From NCBI GenBank assembly GCA_961205875.1, contig OY540816.1, positions 9,372,701-9,436,700 on the forward strand: 64,000 bases of DNA, given 5' to 3'. Source of the DNA: Sialis fuliginosa. Lineage: Eukaryota; Arthropoda; Insecta; Megaloptera; Sialidae. Below are positions 1 to 64,000 of the stretch, piece after piece (position 1 is the first letter of the stretch; every line of letters starts with the position of its first letter). A model generated the notes under the pieces. The model did not search any database. It was not told the DNA's origin and saw nothing but the letters and a program-made list of their open reading frames with translations. Made by a program: the position numbers and the translations under genes.

Positions 1-759
1 TTAGTTCGAATATTTATAAAACTCACTGTGAACATAACATCTACTCCATGACGTATTCAATCGACGCCATGAAACAAACTGAATATGTTGGGAATAACAT
101 GACGGTCTCACTGAAAACGAAGACAGGAAACTAGTATATGTTGGTGCCACGCGTATTGTTGGACAGAGATGATATTATATAACTTGCTGTAAGATTATCT
201 TGTGTTTTTGTTTGGTACATGTATAGTTTTGTTTTTTGAGAAGGGTCAATCCACTTCCAGTGTGTTCCTCGTCGCACCCATTGCAATTCCTATGAGGTTT
301 GAGGAATGCAGTTTTGATCTGTACGAAATTCATTGCACCCCCTGAAATAAGGGTGGTTTCACAGAATTGTACTCTTGTGTTACTAAACCGAATGATTTGT
401 AAAATATTGAGATATTGTTATTATAAATATGCATTTATCATTTTGTCAAATCAAGGATATTTAGCAATGTTATATAAAAAATAACGCGCCACAAAGCAGC
501 TATGTGAAACGTATTGAAATCCCTGAAATCGAATAGAATCAAACCGGCTTATTAATTTTTCTTTATTTACTTAATATTTTTTTTGCAATATAATATAATG
601 TACGACTTGAATTTTGCACAATTCAAATTTGCTGCATTTTATTTTCATGTACCTACCTACATAATAATAATAATAAGTATATAGTTTGTGTTTGATAATA
701 ATCCCTAGTGCATTGTTGTCAGACGTCTTGCTTGAAGCGGGACTGTCCCGCTTTAGATT
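1..759. other. Left edge, no assignable gene
   Basis: No open frame with coding character was recognised. A possible terminal exon on the minus strand at 41-110 (strong polypyrimidine acceptor, 22 codons then TAG) is too short to support. The rest is A/T-rich with short runs of ATA repeats at about 660-680. Confidence 0.5.
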
Positions 760-768
760 ATCCAGTCC

Positions 769-1519
769 CAAGGTATATAAAGACAAGGTAGTCTCAATAG
801 CTCTTTGACCAATCAGCGTTTGCGCGGGAATTACGTCATCACGGGGATATATTCAAATTTCAAATGTTATAAATGTAGATATAATTAATTAGTAGATAAT
901 AGATAGATTTTTCGAACATAATAATTTCTTTATCAACGAAAATTAGTATAGAGATAGTTTGATATCTACACTTTAAGAAACCGATTAGTGCAGTTGACAT
1001 TTTGAAGTTATTTGCGTAAAAGCAATTTTTCGCTTCTTCCACCCCCTGCAAAACTATCTTTGCACACCTTGGTCGACTACACTCATTAGTTTCTTAAACT
1101 GTAGGTATTAAACTATCTGTATACCAATTTTTGTTGATAAAGGAATTATTGTGTTCGAAAAAAATCTATTTTTTCTGTAAAAATTATAAATTTATAACAT
1201 TTGAATACATCCCCGTGGTGACGCAATTCCCGCGCAAACGCTGATTGGTCAAGAGACTATTGAGACCAAGGTTAGTAAATACACAGGTTGCCTCAGTTGC
1301 TTTTGACCAATCTGCTTGGGCACTCCAGATGACGTATTTTCCCCTTCTCGCGCCGATTTACAAGGCTATATTTGTTATGATTGGCTACATAATTCCCCCT
1401 TTCTACATTTGGGCACCCCAGATGACGTATTTCCCTCTCTCTCGCGCAGAGCTACTGAGGCTTTACTTATTGTACTTTACATACCTTGTATTGAGACTAC
1501 CATGTCGTTATATACCTTG
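769..1519. mobile_element. Mutator-like foldback MITE, copy 1 (9-bp TSD)
   Basis: The termini CAAGGTATATAAAGACAAGG (left) and the mirrored ..TATATACCTTG (right) are inverted. An inner inverted pair carries GACCAATCAGCG..GCGCGGGAATTACGTCA. The left flank ATCCAGTCC (760-768) is repeated on the right at 1819-1827 once the hAT-type insertion at 1527-1817 is removed, which gives a 9-bp TSD. Homologous copies lie at 20468-20957 and 50168-50870. No transposase is encoded. The Mutator-like assignment rests on TSD length and long terminal inverted repeats (TIRs), so the superfamily is an inference. Confidence 0.75.
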
Positions 1520-1526
1520 ATCCAGT

Positions 1527-1817
1527 CAGTGGCGTAGATAGGGGGGTGATTGAGATGATCAATCACCCCCCATGAGTTTAGTTAGAGAAAATTCAAACAT
1601 TATTATTTTTCAAACTTCCCAAGTATGAACAAAATAGTAGAAGTAAATGGGAAAAATGTAGTATTTGAAGAGTAAAAAAAAGGTCTTCAGTTATTTTAAA
1701 ATTTTATTTTGAATTACCTTTTTTTTTAGTAATAAAAAGTAAACGAAATACAAATTATATGATCAAAAAATTTTTTGACGCATATTTTAGAGGCCCCTCA
1801 GTCTATCTACGCCACTG
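1527..1817. mobile_element. hAT-type MITE (CAGTGGCGTAG termini)
   Basis: The ends are CAGTGGCGTAGATAGGGG and its complement ..CTATCTACGCCACTG. The 8-bp TSD GATCCAGT is present at 1519-1526 and 1818-1825. The element inserted exactly at the right edge of the foldback element 769-1519, so it is younger. It is 291 bp and non-coding. Confidence 0.85.
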
Positions 1818-2300
1818 GATCCAGTCCCGCGTCTCGCTCAAACATTAACCGTAGTGATTTGTGCATTACTCAGATCAGAATTATTGTCCAAAAAATTGTT
1901 TAACATAAATTTCAATATTAAAACCAGGGGGTGCCTTCACAGCAAAAAAAATATTACGAAATATTTTTATAAAACAGATATAAAAGTATCAAAATCATTT
2001 ACTCCCCCCACCTGCGAAGTCAACTCTAGATTAAGGCTCTATTTAAAAATAAATATTGTGTTGTAAATCTCCCCTCCCCCTCCGCACGTAGACAATGATC
2101 CGTTTGAGTATTTTAAAAATCTGGCAACCCTGATCTAGTGAGATATACGGGAATTCCGGCTCCATATTGCGTAACATGTAATACAGCGTTTTCCAAACTG
2201 TGGGCCGTGAGCCGAACATTTTTTGAAATGTGATTTTTTATTATGAAAGTTTATTAAAATATTAATCCCTCAGACTGGTGATTACGGAAAGTAATAAATA

Positions 2301-2750
2301 AAATATCTGCCATGAAAGCCATGAGACTTTCTTATACGTAACAGTGATAGTGAACAGTGCACGTGATCCTTATATTATTAAAACATTATTTTGACAAACA
2401 ATAATAAAAGATAGAATAAAATGATATATGTATCAAATGATTTTTTTAACGTAATTACTAAACCGGAAATGGATGTTTACTATTGTCTATTTTTGAATTT
2501 TCGAATTATTTTTTAGATAAAAAAAATGTCGTGCATATTATTTTCTTGAATTTATGCCCCATGCATTTTTTCCCACCATTTATATTTAGCCAGAAATAAT
2601 TTTTTTTAATAATAATTCAGGTTCACCTACACTAATTCAATCTCAGTACTACGTATAAGAAAGACCCATGGTAACTATGGCAAACATGTACACTGTTCAA
2701 TCTCTGTAATACGTATAAGAAGTCCCATGACACTCATGGCAGATATTTCT
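2301..2750. mobile_element. Inverted-repeat element with doubled right terminus, copy 1
   Basis: The left end AAATATCTGCCATGA.. continues to ACTTTCTTATACGTAA. The right end mirrors it (..GGCAGATATTT). A second mirrored block (CGTATAAGAAAG at about 2655) sits some 60 bp inside, so the right terminus is present twice. Related copies are at 29057-29500 and 54421-54912. It is non-coding, and no clear TSD was identified. Confidence 0.65.
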
Positions 2751-4742
2751 TCTCTGTTATGTACCATTTGAAATAAAAATTTATTATTATTATTATTATT
2801 ATTTTCAAAATTTGGAATGAATAGAACACAAATTATTTGATAAAAATATTATCTACAATTTTAAATCTTATCATTTTTCTCAAATTCGCACCATTTCTAA
2901 AATAATTCGAAACATTCAAAATTGACATCAGTTAACATTCGTTTCTGGTGAAAGATCGTTTTCAAAAATAAGTTTTCTTCCCAGAAATGTTACCTTTCTA
3001 CGATTTGTCATATTTGAGTTACAGCTTCTACAGACAGACCGACAGACACACAGATATCATGGTGAAAATAGTCAAAATGGATTCAGGGAGGGTCAAAATA
3101 GATAAAACAATACTAAAAATACATTCGAGTTGAAAAAGAAGGAAAAACCCAAAATTTTCAATTTTTTAAAGTTATTTTTAAATGGCCATGTCTCCACGAA
3201 AAATTGCCGTAGAACAGTTTAGAAAGGAAAACGAAATTTACAAAGTGCTTTATTAAGTACTTACCTAATTAATTTTGGCCCGTGAAGGCTCTCAAAATTG
3301 ATAAAATTGTTAAAAAAATTCGATGTTCAGGGATACAAAAAATAAAGACTCGAAAACTAGAACGTTCAAGCTTTAAAAACCTTTTTATTAAATGAGGTAA
3401 TTTCTTAATTTTTAAAATTGTAAATGATTTTTCAAATATTTAAATAAGTACTTACATTTTAGTATTAAGGTAATTATACACATATTAGTATTTAAATATC
3501 TATATACAGGTGACTCAGCACTGTCGTGCCAAACTTGAACAGTTAATTGAGAAAAATATTTTAAGCAAAAAACATTATATGAACATGTGTCCGGAAATTT
3601 TTCGTGAGGGGGATACAACCTTCCAAAGATTTTACAAAAAATTAGTTTTTATTTAATATCTTGAGAACCCATTGTGCTACAGTTATGAAATTTGATACAG
3701 GGTTTAGTGTTAATAAATGTTATATATTTCCAACATCAACCAATAGTAATTTAGATGAGGGTTGTATGAGGTCAGTGGGTTCGTCGATTTTCATCCAGTA
3801 TTTATATGTAATTCTACATAACATCGTTAAAAAATATATAGGGTGTTCCATTTAAAATAGTTGAGAAAAATAACTTTGAAGTTCTCAAAATTTTAAAATT
3901 AATTTTGAACACCCTGTACATGGTGGCTCTAAGATATTTAAACAAAAGTACCCACCAATCTCCTACAATAAGGTCCATATTTAAATAAAAAGATGCGGCC
4001 GCGAAAGGGGTGAATTTTTAAGTGGAGTAGTGTAAAAGCCATTATTTAAAAAATATATTATTACGTCTAAACCGGAAATCAGATGGGGCTAATATTTTAG
4101 ATATGAATAAATATCCCAAGAGAAGTGTTAAATATGCAAAAATATTCAGGGTATTCTATTTAAAAAAAATACCTTAAGCGTGCCACACTTTTTTGTAGCA
4201 CCTTGTATATTTGAAAATAATTTCTATGTAAGTGCATTTACCCACAGTTTACAACTGCATTAGAAATATTTTTTTATCTGTTATGGTCTACGAGCTATCG
4301 AACTTCCACATACTATTGCTGCACCCTGTATATGAAAATCAAAAAATAAAAATAAATAGGTTAGTAAACAATCATAATCAATTTCAATATTTTACCTTTC
4401 TTGGAAGTAAAATGTTTCTTTATATTTCAATTTTCAATCAATTTATTTCAAAATATTTAATTGTTAACATGTATGAAAAATCTATTGAGGGGGAGGGGGG
4501 AGTCGCGGCGAACAAAATCATTGATTGGTATTTATGAATTAAAATTTAATTTAAAGACCTAAAAAAGGTCGTACAAACATTCCTATGAAAAAATTTTCTT
4601 AAAGGGCCTACTAATAATTCCAGTATAAGGGCCCGTGATAGGATGTGGGGACCATGTAAGAATAACTCAGATGGAGCGGCACATGAAATTTCGCACCCAA
4701 GCGGTAGTTAAGCTAGAACCGCCCCTGATTATATTACATATG
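2751..4742. other. Repeat-rich intergenic stretch
   Basis: The segment 2814-3060 is a diverged copy of 29535-29780 and contains a GACAGACAGACACACAGA-type tract. The segment 3480-4345 holds several terminal-like motifs (GGGTGTTCC, GAACACCCTGTA, CACCCTGTATA), suggesting a decayed inverted-repeat transposon. No gene was seen. Confidence 0.5.
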
Positions 4743-5167
4743 CAGTGGTGTATTTACGTTAAGTGCCGCCCTGGGCCAAAAAAAAAATGCCGCCCTGGGT
4801 AAAAAATAATTGCCGCTCTGGGCAAAAAAGCTGTCGCCCTGGTAAAAGAAATTGCCGCTCCTTTACCAAGGGAAAATATAATATTTTTTTAACAGTCAAA
4901 ATTTTTATATGAACTGAAAAGTGTGAATTTTTTTTACAAATAATGGAAAATATAATGTAGGTACATAAAAAACTGATGACCTTTTTTTACGTTAATTTGA
5001 AATTTCAAATTTTATAAACTAAAAAGTTTGGAATATAGAGAAATAAAAACTTGAAGACTTTTTGTTTCCCTATATTTTTTTTAAATATGCTATATTAAAC
5101 TAAAAAAATCTACCGCCCCTCTCGGCCTGCCTCCCTAGGCCATGGCCACATGGTAAATACGCCTCTG
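4743..5167. mobile_element. hAT-type MITE (CAGTGGTGTATTTAC termini)
   Basis: The TIRs are CAGTGGTGTATTTACG and CGTAAATACGCCTCTG-like in mirror. The 8-bp TSD TACATATG lies at 4735-4742 and 5168-5175. The interior opens with four imperfect repeats of the motif TGCCGCCCTGGG. It is 425 bp and non-coding. Confidence 0.85.
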
Positions 5168-5175
5168 TACATATG

Positions 5176-5619
5176 TACGTAGATTCGAACACGGACTGTT
5201 TTATATGATAATAATACATTTCTCACATAAAATATACATTTTAGTAAAGCGTATAATAGGTATATTCTCAGTAGCAATATAAAATGAAGTATGATTACAT
5301 GTAAAATTTATTATCAATATGCCGATGAAAATATTATTGACGTCGTCTACACTTCTTAATTTAATAAATCTAAAGTAATGTTCCTCGGCGTAATATCAGA
5401 GTTTTAATTGAATTTAAGTCGTTGATTATTAAATTAATCTAGACTTAACTGAAAGTCGTCTACAGATTAACTTATAATTAAATTATTTAATATTTATAAT
5501 ATTCAAGAGCTGTTCGATATTTCATCATTAAAAAGTAGATAGAAAATGTAGGTACTTCGTCATGTTATTTATTGCAAATACTATTTACGAAATAAAACTG
5601 ATTTGTTGTCAATTTTAGG
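5176..5619. other. A/T-rich spacer
   Basis: No open frame, tandem array or transposon end was recognised in this stretch. Confidence 0.5.
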
Positions 5620-5627
5620 GCTGCAAG

Positions 5628-5867
5628 TAGGGTGACCAGATTTTAGTTTTGGTAAACCCTGAGATGTAAATGAAGATCCCTTTTTTATTTTATCTTATCT
5701 TTTTTATTTTTATTTTCATAAAAATATGTTACCATAATCTGCACTGTTATGTCCCCTGCTCTATTTTTGACGACCATTTTTTTTTAGTCGTCATTTTTTG
5801 CAAAACCCGGAGAAATTGCACCCAAACCCTGAGACTCCGGGTCAAAACCGGAGACCTGGTCACCCTA
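5628..5867. mobile_element. hAT-type MITE (TAGGGTGACCAG termini)
   Basis: The ends TAGGGTGACCAGATTTT and AGACCTGGTCACCCTA are inverted. The 8-bp TSD GCTGCAAG is perfect at 5620-5627 and 5868-5875. It is 240 bp and has no coding capacity. Confidence 0.85.
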
Positions 5868-5984
5868 GCTGCAAGCCGAGACGAGATTACCTAAAATTTT
5901 AACGAGACGAGACTGAGAAGATATTAACTTTGTTTAGGCTCGGTTTTAAAAGATTATCAATAATTAGAAACATTTCATCAAATA

Positions 5985-7066
5985 CAGGGTGAGGCAGTAA
6001 CTATTACCACCTTAAATATATTCGAATCTATAAGGCCCAGAGAAAAATTAGTGTAACCAAAATTGTACGATACGAAGGGGGCTATCATATAGCGATAATA
6101 ATTTTTGTCCAAGGGGAGGCGCTTCGGAGATATCAAGGTCATCTTCATTTTTTTAAATTGATTCGGTACTTTTTTCCCATAATATGATAGAGGAGCTGAA
6201 AACAAGTTCTGAACTCATCACACAAGATCATTGAACAAGATTTAAAGTGAAGAAAAAATTATTAAAAAATACATTTTTTTATTAAAAATTTACATTTAAA
6301 GAAGATGTTCGAAGTGGAGGCCATCATTATTATTATTAGTTGAAATTTCACACAGTTGTTTAAACACTCAGTATGAATGACATACTAAAATTTCAGATTT
6401 TTTGACCATCTCGTTTTTAAGAAAATAAATTGTAAAGTCTAGTTGTAAATACATGGCGTTAAATGGCAGTTGATAAAAATTGATTGTTAAAATATAGAAA
6501 AATGATAAAAATCAATTTAAAAAACAGTAAGATTGTTTTGAAAAATAAGTATATTGTAAATTATACATTTATGTAACTATTTAAACAAGAATTACACATT
6601 TTGACCACACCATTATTAAGAAAACATGAAAAATGTATGAAATTATGTATAAATATTTGAAATTAATGCGTAACATGGCAACGGCGCTGGCATTGTAAAA
6701 TGACAAGTAATGACAAATACATGAGTGCAAGTGAGAAAGATAAGTCGTAGTTTTGGCAACCGAATCTGCGTCTTACCCCACCGCCTTCCCCCCAAACGTA
6801 ACTTCCCAACCTCCTTAATAAAAAAGTGTGATGAGTTCAGAACTTGTTTTCAGCTCCTCTATCATATTATGGAAAAAAAATGTACCAAATCAATTTAAAA
6901 AAATGAAGATGACCTTGATATCTCTAAAGCGCCTCCCCCTGAATAAAAATTATTATCGCTATATGATAGCCCCCTTCGTATCGTACAATTTTGGTTACAC
7001 TAATTTTTCTCTGGGCCTTATAGATTCGAAGATATTTAAGGTGGTAATAGTTACTGCCTCACCCTG
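5985..7066. mobile_element. 1.08-kb long-TIR DNA transposon, non-autonomous
   Basis: The termini CAGGGTGAGGCAGTAACTAT and the mirror ..GCCTCACCCTG are flanked by TA on both sides. Each inverted arm is about 245 bp (5985-6230 and 6822-7066) and highly similar, so open frames of about 75-80 codons in the two arms are mirror images and not genes. The middle is A/T-rich and contains no transposase. TA target sites suggest the Tc1/mariner-like class. Confidence 0.8.
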
Positions 7067-7088
7067 TATATAGGTACAGACTCCAGCT

Positions 7089-7266
7089 CAGTGGCGTAGT
7101 AAGAAAAAATTTCGGGGAGGGATATTACAAGAGTTAAATTTTTGGAAGGTGTTTTGAACTGTTGTTATCTCAAAACATACGTTTTTTTTATAACACTGAA
7201 TATTTCGGGGTGGGGGGGGGGGGGGGGAATTTCGTCCCTAAAATCACCCCAGTTACTACGCCACTG
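7089..7266. mobile_element. hAT-type MITE (CAGTGGCGTAG family)
   Basis: The ends are CAGTGGCGTAGTAAG and ..TTACTACGCCACTG. The 8-bp TSD CTCCAGCT is perfect at 7081-7088 and 7267-7274. It includes a G homopolymer tract (about 7210-7227). A close relative with a G tract in a different position is at 23798-23973. Confidence 0.85.
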
Positions 7267-7309
7267 CTCCAGCTTTATTTTAAAATATATCTTACACCAT
7301 TAAGTTTAA

Positions 7310-7546
7310 CCTTAGGTTGCATAAAGCAAAATTAACCACGATTAGTTAATCAGTTGTTTTAAAACCATTATTACATCAATTCTAAGAAACAATCACGGTT
7401 ATGATAAATTTTAAAAGGTAAAAAATTATCATATTTAGTGAATTGTTTATTTACAAATTGAGGTTAATTTTAGAATTAACATTAATCATGGTTTGAAAAC
7501 AACTGATTAACTAATCGTGATTAATTTTGCTTTATACAACCCTAGG
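7310..7546. mobile_element. Harbinger-like palindromic MITE, copy A
   Basis: The TIR CCTTAGGTTGCATAAAGC pairs with GCTTTATACAACCCTAGG. TAA flanks both sides (7307-7309, 7547-7549), matching the TWA target of PIF/Harbinger elements. The near-palindromic arms include AATTAACCACGATTAGTTAA. The same element sits at the same position in the next tandem unit (7710-7945), and the unoccupied site is seen at 27459-27461. Confidence 0.85.
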
Positions 7547-7549
7547 TAA

Positions 7550-8060
7550 GACTATCAAATGCCCTAAGACCGTCGAGACCTCCTTCCCCTATTTTTAACA
7601 AATTAATATTGATAAATTAACAAATAAATTGAATAGTTAATATCTCAGCTTGGCGTGGTCCTACAGACTCCAATTTTTTTTTAAATATAGTTTCTATTAT
7701 TAACTTTAACCTTGGGTTGCATAAAGCAAAATTAACCGCAATTAGTTAATCAGTTGTTTTAAAACCATTATTACGTCAATTCTAAAAAAAAACCACGGTT
7801 ACGATATATTTTACAAGGTAAAAATCAGCATATTTAGTAAATTGTTCGTTTACAAATTGAGATTAAGTTTAGAATTAACATTATTCATGGTTTGAAAATA
7901 ACTGATTAACTAATTGTGGTTAATTTTGCTTTATGCAACCCAAGGTAAGACTATCAAATGCCCTAAGACTGTAGAGACCCTCTTCCCTATTATTAACAAA
8001 TTAAAATTGATAAATAAGTTGAATTGGCGCGATCCTACAGACTCCAACTTTTTTTTTAAA
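7550..8060. repeat. Tandem unit of about 160 bp, two copies, each with a MITE insertion
   Basis: The sequence after MITE A (GACTATCAAATGCCCTAAGA.. to ..GATCCTACAGACTCCAA) recurs after MITE B. Without the 236-bp MITE the unit is about 160 bp. A reverse-complement array of the same unit, lacking the MITE, lies at 27330-27570 with a period of 161 bp. No coding potential is present. Confidence 0.75.
7710..7945. mobile_element. Harbinger-like palindromic MITE, copy B
   Basis: The TIR CCTTGGGTTGCATAAAGC and its mirror GCTTTATGCAACCCAAGG are flanked by TAA on both sides (7707-7709, 7946-7948). It is 236 bp and near-palindromic. Because the neighbouring unit carries the same insertion at the same point, the pair arose by duplication of an already occupied unit. 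Confidence 0.85.
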
Positions 8061-9073
8061 ATAGGCTTCATATCTGCCAAAACTCTCACGAATGCATACC
8101 GTTATTTTTTTTCTAAATATAAAAAAAGGTTTTGTTGTAATATTTAGTTAGTTAAATATATTGTATGTGTACTTAATTTCATTAAAAAAATCGTCTGCAT
8201 GTTTTTGTTTTCTTTTGGGCGTTAGTGGGTTAACTCCTCAATTTTTTTCAAAAATATTATATCTCTGTATAGACCTCCTTAACAAGGATTAAATAAAATA
8301 AAAATAAATGGGTTCAACTCTTTAAAAGGTATGTATGGGACTACAGTGTAATTTTAATATGATTTTATAATTTGTAATTTTACTTATGATATTATTGAAA
8401 TTTTGAATATTGTCTCTACGTTTTAAAAGAAATGAAATGTTGAAAAAATTCGCACAATTAATTTTTTTAGTAACGGAAAGGTGAAGATTCCTGGGCAGCG
8501 AAACGAGTGTATATTTATAATAAAAACACATTTATTAAGTTTATAATATATAATTATATCTGATTTATTTATTAGTAAACAAAAGAAGCATACTTATTGT
8601 AGTATTTTTACTAATACTTGTAATTAATTGTTACAAAATAATTATGTACTTATGCGATAAATTATAGTAAAACAGTATTTTGGTTAAAATTTTAAATTTT
8701 AAAAAGTTTTTTTATTAGTAACACTTACTTATGTGTAAACAGGTGCTGAGCACCAGAATCATTTTCTACAATTTTTTTTAATATTCAGTATCATCAAAGA
8801 AAGTTTGGCAATGTAATTTTAATGCTTAAACCGGTCACCTTTCATGATACAAACAATACTTTGCCTGCTCGGTCATCTTTATTTTGCTATAAAATAACAC
8901 GGCTATTGTTCAATTTAAAAGTGAATCAATTTTTTCATCATTGTACAAGATAAATAATTTCTCATGAACCTTTGCATCGAGCCGAAAGCATAACCCACAA
9001 AAGTTTGAAAATATTCATGTAATAAAAAATACCTAGATTGATATTTCGATTCATAATGTTTTTATCTTTATTA
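8061..9073. other. A/T-rich spacer without recognised gene
   Basis: No splice-bounded exon or transposon end pair was found. Open frames here are short and A/T-driven. Confidence 0.45.
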
Positions 9074-10395
9074 AAGGGATTTGGTTTGGCGATATGAATA
9101 TTTTGAAGGAAGGTAGAATGAGTCATTTGGAAGTGTTTTACGCAAATATACTTATATACAAAGTGTAACAGTTTTTTTTTATATCGACCATTTTAGTAAA
9201 TCAATACAACCTTTTACAGAAGAAGACAAACTATCGTACTTGGATAAAATACTGGAATAAAAAAATATAAATACAAAAGCATTGTTGGAGAAAATTGGTA
9301 AAAATTCAGAATTAACAAAATTAGTTGCAGTTCCTTTTTTATTGAAAATCGTAGCAGAAACATTATAAATTTTATTTTGATCTGATAGTGTAGCATAAAC
9401 ATTTAAGTAATATAAAAATCATGTTTGATTTTGCTTCCTCGCAATATCGAAGATACGAGAAGCTATGTGATCGTTTCAGATTGAGACAAAAAAAAAAGTT
9501 CTCCAATTTCAAAATTTTAAATTTATTTATCCGTTTCACGTCAAGACAAACACTTTTCGTTCCGTGTCTGTCTGTCTGTCCGTCCGTCTGTCCCCTGAAT
9601 CCTTGTCACACGCATAACTCATGAACCACTGAACCGATATTATTGAAACTTGGTCGGATGGTTGGGTTTGGTTTGAGGACGGTCCCATTTCAAAATCATT
9701 AAAATCGTGTGTAAGGGGGAGGGGTGACACCCCAAAATATTTATTTTTTCAAGATATCTCAAGAACGACACATGTTACGAGAAAAATGTATAGAATATTT
9801 TTTGTAGAGAATTAAATTTCCTATAATATGGGTCTACTACGTTTGTTGTAAAATATTCCCTTACAAAGATTTATCTAAATTAATTTTAAAAATTCGTCTT
9901 TTGTTTTTCTAAATTGATATTTGATTGGATATATTAAGTGTCATTTTGACGTTTTAAATGTCACTTTGGCGTTTTAAATGTCACTTTGACGTTTTAAATG
10001 TCATTTTGACATTTGCATAAATTTAGATTTAGATTGAAATTGTCAAAAAATTAAAAATATATGAAAAAATATTCAGGTGCGTTTTAAGAAAAAATTCGAA
10101 CTAAGATTTTTTAGTAAAATTTGTATAAAAATTAAATGGTTAACCAATGCCAGGCAATTTATCTGAACACTATCGGTTTTAGTGAATTTAGCACGAGGAA
10201 GCACTGTGCATTTACTTGGCAGATGTTTTTAACTTTTGCCATTAACATGTATAAATCTGGGTTTTTTCAAAAATTTACTAAAATGGCCAATATAAAAAAA
10301 AACTGATGCACTTTGTATATAGGATTATTTGCTTAAATCACTTCCAAATGACTACCTTCCTTCAGAATATTCATATCGCTGAACCAAACCCCCTG
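9074..10395. mobile_element. 1.3-kb foldback transposon with CTGTCTGTC tract
   Basis: The left arm (AAGGGATTTGGTTTGG.. with GATATGAATATTTTGAAGG) is mirrored at the right (..CTTCAGAATATTCATATCGC then AACCAAACCCCCTG), with TA at both edges. The interior carries a CTGTCTGTCTGTCCGTCCG tract and a 20-bp tandem repeat at 9939-10014. An internal segment (about 9430-10230) recurs in opposite orientation at 56390-57075. No transposase frame survives. Confidence 0.7.
9939..10014. repeat. 20-bp tandem repeat, about 4 units
   Basis: The unit TGTCATTTTGACGTTTTAAA is repeated with single-base variants (CACTTTGGC, CACTTTGAC), inside the foldback transposon. Confidence 0.85.
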
Positions 10396-11910
10396 TATAT
10401 GAACTACAATTTCAATTTATGACCTAAGGTGACTTGTTTTGCATCTTCTAATTCTTTTGATAGAAAAATTTACACCCTATAATATTTTTTTCAATTTGAA
10501 TTATTTATATTTTGTAAATACAATTTACAATGGCGAAACTGTTGATAATATATATGCACCTGTATTCTGTGTTTATGTTTCAAACATGAATGCACATAAT
10601 TAAGTGTTAATAAAAATTAAATCAATTTTAGATTTTTTAAATAATTTAGACTAGTTTTTAAATTGCTATCATACTATTAAAATCTACATTTCTAAAAGAT
10701 ACATATAATTAGGAATAAAAAATTAAATTATGCAGCTACATTTCACATTAGTAGTTATCAATCCAGTGGCAGATTTCCGTACAAGTGGATGACCAAAAAA
10801 CAAAACAAAAGGGGGCTCCAAAATTTACATATCCGTACGGCCTCCAGTTAGATAAATCCACCACTGTATCAACCAAAATTATGTTTTCTTTGGACACTAT
10901 AAAATACAAATATATATGTTACTTCCGTTTGCTTTGTACTTATTTTTGTACTTCATTCATTTTTTTGTTTTTATAACACATTTAATGTGATTAAAAATCT
11001 TTAAAAATCGCTAAAAAGTAACACATCTGCTTATCAAGTAGGTACAGAAATTAAGACATGAACTGTCGCAAATAAATGATTATTAAATGTATAAATTATG
11101 ATAAATTATAATTAACCCTTAATCATCTAGGTACAGCCACAAGGACCATATGAATTTTTGTTTTCATTACATTTCAATAGGTATAAACCATAGATTTTTG
11201 TGCTCTCATCTACCTACCATGTGCGAGTTCATTAGAGGCAATTTTTTTGCACTATATATTTGCTATAGTAAATTCTAATTATTATGCTAAAAACATTTTT
11301 TTCTATTGATTAGTTCCTATATTGATAGATAAGAACTATTTTGCACTTTTTAGTTGATTATATTTTGATGTCATTATAAAGCTAATACTTTTATTATTAT
11401 TTTTTCTATTAAGTATTTCTAAGAGGTATAATACTGTTGTGCCCACCATGATGGGCGTGCCTAGATAATTAAGAGTGAACAATATGAAATTTGAAACATT
11501 AGAGATCAAAATATTTAAAATGGATAGATAAATGAACCATTTTGTTAGTATTTGTCTATATTTAAAAAAATGGTTAATAGGATTAAGCTGCACTATTTAT
11601 AAAATAATTTCTAATTATGAAACTAATAATCTACTAAAACTTTCATTAAATAAGATAAATATCAATGATCTTAGATCATAACATAAAAACTGACATTTTC
11701 TCATAAACCCTTATTTCGATCTAGTTTTGTGTGTTTTCTTGTTTGGTCTAATCATGGTTCCCTGTATTCATGCAAAAAGTACATTAAAATAAATAGTAAT
11801 ACAAAGTAGATATACTTTAAAATTTTAAATTTCAATTTGCTCTCTTGAGAAACCATATTTTTGTAGTTATCATGTTATCACCTAAGACCATTAAATATAA
11901 ATGATAATAT
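10396..11910. other. Downstream region of the zinc-finger gene
   Basis: Apart from the small hAT-type MITE at 10764-10866 this is featureless A/T-rich DNA. The 3' end of the zinc-finger mRNA must lie here. No canonical AATAAA appears close to the stop on the minus strand, so the poly(A) site cannot be placed. Confidence 0.45.
10764..10866. mobile_element. 103-bp hAT-type MITE
   Basis: The ends CAGTGGCAGATTT and ..TAAATCCACCACTG are inverted. The 8-bp flanks TATCAATC and TATCAACC differ at one base. It is non-coding. Confidence 0.75.
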
Positions 11911-12125
11911 TTAATTTTGTTTTGACACTTTAACTTTATTGGCATGTTTTTTACTTTGAATATGTTGTGTAAATGAAATTTCAGAATTAACTGAAACATT
12001 GCAAGTTCCACAATAGTAATTTCCACTGGGAGTTCGGTATACTGACAAATCTTGGCATGTTGTTCCATTTTTAGGATCTGTCACTGTTGACAATAAACTT
12101 GGTTCTTGCTGACCAATATTTTTAT
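11911..12125 (-). CDS. Exon 7 of the zinc-finger gene (finger 4 and stop)
   Basis: The acceptor is TTTTTCACAG. The exon encodes finger 4 (CGTCNVSV.., C344, C347, H360, H366) and a short basic tail, then TAA at 11911-11913. Confidence 0.9.
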
Positions 12126-15100
12126 CTGTGAAAAAGAATATGGAAATATAGTTTTATACATATAAAGTGTTGATACAAAAATTTGTATAGTGGAAATTGT
12201 TTATTTTGTACTAAATAATAATATTTTCTGCTTATCTCAATATTCTTCAAAAGTGGACATGTAACAAATAAATATTTAAATGACGATATGTTAATTAATT
12301 ATTAATGATGCATACCGTTACTTTCAATCCCAAGTCTACGCAAAGTCTTAATATGTTTTTGTCCAATAAGATGAGCTGTCATTTGATCAAACCTGGTAAC
12401 ACTGACGTTGCAATGTTCGCAATATAAATGTTGGTTTGGCTGGTTTGTGTCTACAACTTCTTCTGTGTTTATTGTTTCCATTCCAGGTACTGGAGGTTGG
12501 CTAGTACTATTTGAAACAAAGCTTGTGCCAATTCCAAATCTTCCTGTTGGATCAGCATTTACTGTTTTCCTACAATTTAATTATACTATCTTTTGAAACT
12601 ATTAACACATTAACTATCACACAATAAAAAATATTATCTTACTCATTTTGTTTTTCAAGTCAATCTTGATTGGTGCATCATAAAACTTTACTACAAATCT
12701 ACTTGTATATTACTAGTTGACTAATTCATTCACATACTATTTTAAATATTATTGACATAAACACATAGAAGGTATAATACCCACATCATAAGGTCCTTTA
12801 AAAATAGATGCTACTTATTTTATTTTGATCATCAGTGAGTACTTTTACATAACAAAACCTGTGCCGATTACTTTTTTTATAGTAATATTGAAGAAATACT
12901 GGATATTTCATTTTTCCTGACCATTTTTAAGTGCCGAGAATAGAATGTATAAAAATAATTAATGAGTTTTTTCACTATAACATATATCAAATGTATTTAA
13001 CCACTTTGTTTTTGATTGCCAATATCATAAATTTAAAATAATAATTCCTATTTTATATTCATATAAATATAAATTCATACAAATATAACGGTATATTTCT
13101 ATTGATTTCCCTTTGTCAGCAAAACTAAGAAAAAATTTAACCTCCCCCCTCACCCCTTAAACCTGCTTACATAATACTTGATCAATAAATTTAATATAAA
13201 TACTAACGTTCTGTGATAGTTTCCTTCCTCATCATAATATCCTGCACCCGAAGGACCTTTTTTATTCATAACAACTCTGAAATAAAATTGAATAATCATA
13301 TTATTTATTAATTGTAAATTAATTTTAAAGTAGTTTTAATTAACACATTGTTTGCGGATTCTGTATTAATACGTTTTTTTCTGATTGGTGCTGGTTTGCA
13401 TGTCTCGTATTACATAGTAATGCGGATTATTTAACGACAGATGATGTTTCCCTTTCTTATGTTACAATTTATAGATTTAAAGGATATTTTGAAGTTATTG
13501 TAATTTGTTTAGGCGTATAATTATTAATTATTTTTTGCCCACGCTGTGTGAGAGATTATTATCGCAAGGGCCTACAAACAATGTGTTAATATATATATTT
13601 TCTAAATATTACTGCGTATTTAACCCTTTAACTGCAACATACATTTTGAATAGTCATTCCACGTATGTCGCTTTTAAAAGGTTATTTGAATTTGTTAAAA
13701 TTACATGAGATTGCATACAGTTCCCCCATGTGAGTCATGCATATATATTTTAATGTTTTTTTATGAATAAATTTCTAATTATTAAATAAGTTTATGTATT
13801 TTATTTCCAATTTTTAACTTTATACCTTGACTAAATGTAAACAAAACACAAAGTATAAATAAAAAACTGCTCATAGGTCCTGTACAAGTCTTGTCTTATT
13901 ATTCAGTTTCTATATCAAAGACATTAAATATGTTTCTGCAGTTAAAGGATTAAAAGTAATCTTGTCATATATGCTGTATGAAGAAATTCTCTGCCGTATC
14001 AACTATTTCTAATGTGTCTGATTTTAACTTAAACTGTCACTGGACAGCTCGTGCACCACTACTGTTCCAAATCCATTGAAAAATGGACACATATTTATAT
14101 GAACATTATATAACTTTCTAAGGTCATCCTCTATTCTTCATCATCTGACTGTACACATGAATTATTATAATTTTGATAAAAGAATCTACTTAATTATGAT
14201 ACTTTTTATATGTATTACATAGTTTAATATTATTGCACGCCCCAAGCAGAATTTACTTGGTGGTGTGTTCTACTCTTTGTCTAAATTTTTTTTTGACATG
14301 TATGTTGATAAAATGAGCATTATTTCTTAATTTCATCAAGTCAGCCACCCACATAAGAGTTTAAATTTTTTGAATGAGCACATTACAGTCTCTGTATTTC
14401 CACAGTTTAATTTCGATTGGTTTTAATATTTTGTTATAAAAATATAAACAAAGTTTGTTAAGTTAAATTCAAATACTTTTTAGGCAGGTAAAACATGCTA
14501 CAGGTTGCAAAATGTAATAAATTAACCCTCTAACGCATTAATTTTTTTGAGATTCCATAGTTTCTGTGTATATTAATTTCACTATTTTTAACAAAATTCT
14601 CTTTGCACTCAACTTTGTGGCCGAACTACTGAAGCTACAGTAATGAAACTTACATCTTGTGTAGCCAAAATAATTCTCCTCAAGGTAGTGCAATTAGAGA
14701 AAAAAAAATTTGTATGGCTGAAAAACCCATTTTAGAGGGTTAACAACAATCCTTTTGAATTCACTTAAACTATTAACAAAATAGAACTCTAATTAATCTC
14801 AGCCAAATTGAATTACAAGAACTAAGAAAATGTTCAGTTTATTAAAAAAAAAAACATCGATTCCGGTAACTTCAGAATTCCAAATATAGTATTTCTTGTA
14901 TTATTGTTTAGTTTCTTACAAAGATAAGCCTTTTTTGCAATTTGCAATGATTAAAATGTTTATCTAGAGTTTTATTTCATTACATTACATCTATAAATAA
15001 ATAGATAAAATTTTGTATATTTGCATTTTTAAAACATAAAAATACAATAATGTATTTGTTAACCGATTCTAACCTGATTTAATGTTCACTTGCTCTATGT

Positions 15101-17753
15101 TAATTTGTACCTTATTAAGTTGTAAAAAGTTGATAATTCTATTAATATATTCAAAAAAATTAAAGGGGTGTGCATTTTATGGCCAAGCCATGTAATTTCT
15201 TACTTCTGATGACTTTTTCCCATATAATGACTTTCAGCATGTATTCGAGAAGTAAATGAAATATCACATAAATCACAGTGTTTATATTTTGGATCATTAT
15301 CGTTGTCTGAATATTCAATAAGATTTTGTTTCTTAGGTAGTGGTTGTCCTGTTTCTTTTGACCATTTTTCAAGCCATGCACGGACTTTCTTTTCATGATT
15401 TCTTGAAACATAATGTATCTTAGCCAAAGCTGTTGATGTCATTTTCATTGCACACAATTTACAGTCCAGTGCTTCAAATTGACTTGTTAGTTCCTTAGGA
15501 TAATTTACGGTTTTTATTTGTGGATATGTGTCTTTATCTGTAAAATATTTTTTTAATAAAAACATTAAAACAAAACTGTCTCTAAATGAATCGATCAGCC
15601 GAAAATATTATATATGAATGTAAATATTTACAGATTTTCACTGTGCAGCTGACAAAACGTAATATTAAATTTCTTATAAATTTAGTTCAAGCGTAACTTT
15701 TGTTTACGTATAATACTTGTATTTATTTACACTGATAACGAAAAACACATTTATGTATTGTCGGCCGGCTACTGCTCAAAAATAAAATACACATTAATGT
15801 GTTGGCAGCCAGTTAAGTTTTAATAATAGAAAAAATAAACTAATTTACTAAAAATATTTGTAATTATGTTAACACTATTATTGTTGTGCTAAATGTTCAT
15901 GCATGTATTTAAACAATGCATTCTGCCATAATAAATGTACTGTTAGAGTCCGCACACACTACAGACAGTTAATTGGCCGATAGTCAGCTGATAGTTTGAT
16001 TGGATTTGAGCTTTAAACCGATTTGCCCTAGATTATAGTTTAGTTGGTGGTGGGTGCACACACATAGCACGTCATACTGATTGTCAGTTGGCAGCTAGTT
16101 GTCCGACTTTTTAATCAAATGGGAATTATCTAGCTTTTTTGATTATTTAATCAATCGATTTTTAACTGGTAGGTGTGTGTAGTTAAATATATCTCCATGA
16201 GATGTCACAATTTTATATTAAAAGTATATATTGTATGTAATTTCATGTTCTTTGGGTTTCTATCTTGTGATGTCATCTGATAGCTACGGTGTATAGAGTG
16301 AAGTTGATGTGCGCAATGCCATATCTTTATTAATTGTATCATGCTATCAGCTGACTAAAAGTCTGTAATATGTGTGGGCTCTTAATAATACTACTCACAT
16401 GTCAATGTTGAATCGTCAGAGTTTGGTCGTTTTAAAGTATCATTGTTCTTTTGTTCGCAATCCTTGACTTTTTCAATTATAACATTATCTAAAAAAATAT
16501 TTTAAAGAAATTATTAGTTTGATAAAAATAAAAATACAATGAGTCTCTAAATAATAATATTTAATATTTTATGTGACAAGATTTCAAAGGTATGTAAGGT
16601 ATATGAATTTCAGGCTTAAAAAATACTGGATTACTTAATTATTATTATTAATAATAATTTATTGACAGTTTTAACATTTGCACGCTCGGTAATTAGACAT
16701 GTTTATACTCTCTCTGTAGTTAAACACTGATTAAACTAAAAATTATTCTTTATTTTCTCTGCACATTCAGTAATTAGATGGTAGGCTATTTTTAATTATA
16801 TCCAGTTTTATGCTTTTCATTCTATATTTAAAGATTTGTAACAATTGCTTATTAAAATAAACTTCATCATGCTCTACGGTTTATTCTTGTCAATAAAGAG
16901 CAGTTATAATTTTGGTAAAATTGAAGAATATGCGGTCATTATGTCACAAATTTCAAAAATCACGTGTTGATGTGTTAGAATAGAGTTATGTCCGGTATTA
17001 TAAAGGAGCTAGCAAAATTTGCTAGCTAGCAATTACTTTCAAATGGGGTATTAATTCTGTACTAGTATCTATGGATTAGTTATAGAATTTAGAGCAGTGT
17101 CACTTCAACTAATTGTAACACAGTTGGCATCTTTCACCGTACAAAATAATTTTCATATCACCACTGTTTTAATACCGTTGGTATTTACCTACAACGTGTG
17201 CGCGAAACTTGTCAAAGTCTTCAACAAACTCCAAAAGAACTGTTATATAAGTTTGATATTTGTATAATTGAAAGTGCTTGCTAGCTAGCAAATTTGCTAA
17301 GTCCTTTATAATACCGGACATTAACCTAACAGAAACTCACGAATCTAAACAATGACAGTTAACATGTATGTCGTTATGACGTCGTGCTCACATTTCTTCA
17401 GTTTAGCCATAATTTTTATAAATCTACATACATATTAGCTAATTAGGTATCTTGCTATATGCAAAAATGATTCTCATCATTGAAAATAATAAAATTTTAA
17501 TACCAATTTACCATTATCATATTTTGGCGTTTGCTCATAGTTTTCTTGGATTTCTAAAACATTCTTAACTTCCATCGTTTTATTTATGTTCTTTCCAGAA
17601 TTTGATTTTTTGGGTACTACAAAATCTTTAGGTAGTGAAGAGCACCCTTAAAAATTGTAAATTATTAGTAAGTTGTATGGAACCGGTTTTTTGGTTATGA
17701 AATGTACGTATTTTATTACCTATAAAGTAACCATTATCTGCAATATTTTCCAT
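11911..17753 (-). CDS. Four-finger matrin/U1-type C2H2 zinc-finger protein (ZNF346/ZNF385/ZMAT-like)
   Basis: A complete seven-exon gene was assembled from splice sites and phase. The coding exons are 17720-17753, 17512-17646, 16399-16488, 15204-15537, 13208-13276, 12316-12569 and 11911-12125, all with GT-AG borders and matching phases, giving 376 residues ending KVSKQN. Four fingers share the spacing C-x2-C-x12-H-x5-H, with first cysteines at residues 112, 174, 271 and 344. That x5 histidine spacing is the matrin/U1 type, which in known families binds structured or double-stranded RNA in the nucleus. The first about 85 residues are polar and low in complexity. Between fingers 2 and 3 lies a Gly/Tyr segment (GAGYYDEEGNYHRT). 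The ATG at 17753 is the first in-frame start and gives a 34-nt first coding exon. MITEs lie in introns 3, 2 and 5, and one lies 113 bp upstream of the ATG. Exact orthology is not established. Confidence 0.9.
12316..12569 (-). CDS. Exon 6 of the zinc-finger gene (finger 3)
   Basis: This exon encodes a Ser/Thr/Pro-rich spacer and then finger 3 (CEHCNVSV.., C271, C274, H287, H293). The acceptor is AATTGTAG|G and the donor is AACG|GTATG. Phase joins exon 5 (ending AC) to give Thr and exon 7 (starting AT) to give Asp. Confidence 0.9.
13624..13949. mobile_element. piggyBac-type MITE in intron 5 of the zinc-finger gene
   Basis: TTAA|CCCTTTAACTGCA at the left is mirrored by TGCAGTTAAAGGA|TTAA at the right. 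The TTAA target is the signature of piggyBac elements. It is 326 bp and non-coding. Confidence 0.8.
14526..14739. mobile_element. Second piggyBac-type MITE in the same intron
   Basis: TTAA|CCCTCTAACGCAT pairs with ..TTTTAGAGGG|TTAA. It is 214 bp and non-coding. It shares only the terminal CCC(T)..TAAC style with the 13624-13949 element, so it is a different family. Confidence 0.75.
15204..15537 (-). CDS. Exon 4 of the zinc-finger gene (fingers 1 and 2)
   Basis: This exon encodes residues 87-198. Finger 1 has C112, C115, H128 and H134. Finger 2 has C174, C177, H190 and H196. A basic amphipathic linker (KKVRAWLEKWSKETGQ) follows finger 1. The acceptor is ..TATTTTACAG and the donor is GAA|GTAAGA. 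If the donor were skipped, translation would stop two codons later, so a truncated two-finger product by intron retention is possible. Confidence 0.9.
15946..16381. mobile_element. Harbinger-type MITE in intron 3 of the zinc-finger gene
   Basis: The TIR GAGTCCGCACACACTACAGAC pairs with GTCTGTAATATGTGTGGGCTC in mirror, and TTA flanks both ends. The subterminal CAGCTGATAG is also inverted (CTATCAGCTG). It is 436 bp. Confidence 0.8.
16989..17320. mobile_element. Harbinger-type MITE, TGTCCGGTATTATAA family, copy 1
   Basis: The TIR begins TGTCCGGTATTATAAAGGAG and continues through GCTAGCTAGCA. The mirrored right end is ..CCTTTATAATACCGGACA, and TTA flanks both ends. It is 332 bp, in intron 2 of the zinc-finger gene. 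Sister copies are at 22237-22497 and 46237-46566. Confidence 0.85.
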
Positions 17754-17865
17754 TTTATAAAATATAACCACAATATAACTAAGACATAACACTTTTCATA
17801 ATAGAAAATAACAAATTTTTCATATAAATGTCACAGCACCCAAAGAAACTTCTTATTGCTTCTAC

Positions 17866-18062
17866 CATAGACATAGAGAATGGACAGTGCATTCTGTATT
17901 AACTCAATGGTGTAACATCTGTTCAAAAAAGGAGAGAGAGATGCAGTGTAGTTTGGAACATAGACATAGAGTTACACAGTTATTCCAAATCTGTTTCTAT
18001 CTCTTTCTTTTGACACGGTTCTGTGTTCGAGTCAGATGCCTGGTCCATTCTCTATGTCTATG
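17866..18062. mobile_element. 197-bp hAT-type MITE upstream of the zinc-finger start
   Basis: A perfect 20-bp TIR, CATAGACATAGAGAATGGAC, occurs at both ends in mirror, with a perfect 8-bp TSD GCTTCTAC (17858-17865, 18063-18070). A third partial copy of the motif (CATAGACATAGAG) lies inside near 17962. It ends 113 bp upstream of the zinc-finger ATG, so it may lie in the promoter or 5' UTR. Confidence 0.9.
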
Positions 18063-19442
18063 GCTTCTACGATTCCTTATCCATTCATGTTCGTGTCATT
18101 GATATTCTTCTAGCTTCATGTCATTCATTTTCATATATATCAGTGATTCCCAACTATTTTTAAAACGGGGAATCCTACAACGTAAAAACGACGCGTTTAC
18201 AACACAGTTTAAATAATAAAGGCGGCTTTGCACCTAATCTATAATGCAGAAAATATGTTCAAAAGTAGTTCAAAACATAAATCTACAACCCCAACTCGTG
18301 TTCAGTGGCGTAACCAACCAAAAGATAAGAGCAGATTCTGATTGTACTACCTTCAAAACGTAAAGAAAATTTAATTTCCGCATGGCGGCTGTGCGTGTGT
18401 CTGTGTGTTTGTATGTGTGTCTGGATGTAGAATTTTCGTTTGTTCACAATAACAACTTAAAAAATGTACCGATTTGAATTATTTTTGGGGAAAATGTTTG
18501 TCTCAGTGATTACTTTAGACCTATTGATTTTGGTGCTAATCGGATTAGGAGTTGCGAGTATTATCTCCAGGGCCGTAACTAGGGGCTCGGGGGCCCCGGG
18601 GCAAGAGGTGATCGAGGGGCCCCCAAATATGTAAAAAATAAAAATTGAAGACCTTTTTTTATCATAGTTTACAAATTTTACATTTGTTACTAATTTTTAT
18701 TTGAATTACTTTTTTTTAAAACTCAGTACACTATCAATATCAAATGAAAATATTTATAAACAACTTACAATAAATCAGCTTAACTAAAACAAAGAGTAAA
18801 TACCAAGAGTAAATATAGTTTGACAGCCATTTATAATGTCAAAGAATTCCTCGCGATGACGCAGTCTCCCCTCTCATGCCACTCCCCACACAGAGTTATG
18901 AGGCAACTTGGTCATTTACTAACTTTGGGCAAAAAGCAAGTCAGGGCGATTATAAAGGCCTCTATACACCACCCAATTTGACATCCAATCTGCAGAGGCA
19001 ATTTGCACGTATCAGCGCCAGTTTCGCTACCTCCTATTTATAGATTTGCATCACATACATATTATAGTAGTAAAAAACAAAAGATTTACTATAAAAATAT
19101 TGTTTATTAAATAAAATGCCTATCATACAACAAAATATTATTTACAGGAACTTAATATAAAGCTTTACAATTAATAATAATATGTTATCATAATATAAGA
19201 CATATTTAACTTAATTTGAATTATACATTTAATTCTTTTTAAAATTTATAAATTAAATACTTCTGAAAAAATTAAAGTGTACCTATGTAGTTTATTAAAT
19301 ACTAAGGACTAAAAATATAATTTAATTTAAATTACTAGAAAAATATGTTTATATAATATATACACATTAATGTTATTTTATTGTATTTAACTTTTCATAT
19401 TTTTATTATCTACTCTAAATATTGTTGATAATATTTTATATA

Positions 19443-19619
19443 CAGTCATACCCCGAGTTACGGCTCTTTATGTTAAATAATTTCAAATACAATCTTTCTC
19501 AAAATTGCAGCGTTTGATTCAGAGTTACGTCTCTTTAATGGCATTACTATTGCCTAAACGACTTCCACAATTTAAAAGTTCTAGCACACCAAAGGTGACG
19601 TAATTTTAGGGTATGACTG
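19443..19619. mobile_element. pogo/mariner-type MITE
   Basis: CAGTCATACCCCGAGTTACG at the left is mirrored by CGTAATTTTAGGGTATGACTG at the right, with TA on both sides. It is 177 bp. The terminal pattern resembles pogo/Tigger elements. Confidence 0.8.
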
Positions 19620-20103
19620 TAATATTATAAAATTATATTTATTGGCACTGTATATTAGATAAATTAATTTTCACATTATTAATATAGATGGAATTATAAA
19701 AGCCTCAAAATCCAGGAAAAAGTAACTTGTCAATTTTAAGGTATTGTCATATAGGTAGTACCTATATATAATTTGACAATGCTTAAGATTAATTGTTTTC
19801 AGATTATGTAAGACAGGATTAGCTACATATTTACTTAGTTGTCAATAGAAAGGTAGACAATGTTTAGTATTGGCTAAAATTAATAAAAAAAAGTCCAGTA
19901 ACATGAACAGTAATTGCCTTAATATAAATGTTACTATTTTATTAAATTATCAATTTAAGTTATTTTGGTTTTTGGACAAGTTAATTAATAGTCAATAAAA
20001 CAAGTTAAGTTTTCTTAATTAAAAAAAAATCAGTAGATTTTACATTTTTTTTACAGATTAAACAGGTGAAATGAGAAATGATGCACGTATTATTACTTCT
20101 AGG

Positions 20104-20397
20104 CAGAGTTGTGCTAAATGCAAGTGCATGTACTTAAATATTTTTTGAGTTATTATCAATTGTACTTGTATTTAAATACTATACTTACCAAACACAAGTA
20201 AACTATGTACTTGTACATAAATACATACATATATTCGATTGATTGTACTTGTACTTAAATCATTTAAAATGTACGTACTTAATTACTTTCTTAATGTGTT
20301 TAAATACTTTTGACAAAAGTAGTTAATTTGAAATTGTACTGTACCATTATTATTATCTTTACTTAAGTACATTTTTTTGTACTTGTACACAATTCTG
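20104..20397. mobile_element. hAT-type MITE rich in GTACTTGTAC motifs
   Basis: The ends are CAGAGTTGTGCTAAATG and ..TACACAATTCTG. The 8-bp flanks CTTCTAGG and CCTCTAGA match at 6 of 8. The interior is packed with TACTTGTAC/GTACAAGTA palindromic words. It is 294 bp. Confidence 0.7.
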
Positions 20398-20467
20398 CCT
20401 CTAGATATACTGTTAGTAATATTATGTATTATGATAACAAAACATCTTTATTTTAAATGGTTTTGTT

Positions 20468-20957
20468 CAAGGTATATAAAGACAAGGTAGTCTCAATAGC
20501 TCCTTGACCAATCAGCGTTGGCGGAGGAATTGACGTTACCCAGTTATAAATGTATAATAGAATGTCAATTACAAGAAATTCCTTTATTTATTCTTGTTTT
20601 CGTATTTTTTGATATTTTAATAACACAAACAATCAAAGAAGTACAAATTCGGCATTGCAAAATCATAAAAAAGCTGTCAGAATTACAGAACGTATTGCCA
20701 ATTTAAGAATAGTAAAAATGATGCTTTCCAAATAGACCAAAGTGTCTGTGATAGCTATTTTATGATTTTGCAATATCGAATTTGTAATTCTTTGATTGTA
20801 TGTGTTGTTAAAATACCAAAATAAGAATAAATAAAGGATTTTTTTGTAATTGATATTCTATTATACATTTATAACATTTGAATGTATCCCCTGGGTGACG
20901 TCAATTTCCACGCCATCGCTGATTGGTCAAGGAGCTATTGAGACTACCTTGTCTTTT
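20468..20957. mobile_element. Mutator-like foldback MITE, copy 2
   Basis: It has the same arms as 769-1519. A perfect 9-bp TSD GGTTTTGTT lies at 20459-20467 and 20958-20966. The right end is shortened (ends GTCTTTT without the final TATACCTTG). Confidence 0.8.
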
Positions 20958-21125
20958 GGTTTTGTTTAAAAAAATAGTAATAGAAACAAAATGAGTTTCT
21001 TGTAGTTTATAAAGTAAATTTATTTTTTATCCATGTACTTAAAAATCTAGAACTTATTTATATAATTAATTTATAAATAAATAGCGATGTAACTTTAGTA
21101 GAATTACTTATAAACAATGAATTGT

Positions 21126-21131
21126 TTTATT
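21126..21131 (-). terminator. Poly(A) signal AATAAA of the TGF-beta propeptide-like gene
   Basis: On the minus strand AATAAA begins one base after the TAG stop (21133-21135), giving a very short predicted 3' UTR if used. Confidence 0.5.
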
Positions 21132-21132
21132 C

Positions 21133-21635
21133 CTATCCTTCACTTGAATTTAATTTGAATAGTTTAAGAAATTCTTCTCTGGTCATAATAATCTTTTGAT
21201 TTTCAATATAGTTTCTCACATCTTTTGTATTTAATTTACGTTCATGTCTTATTTTGTGAGCTTCTTTATTTTCATTGGAGTCATCCTGTCCTAGAACATT
21301 TCGAATTCGGGCATCATCATTTTGTAATAGTTCATCATCATTTTCTTGGTTGACATTAGTCTGTGATTGTTTGTTAAATATATTGTAGACATCTTCATGG
21401 TTAACTCTTACAAAACTAATATTTTTAAATTTGCATTTGTGTTTACTAATATCTAAAGATCTGTTGCGATATTCGTAAGGAATTTCTAACATACATAAAT
21501 CTAATGTGGGGTATAGTAGAATATTACTAGAACGTGGGGCGCCGTTTCTAAAACTTGAAGTTGAGTTTGTGATGTTTGTTGCTGCGGCGATGAGAGCTGC
21601 TTCGAAGACTGGTCGTGGAATTGTTCTGTTGTTTG
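21133..21635 (-). CDS. Last exon: C-terminal region without a ligand domain
   Basis: It encodes residues 402-568 and TAG. An Asn/Thr/Ser-rich glycosylated stretch leads to YPTLDLCMLEIPYEYRNRSL, HKCKFKNISFVRVNHEDVY, an acidic Asn-rich linker, then RHER followed by a 34-residue charged tail ending NSSEG. An internal donor-like GTAAGAG at 21411 could be a cryptic splice site, but no acceptor exon with ligand cysteines was found downstream. Confidence 0.8.
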
Positions 21636-24600
21636 CTGTAAGTTTAAAATAATGTTAGTAAAAATTATTAACAATAGTAATTACCTTTTGTGAATAGGAA
21701 AAAAAATTAAACAAAAATAAAAGTGATAACAACTTAATGGTGTATCAAAAAAATCGATATTTTTTCCTCGCTTCCGTTTCGAAATAAGATAGTTTATGAC
21801 CCAAAATAAATCCCCCCACAAGGATTATCTTGTAGTTCAATTTTAAGAGATGTCACAAGGGGGGACTTGTTTTCCATTTAAATAACATGGAAAAATTATT
21901 CTTTAGTACTAAAGTTGGTATTACTGATTCATGATAACTGATAAAAAATTTTAAGGACATCATTTTGTAAAGAATAAAATTATGTTTTAATAATGCTATA
22001 GTTATCGGCTTGGTCATTTCTTTTCTGACAGCTCAGTAGTAGGGTAATATATTGCTATTTATTTGATAATTGATTTATGTAAAAACATAAATATTTAAAT
22101 CGTTTATAAGTTTTAACCCATTGAATTTACATACACCTATAGCTTTTTGAACTATTTTTATATAGAATTAAATTTCTTACAAAATTACTATTACTTATTT
22201 TTATAGAAACAATAGTTTAACCGCGAGAGCATTTTATGTCCGGTATTATAAAGGAGTTAGCAAATTTGCTAGCTAGCAAGCACTCTCAAATGAGGTATCA
22301 AACTTATATGACAGTTCTCTTGGAGTTTTTAACAGATATTTGCAAGCGCAGTAAGTTGGTTTTTACTGTTTTTACTCAAGATTAGTAAATACACTTTAGT
22401 AAATATACTTTACATATCTTTAAAACTAAGTTTGATATCCCATTTGAAAGTGCTTGCTAGCTAGCAAATTTTGCTAGCTCCTTTATAATACCGGACATTA
22501 GACGTATAATTTAACAAATATGTAAATCACTTTGAAGGCCTGTAACTTTTGATACCTACGATGAATTGAGACACATAACTTTGTAGACACTTTTGTAGAG
22601 AATGGTATCTTCTAAAAAATGATGTCCTTAATTTTTTTTCAGTTATCATGAATCAGTAATACCAACTTTAGTACTAAAAATCATTTCCCCATGTTATTTA
22701 ATTCTAAATGGGAAACGGGATCCTCTTTGCGGCATCTCTTAAAATTGAACTACAGAGTAATTCTTCGGTGAGGATTTATTTTAGGTCAAAAACTAACGTA
22801 TTTCGTAACGAGAGCAAAATATTTTATTTGACACACCCTAATGTAATATATGAAAGCAGTAGTAATGTTAAATATTAAAATGAATGTAAAATTTAACACA
22901 CACACAACTTTTTAGTAAAATAACGTATACAAAAAGAGAAATATAAAATAAAAACAATAAATTAATAGTGTTATAAATATTTAGTTTTCACTCACATGCA
23001 AAATAACTAGCCTTATTTGTATCGTCCATAATGGGATTGCATTCCATATTCTTTATAAATCTGTCTGTCTGTAAGAAATTACCTTCTTGATCTTCAATAA
23101 CAATACCTAAAATGCCATCATGAAATTTAACAATAAATCATTTTATTTAAAAAGGGTAACTAATACTTCTTATTAAAAATGTTATCATACATATGTGACA
23201 TATGCACATTTGGCAGAATGCTCTTTTACTATAACGACTACAGTTTGTATAATATCATAATTATATTGTATTTATATAGGAACGCACAAACTTTTAAAAA
23301 TATTATGTATTTTGTGTGTTTAGTATAAAATTAAAACTTACCTAAGCCTAAATTTCTTCCACTTTTAATCCAACTCCTAACAGCAGGTCGGATGTTGAAT
23401 TCGATCCAATGTCCTAAATGAGTAGAATTTTCATACATCGGTATCATTTTGCTATCTGACAAACGTCGTTTCACTAAAAATAAAATTACATTAACCCATT
23501 AATTTCCGTGAACATTTTTTTTAAATCAATGAAATGTATAGATTTTCAAATTTTTGAAACAATGGGAACAAATGGGTTAAACCGGTCTCAATCGATTCGT
23601 TCAACTATCAGCTACAAACATCAATCATAATATAACCCCATCGTCGATTTAGTTTCTGAGATACTTCGAGAAAACGGGGAAAACGCGATTTTCACCTTTC
23701 TACCTCATATTAGGGTGAAGCCCCACACCTTACGCGGGTCTGTTATTTTTTTCATAATTTCCTATCAAAATGCTTCAATGACTGGACTATACTGTACCAG
23801 TAGTGTAGTAAAAAAAATTTCGGGGGGGGGGGGGGGGGGGTAAATATATGAGTAAAATTTTTTAAAAGTATTTTGAACTGATGTATCAAAACATACGCTT
23901 TTTTTAGAACACTGAATATTTCAAGGAGGGGAGGGTATTGTTTCCAAAACCCCTCTCCGTTACTTTGCCACTATACTGTACTAATTTTTAACATTATTTT
24001 ATTACAGACAACGCAAATCAGAATGCTTAAAGTTTGGCAAGAAATTTAAAAAAACAATTTTGTTTAATATATGAAATATATAATATAAATTTTTACTTTA
24101 AGAAAAAAAATTATTTATAATTTGTTATCAATAAGTACTAGAGGAAAATATTATAACTAACGCTACCAGTTTATTAGAAAACTTACGTCTGTTTTTCTTC
24201 AATGATCGCGTGTACCAATATATAGATATTCGTATTTGTTTGTCTTCAGAATCCAAAAAATTGGCGTTTCCACCTTCAGTTCCTTCTTGTGCATCATTCT
24301 GAAATAGGCACAGTCGTAACTTATTTCATATACACATAATATAATACATGTTGACGTTAATGTATCCAAGGGTAAAATAGATGATAAATTGATTTTTTAC
24401 ATATTTAATAAGTAAAAAGAAATTTTGATACTTACATGGAATAATTTAAACAGTCTCAGTGAGGCTTTAGCAATATTTAATGTATGCTCTGGAATATGTG
24501 CCGCGATGTTAATATGAAAATATAAATTTAAACTGAATCTGTCGTTCCAAATCTCGGAATCGGTATTGCGTGGGATCTCACCTAAAACCACATTTATTGA

Positions 24601-27600
24601 TTATATTAGTTTTTTATATTACTTTTTGTATACACTTATCCAAAAAATTAAAGGAACAAACAATTAAAACTTTTTTTGCCTTCGCTATTAGTTTGAAAAA
24701 GTACAAAAAAATGACTTTTTATAGTCTTTTAGTAAATCTATCGCTACTTTATAAATATTAATGGGAAGACTAATGTTGCCAGGTACTTTTACAGCTTAAT
24801 GTACCCCCAACAGTCCTGCAAATTTTGAAATTGATCCATCGAACCGTTTTTATAATAAAGTAGGAACTTTATTAAAGTTTTTAAAAATGTTCTTAAATTT
24901 ACTATTTAATCATTAGTTGCTGATATATTGATGATCGAAGACAAAAGAATCATTTTTAATTCAAAGTCAGATATCTCGGCAAAAAAAATTGAGAGGGGCC
25001 AAAAAAAAAACAAATTAAAGCTGAATAACCAAGTTAACTGACCAATGCATTGGTTTAACTGAAAACAAATTTCCCGAGCCCACGGATCCTTAAAAAAAAT
25101 AAAAAAAAAATATGGAAAATTTTTGTGTCACTATTTCTTATGATTGCGCGATAATCGTAACTCAAAAAAAATTATGCTAAAAAATCTCAAAATTAGAAAC
25201 TTGAAGCTTTAAACTGCTTTTTTTTTATTTCGATACGACCATTTTTCACAGAGATACAGCTTTTCAAAAAACATTTTAAAAAAATTGTAATTGTTTGTTT
25301 CTTTAATTTTTTGGATAACTATAGAAAAATTGATATAATGTTAAAATAATTTATTTTTAAATCATTTATATGAAGTATACAGATATTTTTTAGGGGAGGA
25401 GTAATTCTTGATAAAAAATATTTTCAAAAGATTATTTTAATTTTATTTTCAAGAGAGATATTGTGACCAAAATTTGCTTATTCTCCAAAAATTAATAGAA
25501 AATAATACAGCCACATTGGCTTCTGATTTATGTTTACTCACATTTTGGAAAAAAACTTTGAATTTTTTCTGTGAAAGGCAGGTTTGAAATGTCAGGCAAG
25601 TCTTCATTTTCGACTACAAGATCCGCATTTGTTGGAAAAGGCATAGTCAAGTTCTGAGGAAAGTACGACGAAATATTTGGTTTTAATGTCGCTATGATGT
25701 ACTGCTTAATGTCGTCTATACGCTGGGATTGTATTCTGAAATAATAAATTAAATAATAGTAGATACTTATATTCAAAATGTTAAAACATTTCTTTACTGT
25801 AGAACAGTCAAAAATTGATATTATCATTATTAATATAATATGGATTGTTCAACGTTAAATATTTGCAATTTGATAGAAATTATTCAAAATTAAAATTGTT
25901 TATTTTAGAAATTACGATGTTTACTCGTATATAGTGGCGTGATGTTATACATTTTTATAATAAAAAAAATAAAAAAATTTATTTGATTATGTTAATTTGA
26001 CATGCACTTGTGAACACTAGCAGTGACACTAGATTCAAATTTTGCAATTGGAATTAAATCTTTAAGAAAAAAAGTTAGTGTTAAGGCCTATATACACCAC
26101 CCAATCTGCCGCCCCACTCAACCTCCCGACAAATTAGCCCTGTAGATTGGATGGTGTATAGAGGCCTTTAGTTAGCGAAATTACAAACCAATTTTAACAT
26201 ATTTAGACCATTAATTAAAATTAATATTTAGACAATTAGTCTAAACAGCGCCGGATTTATCTTTTTGGTGCCTAGGTTTTTATAGTGAACGGTGCCCTAG
26301 TTTTTCTCTTTTTGTTGTTTGAATTATGTTTCAAACTTGACCAAATATAAATGCATGTGGTACATGGATATTATATATAAAATCTCTGCCTACGTAAATT
26401 TGTTCCTTTGCTTTGAACTTGAGGCGAAATTTTACGCTTACATAATATATTATTTATTTATTATTATTATTAGTAATAACATCCTAATTAATAGAAAATA
26501 TTGTTTTCACCTCGATTTGCAAATATTGCAATAAGTTTTTATTATAATTCTTATTTTTATATTCTTATTCTAAAATAAAGTGATCAGAAATGCTATATAT
26601 GTAAGTCATGTGCAAACATATAATTTTTTATCAAAAGTGTAATAACCGAAATAGTTCTCACTAGGAAAAAAAAGTAACAGAGGGAGCACCACAGTTTCTC
26701 TTATTATAAATCCATCACCGAGTCTAAATATTATCGAAAAGGTATTTTACATTTTTAAAACATTTGAAAAATACGTAGTTGCATTAAGTGCTGATAATTT
26801 TCGTGTATTTTCGAAATCATTATATATTTAATAATAAAACGTTAATATATTTAAATTCTTTAACTATACAGCTTTTATTTGATATCCCACTCGCCAAGAT
26901 TGAATTTTATTTTTGTTAACACATATGCCCCCCTTAAAAAGCGCCAACTTTATTTTTATTTTTATACGTCAGGTCTATTATTGGCTTATTGGTCCAGTAT
27001 TTACTATAACTATGTAGAATCTCAGTATTCTAGGTCAAATGGTTCAGTAGTTTTAAGGCAGACTAGACTGCATAGTGTTGATTTAATGTATTCCTTTTTT
27101 TTCAACTTGGATATGGAACACAATAATAAGAATATTTTTTCATGTGTTCCCTGAATATTCGCCGAGTTTTTTTTTTAGAAACTCTCCGTAATATGTCCAG
27201 CACCGGTTTTAGGGGGGAGCAAACCAAGGCGACCATCCGGGGCGCTAGGACAGGTAGGGCGGCGTACAATGGGGCACAAGTGACTTTTTTGGTTAAATTT
27301 CAATATACAGGCAATCATTTTTGAGTAAACTTTTTTGGAGTCTGTAGGATCGCGCCAAGCTGAGATATTAACTATTCAACTTATTTGTTAATTTATCAAT
27401 TGTAATTTGTTAATAATAGGGGAAGAAGGTCTCGACGGACTTAGGGCATTTGATAGTCTTAAAAGTTAATGATGTAAGCTATATTAAAAAAAAAGTTGTA
27501 GTCTGTAGGATTGCGCCAAGCTGAGATAGTAACTATTCAAATTATTTGTTAATTTATCAATTTTAATTGACATTTTTGGTTATTTTTGAACATTTTTTTA

Positions 27601-30600
27601 GGAGGAGAGAGGGCGGAAAAATAAATCTCACCCAGGGCGTATTGTATAGTTTTCTATTGATATTTCACTGTAAGCAATCTAATTTTTAAAGTAGATATTT
27701 TCGGTCATTTGCAACTCATCCACTAATTTATGTAATAACACATAATTACGGAAACCAAAAATCATGCCAATTTTGTTATTAATTTTAAGTTGTCCATTAG
27801 TATGTCCTTTTATAAATATTCTCAATTAAATCACTGGCGATGGACATTTTATAATAATGTATTTATTACCTCATAAATTTTGAATAATTATAATTCCAAA
27901 CTAATAAAATATTTGGTTTTATCTTTATATATAGAAAAGTGAATTGTAATATAAAATGAATCAGGTTAAGATGGAACCACTTCTTAAGCCGACCCTGTTT
28001 ATACTGTTATAGAAAAACTGAGTACATTTTTTAGGGTGAGCATTCTAATAACAGACTAATTAATCAAGGCATATGAATGCGTGATAAAATATTTTCCAGA
28101 AATAGTGTGACTGGACTATTTTCTAAGAAATCGTTCGACGGTTCAATGTTGTTTTGCGACGCAGGGGGTTAATAAATCTCATGAATTCTTTAGAAAAATA
28201 TGCTTAAACATTCCTACATGTTGGATATTAATTAATTTCAAATTCAAGTTTGTATAATTTTTTAATACTTTCGCGGTAAAAATGTAAAGAATTTAAAAAC
28301 ATAGATGAGTAAGAAATAATTAATTTTTATACAATTGAATACTAATTTTGTTGTCATCTTATATAATACAATAAAATTAAATAGAAAGCTATTAAATATT
28401 AGATATATGTTAGATAAATAAACAAGGTGTGGTATTTGAGAGAAAATACGTATAATAAAAACAAAAAATTGATAGTTTTATGTGTGCAGTGGAGCATAGG
28501 TAAAAGTAAGAAATTAATCAAAAATTAATACTGAATAAAAGAAAAAAGCTAATAGAAAATGACAAATAAAAAATGTTTTAAAACTCGTAGGTTTTACCAG
28601 ATTAAACATGGTTTAGATTTAAAATGTATCTAATGGTTATAGACACAAAATTAATAAATAGAATAATTTTTTTCCCCAAGATTGTTAGGGATCCCATACA
28701 TATATAATCAATAATGATTTGAATCTAAATGATATTAAAAAAAATAGGTATTTTGAATTACTATCATCTTCCATTATTGATCTTTTCAGTTGATGGTAAA
28801 TTATTGATATTAATGATTCTATACCAGCGATCAGATTTTCTGAAGGCAATTGTTAACATTGTCTGTAAGTCTGCACTAGTAAAATGTCACATAATCAAAC
28901 TCAACATTGTTTACAAGAAATATAAGGAAATGGGATCAATAATTTTGTTCTTATTTCAATTAGTAGTTTAGTATTTCAATAAAACGTTTAAAGATACCCC
29001 AAAAGTTTTAAAAGACATAAAAAATACTACAGAATCTTCAAAATCAGTACTGTACTAAAATATCTGCCATGAGAGCCACATGACTTTCTTATACGTAATA
29101 CTGAGAGTGAACAATGCACATGATTTTAATTTTATTAAAAAATCTGACAAACTAATAAAAAATAGAATAAAATAAATGGGACATAAATTAAAGGGAATGA
29201 TATTTTCTACAATATGTATCAAATGATCTTTTTAAAGTTTTTACTATTAACTGCAAACGGATGTTTAATCTTGTTAATTTTTAAATTTTCGAATTATTTT
29301 GAAATGGTACGAATAAGAAAGAAATGTTTTAGATGAATATTGTCGAGTATATTATTATCTATAATTTATGTTCAATTCATTTATTTCCATCATTTATTAT
29401 TTAGCCAGAAAGATTTTTTTAAATAATTAGAAACTCCCACACTGTTCACTCTGAGTATTACGTATAAGAAAGTCTCATGACAATCCATGGCAGATATTTC
29501 TTTTCTTTTATGAACAATTTGAAATGTAATTAAATGTATTTTTAAACGAATAGAACATAAATTATAGATACTAATATTATCTACAATTTTTAACTTGACT
29601 ATTTTTCTCTAATTTGCACTGTTTCAAAAATAATTCGAAAAATTCCAAAATTGACATCACTAAATATCCTAATCCGGCTGAAAATTATTCTTAAATATAA
29701 AATTTTACCCTTCTATGATTTGTCGTATTTGAGTTACAGCGTCTACAGACAGACAGACACACAGACGAAAATAGCCATAATGTATTAAGGGAAGGTCAAA
29801 ATGGATAATTCCATCAAAATCCGGATTTCGAAAAAATTTTATGTAAAAAAATCATTAAACAGAAAATACTATACGTATTTAATAAATAAATTATAAAATA
29901 AATTATAGTTGGTATAGCTAATAATAATAATAATAATATTTGTCAATTTGTCATCATCATTCACGAGACAAAAATCTAGACAGTAAAGAATGCTGTTTAT
30001 TTTTTTTCTCGTTGCGAAAATACACGCGTAAAAATAATGACGAATGTGCAGGTTTTACAGGAATCAACAGGTGTGTTAGAGTCACGCGTCATTTAAATAG
30101 AGACAGGTATATCGGTATTAAATTACAGTCTCTTATAACAAAACAAATATAGTAACTACTACAGACGGGTCAGGCACAGTGCTCTGGAAGCCAACTTTAA
30201 TAAAAAATTGATTACCTCTGATTTTTTGTACAATTCAATTCTTTAGTATTTAAGAAACATTTTAAGATCAAAAAGAAAAAAATCGCCTTGGCGCTTTTTT
30301 AATAATTCATAAAACAAAAAAATACATAAATTGTGTGCAGGTCATAACGCGATATTTTTGAATTATATATTACTTATTAACTTTTTAGTCTACAAAATAA
30401 ACAACAAAAATAAAAAATTATTGGAATTCGAATTGCGGACCCATTGTTTATAAGATCTTTTATAATTTTTTGTAAATTTTGAAATATATAAAACAAACGG
30501 TATTTTATATCGAAAAATCACAAGAAACACAATAATTTGCTTTTATTAAGGGGATTCAAAAACATATTTGATATTATCGGTACGATAATTAATACCAATT

Positions 30601-33600
30601 TTGAACGGCCGCCATTTTGAAATTCATAAAGGAATTCCGCTAACTAGCGATCTTAATTGATGTATTTACTAGATCGATTTTTCTACTAAGTTTCAAAAAG
30701 ATCGGAAGAATACCTGAAAGACTAGAGACTCCACAAGAAAAAAGTTTTATAATAAAATTGAAAATAATTCATAACTCGGGTACTAATTGTCGGATCGATA
30801 TTATCAAATATATTTTAGAATTCTCTCAATAAAACCAAATTATTGTATCTCTTATGATTTTTCGATATAAAGTGTCGTTTGGTTGATATTTTAAAATTTA
30901 CAAATTTTTTTAACGAATCTTGTAAACTAAGGGTCCCGAGTTCGAATCCCAATATTTTTTTATTTTTATTTTTTTGTTTATATTGTGGAACTGTAGAGTA
31001 AAAAGTTAATAAACAATAAATGCTAAATAAAATTCGCGTTATAATTCTGCATACGGTTTATTTATTTCTTATTTTATGAATTATTAAAAAAGCGTCAAGG
31101 CGATTTTTTTCTTTTTGGTCTTAAAATGTTCCTTAATTACTAAAGAATTGAACTGTACAAAAAATCAGAGGTAATCAATTTTTTTTATTAAAGTTGGTTT
31201 CCAGAGCACCGTGCAGGGTGACCTAACGACATCTAAAAAATGCGCTTAATTTTTTTTCTATCACAGTTGGTATCAAAATTATGTGTTTTTATTGTTAGAA
31301 GCACAGTTAATAAATATCTATTAAACTTGAAATTTTTCGTAATTATTTTAGACTGGATACTTTTTTTTACCTATGTCTCATAAAATCATTATTTCTACGA
31401 TTTTTTAATTTAATTAATACATACATTTTTAAAAACATGATTAGTGTTATTAAAGTCAAGATCTGAGAAATAAAAAAAACTTAAACAAAAACATAGCTTA
31501 ATCATATTCATAATTTAAGTCTGTCTCTTCATAACAGTTCAATCCGTTATGAGGTAAAAAATAAAAACAGGAAAGAGACGAGTAACACTTATAGCTTCCA
31601 TATTGCCCCATTGTTTTTTTCTGTCTCTTCTAGTATTTGTCTTTCACAAACATTCTTCATGCGTGTTATTTAACTTGATAAATTCACTGCATTTACAGTT
31701 ATTTTCAAGAATCTCTTATCACTAATATCACAACTATTTATATATTTGAATTTTTTTACGTGTTACTTAGAAAAAGTTAAAGTGATTTAGTAATTTGAAG
31801 AATACCATATTTTTATTATTTGCACTACACAAAAAACAACGCAATGAAGTTTATTCAAATATGAAGAAATGTAAAATCAAATTTAAAAAATCCATGTAAT
31901 TTTGTTTTTTGACGATACACTAGGCTCTCGCTATTCCGGTACTTTCTAGTACGGCGTATTTCTACCGCGATGGTCTACGTGCAGCTTCACATTCGTTAAT
32001 CCGACCTTGCTAGTTCGGCCATTCTACAGTCCTGCATACCCCATACAATAAAATATAAAAATTAAAAAAAATTACTGGCCATGTCAATGATGACTGCCGG
32101 ATTATTGACAGAGAGTATCCGACCCAGGCCCGGATTTGCCATGCAGGTAGAGTAGGCAGTTGCCTAGGGCGGCAATAATTGAAGGGCGGCAAATTTTGGC
32201 GGAAACTTTGAAAACTTGTTATATTCGTGGAAATTGAATTTCCCGCCTATTTCGTTGGCACGCGTACCAACATTATAAGTGGAAAATGCCCGAATCGAGA
32301 AAATAATCGATTTATACAAGTCTCGATATTGGCCTAATATCGAATATTCGATAAGTTTCTCTATCGAAAATCATCTTATTTTCTTTTTTTTTTCTTACCA
32401 AACTTATTTCACCATTAAAGAAGTTTCGAGGGGTGGGGGATGGGGGTGGGGGGCAATTTTCGCAACTGCCTAAGGGCGGCAAATTTCTAAATCCGGGTCT
32501 GATCCGACCCACTCTATAATTCGCCCATTTTTGTACAAGTAATAACCGGATTAGCGAGAATCTAGTGTATAACACATGCTTATCAATTTCTCATGAAAAA
32601 ATATTAGCTGAAATAAAATCAGAACTGAACTTTAGTTTTTAAAATTTTCATATAATTAGAGGTAAATGTTATAATAGATATTCAATTTGATAAATATGAT
32701 AGACGAACATAACGGACAACGGCGACAAACCCTGTGACTGACTATTATTACGAGCCACAGACGTTTAAACTTACATATGAAATAAAACATAATTGAAATG
32801 TTAAATAAATACGTACACATACTAAAATAAACGTTATATGTGTACATACATACACATGTTTGTACTTGTCTAGTCTGTACAGTTTGGAATTACTATGTAT
32901 CAATCTATATACAGTATACCTTCGTTAACATATTTATTTTACGTCAAAATTAACTAAATACTTGTTTTCAAAATAGTATATACAGTTTATTATAATTGGC
33001 TGTTGTTTTATTAATTAAAGCTAAAAAAATCACACAAAAAACTTCGTGCAGTGTTAGCAGTATATAACTTAACAAAACACTTTTTAATTTACTTTTTATT
33101 TACCTTTCTGCAAGTAGAGAGGAATTCCTAAAAACGGTCCAAGAGAAAGAAAAATACTTTAGTATATTTTAAAATATTATCTATATATGTAGTGTAAGTA
33201 TATATGTAAATGAATATTATATATTATTGAGATAACGAAATCGTTCTCAAATTTAAATCTTTATTAATAGCCTGATGATGATTCTGTGAATCGAAAGCTT
33301 GCGATTACCTTTTCTTGAATAAATTTTGACGTTTAGACAAACAAGTTTGTTTTTATATGTAATAAACAATAGGATCATTTATAATTATTTAAACCTGACT
33401 AAAAGTCATAAATCATAAAGTATAAATATAGACGTAAGTAGTAGGTATAAGTTTTTTATGTTTAATACATAAATTATTAATTAAATATTAACGATTAACT
33501 ACTTGCTTTCTGTTGTACGAGTAAATATGTATATTAATAAAATGGAAACAATTATTAATTAAAAAAATAAGGAGAAAATATAATTTTAAAATAAAAAAAC

Positions 33601-36600
33601 GTATGTAAATGTAATTAATTAAAATTTTTCATAGAACAAACCAGAAATGCATTATCGTATGTGTAAAAAGGACAATTGCCTGTGTTCCCCGCCAAAAGGG
33701 AAGACCCAAATCATTTTTTTTCAAACTCATACTAATTAAATGAATTTTTTTGTCAAGTATTATACATTTAATTGCTTATAATAATTCAAATTTTGATATT
33801 TATTAATCTAAAATTGTTTTTAGTTTTTCAAGAGGATAAAAAAAATCCTTCGAATTCAACACTACATGGGGCTACCTAATTCAAATCTATCTGGGGGCCC
33901 ATGAAGCTATAACACGTCTAACAAAAATAATAGATGGTATAAGTGTCTATATACATCGTGTATATAACACTTTTTAATGAAAATTGTATTAGATAGTTTT
34001 AGAAGTACTCTTTTTTATACAGTAATAAAAGATAGATAAAATTGATTATGATTCATTTTTATTAATAATAAATTTAATTTCACTGACTGCCTGTCTATTT
34101 AGACAAAATATCAGGTGTTAGGTCGATACACAAAAGAAATTAACAAAAGATTATTTAAAAAAAAACGAATGATAAGCTAATAGTACAATATAATATAATA
34201 ATTTTATAATATCATCAATTGAAAAGTTTCAACTTCTACAAAGGCATTGATATTTTTGACGATGCAATTTATATAACTTAAAAAAAGTAAGAATAGAAAA
34301 TTGAAATTAATACAACAAATACCTAATGATGTTAGAATAAAACATATTCATATATTTCTCACAAGCTAGTTAAAACTCCACAATTTTGGGTTATGATAAC
34401 ATTAATTCGATTTTTTCCATATTTTACAATAAAATATTGTTATCACCACTCCCCTAAATACGCGAACTGCTGCAAATAATTTTCATACATTGGCCTTTTT
34501 AAAATAATGAGATAGAAAACTTCAATTTTGGGAAAATTTTAATTAATGTATTTTGTTATTGAACACATTTAGAGATAAGTTTTGAAAAAAGTAAGTGTTT
34601 GTAAAAATGATCACTTTCTCAAGAATAATGTTAAAAGCTACACATTATTTATTTCTGTATCATTACATTCATAAACATTGTTATTATTTTTAGCTTTTTA
34701 CTTTAGCTTGTAACGTCGTTGCATTGTAGAAATCCGACAGAATAAAACATTCTGAAAACATTTTCCTGTGCGAGTTCTATATTTACATTAATACACAAAG
34801 TTCTTATAAAATTGACCTGAAAAATTTGCGGGCTGCACGCGACTCCATGTAAATTTGGTGCAGCATTTCATCTATTTATAAACAATGTGCCATTTATTTA
34901 TTATTTATATAATATTTTAACGAATAAAAATTAATAATAACAGAGATGAAGAATTCTACAAAAGAAAAATGATTTTAATTTAATGAATCGTAACGTTAAG
35001 TTATATATTTTCTCAATTTGATAGAATGACAAAAACTCTAAATCTTCGAAAATACAAATACCTTTTTTTAAGTTTTGGTACTTTATATAATTGCTTATTT
35101 TCACGAAGAAAAAATATGCAGGTCCTATAGTTTTTTTAGTCGTAAACGAAACTCAGTTTGAGTCATATTTACTGTTTTTATCACTAGATCTGTGGTATTT
35201 GAATGCCTAAATCACTTTAAACACTAGCTTTTAAACTTAACCAATTTAAAATTGATAATTCTCAATTTGATATTGATTAGTCTCAAACTGAAAATTATTA
35301 TTCCCAATTTGAAATTGATTAGTCTCAATTTGAAATTGATTATTCCCAATATGAAATTGATTATTCTCAATTTGAAATTGATTATTCCCAATTTGAAATT
35401 GATTAGTCTCAATTTGAAATTGATTATTCCCAATATGAAATTGATTATTCTCAATTTGAAATTGATTAGTCTCAATTTGAAATTGATTATTCCCAATATG
35501 AAATTGATTATTCTCAATTTGAAATTGATTATTCCCAATTTAAAATTGATTAGTCTCAATTTGAAATTGATTATTCTCAATTTGAAATTGATTATTCCCA
35601 ATTTGTAATTGATTAGTCTCAAATTGAAGTTGAAAAGGTATAGATTAAATAAATTGGATGAAATTTTTTATATTAAAATGTATTATCTTAATTTCAATAT
35701 TTTTAAGTGATTAAATTTGCTTGTTTCTATTTTAACTTGGTAATTTACATTAAACGTAACGTAAATAAATAAATACATAATATATCTACAACCTTGAATA
35801 TCTCAAACTAAAACGATATGATCATCAAATCCAATTCGATCAAATGTCTTGTTTTGAATTTCTGTCAACTCGACTTTAAATAAACTACGATACAATATTT
35901 GCGGAACGCTAAATCTAAAGAATTCGCGTGAGAATTAAATAACGCGTACTTCTATGAAATTGATTTTTTTTAAATGTTGAAACGGAAATGAACAAAATAT
36001 TAGATATTATTCAAGCTGATGATGATTTATGTTTTCTGCAGGGTTCTGGGTAATAAGTACCATTCCTGATACAAACCTGGTTATCGTGCAAACGTTCATT
36101 ATAAATGTAACCAATATATGGTTTATATAAATCAGGTATCAATATAATACGTGTAATTAATACATAGCAGAAAATTGAATCTATGAGGAGCGGTTTTTAC
36201 AATTTTTGTTAAATTCTATTGACAATGAGAATTGCGAAGGTATATCAAATGTCTAAATAAATTGGTAGTTTTTTTTATATTTATTTTCACACCAAAAGAA
36301 TATCTATCGTATCGAAGATCAATATTTAGTTTATTTTATTTAAAAATATTATTTAATTTGGTACTCAATCATATTTTTTTTAAATATAATATTAAGTACA
36401 AGCAAACGAAAAAGGTAATAGATAAAATGGGTATATACAATATTAGGTGAAGGAAAATAAGTTTTTTTAAGAAACATGTACACAATTAATATATCATTAA
36501 TTTTTACAATAAAGTATCTTAGCTTTTATTTCAAATATTTTCATAAGTTTTTGTATTTTTAACACGATTTTATGAATTCGTAAATTAGAGATATTACGAA

Positions 36601-37128
36601 TGAAAACTGAAACTATTATATAGAACTAAATCAAAATACTTACTTAAGATGGTAATTAACATTTGAATTCCTGTTATTTTTGATAGTATATTTAATGGGT
36701 GTTGAATTGACTCTGCTCAGAAATATTTTACCATTTGTATCATTTAGAATATTTACATTTGGTATTGAATAACCATCGATTATTTTTTGGCTATTCTGGA
36801 GAGATACACCATCGACACTTCCATAATTTTCTTTTACAGTATCTCCATTTGATGGAGAATCGCCCATCATTCGATCGTTTAAATTCTGTTGGTCTTTTAC
36901 CATTCTCTCATTGTTTAAATCTTCAAAATAATAATCATCATCATAATTAGTTAGTTGTGAATTTTCTTGATGTACACTCGAAGAAAGTGTTGAAGATTCA
37001 TGTTTTCCATTTAATTCATCTAATATATTAGTATGAACTGTATTCTGCACTACAGGTATTGGTTCCACTAATTTTAATATAACCGTTACTGTTAGTAACA
37101 AAGTACATTTAAAATTGAATGAACACAT
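21133..37128 (-). CDS. Secreted TGF-beta propeptide-like protein lacking a cystine-knot ligand domain
   Basis: Eight coding exons join with matching phases into 568 residues: 36644-37128, 33104-33127, 25542-25735, 24436-24581, 24187-24298, 23342-23473, 22996-23106 and 21133-21635. All borders are GT-AG, mostly GTAAGT or GTGAGT donors. The N-terminus is a signal peptide (hydrophobic core residues 9-20). Residues 25-160 are acidic and Asn/Ser-rich. Residues 163-385 match the TGF-beta propeptide pattern: a helix (RIDDIKQYIIATL, 175-187), HIPEHTLNIAKASLRLFKL (263-281), ISIYWYT (307-313), then GHWIEFNIRPAVRSWI (341-356) and NLGLGIVIED. Many N-glycosylation sequons fit secretion. The C-terminal 166 residues carry only two cysteines and no cystine-knot pattern, so no mature growth factor is encoded. 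A furin-like RLKR (320-323) and a minimal RHER (531-534) are present. The family match comes from motif recognition. Whether it is a decoy, chaperone or degenerate ligand is unknown. Confidence 0.85.
22237..22497. mobile_element. Harbinger-type MITE, TGTCCGGTATTATAA family, copy 2
   Basis: TIRs as in 16989-17320, with TTA on both sides. It is 261 bp, internally deleted relative to the other two, and lies in the last intron of the propeptide-like gene. Confidence 0.85.
23342..23473 (-). CDS. Exon 6: propeptide signature exon
   Basis: It encodes residues 321-365, with the diagnostic GHWIEFNIRPAVRSWIKSG and NLGLG that end the propeptide arm domain in TGF-beta family precursors. It begins within the furin-like RLKRR cluster. 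The acceptor is TTATTTTTAG and the donor is TTAG|GTAAGT. Confidence 0.85.
23495..23576. mobile_element. 82-bp piggyBac-type micro-MITE
   Basis: TTAA|CCCATTAATTTCCGT is mirrored by GGGAACAAATGGG|TTAA. The intervening DNA is only about 50 bp. It lies 21 bp upstream of exon 6's acceptor side in the intron. Confidence 0.65.
23798..23973. mobile_element. hAT-type MITE related to 7089-7266
   Basis: The left end is CAGTAGTGTAGTAA and the degenerate right end is ..TTACTTTGCCACTA. The 8-bp TSD TACTGTAC lies at 23790-23797 and 23974-23981. It carries an 18-G run near 23822-23840. Confidence 0.75.
24582..25541. other. Intron 3 of the propeptide-like gene
   Basis: A/T-rich intron. No transposon with both ends was recognised. 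Confidence 0.5.
26084..26167. mobile_element. 84-bp Harbinger-type micro-MITE
   Basis: AGGCCTATATACACCACCCA is mirrored by GGTGTATAGAGGCCT, with TTA at both flanks (26081-26083, 26168-26170). A lone left end of the same family is near 18958. Confidence 0.75.
27330..27570. repeat. 161-bp tandem unit, unoccupied by the MITE
   Basis: GTCTGTAGGATCGCGCCAAG recurs after 161 bp (27341 and 27502). This is the reverse complement of the units at 7547-8060. At 27459-27461 a single TTA stands where the other locus has the Harbinger-like MITE between duplicated TAA, so this is the pre-integration site. Confidence 0.8.
29057..29500. mobile_element. Inverted-repeat element with ATATCTGCCATGA termini, copy 2
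   Basis: The left AATATCTGCCATGAGAGCC and right ..CCATGGCAGATATTTC are mirrored, with ACTTTCTTATACGTAAT / ATTACGTATAAGAAAGT further in. Unlike copies 1 and 3 it has only a single right terminal block. The flanking DNA at 29535-29780 matches that at 2814-3060, so the element travelled with, or inserted into, a larger repeat. Confidence 0.65.
30168..31222. mobile_element. 1.05-kb foldback (whole-length imperfect palindrome)
   Basis: The left arm CACAGTGCTCTGGAAGCC is mirrored by GGTTTCCAGAGCACCGTG. Inversion continues inward through ATCAGAGGTAATC, CGCCTTGGCGC, the TTTTCGATATAAA blocks and GATATTATCGGTACGATAAT, to a centre near 30697. No open frame is present. The unit can fold on itself over its full length. 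Confidence 0.75.
31918..32567. mobile_element. pogo/Tigger-type MITE interrupted by a hAT-type MITE
   Basis: CACTAGGCTCTCGCTATTCCGG is mirrored by CCGGATTAGCGAGAATCTAGTG, with TA on both sides. The 377-bp insertion at 32125-32501 splits it, leaving about 273 bp of original element. Confidence 0.85.
32125..32501. mobile_element. hAT-type MITE nested in the pogo-type MITE
   Basis: CAGGCCCGGATTTGCC is mirrored by ..AAATCCGGGTCTG. The 8-bp TSD ATCCGACC lies at 32117-32124 and 32502-32509. The interior contains GGGCGGCAA repeated near both ends and a G-rich GGGGTGGGGGATGGGGGTGG tract. Confidence 0.85.
33104..33127 (-). CDS. 24-nt microexon of the TGF-beta propeptide-like gene
   Basis: It lies between ..CCGTTTTTAG and |GTAAATAAA on the minus strand. 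It adds eight residues (NSSLLAER, including an N-glycosylation sequon) and preserves phase 2 on both sides, joining ..NYHLK to IQSQRIDD.. . The join completes the amphipathic first helix of the propeptide, which is the main argument for it. It stands alone between introns of 3.5 and 7.4 kb. Confidence 0.7.
33128..36643. other. Intron 1 (coding side) of the propeptide-like gene
   Basis: A/T-rich with the minisatellite at 35241-35631. A CCTGATGATGATTCTGTGAA-type motif near 33271 resembles a dispersed transposon tail. No other exon was found. Confidence 0.5.
35241..35631. repeat. 21-bp minisatellite, about 18 units
   Basis: The unit CAATTTGAAATTGATTATTCC alternates with a GATTAGTCT variant in a higher-order pattern. 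Because 21 is divisible by three, both strands give long apparent open frames (INFKLGI.. and LKLIIPN..). These are artefacts of periodicity and not proteins. Each unit contains the near-palindrome CAATTTGAAATTG. Confidence 0.9.
36644..37128 (-). CDS. Exon 1 (coding) of the TGF-beta propeptide-like gene
   Basis: It encodes residues 1-161 and two bases of codon 162. It starts MCSFNFKC followed by LLLTVTVILKLV (signal peptide), then an acidic, Asn/Ser/Gln-rich stretch containing DDDYYFED. The donor AA|GTAAGT lies just before an apparent stop two codons further on. An in-frame ATG with AACAAA-rich upstream sequence and a strong acceptor at 37262 support this as the first coding exon. Confidence 0.85.
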
Positions 37129-37262
37129 TTTTATTACAACTATAGTATTTTGTGTTAATTAAATATAAGTAAACACGTATCTTTATAAATTGTTTTGATT
37201 TTTCACAACACTGATGAAACTTCAATATCGCTTTTCACCCGACTTTGTCCAAAATAGGGTAA
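37129..37262 (-). other. Probable 5' UTR segment of the propeptide-like gene
   Basis: A strong acceptor, TTTTTCTTGTTTTCAG, ends at 37263. The 134 nt to the ATG would be the 5' UTR of exon 2 of the transcript, joined to a non-coding exon upstream. Confidence 0.5.
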
Positions 37263-40200
37263 CTGAAAACAAGAAAAATCACTTAAAAATACAGTTATTT
37301 AATAATGTGGTGTTTATACGTTAAATTTATTTTAGGGACCCACTCGATATAATAAAATAAATGTATTTCTTTCATTATAAATGTTTTAAAATCAGTTAAC
37401 AGTTAACAGGCACATTCACTTAACAAATACAATTTCACTATTTTCACCCAAAATAATATTACTACTATGATTTAACTATTTATTATTACCAACAATTAAA
37501 ATATTAGTACCGTAACAAACATTTGAACGTTGTCTAGCAAGTGTATGTGTGTATGTCCCATAGATGAATGGGGAAACAATCGCATGGTCTCAGCTTCAGC
37601 TATGAACAGTGTTAGAACCAGTACCTGATTAAGTAATGATTGTAACACCGGAGGAAAACGGGAAAGCGATATTTAAATATATAAATGTTAAATAATCTAA
37701 ATTTGCATTGGGCAGCTAATCACAGTGCCGGACTAAGGAAAGTTGGTATCCGGGCCGGAATGTTAATTATGAACCCCTCTCTCACAAAAACGTTGTTTTT
37801 TGTTGTTAATTTTATTTATTGAAGATCTTTTTTTAGTCCTCGTGTCATTTTTTTATACCGCTCAAGTTCATTTCTAAGTCGTTTATATCGTGGCAACCGA
37901 GGAGGGGGGCTGCTAATCACTATATTCTAAAAACTTGGGTCGGTGGTGCGGTCTAATTGTTAGTATTAGTTGCAGAAATTATCAAAGGACAACAATGGAT
38001 TGAATCTAAATACTTAATTAAATATTAATTAATTATTAATCTATCTAATTAATCTCTTAACCCTGAAATAACCCTTTTTACAGAGCCGACCATAGCAAGT
38101 CTGGCGTCTTGGGCGAGATCCTCCCCGCTTCCAGGGGCGATCATTATATCAAGTCAATCATTAAGAATAGATTTAATTACTACAATATAATTTATTCTAT
38201 AAAAATGTATAATTTAATTTATTTAATAAGTATAAATTTATATAATCAATAAGCATTTGAATATTTTGGTACATGGCTTGTAAATTTTTTTAATTTTTAA
38301 TCCGTACTTCAGAATTTAAACTAGGTACTTAATAGTAATAACATTTTGTTTTCGCATAAAAAAACTATTATATATGGATTTTGGCTTCTGGGTGTAAACC
38401 AAGATCCATATCTAGATCACCGCAGAAGCCTCAAAACTATTACATTGTCTTATTGTTTCCAAATTGTAATGTTTGTAATTTTTTCCAAAAAAATTATAAT
38501 TTTTACTAGTGTGGCTCCTCCAGTGCTCCTCCTAGCCTGGTGATTTTTTATTTTTTATCAAATGCTATTAAAATATTTTTAAATTGATTACTAATATCTA
38601 CTAAAATGTAATTTTATTATATTATACGCGGTATAAGAATTATCCCCAAGCAGTGTTAAATATTTATTTATTTAATTAAGCATTTTATAAAACAAATCAT
38701 AAAGATTCCATATATTTGTCGGCATTATATAGCAGAAAAAGGAGCTACAAAAAAAGTAATGTAGACTCATATATGTATAAATTCTAGAAATTATAAGTAT
38801 TTAATTGTTATAGGCGCTGAGTAAAGCGCTACATATATGTATTTTGTATTAAGTAATGTAAAAAAGGAGGATTTTATATTTAAAATATAGAGTTTAATTC
38901 AGGTGGGTAAAAGTGAACTATTAATAAAATATTGGTTTTGAACGAAAATTTATTTTTTTATTATTTTTATTATGTGTACCTATATATTTCTGTCGCCTGA
39001 AAAATCGTAACTATTTAAGTAAATTGCTAATAACCAAAAACAACCGGACAACCATGCATTTCAAATTTTGAAATTGATTAATTAAAAAAAAATACTTCCC
39101 TAGTTCGTAGAACAAATAAATTGTTTTCCTTTAACGCCCTATAGAACTATAATATTTTTTAGAATGATTAATTAATTAATTTCAAATCACTAAAGTTGAT
39201 TAACCTTTTAGGCCCTCAATTATTAAGTTGCTTGGACCCTCCCACAGTGGAGGAACAAAATGAAAACTTTTTCTATCACATCCTATTAGTGTAGACTAGG
39301 GTTGTACCACATTCATTAATGATATTTTTTCTTGGTTTCGGAGGTCATTTTCTAATTATTTTGGAAATGGTTTCTGTTTCGGATACGAAGCTACGTATTG
39401 TCTACTTATTTACACTAGTATGGTAGTACTGTATACTGTATAGTATAATACACCATGTATAAAGTAAAGAAATATTTATGTTATCTTAAGAATTCTTTAA
39501 TTTTTTTTCTTGCACTATATATTTTTTTTAAATGGTCACTATCTATAAATATTAAGACCTCTTCCGCTCCAGCTATTACTAGTACTTGCTAGTGTTAAAT
39601 TGGCCCTGGTTTTAGTTAGAGCATAAAATTTAGAGGCACACAATTGTTACCTATTATATAGGAAATATCTTGGTACTATACTATATAGAAATAATGTGCA
39701 CTCTATACATAGTATGTAAGTCTATTATTTAGAGTCTATGCTAGACGTAAATATTATTATTATATCACCTGTAAAACTATACACACGCGAATATTTATTT
39801 ATGGTTGGTTGTAAGTACTGTAGAGTGTAAACTGTGTATATTGTAAGGTGTTTTATTATTGTTTTGTCTTGCATATGTTCAGAATGGGCAGTGGCGTAAC
39901 TTGATAAAAATTAAATTGACTGAATTTCAATGGGTAAAATAATTTTTTGAGTTGACTTATTAATAAAAGATTTAAGCCACTACAAATTTCCCAAATCTAA
40001 GTTGTACTCACAATCATTACTTCTGCTTATTGTCAGTACATTAACAAATAAGAAAATTTTAATTTAATCATTGTTTTATTTAAATAACAGTTTTGTAGTT
40101 TAGTTAGTTTTTTGTATTTTAAATAAGAATTCTTTAAAAATGAGAACTACAGATGTTTTTGGCCTTTTTTGTAAACTCAAAAACATAATCAAACCGATGA

Positions 40201-43124
40201 AAATTAAAAAAAGCTAACGAAATAATTAATCAATGAGGCCCAACCTTTTAAGACAGCATGGACAGGGACAAAAGGCAAACATGGACAAAAGACCGACAAA
40301 GACAAAAGACTGACTCCCAAAAAGCTGACTTGGACAAAAGGCAGACTTGGAAAAAGGCAGACTTGAAAAAAATGCAGACTGGACAAAAGGCGCAGACAAA
40401 AAATTTATATAAATTAATATCTTTGAGGAGGGGGGGGTATTTTTTATTTAATGTACTTTAACGTTATAATTCTTTTTGGTGAGAAGGCATGTGGGTCATG
40501 TGCCACTCCCATTTTTTTAAATTTTAATTTGTTTTTATTTGATAATTTTTTTGGGGGGGAGCATGATCCATAAAAAAAACTAATCAAATGAAAATTTCCA
40601 AAAAAAAAATGGGGGAGGGGTACATAACCCACATGGCTCCCCTCTCAAAAAAAATAACGTTACAGTAAATAATATATACATATATAATACAATACTTATT
40701 CCTTTTTTATTTGAGGGGGGGATATAGCATAACATTACCCCTCAAAGATATTATTAATTCATATAGATTTTTATCTGCTTTTTGTCGGTCTTTTGGTAGT
40801 CTGCCTTTTGTTCATGTCTGTCTTTTGTCTACATAGATCCCATTAGATATGGCAGGCCGCAGATATGAATTAAAGGAATTATTAAGATATGCATATTGGA
40901 ATATTTATATAGAAAACACCATCTATCTATAAGAAACATATTACCTAATTAATCTTATTAATTCATACATAATATCCCATATGTATATTGATTTTACTAT
41001 TTATTAATAAACATTGTGATTGGCCAATCAGTGAAATATATTATGTTGCGTGATTTATATTGGACTACACTGATACGAAATATAAATATGATAATTAAAA
41101 TAAACAGAGATATTTTAAATTTATCCCTTAGTATTTTATTATTTTCCATAATCTAAATAAACAATGAAGGTATAATAAGGTACTGGCACCAGTCCTGGAT
41201 CATACCCCAGTGTTGGATTTTTTAAAATTAAATGTTCAGAATTAGAAATATTTGTCGATTTTTGGTTACTGAAATTATTGAATATTAATCTATACCTATA
41301 TATTTAACTGTCCTTCAACGTGATTTGATGACAATTTATCATTTTGTTTAAAAATAGTGGAAAAATAAACATCGCGGTTCAGCAGACTATCAAGAAAAAT
41401 GTATTTTTTGATTAGTGAAATGGGCACATTTAAATCGTTATTAAGTTGCGAACATTCTTTGTTTTCTTGAAAAATTAAAATGTTTGATTCTTGAACATAG
41501 TTTCAAGAATGCTCAGCAATAATATTAAATAATTAAGGCAGGCCCTAATTAAGAATTTTATTAATTGATATTTATATTACAACTGCACAAATCGTAATTA
41601 AAGAATGTTTTTTGTTGATATATGTTAACTAAACCAAAGGTCCATATTAACAAAATGGGGGTTATTTTTTTTGTAAATTTTAATTTGCTTTTATTTGTTG
41701 AGTTTTTTTGTAGGGGGAGCATGATTCATATAACCCACCCACAAAAAATAATTATTGTATTAGTTATAACGTTAAAGCAAATTAAATAATACAATATTTT
41801 ACATATTACATGTTGCATAAGCCCCCCCCCCTCTAAGATATTATTAATTTATATTTATAATTATATTTATTTTTTGTCTACCTTTTGTTCATGTCTACCT
41901 TTTTGGGAGTTAGCCTTTTGTCCATGTCTGCCTTTTACCCCGATCCCGTATTTTAGGTATTATACTTGTATAGTGCTTCCAGTTTTCAGTGCTATTTTTA
42001 AAATTATTTGAATAGTTAAATAAAAGTATGCAAATACAAAGATAACAATTACAAAATTGCTTCAGGAAAATAGAGAGAACAACACCGTTTTTAGCCAGTA
42101 TTCAAGGACCATTAAAACCACACAGCGACTAGAGCCTTAAAAAGTAAAAAAATAACATTCAACATTGAAAAGATAGGGTGTAACGATCATAAGAAGAACA
42201 TTATAATAATAATTAAAAACTATGTAATCAGTATAAATTATTTATCTGAGAAAAACATATCATAAACAAACTACATACCTATATGTACAATGTATGTACC
42301 TATAGTGTATTTATTATATTTAAAAATAAAATTACATTTAGGTATAATAATATGTAAGTATGTATATCAATATGTTTAAATAGTTGCGGTATTAAATATT
42401 GACGATTTGTATAAAATAAATAAAATATTGTACAACATTCTAAGGGGGTATTTTCTTATCTTAATTAACCCTTGTTATTTAGTATGTAAAAAGATATTGG
42501 CAGGTTTTTATAACGAGTTGGGCCCAGAAAGTGGACAAAAATTAAATAAATGTTTATAGATAGTGTTAAATATTACAGACTTCAGAAAGGCACTAAAATC
42601 TTTATTGAACTTAGGAATACATTATAAAAATTAGGCTTTTTGAGCTTTGTAAATGCAAATACGTTATCAATCAATTTTGAAATATAAAATAAATCCGAAC
42701 ATTGATTAATTTTTATTATATTAAATTTAACTCTCACAATAAGGGTTGTTATAAACATACATATAACGTATCATTCTTGCATATTCACCAAGGAGTCAAT
42801 TTGTGCATTTAACGATATAAAGTATTATATTTACGCTTGTAGTAATATTATAAAATAGTATTTAGAATTAACCAATAGAAAAAATATGTTTATTAATGCT
42901 GTTTACCTATATTCTTCATCATAGATATGTATTTTAATTTGTTGGTAATAATTTATCTACACATGCAAAAAATAAAAGGTGTTTATTTAAAAAGAAAACA
43001 TGAAATACAATTTTTTATAATAAAATAAAATTCATTAATTTATAAAATAATTTTTAATTTTTATTGTGAATTTAATTAAAAATATAAACTATACAAAATT
43101 ATAATGAAAATTTATAAAACTTAC
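37263..43124. other. Probable first intron (5' UTR intron) of the propeptide-like gene
   Basis: It contains a lone hAT-like end (CAGTGCCGGACTAAGG near 37725), a CAGTGGCGTAACTTG end near 39893, the repeat element 40251-40832 with a partial second copy at 41650-41940, and otherwise A/T-rich DNA. No coding exon was recognised. Confidence 0.45.
40251..40832. repeat. Inverted element capped by GGACAAAAGGCAGACTT tandem repeats
   Basis: The left cap holds about eight degenerate units of GACTTGGACAAAAGGCA. The right cap holds the inverse (TCTGCCTTTTGTTCATGTC). Between them are further mirrored blocks, including AATATCTTTGAGGAGGGGG / CCCCTCAAAGATATT and GGTCATGTGCC-type segments. A partial copy with the same right cap lies at 41650-41940. 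Confidence 0.65.
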
Positions 43125-43316
43125 CTCCTTTAAGTCCAAAGCACACATTTATGCACAACAATTAAAAATATTAGTAAGAAATTATTTTTATAATCATTGT
43201 TGATAATAAATACAAGCACAATGCAAGAAAAACTGTTTATGCCAAACAAATAATCACGATTGTTGGTTTGTAGTTTGAATGTCGCGCTCTTTGTATCGGT
43301 TTGTTATTGGCTATGG
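43125..43316 (-). other. Candidate non-coding first exon
   Basis: A donor AAAGGAG|GTAAGTTTT ends at 43125. The exon would run from about 30 bp downstream of the TATA motif. Orientation, donor quality and the unpaired strong acceptor at 37262 suggest it belongs to the propeptide-like gene, which is an inference. Confidence 0.4.
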
Positions 43317-43340
43317 ATCACCTGTCAGTTGGATTTCACC

Positions 43341-43347
43341 TTATATA
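43341..43347 (-). promoter_or_regulatory. TATA box
   Basis: On the minus strand TATATAA is followed by GG, with GATTGG (an inverted CCAAT) about 20 bp upstream. It lies about 215 bp upstream of the donor at 43125, and the flanking DNA is less A/T-rich than its surroundings (AGAGCGCGACATTC). Confidence 0.45.
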
Positions 43348-43655
43348 TGGGACTTGGACCAATCGTTCTACGATCCAGACAGAATAAAGTATTGAGCATT
43401 TTGTGGTCTATACGAAAAATTCACTATTATAATTTGTTTATGTATTTGATATTAAAATAAATAAACAATGTCACCATCTTTCTATTGTTATTTTGTTATT
43501 ACAAATGTAATAAATTAATATTTTAAATTAATTTGTTGGTTTTAGTACCTATATAAAATGAAATTAATTCAATATTAAAAATATAATCTTATAACAATTT
43601 TTATAAATGTATTTTATTATAAATAATAAATATGTTTATGCATGCACCTAATTAT

Positions 43656-43946
43656 TAGAGATTGGAAAAATAGTTTTTTAACTATTGCGAAAAAATACAT
43701 TTATTGTAATTTTTATTACATATCTCCACCGTTTTCAGAAAAAAAAGTTTGATTGAACACGATTTGAAATCAACTATTTGCAACTACCTTTCCAACTATT
43801 TTAAAACTATTTGCGACACTTTTTACTGCTTCGTTTGCACTAATTATTATCAAATCGTAAAAAAAACTATTAACCAACTATTTTCCGAAAAAAAATTCAA
43901 TTAGTAACTATTTCATTGAAAATAACAACTATTTTTCCAATATCTA
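43656..43946. mobile_element. hAT-like MITE (TAGAGATTGGAAAAATAG termini)
   Basis: TAGAGATTGGAAAAATAGTT is mirrored by AACTATTTTTCCAATATCTA. The flanks CTAATTAT and GCAATTAC share only the core AATTA, so the TSD is weak. It is 291 bp and contains several ACTATTT words. Confidence 0.65.
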
Positions 43947-45475
43947 GCAATTACCATCGTTCTGGAGTTTTAGTATACATATATAGGTATGAATTGATGA
44001 CAGAAAAATCAGCAATATCGGTAACAAAAAGAAACCTCGATTAAATTATTTTATTTTATTTTTAATTTAAACAGAAATGAAGAAGACAGATAAGAGAATA
44101 ATGATAAAATAATTTTCTTATATTTTAGAATGTTTGTTGTATATTGAAATAATAAAGTAAAAAATAAGATCTACAAAAAAGGTCCTTCATTTTATTCCAC
44201 CCTCAGAATCTATAGCGCTTAACGTGTTAAAACGAATTAAATAAAAAATAGTGATCTAAACTCGGCGCGACGGAAAGTCTAGAAATTTTAAACCATTGTG
44301 AGATAAAGTTTTGAATAACGGTATTGGGTTGATACCTACATGGATCCTGTTAGACCTTACGAGTAAATGGTCAGGGATTACGAAGAAAGATGAGACATGC
44401 AGGGCCGTATAGTACCGTATAAGTACTAAAGAAAAGATATAAATTATCGGGATCAATAATATAGCTGATAGAGCATTATCAAGACAGTAACTAGAGGTTC
44501 TGGGGCAGTGGTCCCCAACCTTTTTGTACCTAAGAGCACATTCTAGAATATCGGTCGGGCGGCGAGCACCATTTATTTTTTCAAAAGTTTCATTATTTTT
44601 CAATTTCACCAAAATGTTTCACTCGCCTGCGTAACCTTCCAAATTTTTGAAAAATTTTTTCATTCGTTGGTTGGTTGGTACCACTTACTTTTATTTTATT
44701 TTTTGTAGGTACCTTGCTGAAAAAACGATCATTTTTACGGTTTTTCGTGTACGTTTTTTTTTATATATCTCCAATTCTATTGGTCGGATTGCAAAAATAA
44801 AAATGCATTTTCTTTGGTATGAATTTCCATATAAAATATTTTAAAATCTTATAATTTATTACATAATCTATAAAAAAAACCATTAGTACTTTTTTTTACA
44901 ACGACCAATAATAATATTAATATAATTTTGGGAAAAGATTTCTTATATGATTTATAAATATGTAAATTTTCAAATCAAAACGGCTAAAAAATACATTTAA
45001 AAATAAAAATTGACTCGTTAATATCTTGTGGGCAACAAATGGTAGAGGAACTTTCTTTTTTTTTTAGAATTTTTTATGTACTATGCGATGGCGCTAAAGA
45101 TAATTTTATAAATGTTTTAAAAATCTAATTTTTAGGTTTTTGTTTTTGAAAATTTTTCTCCGTATTTGAATTAACTCAAAACTTTTAAAAATCCAATTTA
45201 AAAAAAAATACCTTCCTTGTTCGGGACCCCCTATGCTCGGCGGGCCCGGGGTACCGCCCGGCTGCCCCGGTGGTAGTTACGGCCCTTTCTAATTGTTAGT
45301 TTATGTTTTTTGTATCATCGATTATATCAAGATGACAGAAAAAATTAAAGAACTGCGTGTTTATTAAATTGTAGAATTGTAAACGTTAAAACTAACAGAT
45401 TTTAATTTAAATTAATAATCAATTTTATAGTTATTTTTCTTCTTCATATATTTTTGTCTGCTGGCTTGGTCTTTT
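43947..45475. other. Spacer between divergent candidate promoters
   Basis: It contains transposon ends only: AGGGCCGTATAGTACC near 44403, the hAT terminus CAGTGGTCCCCAACCTTTTT at about 44506, and a mirrored GGTAGTTACGGCCCT near 45280. An open frame at 44256-44612 on the minus strand runs across these ends and is not a gene. Confidence 0.5.
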
Positions 45476-45480
45476 CAGAC
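45447..45480 (+). promoter_or_regulatory. Candidate TATA-like/initiator promoter of the small plus-strand gene
   Basis: CATATATTTTT is followed about 30 bp later by TTTTCAGAC, which resembles an arthropod initiator (TCAGT-like). The candidate first exon (to 45644) starts here. The same CAG could instead be a splice acceptor. Confidence 0.25.
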
Positions 45481-45569
45481 AGCTCCTTTGTGGTTGATTT
45501 TTATTTGGAGTATGTGTTGCGCGTGTATTTGTGTGAGTATATTTGTGTTAGGGAGCACAGGGACACAAA

Positions 45570-45644
45570 ATGGAATGGGATGTTGCTGATGAGCCAATCA
45601 TAGTAGTTTACAACGAACAGGGTGACCGGAATTATAGGAATTAT
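45570..45644 (+). CDS. First coding exon of a putative small spliced ORF
   Basis: ATG in good context (ACAAAATGG), with an in-frame stop upstream. It encodes 25 residues (MEWDVADEPIIVVYNEQGDR..NY) and ends at a strong donor TTAT|GTAAGG in phase 0. Joined to 60373-60432 it gives a 44-residue protein ending RRAARYR. Base composition is less A/T-rich than the surroundings. Other exons may lie between. Function unknown. Confidence 0.4.
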
Positions 45645-46236
45645 GTAAGGATTTACATATTTATGTTATATTTTATTGTTAAATAGATAATTAAGCAAGT
45701 TGATAGGATTCAGGATCCTTTTGTTAGTAAATATTAATTATGTTGTGTAAATTAAAATTATCGATTTTGAAAAGTCTGCTTATAATAATAATAATATATT
45801 ATTTAATATATGTATAATATATTAATAAATAATTATTAGTAATAATTTAACAAAATTTAACCATGTTAAATTAAATCCAAGATCTAGTTTATTTATAAAA
45901 GTAACATTTTCTTTTGTTATCTCTAACTTAATCTTTACCTGCAGCTTTACCCACATTTATTATGAAATAAACAATCAGTTTTATAAATTTTTATTATAAT
46001 ATATTATCAATTGTAAAATTTTCTTAATATACTCATATTTAATATTAATTATTATTGAATAGCCTAAAATAATTCTAGTGCCTCGATTGAAGTCCAATTC
46101 AGTAATTTTTTTTTCAAGTCAAATCAAACACACAGAGAAAAGTTCTAAAAATACATTTACACAATTAAAGGCGGTCGATTCTTATATTGGTATAAATAGT
46201 TTTATTATAATTAATTTTAACTTCCAAATAGAATTA

Positions 46237-46566
46237 TGTCCGGTATTATAAAGGAACTAACAAATTTACAAGCTTGCAAGCACTTTCAAATGGGGTATTA
46301 ATTCTGTGTTAGAATCTATGGATTAAAATGAAATTTAGAGCAGTGATACTTCAACATATTATAATAAAGTTGGCGACTCTAACTGTACAAAATAATTTTC
46401 ATAATATCACCACTATTTTAATACCGTTGATGTTTATTTACCACGCGTGTGCGAAACTTATCGAACACTTCATGAATCTTCAAAGCAACAGTCAGATAGA
46501 TTTGATATCCTATTTGAATGTACTTGCAAGCTTGCAAATTTTGTTAACTCGTTATAATACCGGACA
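46237..46566. mobile_element. Harbinger-type MITE, TGTCCGGTATTATAA family, copy 3
   Basis: TTA flanks both ends and the length is 330 bp. The inner palindrome is AAGCTTGCAAG here, in place of the GCTAGCTAGC of copies 1 and 2. Confidence 0.85.
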
Positions 46567-47627
46567 TTAGTGTAATATGTTTTATACCTGAAAATACTAT
46601 GCCTTTATTTTAAATCAATGCATATAAAATCTTCAAGAGTTTTTAATATAAATACTTTATAAGAAATGTTCAGATGATCGAAACTGATAATTCAACCTCT
46701 AAAATCGTGGATGATTTATATAATATGCCAGACTAAATATTTTGCAATACATACTAACAAAAACTTTGAGGTGGGTTAAAAATTACAGAAACAGTTTTTT
46801 TATACTGGTATGGTGCAAGTATTTCTTTATTAAAATTAATTATATCATTTCTTACGTACAAGTATGCAATATTATTATTTTTTAATTAAACTCACTAACT
46901 CCTTTATAATAATATCTATTTAAAACGTCTAAATCAGCGATTGGCAACCCGGTTTTTGCAGGTACTCATGTGCCCCCGAAACTGTTTTCAATTGCCCGTC
47001 ATTAACCTGGCGAAATACATTTTATTTATATACTGTACAAATGTTTTTAAGTTCTTACAGTAAGTACTAATTTAAAGTATATAAGATCGAACAAAATGTA
47101 TATTTTTCAGAAATATAAGGTAGTGGTATTAGACTTGGCAAGGACCCCAGTAATAGCTAATTTTTAATTAAATGTACTGTATATTAATCTACGAGTATAT
47201 ACATTTAACTGTCTTACAACGTGATTTGATGACGATCGGCCAATAAGTGTCAAAATGGTGGACATTTAAACTAATTATTAGTATAATTTATTTATTAATC
47301 ATTATATTACGAGTATCATAACTACATTCTTTCTTTGACGATTCTTTCTTTAATCATTAACAAGTGTCCATCACTGCGTGCTCTTACTGGTTTTACCTTT
47401 GCCATTACTGGAGAAAAAACATGAACAAAATAAAAGGCTATAATTTAAAAAACAAACTATATTTGGTGACTTTGGTAATTAAATTGATTAAATAAAGAGT
47501 TACATGTTTTATTAGTAGCATGAGTTCATGAGGATTATAAAAAACAAGCCCATTAATAAAAAAAAAACACGAAAACTTGCTCTTATTGCGTCCATAACTG
47601 GTGCTTTTACCTTATAATACCATAGAA

Positions 47628-47947
47628 CAGTGTTTACCAAAATTGAAATACCCATTTACCCCTTTTGAGAATTAAATATTACTGGCGTATTTTCGGGCAT
47701 ACCTTTAGAATCCGGTTGGGGAGAGGGGGGTATTTTAAAAAAAAAAAGAAGCTGTTTTTCATATAAAAATAAATCAAATACGCTTAATGAAATAAAAAAA
47801 TAAAATAAAATAATTTCAACTATCCAGAATTTGTTGTTCAAAACATAAAATTATTTAATAAAAAAATATTAAGAAGTACGCCGTGTACCCTTTCAAACAC
47901 TTTTGCGTACCCCTTGCGGTACGCGTACAACACTTTGGTGAACATTG
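47628..47947. mobile_element. hAT-type MITE (CAGTGTTTACCAAA termini)
   Basis: CAGTGTTTACCAAAATTG is mirrored by ..CACTTTGGTGAACATTG. The flanking CATAGAA occurs at 47621-47627 and 47948-47954. It is 320 bp. The interior contains GCGTACCCCTTGCGGTACGCG, a small palindrome. Confidence 0.8.
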
Positions 47948-48560
47948 CATAGAAAATTATTGTGATAGAAAAGATACTACAATAGATTATTTTGCTCAGA
48001 GTTTGACACACTATACTTTACTTTTTTTAACTTTTTTACTTTTTTGGAATTTAGTTAATAAAAATTATTTATTATTTGTTCCCTCTCACAACCCATGATG
48101 CCCTCCGCATTTATAGTATTCTAAAATGTACTTTCCAGTACAAAAAGGTTGTCTAAACAATTTAATTAGAGAAAAAATCATTCTGTGATATTTTACGAAA
48201 ATTTGGATTTATTTCATTTAAATCTAAACTCAATACAGCTTATTAAATTCAATGCTTCAATAACGCCAAAAAATACTATATTAATATAAAGTAGGTATGT
48301 CAAAAATATTTATCTATTATTATCATATTTTCAATTATTTAAACTGTTCTCGATTGGGGTCACGTAATGAAAAATTATATTTCCTACAATAGCTTTAAAA
48401 TTTATGGTCACATTATTTTTATAGCATATTAATATTTAGTATTTTTTTGTATATATTGTTACGAGGAGTGTATTCCGATGATTGTCTTTTGATTTAAATT
48501 TTTGAACTTAATTTAAAAGTAAAATAATAAATAGATATATTATATTTATATTGTAAATTT

Positions 48561-48805
48561 TCATTTTAAGTTTTCTTTATTTACAATTACAGTGTCAATT
48601 TTGTTAATTTTCAAATGTACTATAATTTTATTATTGTTTTTTTTTTTTACATGTATATTAGTATCTAGTATTTTTATGAAGAAATTTCGTAAATTTAGGG
48701 CGTTAATAAATGTAACATAAACGTTTATTTTGGACCTTTTTATGTATTTCCTAATTTCATGAGCTTGCCGTTCCTTATCGTCTATTGCAATTTTCAACTT
48801 TGCAC
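48561..48805 (-). CDS. Putative terminal exon of an unplaced minus-strand gene
   Basis: The acceptor is ACTAAATTTTAG, with 80 codons in incoming phase 1 to TGA. The sequence begins AKLKIAIDDKERQAHEIRKY and continues IKRSKINVYVTF, and is basic with alternating hydrophobic positions. The K-[IL]-x-I-x-D..-E-I-[RK]-K-[WY]-[IL] layout faintly recalls the C-terminal domain of mitochondrial translation initiation factor IF-3, but I could not find an upstream exon to test it. It may equally be chance in A/T-rich DNA. Confidence 0.3.
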
Positions 48806-49059
48806 CTAAAATTTAGTTTAATTAACGTAATATTTATAGCCCAAGTGGTTTTCGTTTTGCATCAAATCAATTCAAATTATATGTACTTACGCGTTTGCAC
48901 ATATATTTTTTAACTTTACTGATGATCAAATATAATTTATTTATTTTTAATAAGTTATTGTAAATTATATCATTAATTTTTTTTTATCTTTGAATTATTT
49001 TTTGTTGTTATTTGTGTGTATTATTATTAACCGACCAGGTGCCATGTCATTTCATATAA

Positions 49060-49236
49060 ATGGTTTCATCTGAGGTGGACGAAGAGATAATCAGTTTTTT
49101 TGTAAAGTTGAAAGAAATTAATATTTTCAATTTAGGATATCTTAGGGACGCCCTAAAGAAACTATTATATGAAAAAATTCAGTCAGAATTATCTATAAAA
49201 CTCAAAATCCTGGATTTAAAAACATATCAATTATGA
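49060..49236 (+). CDS. 58-codon ORF in a repeat-like context
   Basis: It starts MVSSEVDEEIISFFVKLKEI and ends KTYQL. The downstream sequence contains TTTTTGTAGAGAATTTAA, a motif shared with the 9074-10395 transposon (TTTTTGTAGAGAATTAAA), so this is probably part of an old element and not a host gene. Confidence 0.15.
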   Translation: MVSSEVDEEIISFFVKLKEINIFNLGYLRDALKKLLYEKIQSELSIKLKILDLKTYQL

Positions 49237-50039
49237 ACTCATCAGGGATTCCAATATTAAAATCTATGCCTAAAAATATTAGAGGTTTCAGAAGCTCAAA
49301 CTGAGACATTCATTAATCGATGAAGTACACGAATCTGACAAAAATATGTACAAAATCTTTTTTGTAGAGAATTTAACTAGCTCTAATTTGATCAATGATT
49401 ATTTTTACCATAAAGTTGAAATAAACTCTAACGAATCGTTTTATGAAGAAAAAAAAATCCAGTCTGAATTTTTTCTACTCTACCGTGAGGTTTTAATGTA
49501 TAATAATATAAAAATGTGAAATAAAATGTTTTTGATTTATAAATATTTCAGAGCATCTCGTTGTCATTAATAAATAATAATATTTACAAAATTTTCTAAT
49601 GCATAAAGATATTGTAACAAAATGAATTACTTATAGATTAAGGTAATGAAAATGAACACTTTGCGATAGAATAACGAATTTTAAAGAAAACTCTAGACAT
49701 TATTTTGTAATTAATATATTTGAATTAGATATTTCAAATACGATTAATTCTCTTCTGTGATTTTTTTCGAATATAATTAGTTTTATTTATATTTGTTTTT
49801 TGAACACTTAATTTTAATTTATTTATGAAATAATAAGTTTTTATTAGTATTTCCGCAAGGGCTGAAGCGGTAACGGAATTTAAAATACAAAATCATATTG
49901 CGGGTACTATCAATATTTAGTTCCACCGATGACAAAGTGTAGGTATATGTGTGTGTACATTAAGACGCGTGAGTGTGTTAACATAAAATGTACATGCATA
50001 CATACATGTACATATATAGTCTAGCTAGGGCATGAATTA

Positions 50040-50160
50040 TGTAAACGTCGCCCGATCAACGCCGGCTCGATCAATCTAAAATTCGTGAACTGAGCTCGAG
50101 AAAAACACGCGAGTAGGGAGCTCTAGGACAAACAAACACATCGTACCAGCTTGCGGTTAT
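50040..50160. other. Locally G+C-richer segment
   Basis: It contains CGCCCGATCAACGCCGGCTC, GAGCTCGAG and ACACGCGAGTAGGGAGCTC, unusual in this A/T-rich window. It may be a promoter or 5' UTR, or the end of an older insertion. No exon could be defined. Confidence 0.3.
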
Positions 50161-50167
50161 GCCCACC

Positions 50168-50870
50168 CAAGGTATATAAAGATAGATAGCTCCTTGATTA
50201 ATTATCATTTGCGCGGGAATTACGTGACCGCGGGGATATATTCAAATGTTATAAATTATGTATAATTATACTCTATTTCATTTAAGAATGCAGTGGTTGC
50301 CGGGGTTTTGACGGTACGAATCGTGCTTTTTACCGTCAAAAACCACGGCAACCACTGCATTCTTAAATGAAATAGAGTATAGTATGAAAATTGGTACACA
50401 GATAGTTTGGTATTTAGTATTTACACTTTAAGAAACAAATGAGGGCAGTTGCCATTTTGAAGTTATTTGCGTAAAAACAATTTTTCGCCTCTTCCACCCC
50501 CTGCAAAACTATCTTTGCACACCGTGGTCGACTACACTCATCGGTTTCTTAAAGATACTTACACTTTATGTAATTAGTTTATCTCTATACCAATTTTCGT
50601 TGAAAAAGCGTCGATTGTGTTCGAAAAATCTATGTTTTCTGTACTAATAATACATTTACATTTGAATATATCCCTGTGGTGACGTAATTCACGCGCAAAC
50701 GCTGATTGGTCAAGGAGCTATTGAGACTACCTTGTCTTCAAGGTTAGTAAATGCACAGATTGCCTCAGTCGCTTGGGCACCCCAGATGACGTATTTCCCT
50801 CTCTCGCGTCGAGTTACTGAGGTTACCTTGTACTTTACATACATACCTTCCCTTGTTTTTATATAGCTTG
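50168..50870. mobile_element. Mutator-like foldback MITE, copy 3, carrying a hairpin insertion
   Basis: The ends are CAAGGTATATAAAGATAG.. and ..TTTTTATATAGCTTG. The 9-bp flanks ATGCCCACC and ATTCGCACC match at 7 of 9. The right portion (GACGTATTTCCCTCTCTCGC) matches copy 1. The hairpin at 50267-50384 is inserted in its left arm. Confidence 0.75.
50267..50384. mobile_element. Near-perfect hairpin MITE, copy 1
   Basis: TACTCTATTTCATTTAAGAA.. with GCAGTGGTTGCCG and GACGGTA is followed by an 11-bp loop, then TACCGTC and CGGCAACCACTGC back to ..AAATGAAATAGAGTA. Arms are about 48 bp with few mismatches, flanked by TA. A second copy is at 52002-52120. Confidence 0.85.
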
Positions 50871-51029
50871 ATTCGCACCAGTATTGTGTGCGTAGCCAGG
50901 AGAGGGTGCTCATTTACTCATTTAAACTGAAATCAGTATAAAAATTTAATATTAAGGAAGAACTGATTTTCATTAGGGTTTCATATAAAATGAAAGAAAA
51001 CGGAGCTAGGTTTTGGTAGTTTTGTCCCA

Positions 51030-51157
51030 CAAGGCCGTAACTACAGTGCAATGAGTCCCCGAACATAGGGAGCCTCCTAACAAAAGAAAGTGGGGATATA
51101 AAGGGCTCCTTGTTCACTTGTTGTCACGGGGCCATAGAGCTTCTAGTTACGGTCCTG
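51030..51157. mobile_element. 128-bp hAT-type MITE
   Basis: CAAGGCCGTAACTA is mirrored by TAGTTACGGTCCTG. The 8-bp flanks TTGTCCCA and TTGTCCCT differ by one base. Related single ends lie near 18568 and 45280. Confidence 0.75.
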
Positions 51158-51624
51158 TTGTCCCTTCTCGGATATGTAAACGGCAGTCACATCTCGGTTT
51201 TGGATTTTATAACCGTAAGTCTCATCCAAAAAGTCGATATCCTTTCGTGTAAATTCTTATGTATTTAAACATATAATATATATTGGTAACATTGTATTTT
51301 AGTCATCAACGACTCTAGATGGATGTCAGAATGTCACCTACAGTAACCTTACTTAACCATATATATTTTGATTTATATTTGATACTTTTGTCAGCGTATC
51401 GACGTATTACATGTTATCTGAAAGAAATTTTTCTCCAGCTTGCGTCACACTTCCCTTTATTGCTTACACCCGTGGATGTTGTTTTTATTACACATTATAT
51501 ATATTTGTAATACGTATAAAAATTGGCAAATCAAACGTTGCTTATTATTTATCAAATATATATATGTATATGCTGTAACGGACTTGGTATTTATATGCAT
51601 ATATGATTTTGATATATGTACATT

Positions 51625-51722
51625 TTAAGCCAAGCGTACGAATTTAATAGGTCGCAGGTTCCTTTCTTCGATTCGAATAACATTTCTGTTCACACAATGC
51701 ATAGCGTACGATATTCCATAGA
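51625..51722 (-). CDS. Putative terminal exon of an unplaced minus-strand gene
   Basis: A strong acceptor, TTGGTTTCTTTACAG, opens a 31-codon frame (incoming phase 1): YGISYAMHCVNRN, then VIRIEERNLRPIKFVRLA and TAA. Frequent CGN arginine codons are unlike the local A/T-rich background, which supports coding. No partner exon with a phase-1 donor was identified. Function unknown. Confidence 0.3.
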
Positions 51723-52001
51723 CTGTAAAGAAACCAACAATTAAAAAGGTGTTTCTATCGAATTGGTATTTGTAATTATCAGTAACAAATATTCACAATA
51801 AATTGAAATTCAGTTATTTCTATTTTTTATACCTACCTATGGTTTAATATTGATAAATGTACATTTATATACACCTATATAAATACTCATTTAACGCTCA
51901 GTTTTTTTATAGTGTAACCCAACAAATTATTATCTAAAAAGGGAATTTAATTTATAGAACCAAACTACAAAACTGCTTATTAAGTTTTAAGATGTGAATA
52001 A

Positions 52002-52120
52002 CTATACTCTACTTCATTTAAGAATGCAGTGGTTGCCGAGGTTTTTGACGGTAAAATGCACGATTCGTACCGTCAAAATCCCGGCAACCACTGCATTCCT
52101 AAATGAAATAAAGTATAGTA
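52002..52120. mobile_element. Near-perfect hairpin MITE, copy 2
   Basis: It has the same arms as 50267-50384 (CATTTAAGAATGCAGTGG / CCACTGCATTCCTAAATG). The loop GCACGATTCGTA is the reverse complement of the loop in copy 1, so the two are opposite insertions or have flipped loops. Confidence 0.85.
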
Positions 52121-52599
52121 TTTGCATAAAATAATAAAATGTAGGTACCTATAAATTATTTGATGAACGACAATATCTTTATTCCAATAATGGAATAAAA
52201 ATAGTAAATAATATTATATGTATTAAAAATGTACCTATATGTATAGTTACTGGTAGTAAAGTTGTATCCCGTAATTCCTCTATACATTTCGAGCTTTTAA
52301 AAACAGCTAATAAAATAGATACCTATATATATATAATATGTACATACATATAATACATCTATTGTAAATATTACGCAATTTTCTGTATACACAATTTTTG
52401 TTATGTACTAAAATATATCATATAAAAATTGTTTACTTTTTTAAATACATTTGATTAAGTAAAATATTGTATGTTTGTAATTTGAAGCTCATTGTAAAAG
52501 TACCTGAGCATAATAGTCGACAACTACTTCATTTTTTAATTGTTACTTTTTTGTGCATAGGTACATAAAATATACTGATAATGTATAGTAATAAAAATA

Positions 52600-52895
52600 A
52601 TAATGAACAAATTTGATAGTAGATTGAGAGATCGCAAGCTCACGGCTAGCTTCATATGTGAACTTTCGCGGGCTCCCTCAAACGTAGCACAGGCTTCACC
52701 ACTTGTTCCTCCAAAACTCGTGGTCGTCCTAGACTTTTTCCCACTCTCTTGAAACTGTCGAAACCACCGTCGAATGTTCTTAGGAGAAGGTGGATTAATG
52801 TCGAATGGCCTTAGAAAAACACGTTGCACCGAGACAAGTGAATTTGTTTTCGCGAACTCAAGAAAGCAGAACACCTTTTGCTGAAGAGTCGCCAT
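52600..52895 (-). pseudogene. Decayed transposase N-terminal fragment (DUF4817-type helix-turn-helix)
   Basis: The frame MATLQQKVFCFLEFAKTNS, then INPPSPKNIRRWFRQFQESG, resembles the N-terminal helix-turn-helix segment found on many insect DDE transposases of the Tc1/mariner group. After it the frame shifts (a GRPRV-like stretch is readable in another frame), stops appear, and the catalytic DDE part is absent. It is non-functional. Confidence 0.65.
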
Positions 52896-53518
52896 TCCGA
52901 GGATAAACAAACAACTGAACGTTGCTGGGGAAACGTTGCAACTACAGCGCCCCTGTGACAACCATTCAAAACTTAGAAAACTTCTGTTTCAAATGTCCAC
53001 TGACTTATTCTATGACATTGCTTGAGAACTGAAGCAACGCATCATGAAATCGGTTTATTCTTTTTAAAACAACATCTATATAAAAATAAGTCCTGAATGG
53101 CTTACTCATCTACATCCAATCTAAATCTTTGATCGAAAAACATGAAATTATAGGGATATCTTCATTTTAAGATGTAAGCACTCATTAAGAAGAATATTCC
53201 ATAATAAACATGGCCCTCTAGCTCGTTTAACCTGCAATGATCGGCCCATATGCAACATCCTTATCCATCTGATTATCCTTTAATAATAAATAAAAAAAAA
53301 TAAAAAAAATACACACACCAAATCAAGAACTTCACGAAGGAGCTGTCGGTAGAGGACAACATCCAGTCGACATTTAAAACTATAACCATACCTCCATAAC
53401 TACTAAAGGGGAGGGGAAGATGTAAAACTTTTATTTTTATTTTGATACGTTTATGTGCATCACTAAATTAAAATACACTGATCTGATGAGGTTTTAACCC
53501 TAATAAGTGTAATAATAA

Positions 53519-53807
53519 CACAGCTACAGAAAAAAAGTGGAGTGCCAAAAAAGCGACCTATATAGCACCTATAGTCGAAATCCAAACTTTTGGAATTTTC
53601 TGCTTACCAGTTTATTTTAATTTGAGCTTGAATTTTGGGTTTAGGTTGCATTTTTCCATGTTGGCTAAGCCCAAAATTCTAGCTTAAATAAAAAAAAAAC
53701 TGATAAGCAGAAAATTCCAAAAATTTGGATTTCAGCTATGATCGACCAATACTACAATGCTATATAGGTCGTTTTTTTGGCTCCGCAATTTTTTTTGTAT
53801 AGCTGTG
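53519..53807. mobile_element. MITE with CACAGCTACA termini
   Basis: CACAGCTACAGAAAAAAAGT is mirrored by ..TTTTTTTTGTATAGCTGTG, with TAA on both flanks. The inner inverted blocks GCGACCTATATAGCA / CTATATAGGTCG and TGGAATTTTCTGCTTA / AAGCAGAAAATTCCA make most of the 289 bp a foldback. Confidence 0.8.
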
Positions 53808-54420
53808 TAATTGCTCCAGATTAACAAAAAAATGATATAAGATTTTATAAACTAAATAAATTTTCATTAAAATGAAAACTCGGGTGAAGCCGCACGTATA
53901 TATTATTAGTCATGAAATAAATGTATAGACTGATATAAAAATTCACTCTACTGTTTTCAATAAAATATCAACTGATTTTATTAAATTTGGGATTAATACA
54001 TCAACCAAGATTAACATTGATTTATTCTTGTAGTTTGATATTGTGGTGGCTATAATTTTACAAATAAACGACTTTCATTTTTTATATTATTATGGAATGT
54101 CTGTTAAGACTTTTAGATTTTATAGTTTTTATTTGAATAGTTAGACGATAAGTAAAGTTCAGATACCTAGAGATAAATACAATAAGATTGATGAATAATA
54201 AGTATTTGTTATTTTTACAGTTGGGTGAGCAATTGAATAGTCAATTTCTAAAAGGTATTATGTTCTCAAATTCAAATTGTACAGAAAACTAATTAATTGT
54301 ATCAGCGCTACAAAATAGTAACCATTTTTGAATATCCTTCTGGCTCGCTCAAATTTGAATATTTGGACATGAACTCTCTTCGAAACTAACAATGAAAATT
54401 CATAAAGTGGTTTTTATCAC

Positions 54421-54912
54421 TAAAAATATCTGCTTTGGGAACCACGGGACTTTCATATACGTAATCCTAACAGTGAATAGTATACCTACGTGATTCTTAT
54501 TTTATTAAAACATTTCTGACAAACTAATAAGATAGAATAAAATGAATAATATAGATAATATTATTCTCTACATTATATAACAAATGATTTTTTTTGAACA
54601 TAATAACTGAAAACGGATGTTTACTCTTGTCAATTTTTGAATTTTCGAATTATTTTCGAAATAAGAAAAAAATGTTTTGGATAAAAAATGTCGAGTATGT
54701 TATTATCTATACTTTATTCCCCATACATTTTTTCCAGCATTTATGATTTAACCAGGAAGAATTTTTTTATATAATTACTAAGACTCACCCACACTGTTCA
54801 CTCTCAGTATTACGTATAAGAAAGTCTCATGGTACCTATGGAAAAACATACACACTGTTCAATCTCTGTAATACGTATAAGAAAGTCCCATGACACTCAT
54901 AGCAGATATTTC
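54421..54912. mobile_element. Inverted-repeat element with doubled right terminus, copy 3
   Basis: The left end is AAAATATCTGC..ACTTTCATATACGTAAT. The right side has two successive blocks of ATTACGTATAAGAAAGTC (about 54810 and 54868), as in the copy at 2301-2750. Confidence 0.65.
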
Positions 54913-56389
54913 TGGTGTAAAAATGATATATTAATATATTTATAAACAAATAATTATTTTTCATTTTTTTTACATTTAACATTTTATTGAAAACTGGAAC
55001 AATTTTTTATCGTTGTCGCACATGTGAAACGGTCGACGGGAACCATGGTGCCCGTGGATATAGGGTTGGGGACCCCTGTATTAGACAATTTTGTTAATAT
55101 AAAATATATTATAACTACTTCTCCTACAGCCAATGTTTTATTTATAAATCATGCTAATAAACATCAAACTTTAAAGGTATTTGAACGTCTGCTATTATTT
55201 TAAATAAAATTATAAATGACAACTGAATGTCAACCTTTCTTATTTTGTGTATGCTAACTGTTCAAAATGCGGTTTCCGAAATCTGATGTCTGAATTTATA
55301 AAAACTGTCTGGAATCGTACCGTTTATGAATGAAACATATATTTTAGTTACTTTAAAAGCCGACGCAAGAAATAAATTATGAATTTATCTAGAACGGTAG
55401 CCAAAAGTTCAAGGAAATCAAATTAAAAATCGTTATTTAATGAAATTACCTACATACGAAGTTTATTGTGAAGACGTAAAATGTAGATAGACAACCAAAA
55501 TCGGAGCAAACTTACACCACTTTTGTAACATATCCTGTAAGTATTAAAACTGTACGCAAAAATTCCTATTTTAGGTACTTTTTAGCCTAGCTAGCCTGGA
55601 CTATTATTAGAAGTGATTATTAATTTGTTTCGTTATTATTAGAAATATTAGTTTGGAAAATATATAATATAAATAAGTATTTAGTTATGGCGAAATAAAT
55701 ATTTTCTTCTTTCAAATATATTTTTTTCCGAAGTGTTTTAAAATATTTAAGGTACATTTTCCTTATTGTTTTTCAATTACGCCAAAGAAGTATAACTTCT
55801 AACACGTGTACATAAGTACATACACACACCCATTTAAAAAAATTGATAGCCTGCTGTAAATAAAAGAAAGCTCAAAGTGGTTCACGAATGTTAAACGCTT
55901 CACAAATAAAGATTATATTATGGTTATATTGAAGCAGGGAGAACAAATAGCACTTAATACTGTAACAGTTATTACCTATATTTTAAAATAGCTATTTTTA
56001 AATATGTTTTCAAAATTGTCACTTAAAGTGATATAATAATGTCGTTTATCTTGTTTACAGTTTAACAGAAGAAAACTGTATCATTTTTCAAATAAAAAAA
56101 TATTTTCGAAATTTAAGTATATACACATTTAAAAATATAGCTTTCATATTTGTTTATGTGTAAATTTTTGCTAATTTAAAATTTTTTGTAAAAAACAACT
56201 CTGTATTCAGAAGATAGTTACATTTTGTCGCATTTAAAATTCAAATTGTTTTAACTGTGATATTTGAAAAATCTCTTAATGATAAAGTTTCTGAACATCT
56301 TTCTTCCAAATATTTTGTATATGCACCTAGTTTGAAAATATATACCTAAAGTAGGATTTATTGAATCTATAGCACACGTTACAAAAAAC

Positions 56390-57075
56390 ATCTGCCAATT
56401 AAAATTCACCAAAGGTACTTAATTATTGAACAATTTAAATAAAAACCGATAAAGTGTTCAAATAAATTGTCTGGTATTGGTTAACCATTTAATTTATTTA
56501 ATTATTTTTTCGTATATTTTAAATTTTTTGACAATTTCAATCTAAATCCAAATGTATGCAAACGTCAAAATGACATTTAATATATTAATTTAAAAAAAAC
56601 ACGATTTTTTAAAACAAATTGAGATAAATCTTTGTAAGGGAATATTTTACAACAAACGTTGTAGATCTATATTATATAGGAAATTGAATGCTATACAAAA
56701 AAGATTCTATAAAATTTTCACGTACATAATATGTGCGTTCTTCAGATATCTTGAAAACATAAATATTTTGGGATGTCACTCCTCCCCCTTACATACGATT
56801 TTGAAATGGGACCGTCCTGAAGTCAGACCCAACCATTCAACCAAGTTTCATTAATATCGGTTCAGTGGTTTATGAGTTATGCGTGTGACAAAAATTCAGG
56901 GGACAGACACACAGACAGACAGATAAACAGATAGACATACAGACAGACTACGAAAAGGTATTGTCTTGATCAGAAACGGAAAGATCAATTTAATATTTTG
57001 AAATCGGAGAACAATTTTTTGTCTCATTCTAAAACGATCTCAAAACTTTTCGTATCTTCGATATTGCGAGGAAGC
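56390..57075. mobile_element. Inverted partial copy of the 9074-10395 element
   Basis: The reverse complement of 9430-10230 is recognisable through GCATCTGCCAATTAAA-type, TTAACCATTTAATTT, ACAGACAGACAGATAAACAG and TATTGCGAGGAAGCAAAATC. The terminal arms are missing. Confidence 0.65.
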
Positions 57076-57150
57076 AAAATCTTGAAATTCAATAATCTTT
57101 CATTAGTGATAGTGACATAAAACAAAGTATACAATTATGATGTAACTTAC

Positions 57151-57232
57151 AATTAACTGAATATTAGTAGCCATACATGGTTCTTCTAATGCAGCTGTTT
57201 TAGGTGTTGCCTTTAAAGAAAATTCACTGCAA
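57151..57232 (-). CDS. Putative internal exon of an unplaced minus-strand gene
   Basis: Between TTAATATCACAG and ATT|GTAAGT it encodes CSEFSLKATPKTAALEEP, then CMATNIQLI, incoming phase 2 and outgoing phase 0. It could also be a first exon beginning at the internal ATG (MATNIQLI). No partner exon was found. Confidence 0.25.
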
Positions 57233-60200
57233 CTGTGATATTAATTCAATTTAAGATTCTAATCATATCGTTTTCAATCGCAAGACTTCCTAGTAACAAA
57301 TTAAATAGAATCAGGACATCATACTCTGTGTCAGTGGCTTTTCAATTGCGACAACCTTTCCTGTTTAAAGCAGTGAATCTCAATAATAAAATACTTAAAT
57401 ACCTGCGTGATTTGTTACTGAATAAATGTAATCATAACTAACTTAAATAAGCATATTATTTTACGTAAAGCTCTAAGATCTGAATAACTTCTTTACACAA
57501 TATATATTGTATTGTATATATACTGTTTCAAATTGAAGTTTTTATAAAACATATGTCTTGATATTGTGATTACTTTAAAATTGTTCAAGTTATAAGTATA
57601 CATTTATAGCACATAATTTAAATTATATTAATTATCCCAATTGTATTCAAAAACAATGTAGAGTAAATGTTTTTTTTGCCTTTATACATTTATCTATAAC
57701 TTGAACAATTTTAAAGTAATTATGGCCGCACAGGAATCATTATTTAGGGCATTAAATGTTCTATAGATTTCTAGCTGGATTTTATTTTATTCGGTGTAGA
57801 AGGTATTCTCGGTTCTCGTCAAAAAACATAAATATATATTTTTTAAATATTTGTAATACCTACAATTTTAAGTAATTATAGCTCAAATATTTTTCGAGAT
57901 AGCGATATTAGACAGAATTCATTATTTAGGGCACTATTTTCTCTATTATAACTTAACATTTTAATTTGAAATTCAATGAAAGACATATTAAACACAGCGG
58001 TTGAACGGAACTCTACATTTTAGGTGTGATTTACAAACTCGACGTCGCTAAATGATTTTTTCATGAGTTCTATTTCAATAACTATTTATGGTATATCATT
58101 TTTAAAAACACATTTTTGTTCGAAATTTTATCAGCTTTAAGATTTATGTAACTCATTTTATTCTAAAATTGACAGTTCTAGTGTTATTCTCAAATAATAA
58201 AAAGCTTTGTAAGCTCCTAGAAAGTTATGCACTCCCCTTTAAAGTGGGGGGGGGGGATTATTGTCATGTTCTATACATCAGAACCTACCAATTTCTTGAA
58301 AAAATGTACTCCATAATATTTTTAGCGTTCTAGTACCACCCCTACATGATTGTCTGACGACTGGACTAATATTTTTTTACACTATTATTAACTTCCCAAC
58401 TGGAAGTTATTGTAATCGGTCCGAAAATCAAAATCAAAAATTTCAACATAATTGTATGTTTTAAGGTCACTATAGTATATTTACGCTATTTTCAGAAATA
58501 TGTCTGTGTGTGTGATTGTACGTACGTATAGGCGACATTGGCGTATCATTTTTTAAGTTCACGAAATTTCGTAAATAAAACATGCTATTCACTTCGTTGG
58601 GGTGCCAATCGAAGCGTCTTGACCTGATTATGATCTAAAATAAAGGATTTTTCGAAGTTCAAACCCTAAGGGGGTAAAAAGGGCTGTAAAGTTTTTTTTT
58701 GTCGGATTTACTTGAAACTTAGCATAAATATTCTACAATACAAATAATGAAAAATGTATTTCAGTATTTTTTTGTTATACGTGCCTAAACAGCCATAGAA
58801 GAGGTGAAAGGTGAAAGCCACCCTCAAAATTTGAATTTTAAATACTAATAAATAAGTCTACAATTCATGTTGCCGTGGAAACAAACGCAATTAAATTTCA
58901 ATTGTCAGATTAGTTATTATAAAAACAAATGCAATTTAATTCAAATTGTCAAACTAGTTATTCTAAAAATGTGTGTTATATTATTGACATTAGGATATTA
59001 GAAAACTAATATTCATAATACAAAGGTGAGTTTTATTTCTGACCAATTCCGTTAAAATTTTTCATATACATACATAATATTAAAAAAAAATTCACATAAA
59101 CTATATGGAAACAATAAATAATCAGTATTCAAGTATTTATAATCATACCGTATTGGGAAGTTGATTGTGTGGACCTAAAGGTTCTCACCCCAACCCAAAG
59201 CTTGTTTTTAATGAGGTTTCAATTAATTTGTGCCACGGGTCTCAAGATGTGTAAATACAGCCCTGATTGTCTTTATTAAAAAATATTAAATGTATCATCA
59301 ATAAACATAACACTTTATTAAGTGATGTCCACCAAAAATAGAATCTGTCCTTAAGTGCAAGTGCAGAAAGTATTATTTTACGTTCATTGGTACACAGGTA
59401 TCGAAGTAAGCTACCATTACCCCCTGCGTACATGCAGTAATAATAAAAACCCGTCTGATGTACCTAACTGTTATTTTTTTCAGACAACCATTCATAAAAA
59501 ACGACTGTAAGTTCTGTCTAGACGCATAAAAAATAAAAACTATTTTGCAGTTGACCTGTATCAGGTAGGTGATTCAAGCCAAACACATTCCTACCCTTCT
59601 TTTACGGGGGTTGTTAACAAGGTGGATTTTTTTTGTGTCTGTGGGTATCACTGATTATTTTTTGTATTTGTCTGTTTACGAAATAATTCACTATACTTCT
59701 GTCAGATTATCAACGGTTTCATTGTACGAATAGAGAAGATAAAATATTATTATATCCGAAGGTAGGTCCTAACTTTTGTTGTTATTTATTTTATGATACT
59801 TAATGACACAAAATAAAATTTACTTCTGGAATTGATTAAATGCATCAATTTAATAATAAGATATAATAATATATTCTGAAACTTAAAATATGAATTTATT
59901 TTAACATTGCTCTAATTATATCGAAATGTAGAAAAACAGCATGCATGTATATATAAATATTGATGTACATTGGTGGGTTATCATATGGGTAAAAAGGGAA
60001 ATTTCGTGGGATCCCACAAACTGGAAGAATATCAAAATTTTAATTTGGCGCCATATCTGGGACTCTAGATTACCGGTGTTAGGGAGGACGGAATTTCCCC
60101 CTGTGCATGCGGCCCTCAAATTCAAATTTATATGAGGCTCAATGGAGCTATTAACTCGCCAGTATATTACATTTTATGTTAACATTTTATAAATAAAAAA

Positions 60201-60372
60201 TAAAGTATTTTATTGAATTATTATTTCTATAACTATACATATTTTATATTGTAAATCTAACATTGTTATAATCTTGAAACAAAAAAAAATTAGTATGAAC
60301 ATTAAATATTTGTAAAACCAAGTCATCGTCCTAATTTATATAAATTTGATAAAATGTTTTTATTTTTCACAG
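57233..60372. other. A/T-rich spacer with local inverted repeats
   Basis: An inverted pair, ACTTTAAAATTGTTCAAGTT / AACTTGAACAATTTTAAAGT, at 57573-57720 makes a 150-bp hairpin-like structure. The motif ATTATTTAGGGCA appears twice (57740 and 57930). Nothing coding was recognised. Confidence 0.45.
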
Positions 60373-60432
60373 GTTCACCAAGATCCCGAAATAAATGTTC
60401 AGAATAACAGAAGAGCGGCGAGATACAGATAA
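60373..60432 (+). CDS. Last coding exon of the putative small spliced ORF
   Basis: The acceptor is TTTTTATTTTTCACAG. Phase 0 encodes VHQDPEINVQNNRRAARYR then TAA, and the other two phases stop sooner. A donor TTTT|GTAAGTATT follows at 60447, only 14 nt after the stop, so a 3' UTR intron is predicted at a distance that should avoid nonsense-mediated decay. The link to 45570-45644 rests on phase and strand only. Confidence 0.4.
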   Translation, partial: VHQDPEINVQNNRRAARYR

Positions 60433-60606
60433 CAGGGTTGTATTTTGTAAGTATTCGGGCAGATTTCAAGTATGTTTCTAAGTTTCTACATACTTATTTA
60501 TAAGATTTTTCAAAGTACCAAACATACCTAGTAATTTTTTTTTCGAAAAAATAAAAATAAAGTAAATGAAATATGTACTTTATGTTTATTATTTAATATT
60601 GAAATA

Positions 60607-60893
60607 CCCATGTAGGAAATGCCAGCCTTGACGATGGGCCCAAACTTGGCCCAATATTGGGTTGCCAGTATTGCTTTTATGATATTGATCCCAGTAAATG
60701 TCAACAACTTTCAGATACCGAGTTTCGGGTCACCTATTCTTTACCCAAGATTGGCCCAACTCTGAGCCAGTCTTAAAATGACAAGTCTTGGCCGAATCTT
60801 GAACAAAGTTATCATTTGTATTTTGGCCCAGTGTTGGCTAGAATTGGCGCAAGCCTGGGGCAACCGTGGCCCCTTTGTAATTTCCCACATGGG
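60607..60893. mobile_element. TA-flanked MITE filled with TTGGCCCAA-like motifs
   Basis: CCCATGTAGGAAAT is mirrored by ATTTCCCACATGGG, with TA on both sides. Inside are about eight degenerate TTGGCCCAA palindromic motifs (ACTTGGCCCAATATTGGG, GATTGGCCCAACTC, CTTGGCCGAATC, TTGGCCCAGTGTTGG). It is 287 bp and non-coding, lying 160 bp downstream of the 60373 exon. Confidence 0.8.
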
Positions 60894-61242
60894 TATCTGT
60901 AATTACCTAATAAAAATGCGAAAATTGTAAGTTTAGGTGAGAATTATTATCAAATTTACAAAAAACTATAAAACTCAATTATTTCAAAATATCAACAGAA
61001 ACAACTGAAATTTCATAACATATAACCAGCTAAAACTCTCACCTGGCGGGGATTACATGATAGAATGGGAGGTTGCTCTGGGGTAATCAGGGCAGGTGAC
61101 ATTCATGAAACCCATTGAATCACAGATGTAATTTCAGGTTGTCACAAGAGGATCGAATTCTAACTTAAGTTTAAGGTTAACCTTATACCTCCTGATTGTG
61201 AGTTAAGCAACGTTTATTCCGTCGCTCGAAGAGACAGTTATG
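60894..61242. other. Repeat-like spacer
   Basis: It contains a G+C-richer stretch (CTCACCTGGCGGGGATTACA.. to ..GGGCAGGTGACATTCATGAA) whose two ends AGGTGAGAG/CACCTG are inverted, suggesting a small old insertion. No gene. Confidence 0.35.
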
Positions 61243-62768
61243 AGGGTTCCGTACTTCAAAATGAAAAACAAAACCCTTATACGATCACTTTGTTGCTCGT
61301 CTGTCTATCTGTCTGTCCGTCAATATCATTTTTCTCAGGAACGGCTAGAGGTATCAAGTTGAAATTAAGATATATATAAATAATAAATTTCAAGATTCTA
61401 GGTTAACGAGAAGTAATCCTATAGGTTTTGATGATAAGTGAGTCAGTCAGTCTGTCAGTATCAAAACACGCTTTGAAAGGCCGTATCTTTTTATTGTATT
61501 GAGTTAGAAATTTTTTTTATAGGACTATGAGGCTGTAGATCTCAGATATTAATTATTTCAATTTGATACTTCTGGCCGTTTGACCTGATTGTGAGTTATA
61601 TTCATAATTTTGTTTTGTTTTTGGAGCTATTTAAGGGGGGCAAATCTATTTAAAAAAAATTATATCAATCCCGGCGAGTGGGGTAATCTAATGAAAGCAA
61701 ACAATCTTCGTTTAATAAATATTCAAAAAACTCGTAAAAATATTTTATATTTGTAACTCTGAAAGTAATAATGAGAAAAAAAATGTGAACGTGTATAATA
61801 ATGCCGAGATAAAAAAAAATTATCAGTACTCATCGCACTTATTTTTTTTAAATAATTCAAAATTGTAATATAATAATAAATATAAAATACATTGTGCAGC
61901 CACCTTTTTGATTATATTATTAATTAAACTGCTACTAATTTGATTTTCTGTATAAAACATAATAATTAAACTACAATTATAATCGAATAAAATGAAAAAC
62001 TATATGGTACGTGGGGATTTACTCACACTTAAATTTTTTTACTAAACATGTAAAATGCCACCCTCTAGTAAAATATGTACCAATTTATTGAATAAATAAT
62101 TTTTCAGGGGGAGGGGGGCAATAAGGAGCTAAGGCTAGGTAAAAAAAATATTTTTTTTTATACCAAGGCATGTGGCACGTTAAAATGTGGAACCAAACAA
62201 GCGGAATTTGACCATTTTTCTATTTTTTTTTCTAAATCAAAAATGGTACCTGCAAAAAATTGGTAACGAGGTTTTGGTGGGACTACTAACGACAAATACT
62301 AAAGTCAATAATATAATTTTAAATTTTGGAATAATAGAGTGGGGTGTAATAGAATTTTTAATTTTAATTTTCATATCTAGGCATGTGGAATGTCAAAATG
62401 TACATTTCAATTAGTAGAACATGACCATATTTTTTATTTTTTTTTAACTCAAAAATGGCGCCTGTAGGGGGCTAAAAGCATTGTTTACATTGTCCCCATC
62501 ACCTAATCTTTGTAACTACTGGTTCAAAAAATTTTTTTGTAACGAGGCTTTGGTTGGACTACCAACGACAAATACTAAAGTTATTATAGTTATAATAAAG
62601 AATTATAGGGAGAGGCGTCATAGAATTTTTTATTTTGATATCTAGGCAAGTGGGGTGTCAAAATATAGATTTCAATTAGTAGAACTTGACACTTTTTTAT
62701 ATTTTTTTCTAACTCAAAAATGCACCTGTAAGTGGTTGGAAACATTCCAGTACGTACTTCGGAACCCT
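61243..62768. mobile_element. 1.5-kb repeat with AGGGTTCCG termini
   Basis: AGGGTTCCGTACTTCAAAA at the left and ..GGAACCCT at the right, with TATG on both flanks. A CTGTCTATCTGTCTGTCCGT tract follows the left end. The right half contains three imperfect roughly 250-bp repeats marked by AGGCATGTGG..GTCAAAAT. Similar GGGTTCCGTA repeats are abundant in insects, particularly Lepidoptera, from general knowledge. Confidence 0.6.
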
Positions 62769-63432
62769 TATGGCATACACTCGAATTATTTTTCGCTTAA
62801 TATAGATTCTATAGATTTTTCAAAATAAATAATAATTAGGATTATTAAATTATTTTTTTATAAATAATACAATGTAACTTGTTGCACTGAATGCCTATAA
62901 AAGTAAGAATTATCAAGGCAAAATCCTCAAATCTTGCTTGTGATATATCGTCATAATTATACTGAAGGTGACGGTTCATTTAAATATTGAACAGGACTAT
63001 AAATGTGATGCCAAGTTGTCACGCTCGTAGTAGTTTTATTTAAATTAAATAAACGTATATAATTTTGGCTCGTGTGATGTTTTGTCTTCACATAAAAATA
63101 ATGAAAATATTTTAGTCACATTTGTCGGAATTCTATATTGAAATAATTTATTAATAACTATTAAATCGATGTAAGATATTTTCGCATTGCAATTTGTAAG
63201 TCTATTAAACAATGTTTTATACTTTTAACGCAGATAAATAAAGCTTCAGTACAATTTCAAATCATATAGCAGGGTCGGCTTAGAGTGTTAATTGAATATT
63301 CGATTACGTAAATATAATACTTTTTTATTATTTTAATGCTAATTTTTGGAAACAGCTGATATAAAAGAAAACAGATCAATATAATTTCAGGACATCTTTG
63401 ATATCAGTTTTTCTAATTTATAATTTTATGTA
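62769..63432. other. A/T-rich spacer
   Basis: No gene or paired transposon ends were recognised. Confidence 0.45.
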
Positions 63433-63868
63433 TAGTGGCGTAGCTAAGAGAACGGGGGTCCGCCAGTAAAATTTTTTGGGGGCCTCATTTAAAAAAAATA
63501 AAATAAGTCTCCCTAGACTTCCATTATATGTAATGTTGTGTTCTTGTTATTTATAAAAATAAAAACTTTTATTAATCAAAATTTATCTATAAACCACGTT
63601 TTGTTTTAGTCCGAAATTATTTCGTCCAAATTAATATTTTCAGTATTTCAGTATATTCATGTTCCATACTAAGTACACCAAGGGCCTTAAGACGGGATTG
63701 TGGCAAAGTGTTTCTTAAATAAGATTTTTTATTAATTTATTTGTGTAATTTTTATTTTATTATTAGTTTTTTATGCGTGTACGTATTTTTTTCTAGCTTT
63801 CCAGAGGTCCCCTTCGTACGGGGACTGCCTGCATTGCAGGCTCTGCGGGCCCTATTCTAACGCCACTG
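63433..63868. mobile_element. hAT-type MITE (TAGTGGCGTAGCTA terminus)
   Basis: TAGTGGCGTAGC at the left and ..AACGCCACTG at the right. The 8-bp flanks TTTATGTA and TTTATGTT differ by one base. It is 436 bp, with G/C-rich subterminal blocks (GGGGGCC / GGGGACTGCCTGCATTGCAGG). Confidence 0.8.
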
Positions 63869-64000
63869 TTTATGTTCTTTACAAAATTTTAAATTTAAAA
63901 CAAATTATAATTTCTTTGAATACCTTATTCACTTAATGTCCAACAAATTGCACACATGACAAAATGTTGCTACAAAATACTTTAAATGTAACAAGTGACA

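Follow-up and report, generated by a model that had tools for sequence, protein, structure and literature searches.

The window, by which is meant the whole 64-kb stretch of DNA analysed (C8:9372701-9436700), has on its minus strand, from 37128 to 21133, a gene of seven in-phase exons, all with GT-AG borders, that together give 560 codons and a TAG stop. The exon borders were set by canonical splice sites on stop-to-stop frames together with the sequence. The parts of the gene, in the order of its transcription, are:

36644 to 37128, minus strand: exon 1, with the start codon and the donor GTAAGT, residues 1-161; a long acidic region, with no known domain
33104 to 33127, minus strand: candidate microexon of 24 nt, unproven, which would add NSSLLAER and give a 568-residue form
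25542 to 25735, minus strand: exon 2, RIDDIKQYIIATL, which aligns with the alpha-1 helix region of human TGFB1 and lies outside the Pfam match
24436 to 24581, minus strand: exon 3, propeptide arm (LNLYFHINI...ASLRLFKL), in the Pfam match
24187 to 24298, minus strand: exon 4, propeptide arm (QIRISIYWYTR), in the Pfam match
23342 to 23473, minus strand: exon 5, propeptide arm (GHWIEFNIRPAVRSWIKSGRNLGL), with a basic run, RLKRR, at the exon 4/5 join
22996 to 23106, minus strand: exon 6 (GIVIEDQEGN...MEC), inside which the Pfam match stops, at residue 363
21133 to 21635, minus strand: exon 7, terminal, 167 residues with two cysteines and no ligand similarity; stop TAG at 21133-21135
21019 to 21024, minus strand: AATAAA, a poly(A)-signal-like hexamer about 110 nt past the stop

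Eight exons and 568 residues had been counted in a first-pass annotation of this DNA. That length is reached with the extra 24-nt exon at 33127-33104, but the model now established has seven exons and 560 residues. Is so small an exon to be believed? As the search of intron 1 for exons of 6-57 nt gave two candidates over the thresholds, and the complementary strand, searched as a control over that stretch, also gave one, this one is indistinguishable from chance and an extra exon is unproven; with laxer thresholds, and exons of 30-500 nt, there were four candidates, all of them weak. The same intron has a minisatellite, 35242-35633, with 18.7 copies of a 21-nt unit. The N-terminus encoded by exon 1 is hydrophobic and signal-peptide-like, its most hydrophobic 19-residue window beginning at residue 9, and the Pfam search of the spliced protein gave no match in the exon 1 region. 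The only cysteines of the 560-residue protein are at positions 2, 8, 227, 379, 441 and 461. Its residues 523-526, RHER, are a minimal furin-type site followed by 34 residues to the stop, and a second RXXR-type motif, RLKR(R), is at 312-316. Another AATAAA-like hexamer begins just 2 nt past the stop TAG.

As to the surroundings, the downstream neighbour at 15200-15607 (minus strand) has a zf-met zinc finger according to Pfam, and further zinc-finger-like frames, alike by eye, are at 11914-12153 and 12305-12580 (minus strand). On the far side, a frame with the helix-turn-helix domain DUF4817 (52536-52988, minus strand) is presumably transposon-like. One repeat is present as inverted copies about 47 kb apart, 9427-10071 and 56503-57081, pieces of which are 89-94% complementary.

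That the gene encodes a clear TGF-beta propeptide had been claimed at first pass, and the profile bears this out: the spliced protein matches Pfam TGFb_propeptide (PF00688) with 30.1 bits against a cut-off of 25.8 (E 5e-07), residues 237-363 falling on profile positions 104-212 of 242. In an exon-by-exon search of the genome with the same profile (E up to 0.001) the window gene was not reported. However, dpp and gbb were the only loci that this search did report, and it has little sensitivity for split genes, since eight of the ten ligand genes of the genome, to be described below, went equally unreported. Local alignment with human propeptides, each compared with 300 shuffles, gave z scores of 6.5 for BMP2, 6.1 for TGFB1 and 4.3 for MSTN, and no similarity to the INHBA propeptide (z 0.5). 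A search of PDB sequences listed TGF-beta2 proprotein at E 0.77 with the helix region to the end as query, and at 0.06 with the arm region. The top rows of both, ahead of TGF-beta2, were nitrate reductase (E 0.17 with the longer query, 0.033 with the arm region), and these were taken as chance; an NCBIfam search of the protein gave DNRLRE alone, under its cut-off.

And the ligand? No cystine knot is detectable in the final exon, as had been claimed: the profile has no match there, only two cysteines are present, and against each of five reference ligand domains the z scores, from -1.2 to 0.7, are not above those of shuffles. Nor is a ligand encoded elsewhere in the window. A cystine-knot profile built from five ligand domains, with which a held-out Dpp domain was found at 1e-45 and its halves at 1e-20 and 2.5e-15, gave as its best match among 2918 six-frame open reading frames of at least 15 residues in the 64 kb only E 1.3; a motif scan of the window left eight frames with a single ligand-like motif, by eye chance. 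The earlier statement that no ligand is encoded downstream can thus be extended from the window to the whole of its contig, C8 (23.9 Mb), on which PF00019 has no match at E up to 1. The search concerned covered 392 Mb in 20 contigs and scores no candidate that fails a coarse preliminary screen (all 15 of 15 were scored here), with the consequence that a very short exon could escape it. As to its sensitivity, a 25-residue part of a ligand exon in another place of the genome was reported at E 0.48, and where ligands are split over two exons both were reported for five of six genes, the short first ligand exon of gbb being the one missed. Exon 7 has donor-like sites at 21411 and 21219. A splice that leaves exon 7 at 21411 or a similar donor and enters a ligand exon, the route by which it had been thought the absence might be undone, is unsupported, as C8 is without PF00019 and the sequence past 21411 is coding-like: with a codon score trained on the other exons, it is matched by a fraction of 0.0002 of intron windows. 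Of what defines a ligand of the TGF-beta superfamily, the propeptide domain was found and the C-terminal seven-cysteine cystine-knot domain was looked for and is absent; for that reason the window protein does not qualify as such a ligand. By its propeptide it is related to TGF-beta family precursors, and it may work like a free propeptide.

Where then are the ligands of this insect? With PF00019, at E up to 1, the genome gave 15 exon matches that group into ten ligand genes, three on contig C1, two each on C12 and C14, one each on C3, C6 and C13, and none on C8. By eye we take them to be dpp, gbb, a second BMP-like gene, a BMP10-like and a BMP3/ADMP-like gene, two of activin type, myoglianin and two maverick-like genes. 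All ten have an upstream coding region of their own, with a PF00688 match in nine, six above and three below the cut-off. Two of the ten prodomains match directly. The other eight were tested as open frames or roughly joined exons, and seven of them match, four with scores above the cut-off and three below it (E 0.032, 0.00054 and 0.0011). The activin-type gene at C12:8.60M has no PF00688 match; about 240 residues precede its ligand in the same frame. As every ligand gene has its own upstream region, none of the ten was found to be an orphan that could be the displaced partner of the window gene, which argues against an assembly error at the joins and against a partner lost to another place. 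On C12 the activin-type ligand (8604490) and myoglianin (8658008), so named by eye, are about 53 kb apart. The two maverick-like genes are on separate chromosomes (C14:9.03 Mb and C13:9.39 Mb), their prodomains are clearly paralogous (z 33-34), and the CCVP of the first is RCVP in the second.

The prodomains of nine of these ten genes, that at C12:8.60M being left out, were compared with that of the window protein. The z scores were 6.4 for dpp and for the second BMP-like gene, 6.1 for myoglianin and 5.5 and 4.3 for the two maverick-like genes, with low values for activin (2.0), gbb (1.1), the BMP3-like gene (1.1) and the BMP10-like gene (0.1). Roughly equal distance to the prodomains of dpp, the BMP-like gene, myoglianin and the maverick-like genes fits an old separate lineage, though a younger copy that evolves fast could also yield equal distances; such comparable distances suggest that the open frame has lasted through long divergence. 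Compared with the genome at E up to 10, the 560-residue protein had seven matches from eight scored candidates, all its own exons. No close paralogue was found in that search, which also did not list dpp and so excludes close paralogues only; the missing close paralogue rules against a recent copy of another gene. The earlier suggestion of a neofunctionalised paralogue consequently survives in part: a strongly diverged lineage fits the prodomain distances, but no close parent gene was found. Among IMG/VR contigs there were 20 pattern matches, none of them a relative.

Does any particular lineage stand out? A CxxC pair in strand beta-8 is described for the Maverick and Dawdle prodomains (PMC7017013). 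The window protein has no CxxC of that type (NLGLGIVIEDQEGN, without cysteine), and the two maverick-like genes of the genome carry CSEC and CPDC. The prodomain alignment and a reading by eye differ as to where in exon 7 strand beta-10 falls. According to another report (PMC2826372) the pea aphid has lost BMP10, Maverick and Alp23, and has four dpp genes. An idea involving the aphid lineage was disfavoured, the present genome having, by names given by eye, a BMP10-like and two maverick-like ligands, with one dpp seen.

Toward the 3′ end of the gene the coding evidence is uneven. A stop-free run of 160 codons has a chance of about 1e-6 at this composition, and the frames of exons 1 and 7, each at about 1e-6, are far longer than expected by chance. 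Within exon 7, the codon score of residues 468-526 is reached by none of 4000 intron windows and that of residues 393-467, which is weaker, by 3% of them. For the last 34 codons 28% of intron windows score as well, and 20% of 468 left-out coding windows score as low. A former intron after residue 532, from the donor-like site at 21219, was considered as a candidate origin of the last residues. The structure predicted for exon 7 alone has a mean pLDDT of 38, too low to interpret. On both sides of the exon are foldback elements:

20478 to 20956, unstranded: foldback (MITE-like) element, inverted repeats I2-I4, just past the 3′ end of the gene
21770 to 22815, unstranded: foldback element in the last intron, inverted repeats I1, I7, I8 and I11, with another nested inside it at 22236-22498

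Related foldback elements with TGTCCGGTATTATAAAGGAG-like ends are at 16988-17324, 22236-22498 (the nested one) and 46475-46567.

Foldback elements flanking the last exon would be compatible as well with damage at the 3′ end. Is this then a gene in decay, which lost its ligand exon in a recent deletion, perhaps along with transposons beside the last exon, and whose remaining frame is not yet degraded? The flanking elements and the absence of a clear coding signal from the last 34 codons would fit such a history. However, all seven exons are intact, without stop or frameshift and with every splice border canonical, no relic of a ligand was found in the 64-kb window, and no intact close sister copy was found in the genome. 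Decay is the alternative that survives best, and even so it is unlikely. A good deal less probable is a peptide precursor, in which cleavage at RHER would set free not a cystine-knot ligand but a novel peptide made of the 34 C-terminal residues. An RXXR at residues 523-526, 34 residues ahead of the stop, is placed as that would require, but RHER is only the minimal furin motif, the 34 codons are those without a clear coding signal, and no paralogue in which their conservation might be seen was found. It is very improbable that the last exon is a ligand domain diverged past recognition, for though its 167 codons would about suffice for a ligand and the end of a prodomain, and CKFKNISF by eye resembles the first strand of a ligand, two cysteines, z scores no higher than 0.7 and the lack of any profile match all stand against it. 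Least probable of all is a ligand exon that exists and was missed, whether because it is very short, because it is distant on the chromosome or because its contig was joined wrongly, since the donor-like sites in exon 7 and the limits of the genome search, by which the short first ligand exon of gbb was missed, have to be set against a C8 without PF00019 in a search that reported a 25-residue piece elsewhere, ten ligand genes already provided with upstream coding regions (nine with a propeptide match), and a window that has not a single N.

The reading we prefer, with about even confidence, is that of a diverged TGF-beta/BMP-type gene that has lost its ligand domain and kept the propeptide, its product being a secreted binder and probable antagonist of other ligands. 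That the gene has long been maintained for a ligand-less TGF-beta/BMP propeptide and is dedicated to it, in effect as a genomically fixed free latency peptide that regulates other ligands, is put forward more tentatively, at somewhat less than an even chance. Propeptides hold ligands of the TGF-beta family latent. With its hydrophobic N-terminus the protein would be secreted; the Pfam similarity predicts the fold of the propeptide arm domain, and pairing might occur via a cysteine in or near the arm, C379. Most likely it would be an extracellular binding partner for at least one of the ten complete ligands of the same genome, and, if like an ordinary propeptide it wraps the mature dimer or competes for it, could delay, store or antagonize that ligand. 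A propeptide-only gene would show that evolution can detach the regulatory half of a precursor, and would offer a simple system for what a propeptide does without a ligand of its own. In the open-licence PubMed Central literature, searched by words rather than by sequence and viewed as listings and a few passages, no report of a propeptide-only TGF-beta/BMP gene was found.

How does this compare with what is known? With the precursors of dpp, gbb, myoglianin and maverick the window protein shares a hydrophobic N-terminus, a helix region before the arm, similarity in the arm domain and a basic cleavage-type site near the C-terminus; unlike them, the gene, and the chromosome that carries it, have no detected seven-cysteine ligand domain. 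The reading as a secreted binder or antagonist, favoured over that of a decaying gene, has two precedents. One comes from sheep muscle, where splicing of myostatin yields the variant MSV; this propeptide carries a new C-terminus, binds myostatin and blocks Smad2/3 signalling (PMC3846833). In MSV too a new C-terminus on the propeptide stands in place of the ligand. However, the gene from which MSV is spliced also makes the ligand, whereas the window gene is itself ligand-less, and the effect of MSV was tested by its authors, whereas that of the window protein is a prediction. The other precedent is crammer and BCPI, stand-alone protease propeptides that are inhibitors in insects (PMC4089206 and PMC3551606). 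In these, as in CTLA-2 (all MEROPS I29), a propeptide has become a gene of its own that inhibits relatives of its former partner; protein and target are unrelated to those considered here, and the likeness is one of analogy only. If the reading as a secreted binder is true, the gene for a free latency peptide would, with respect to its ligands, be comparable to crammer in its role toward cathepsins.
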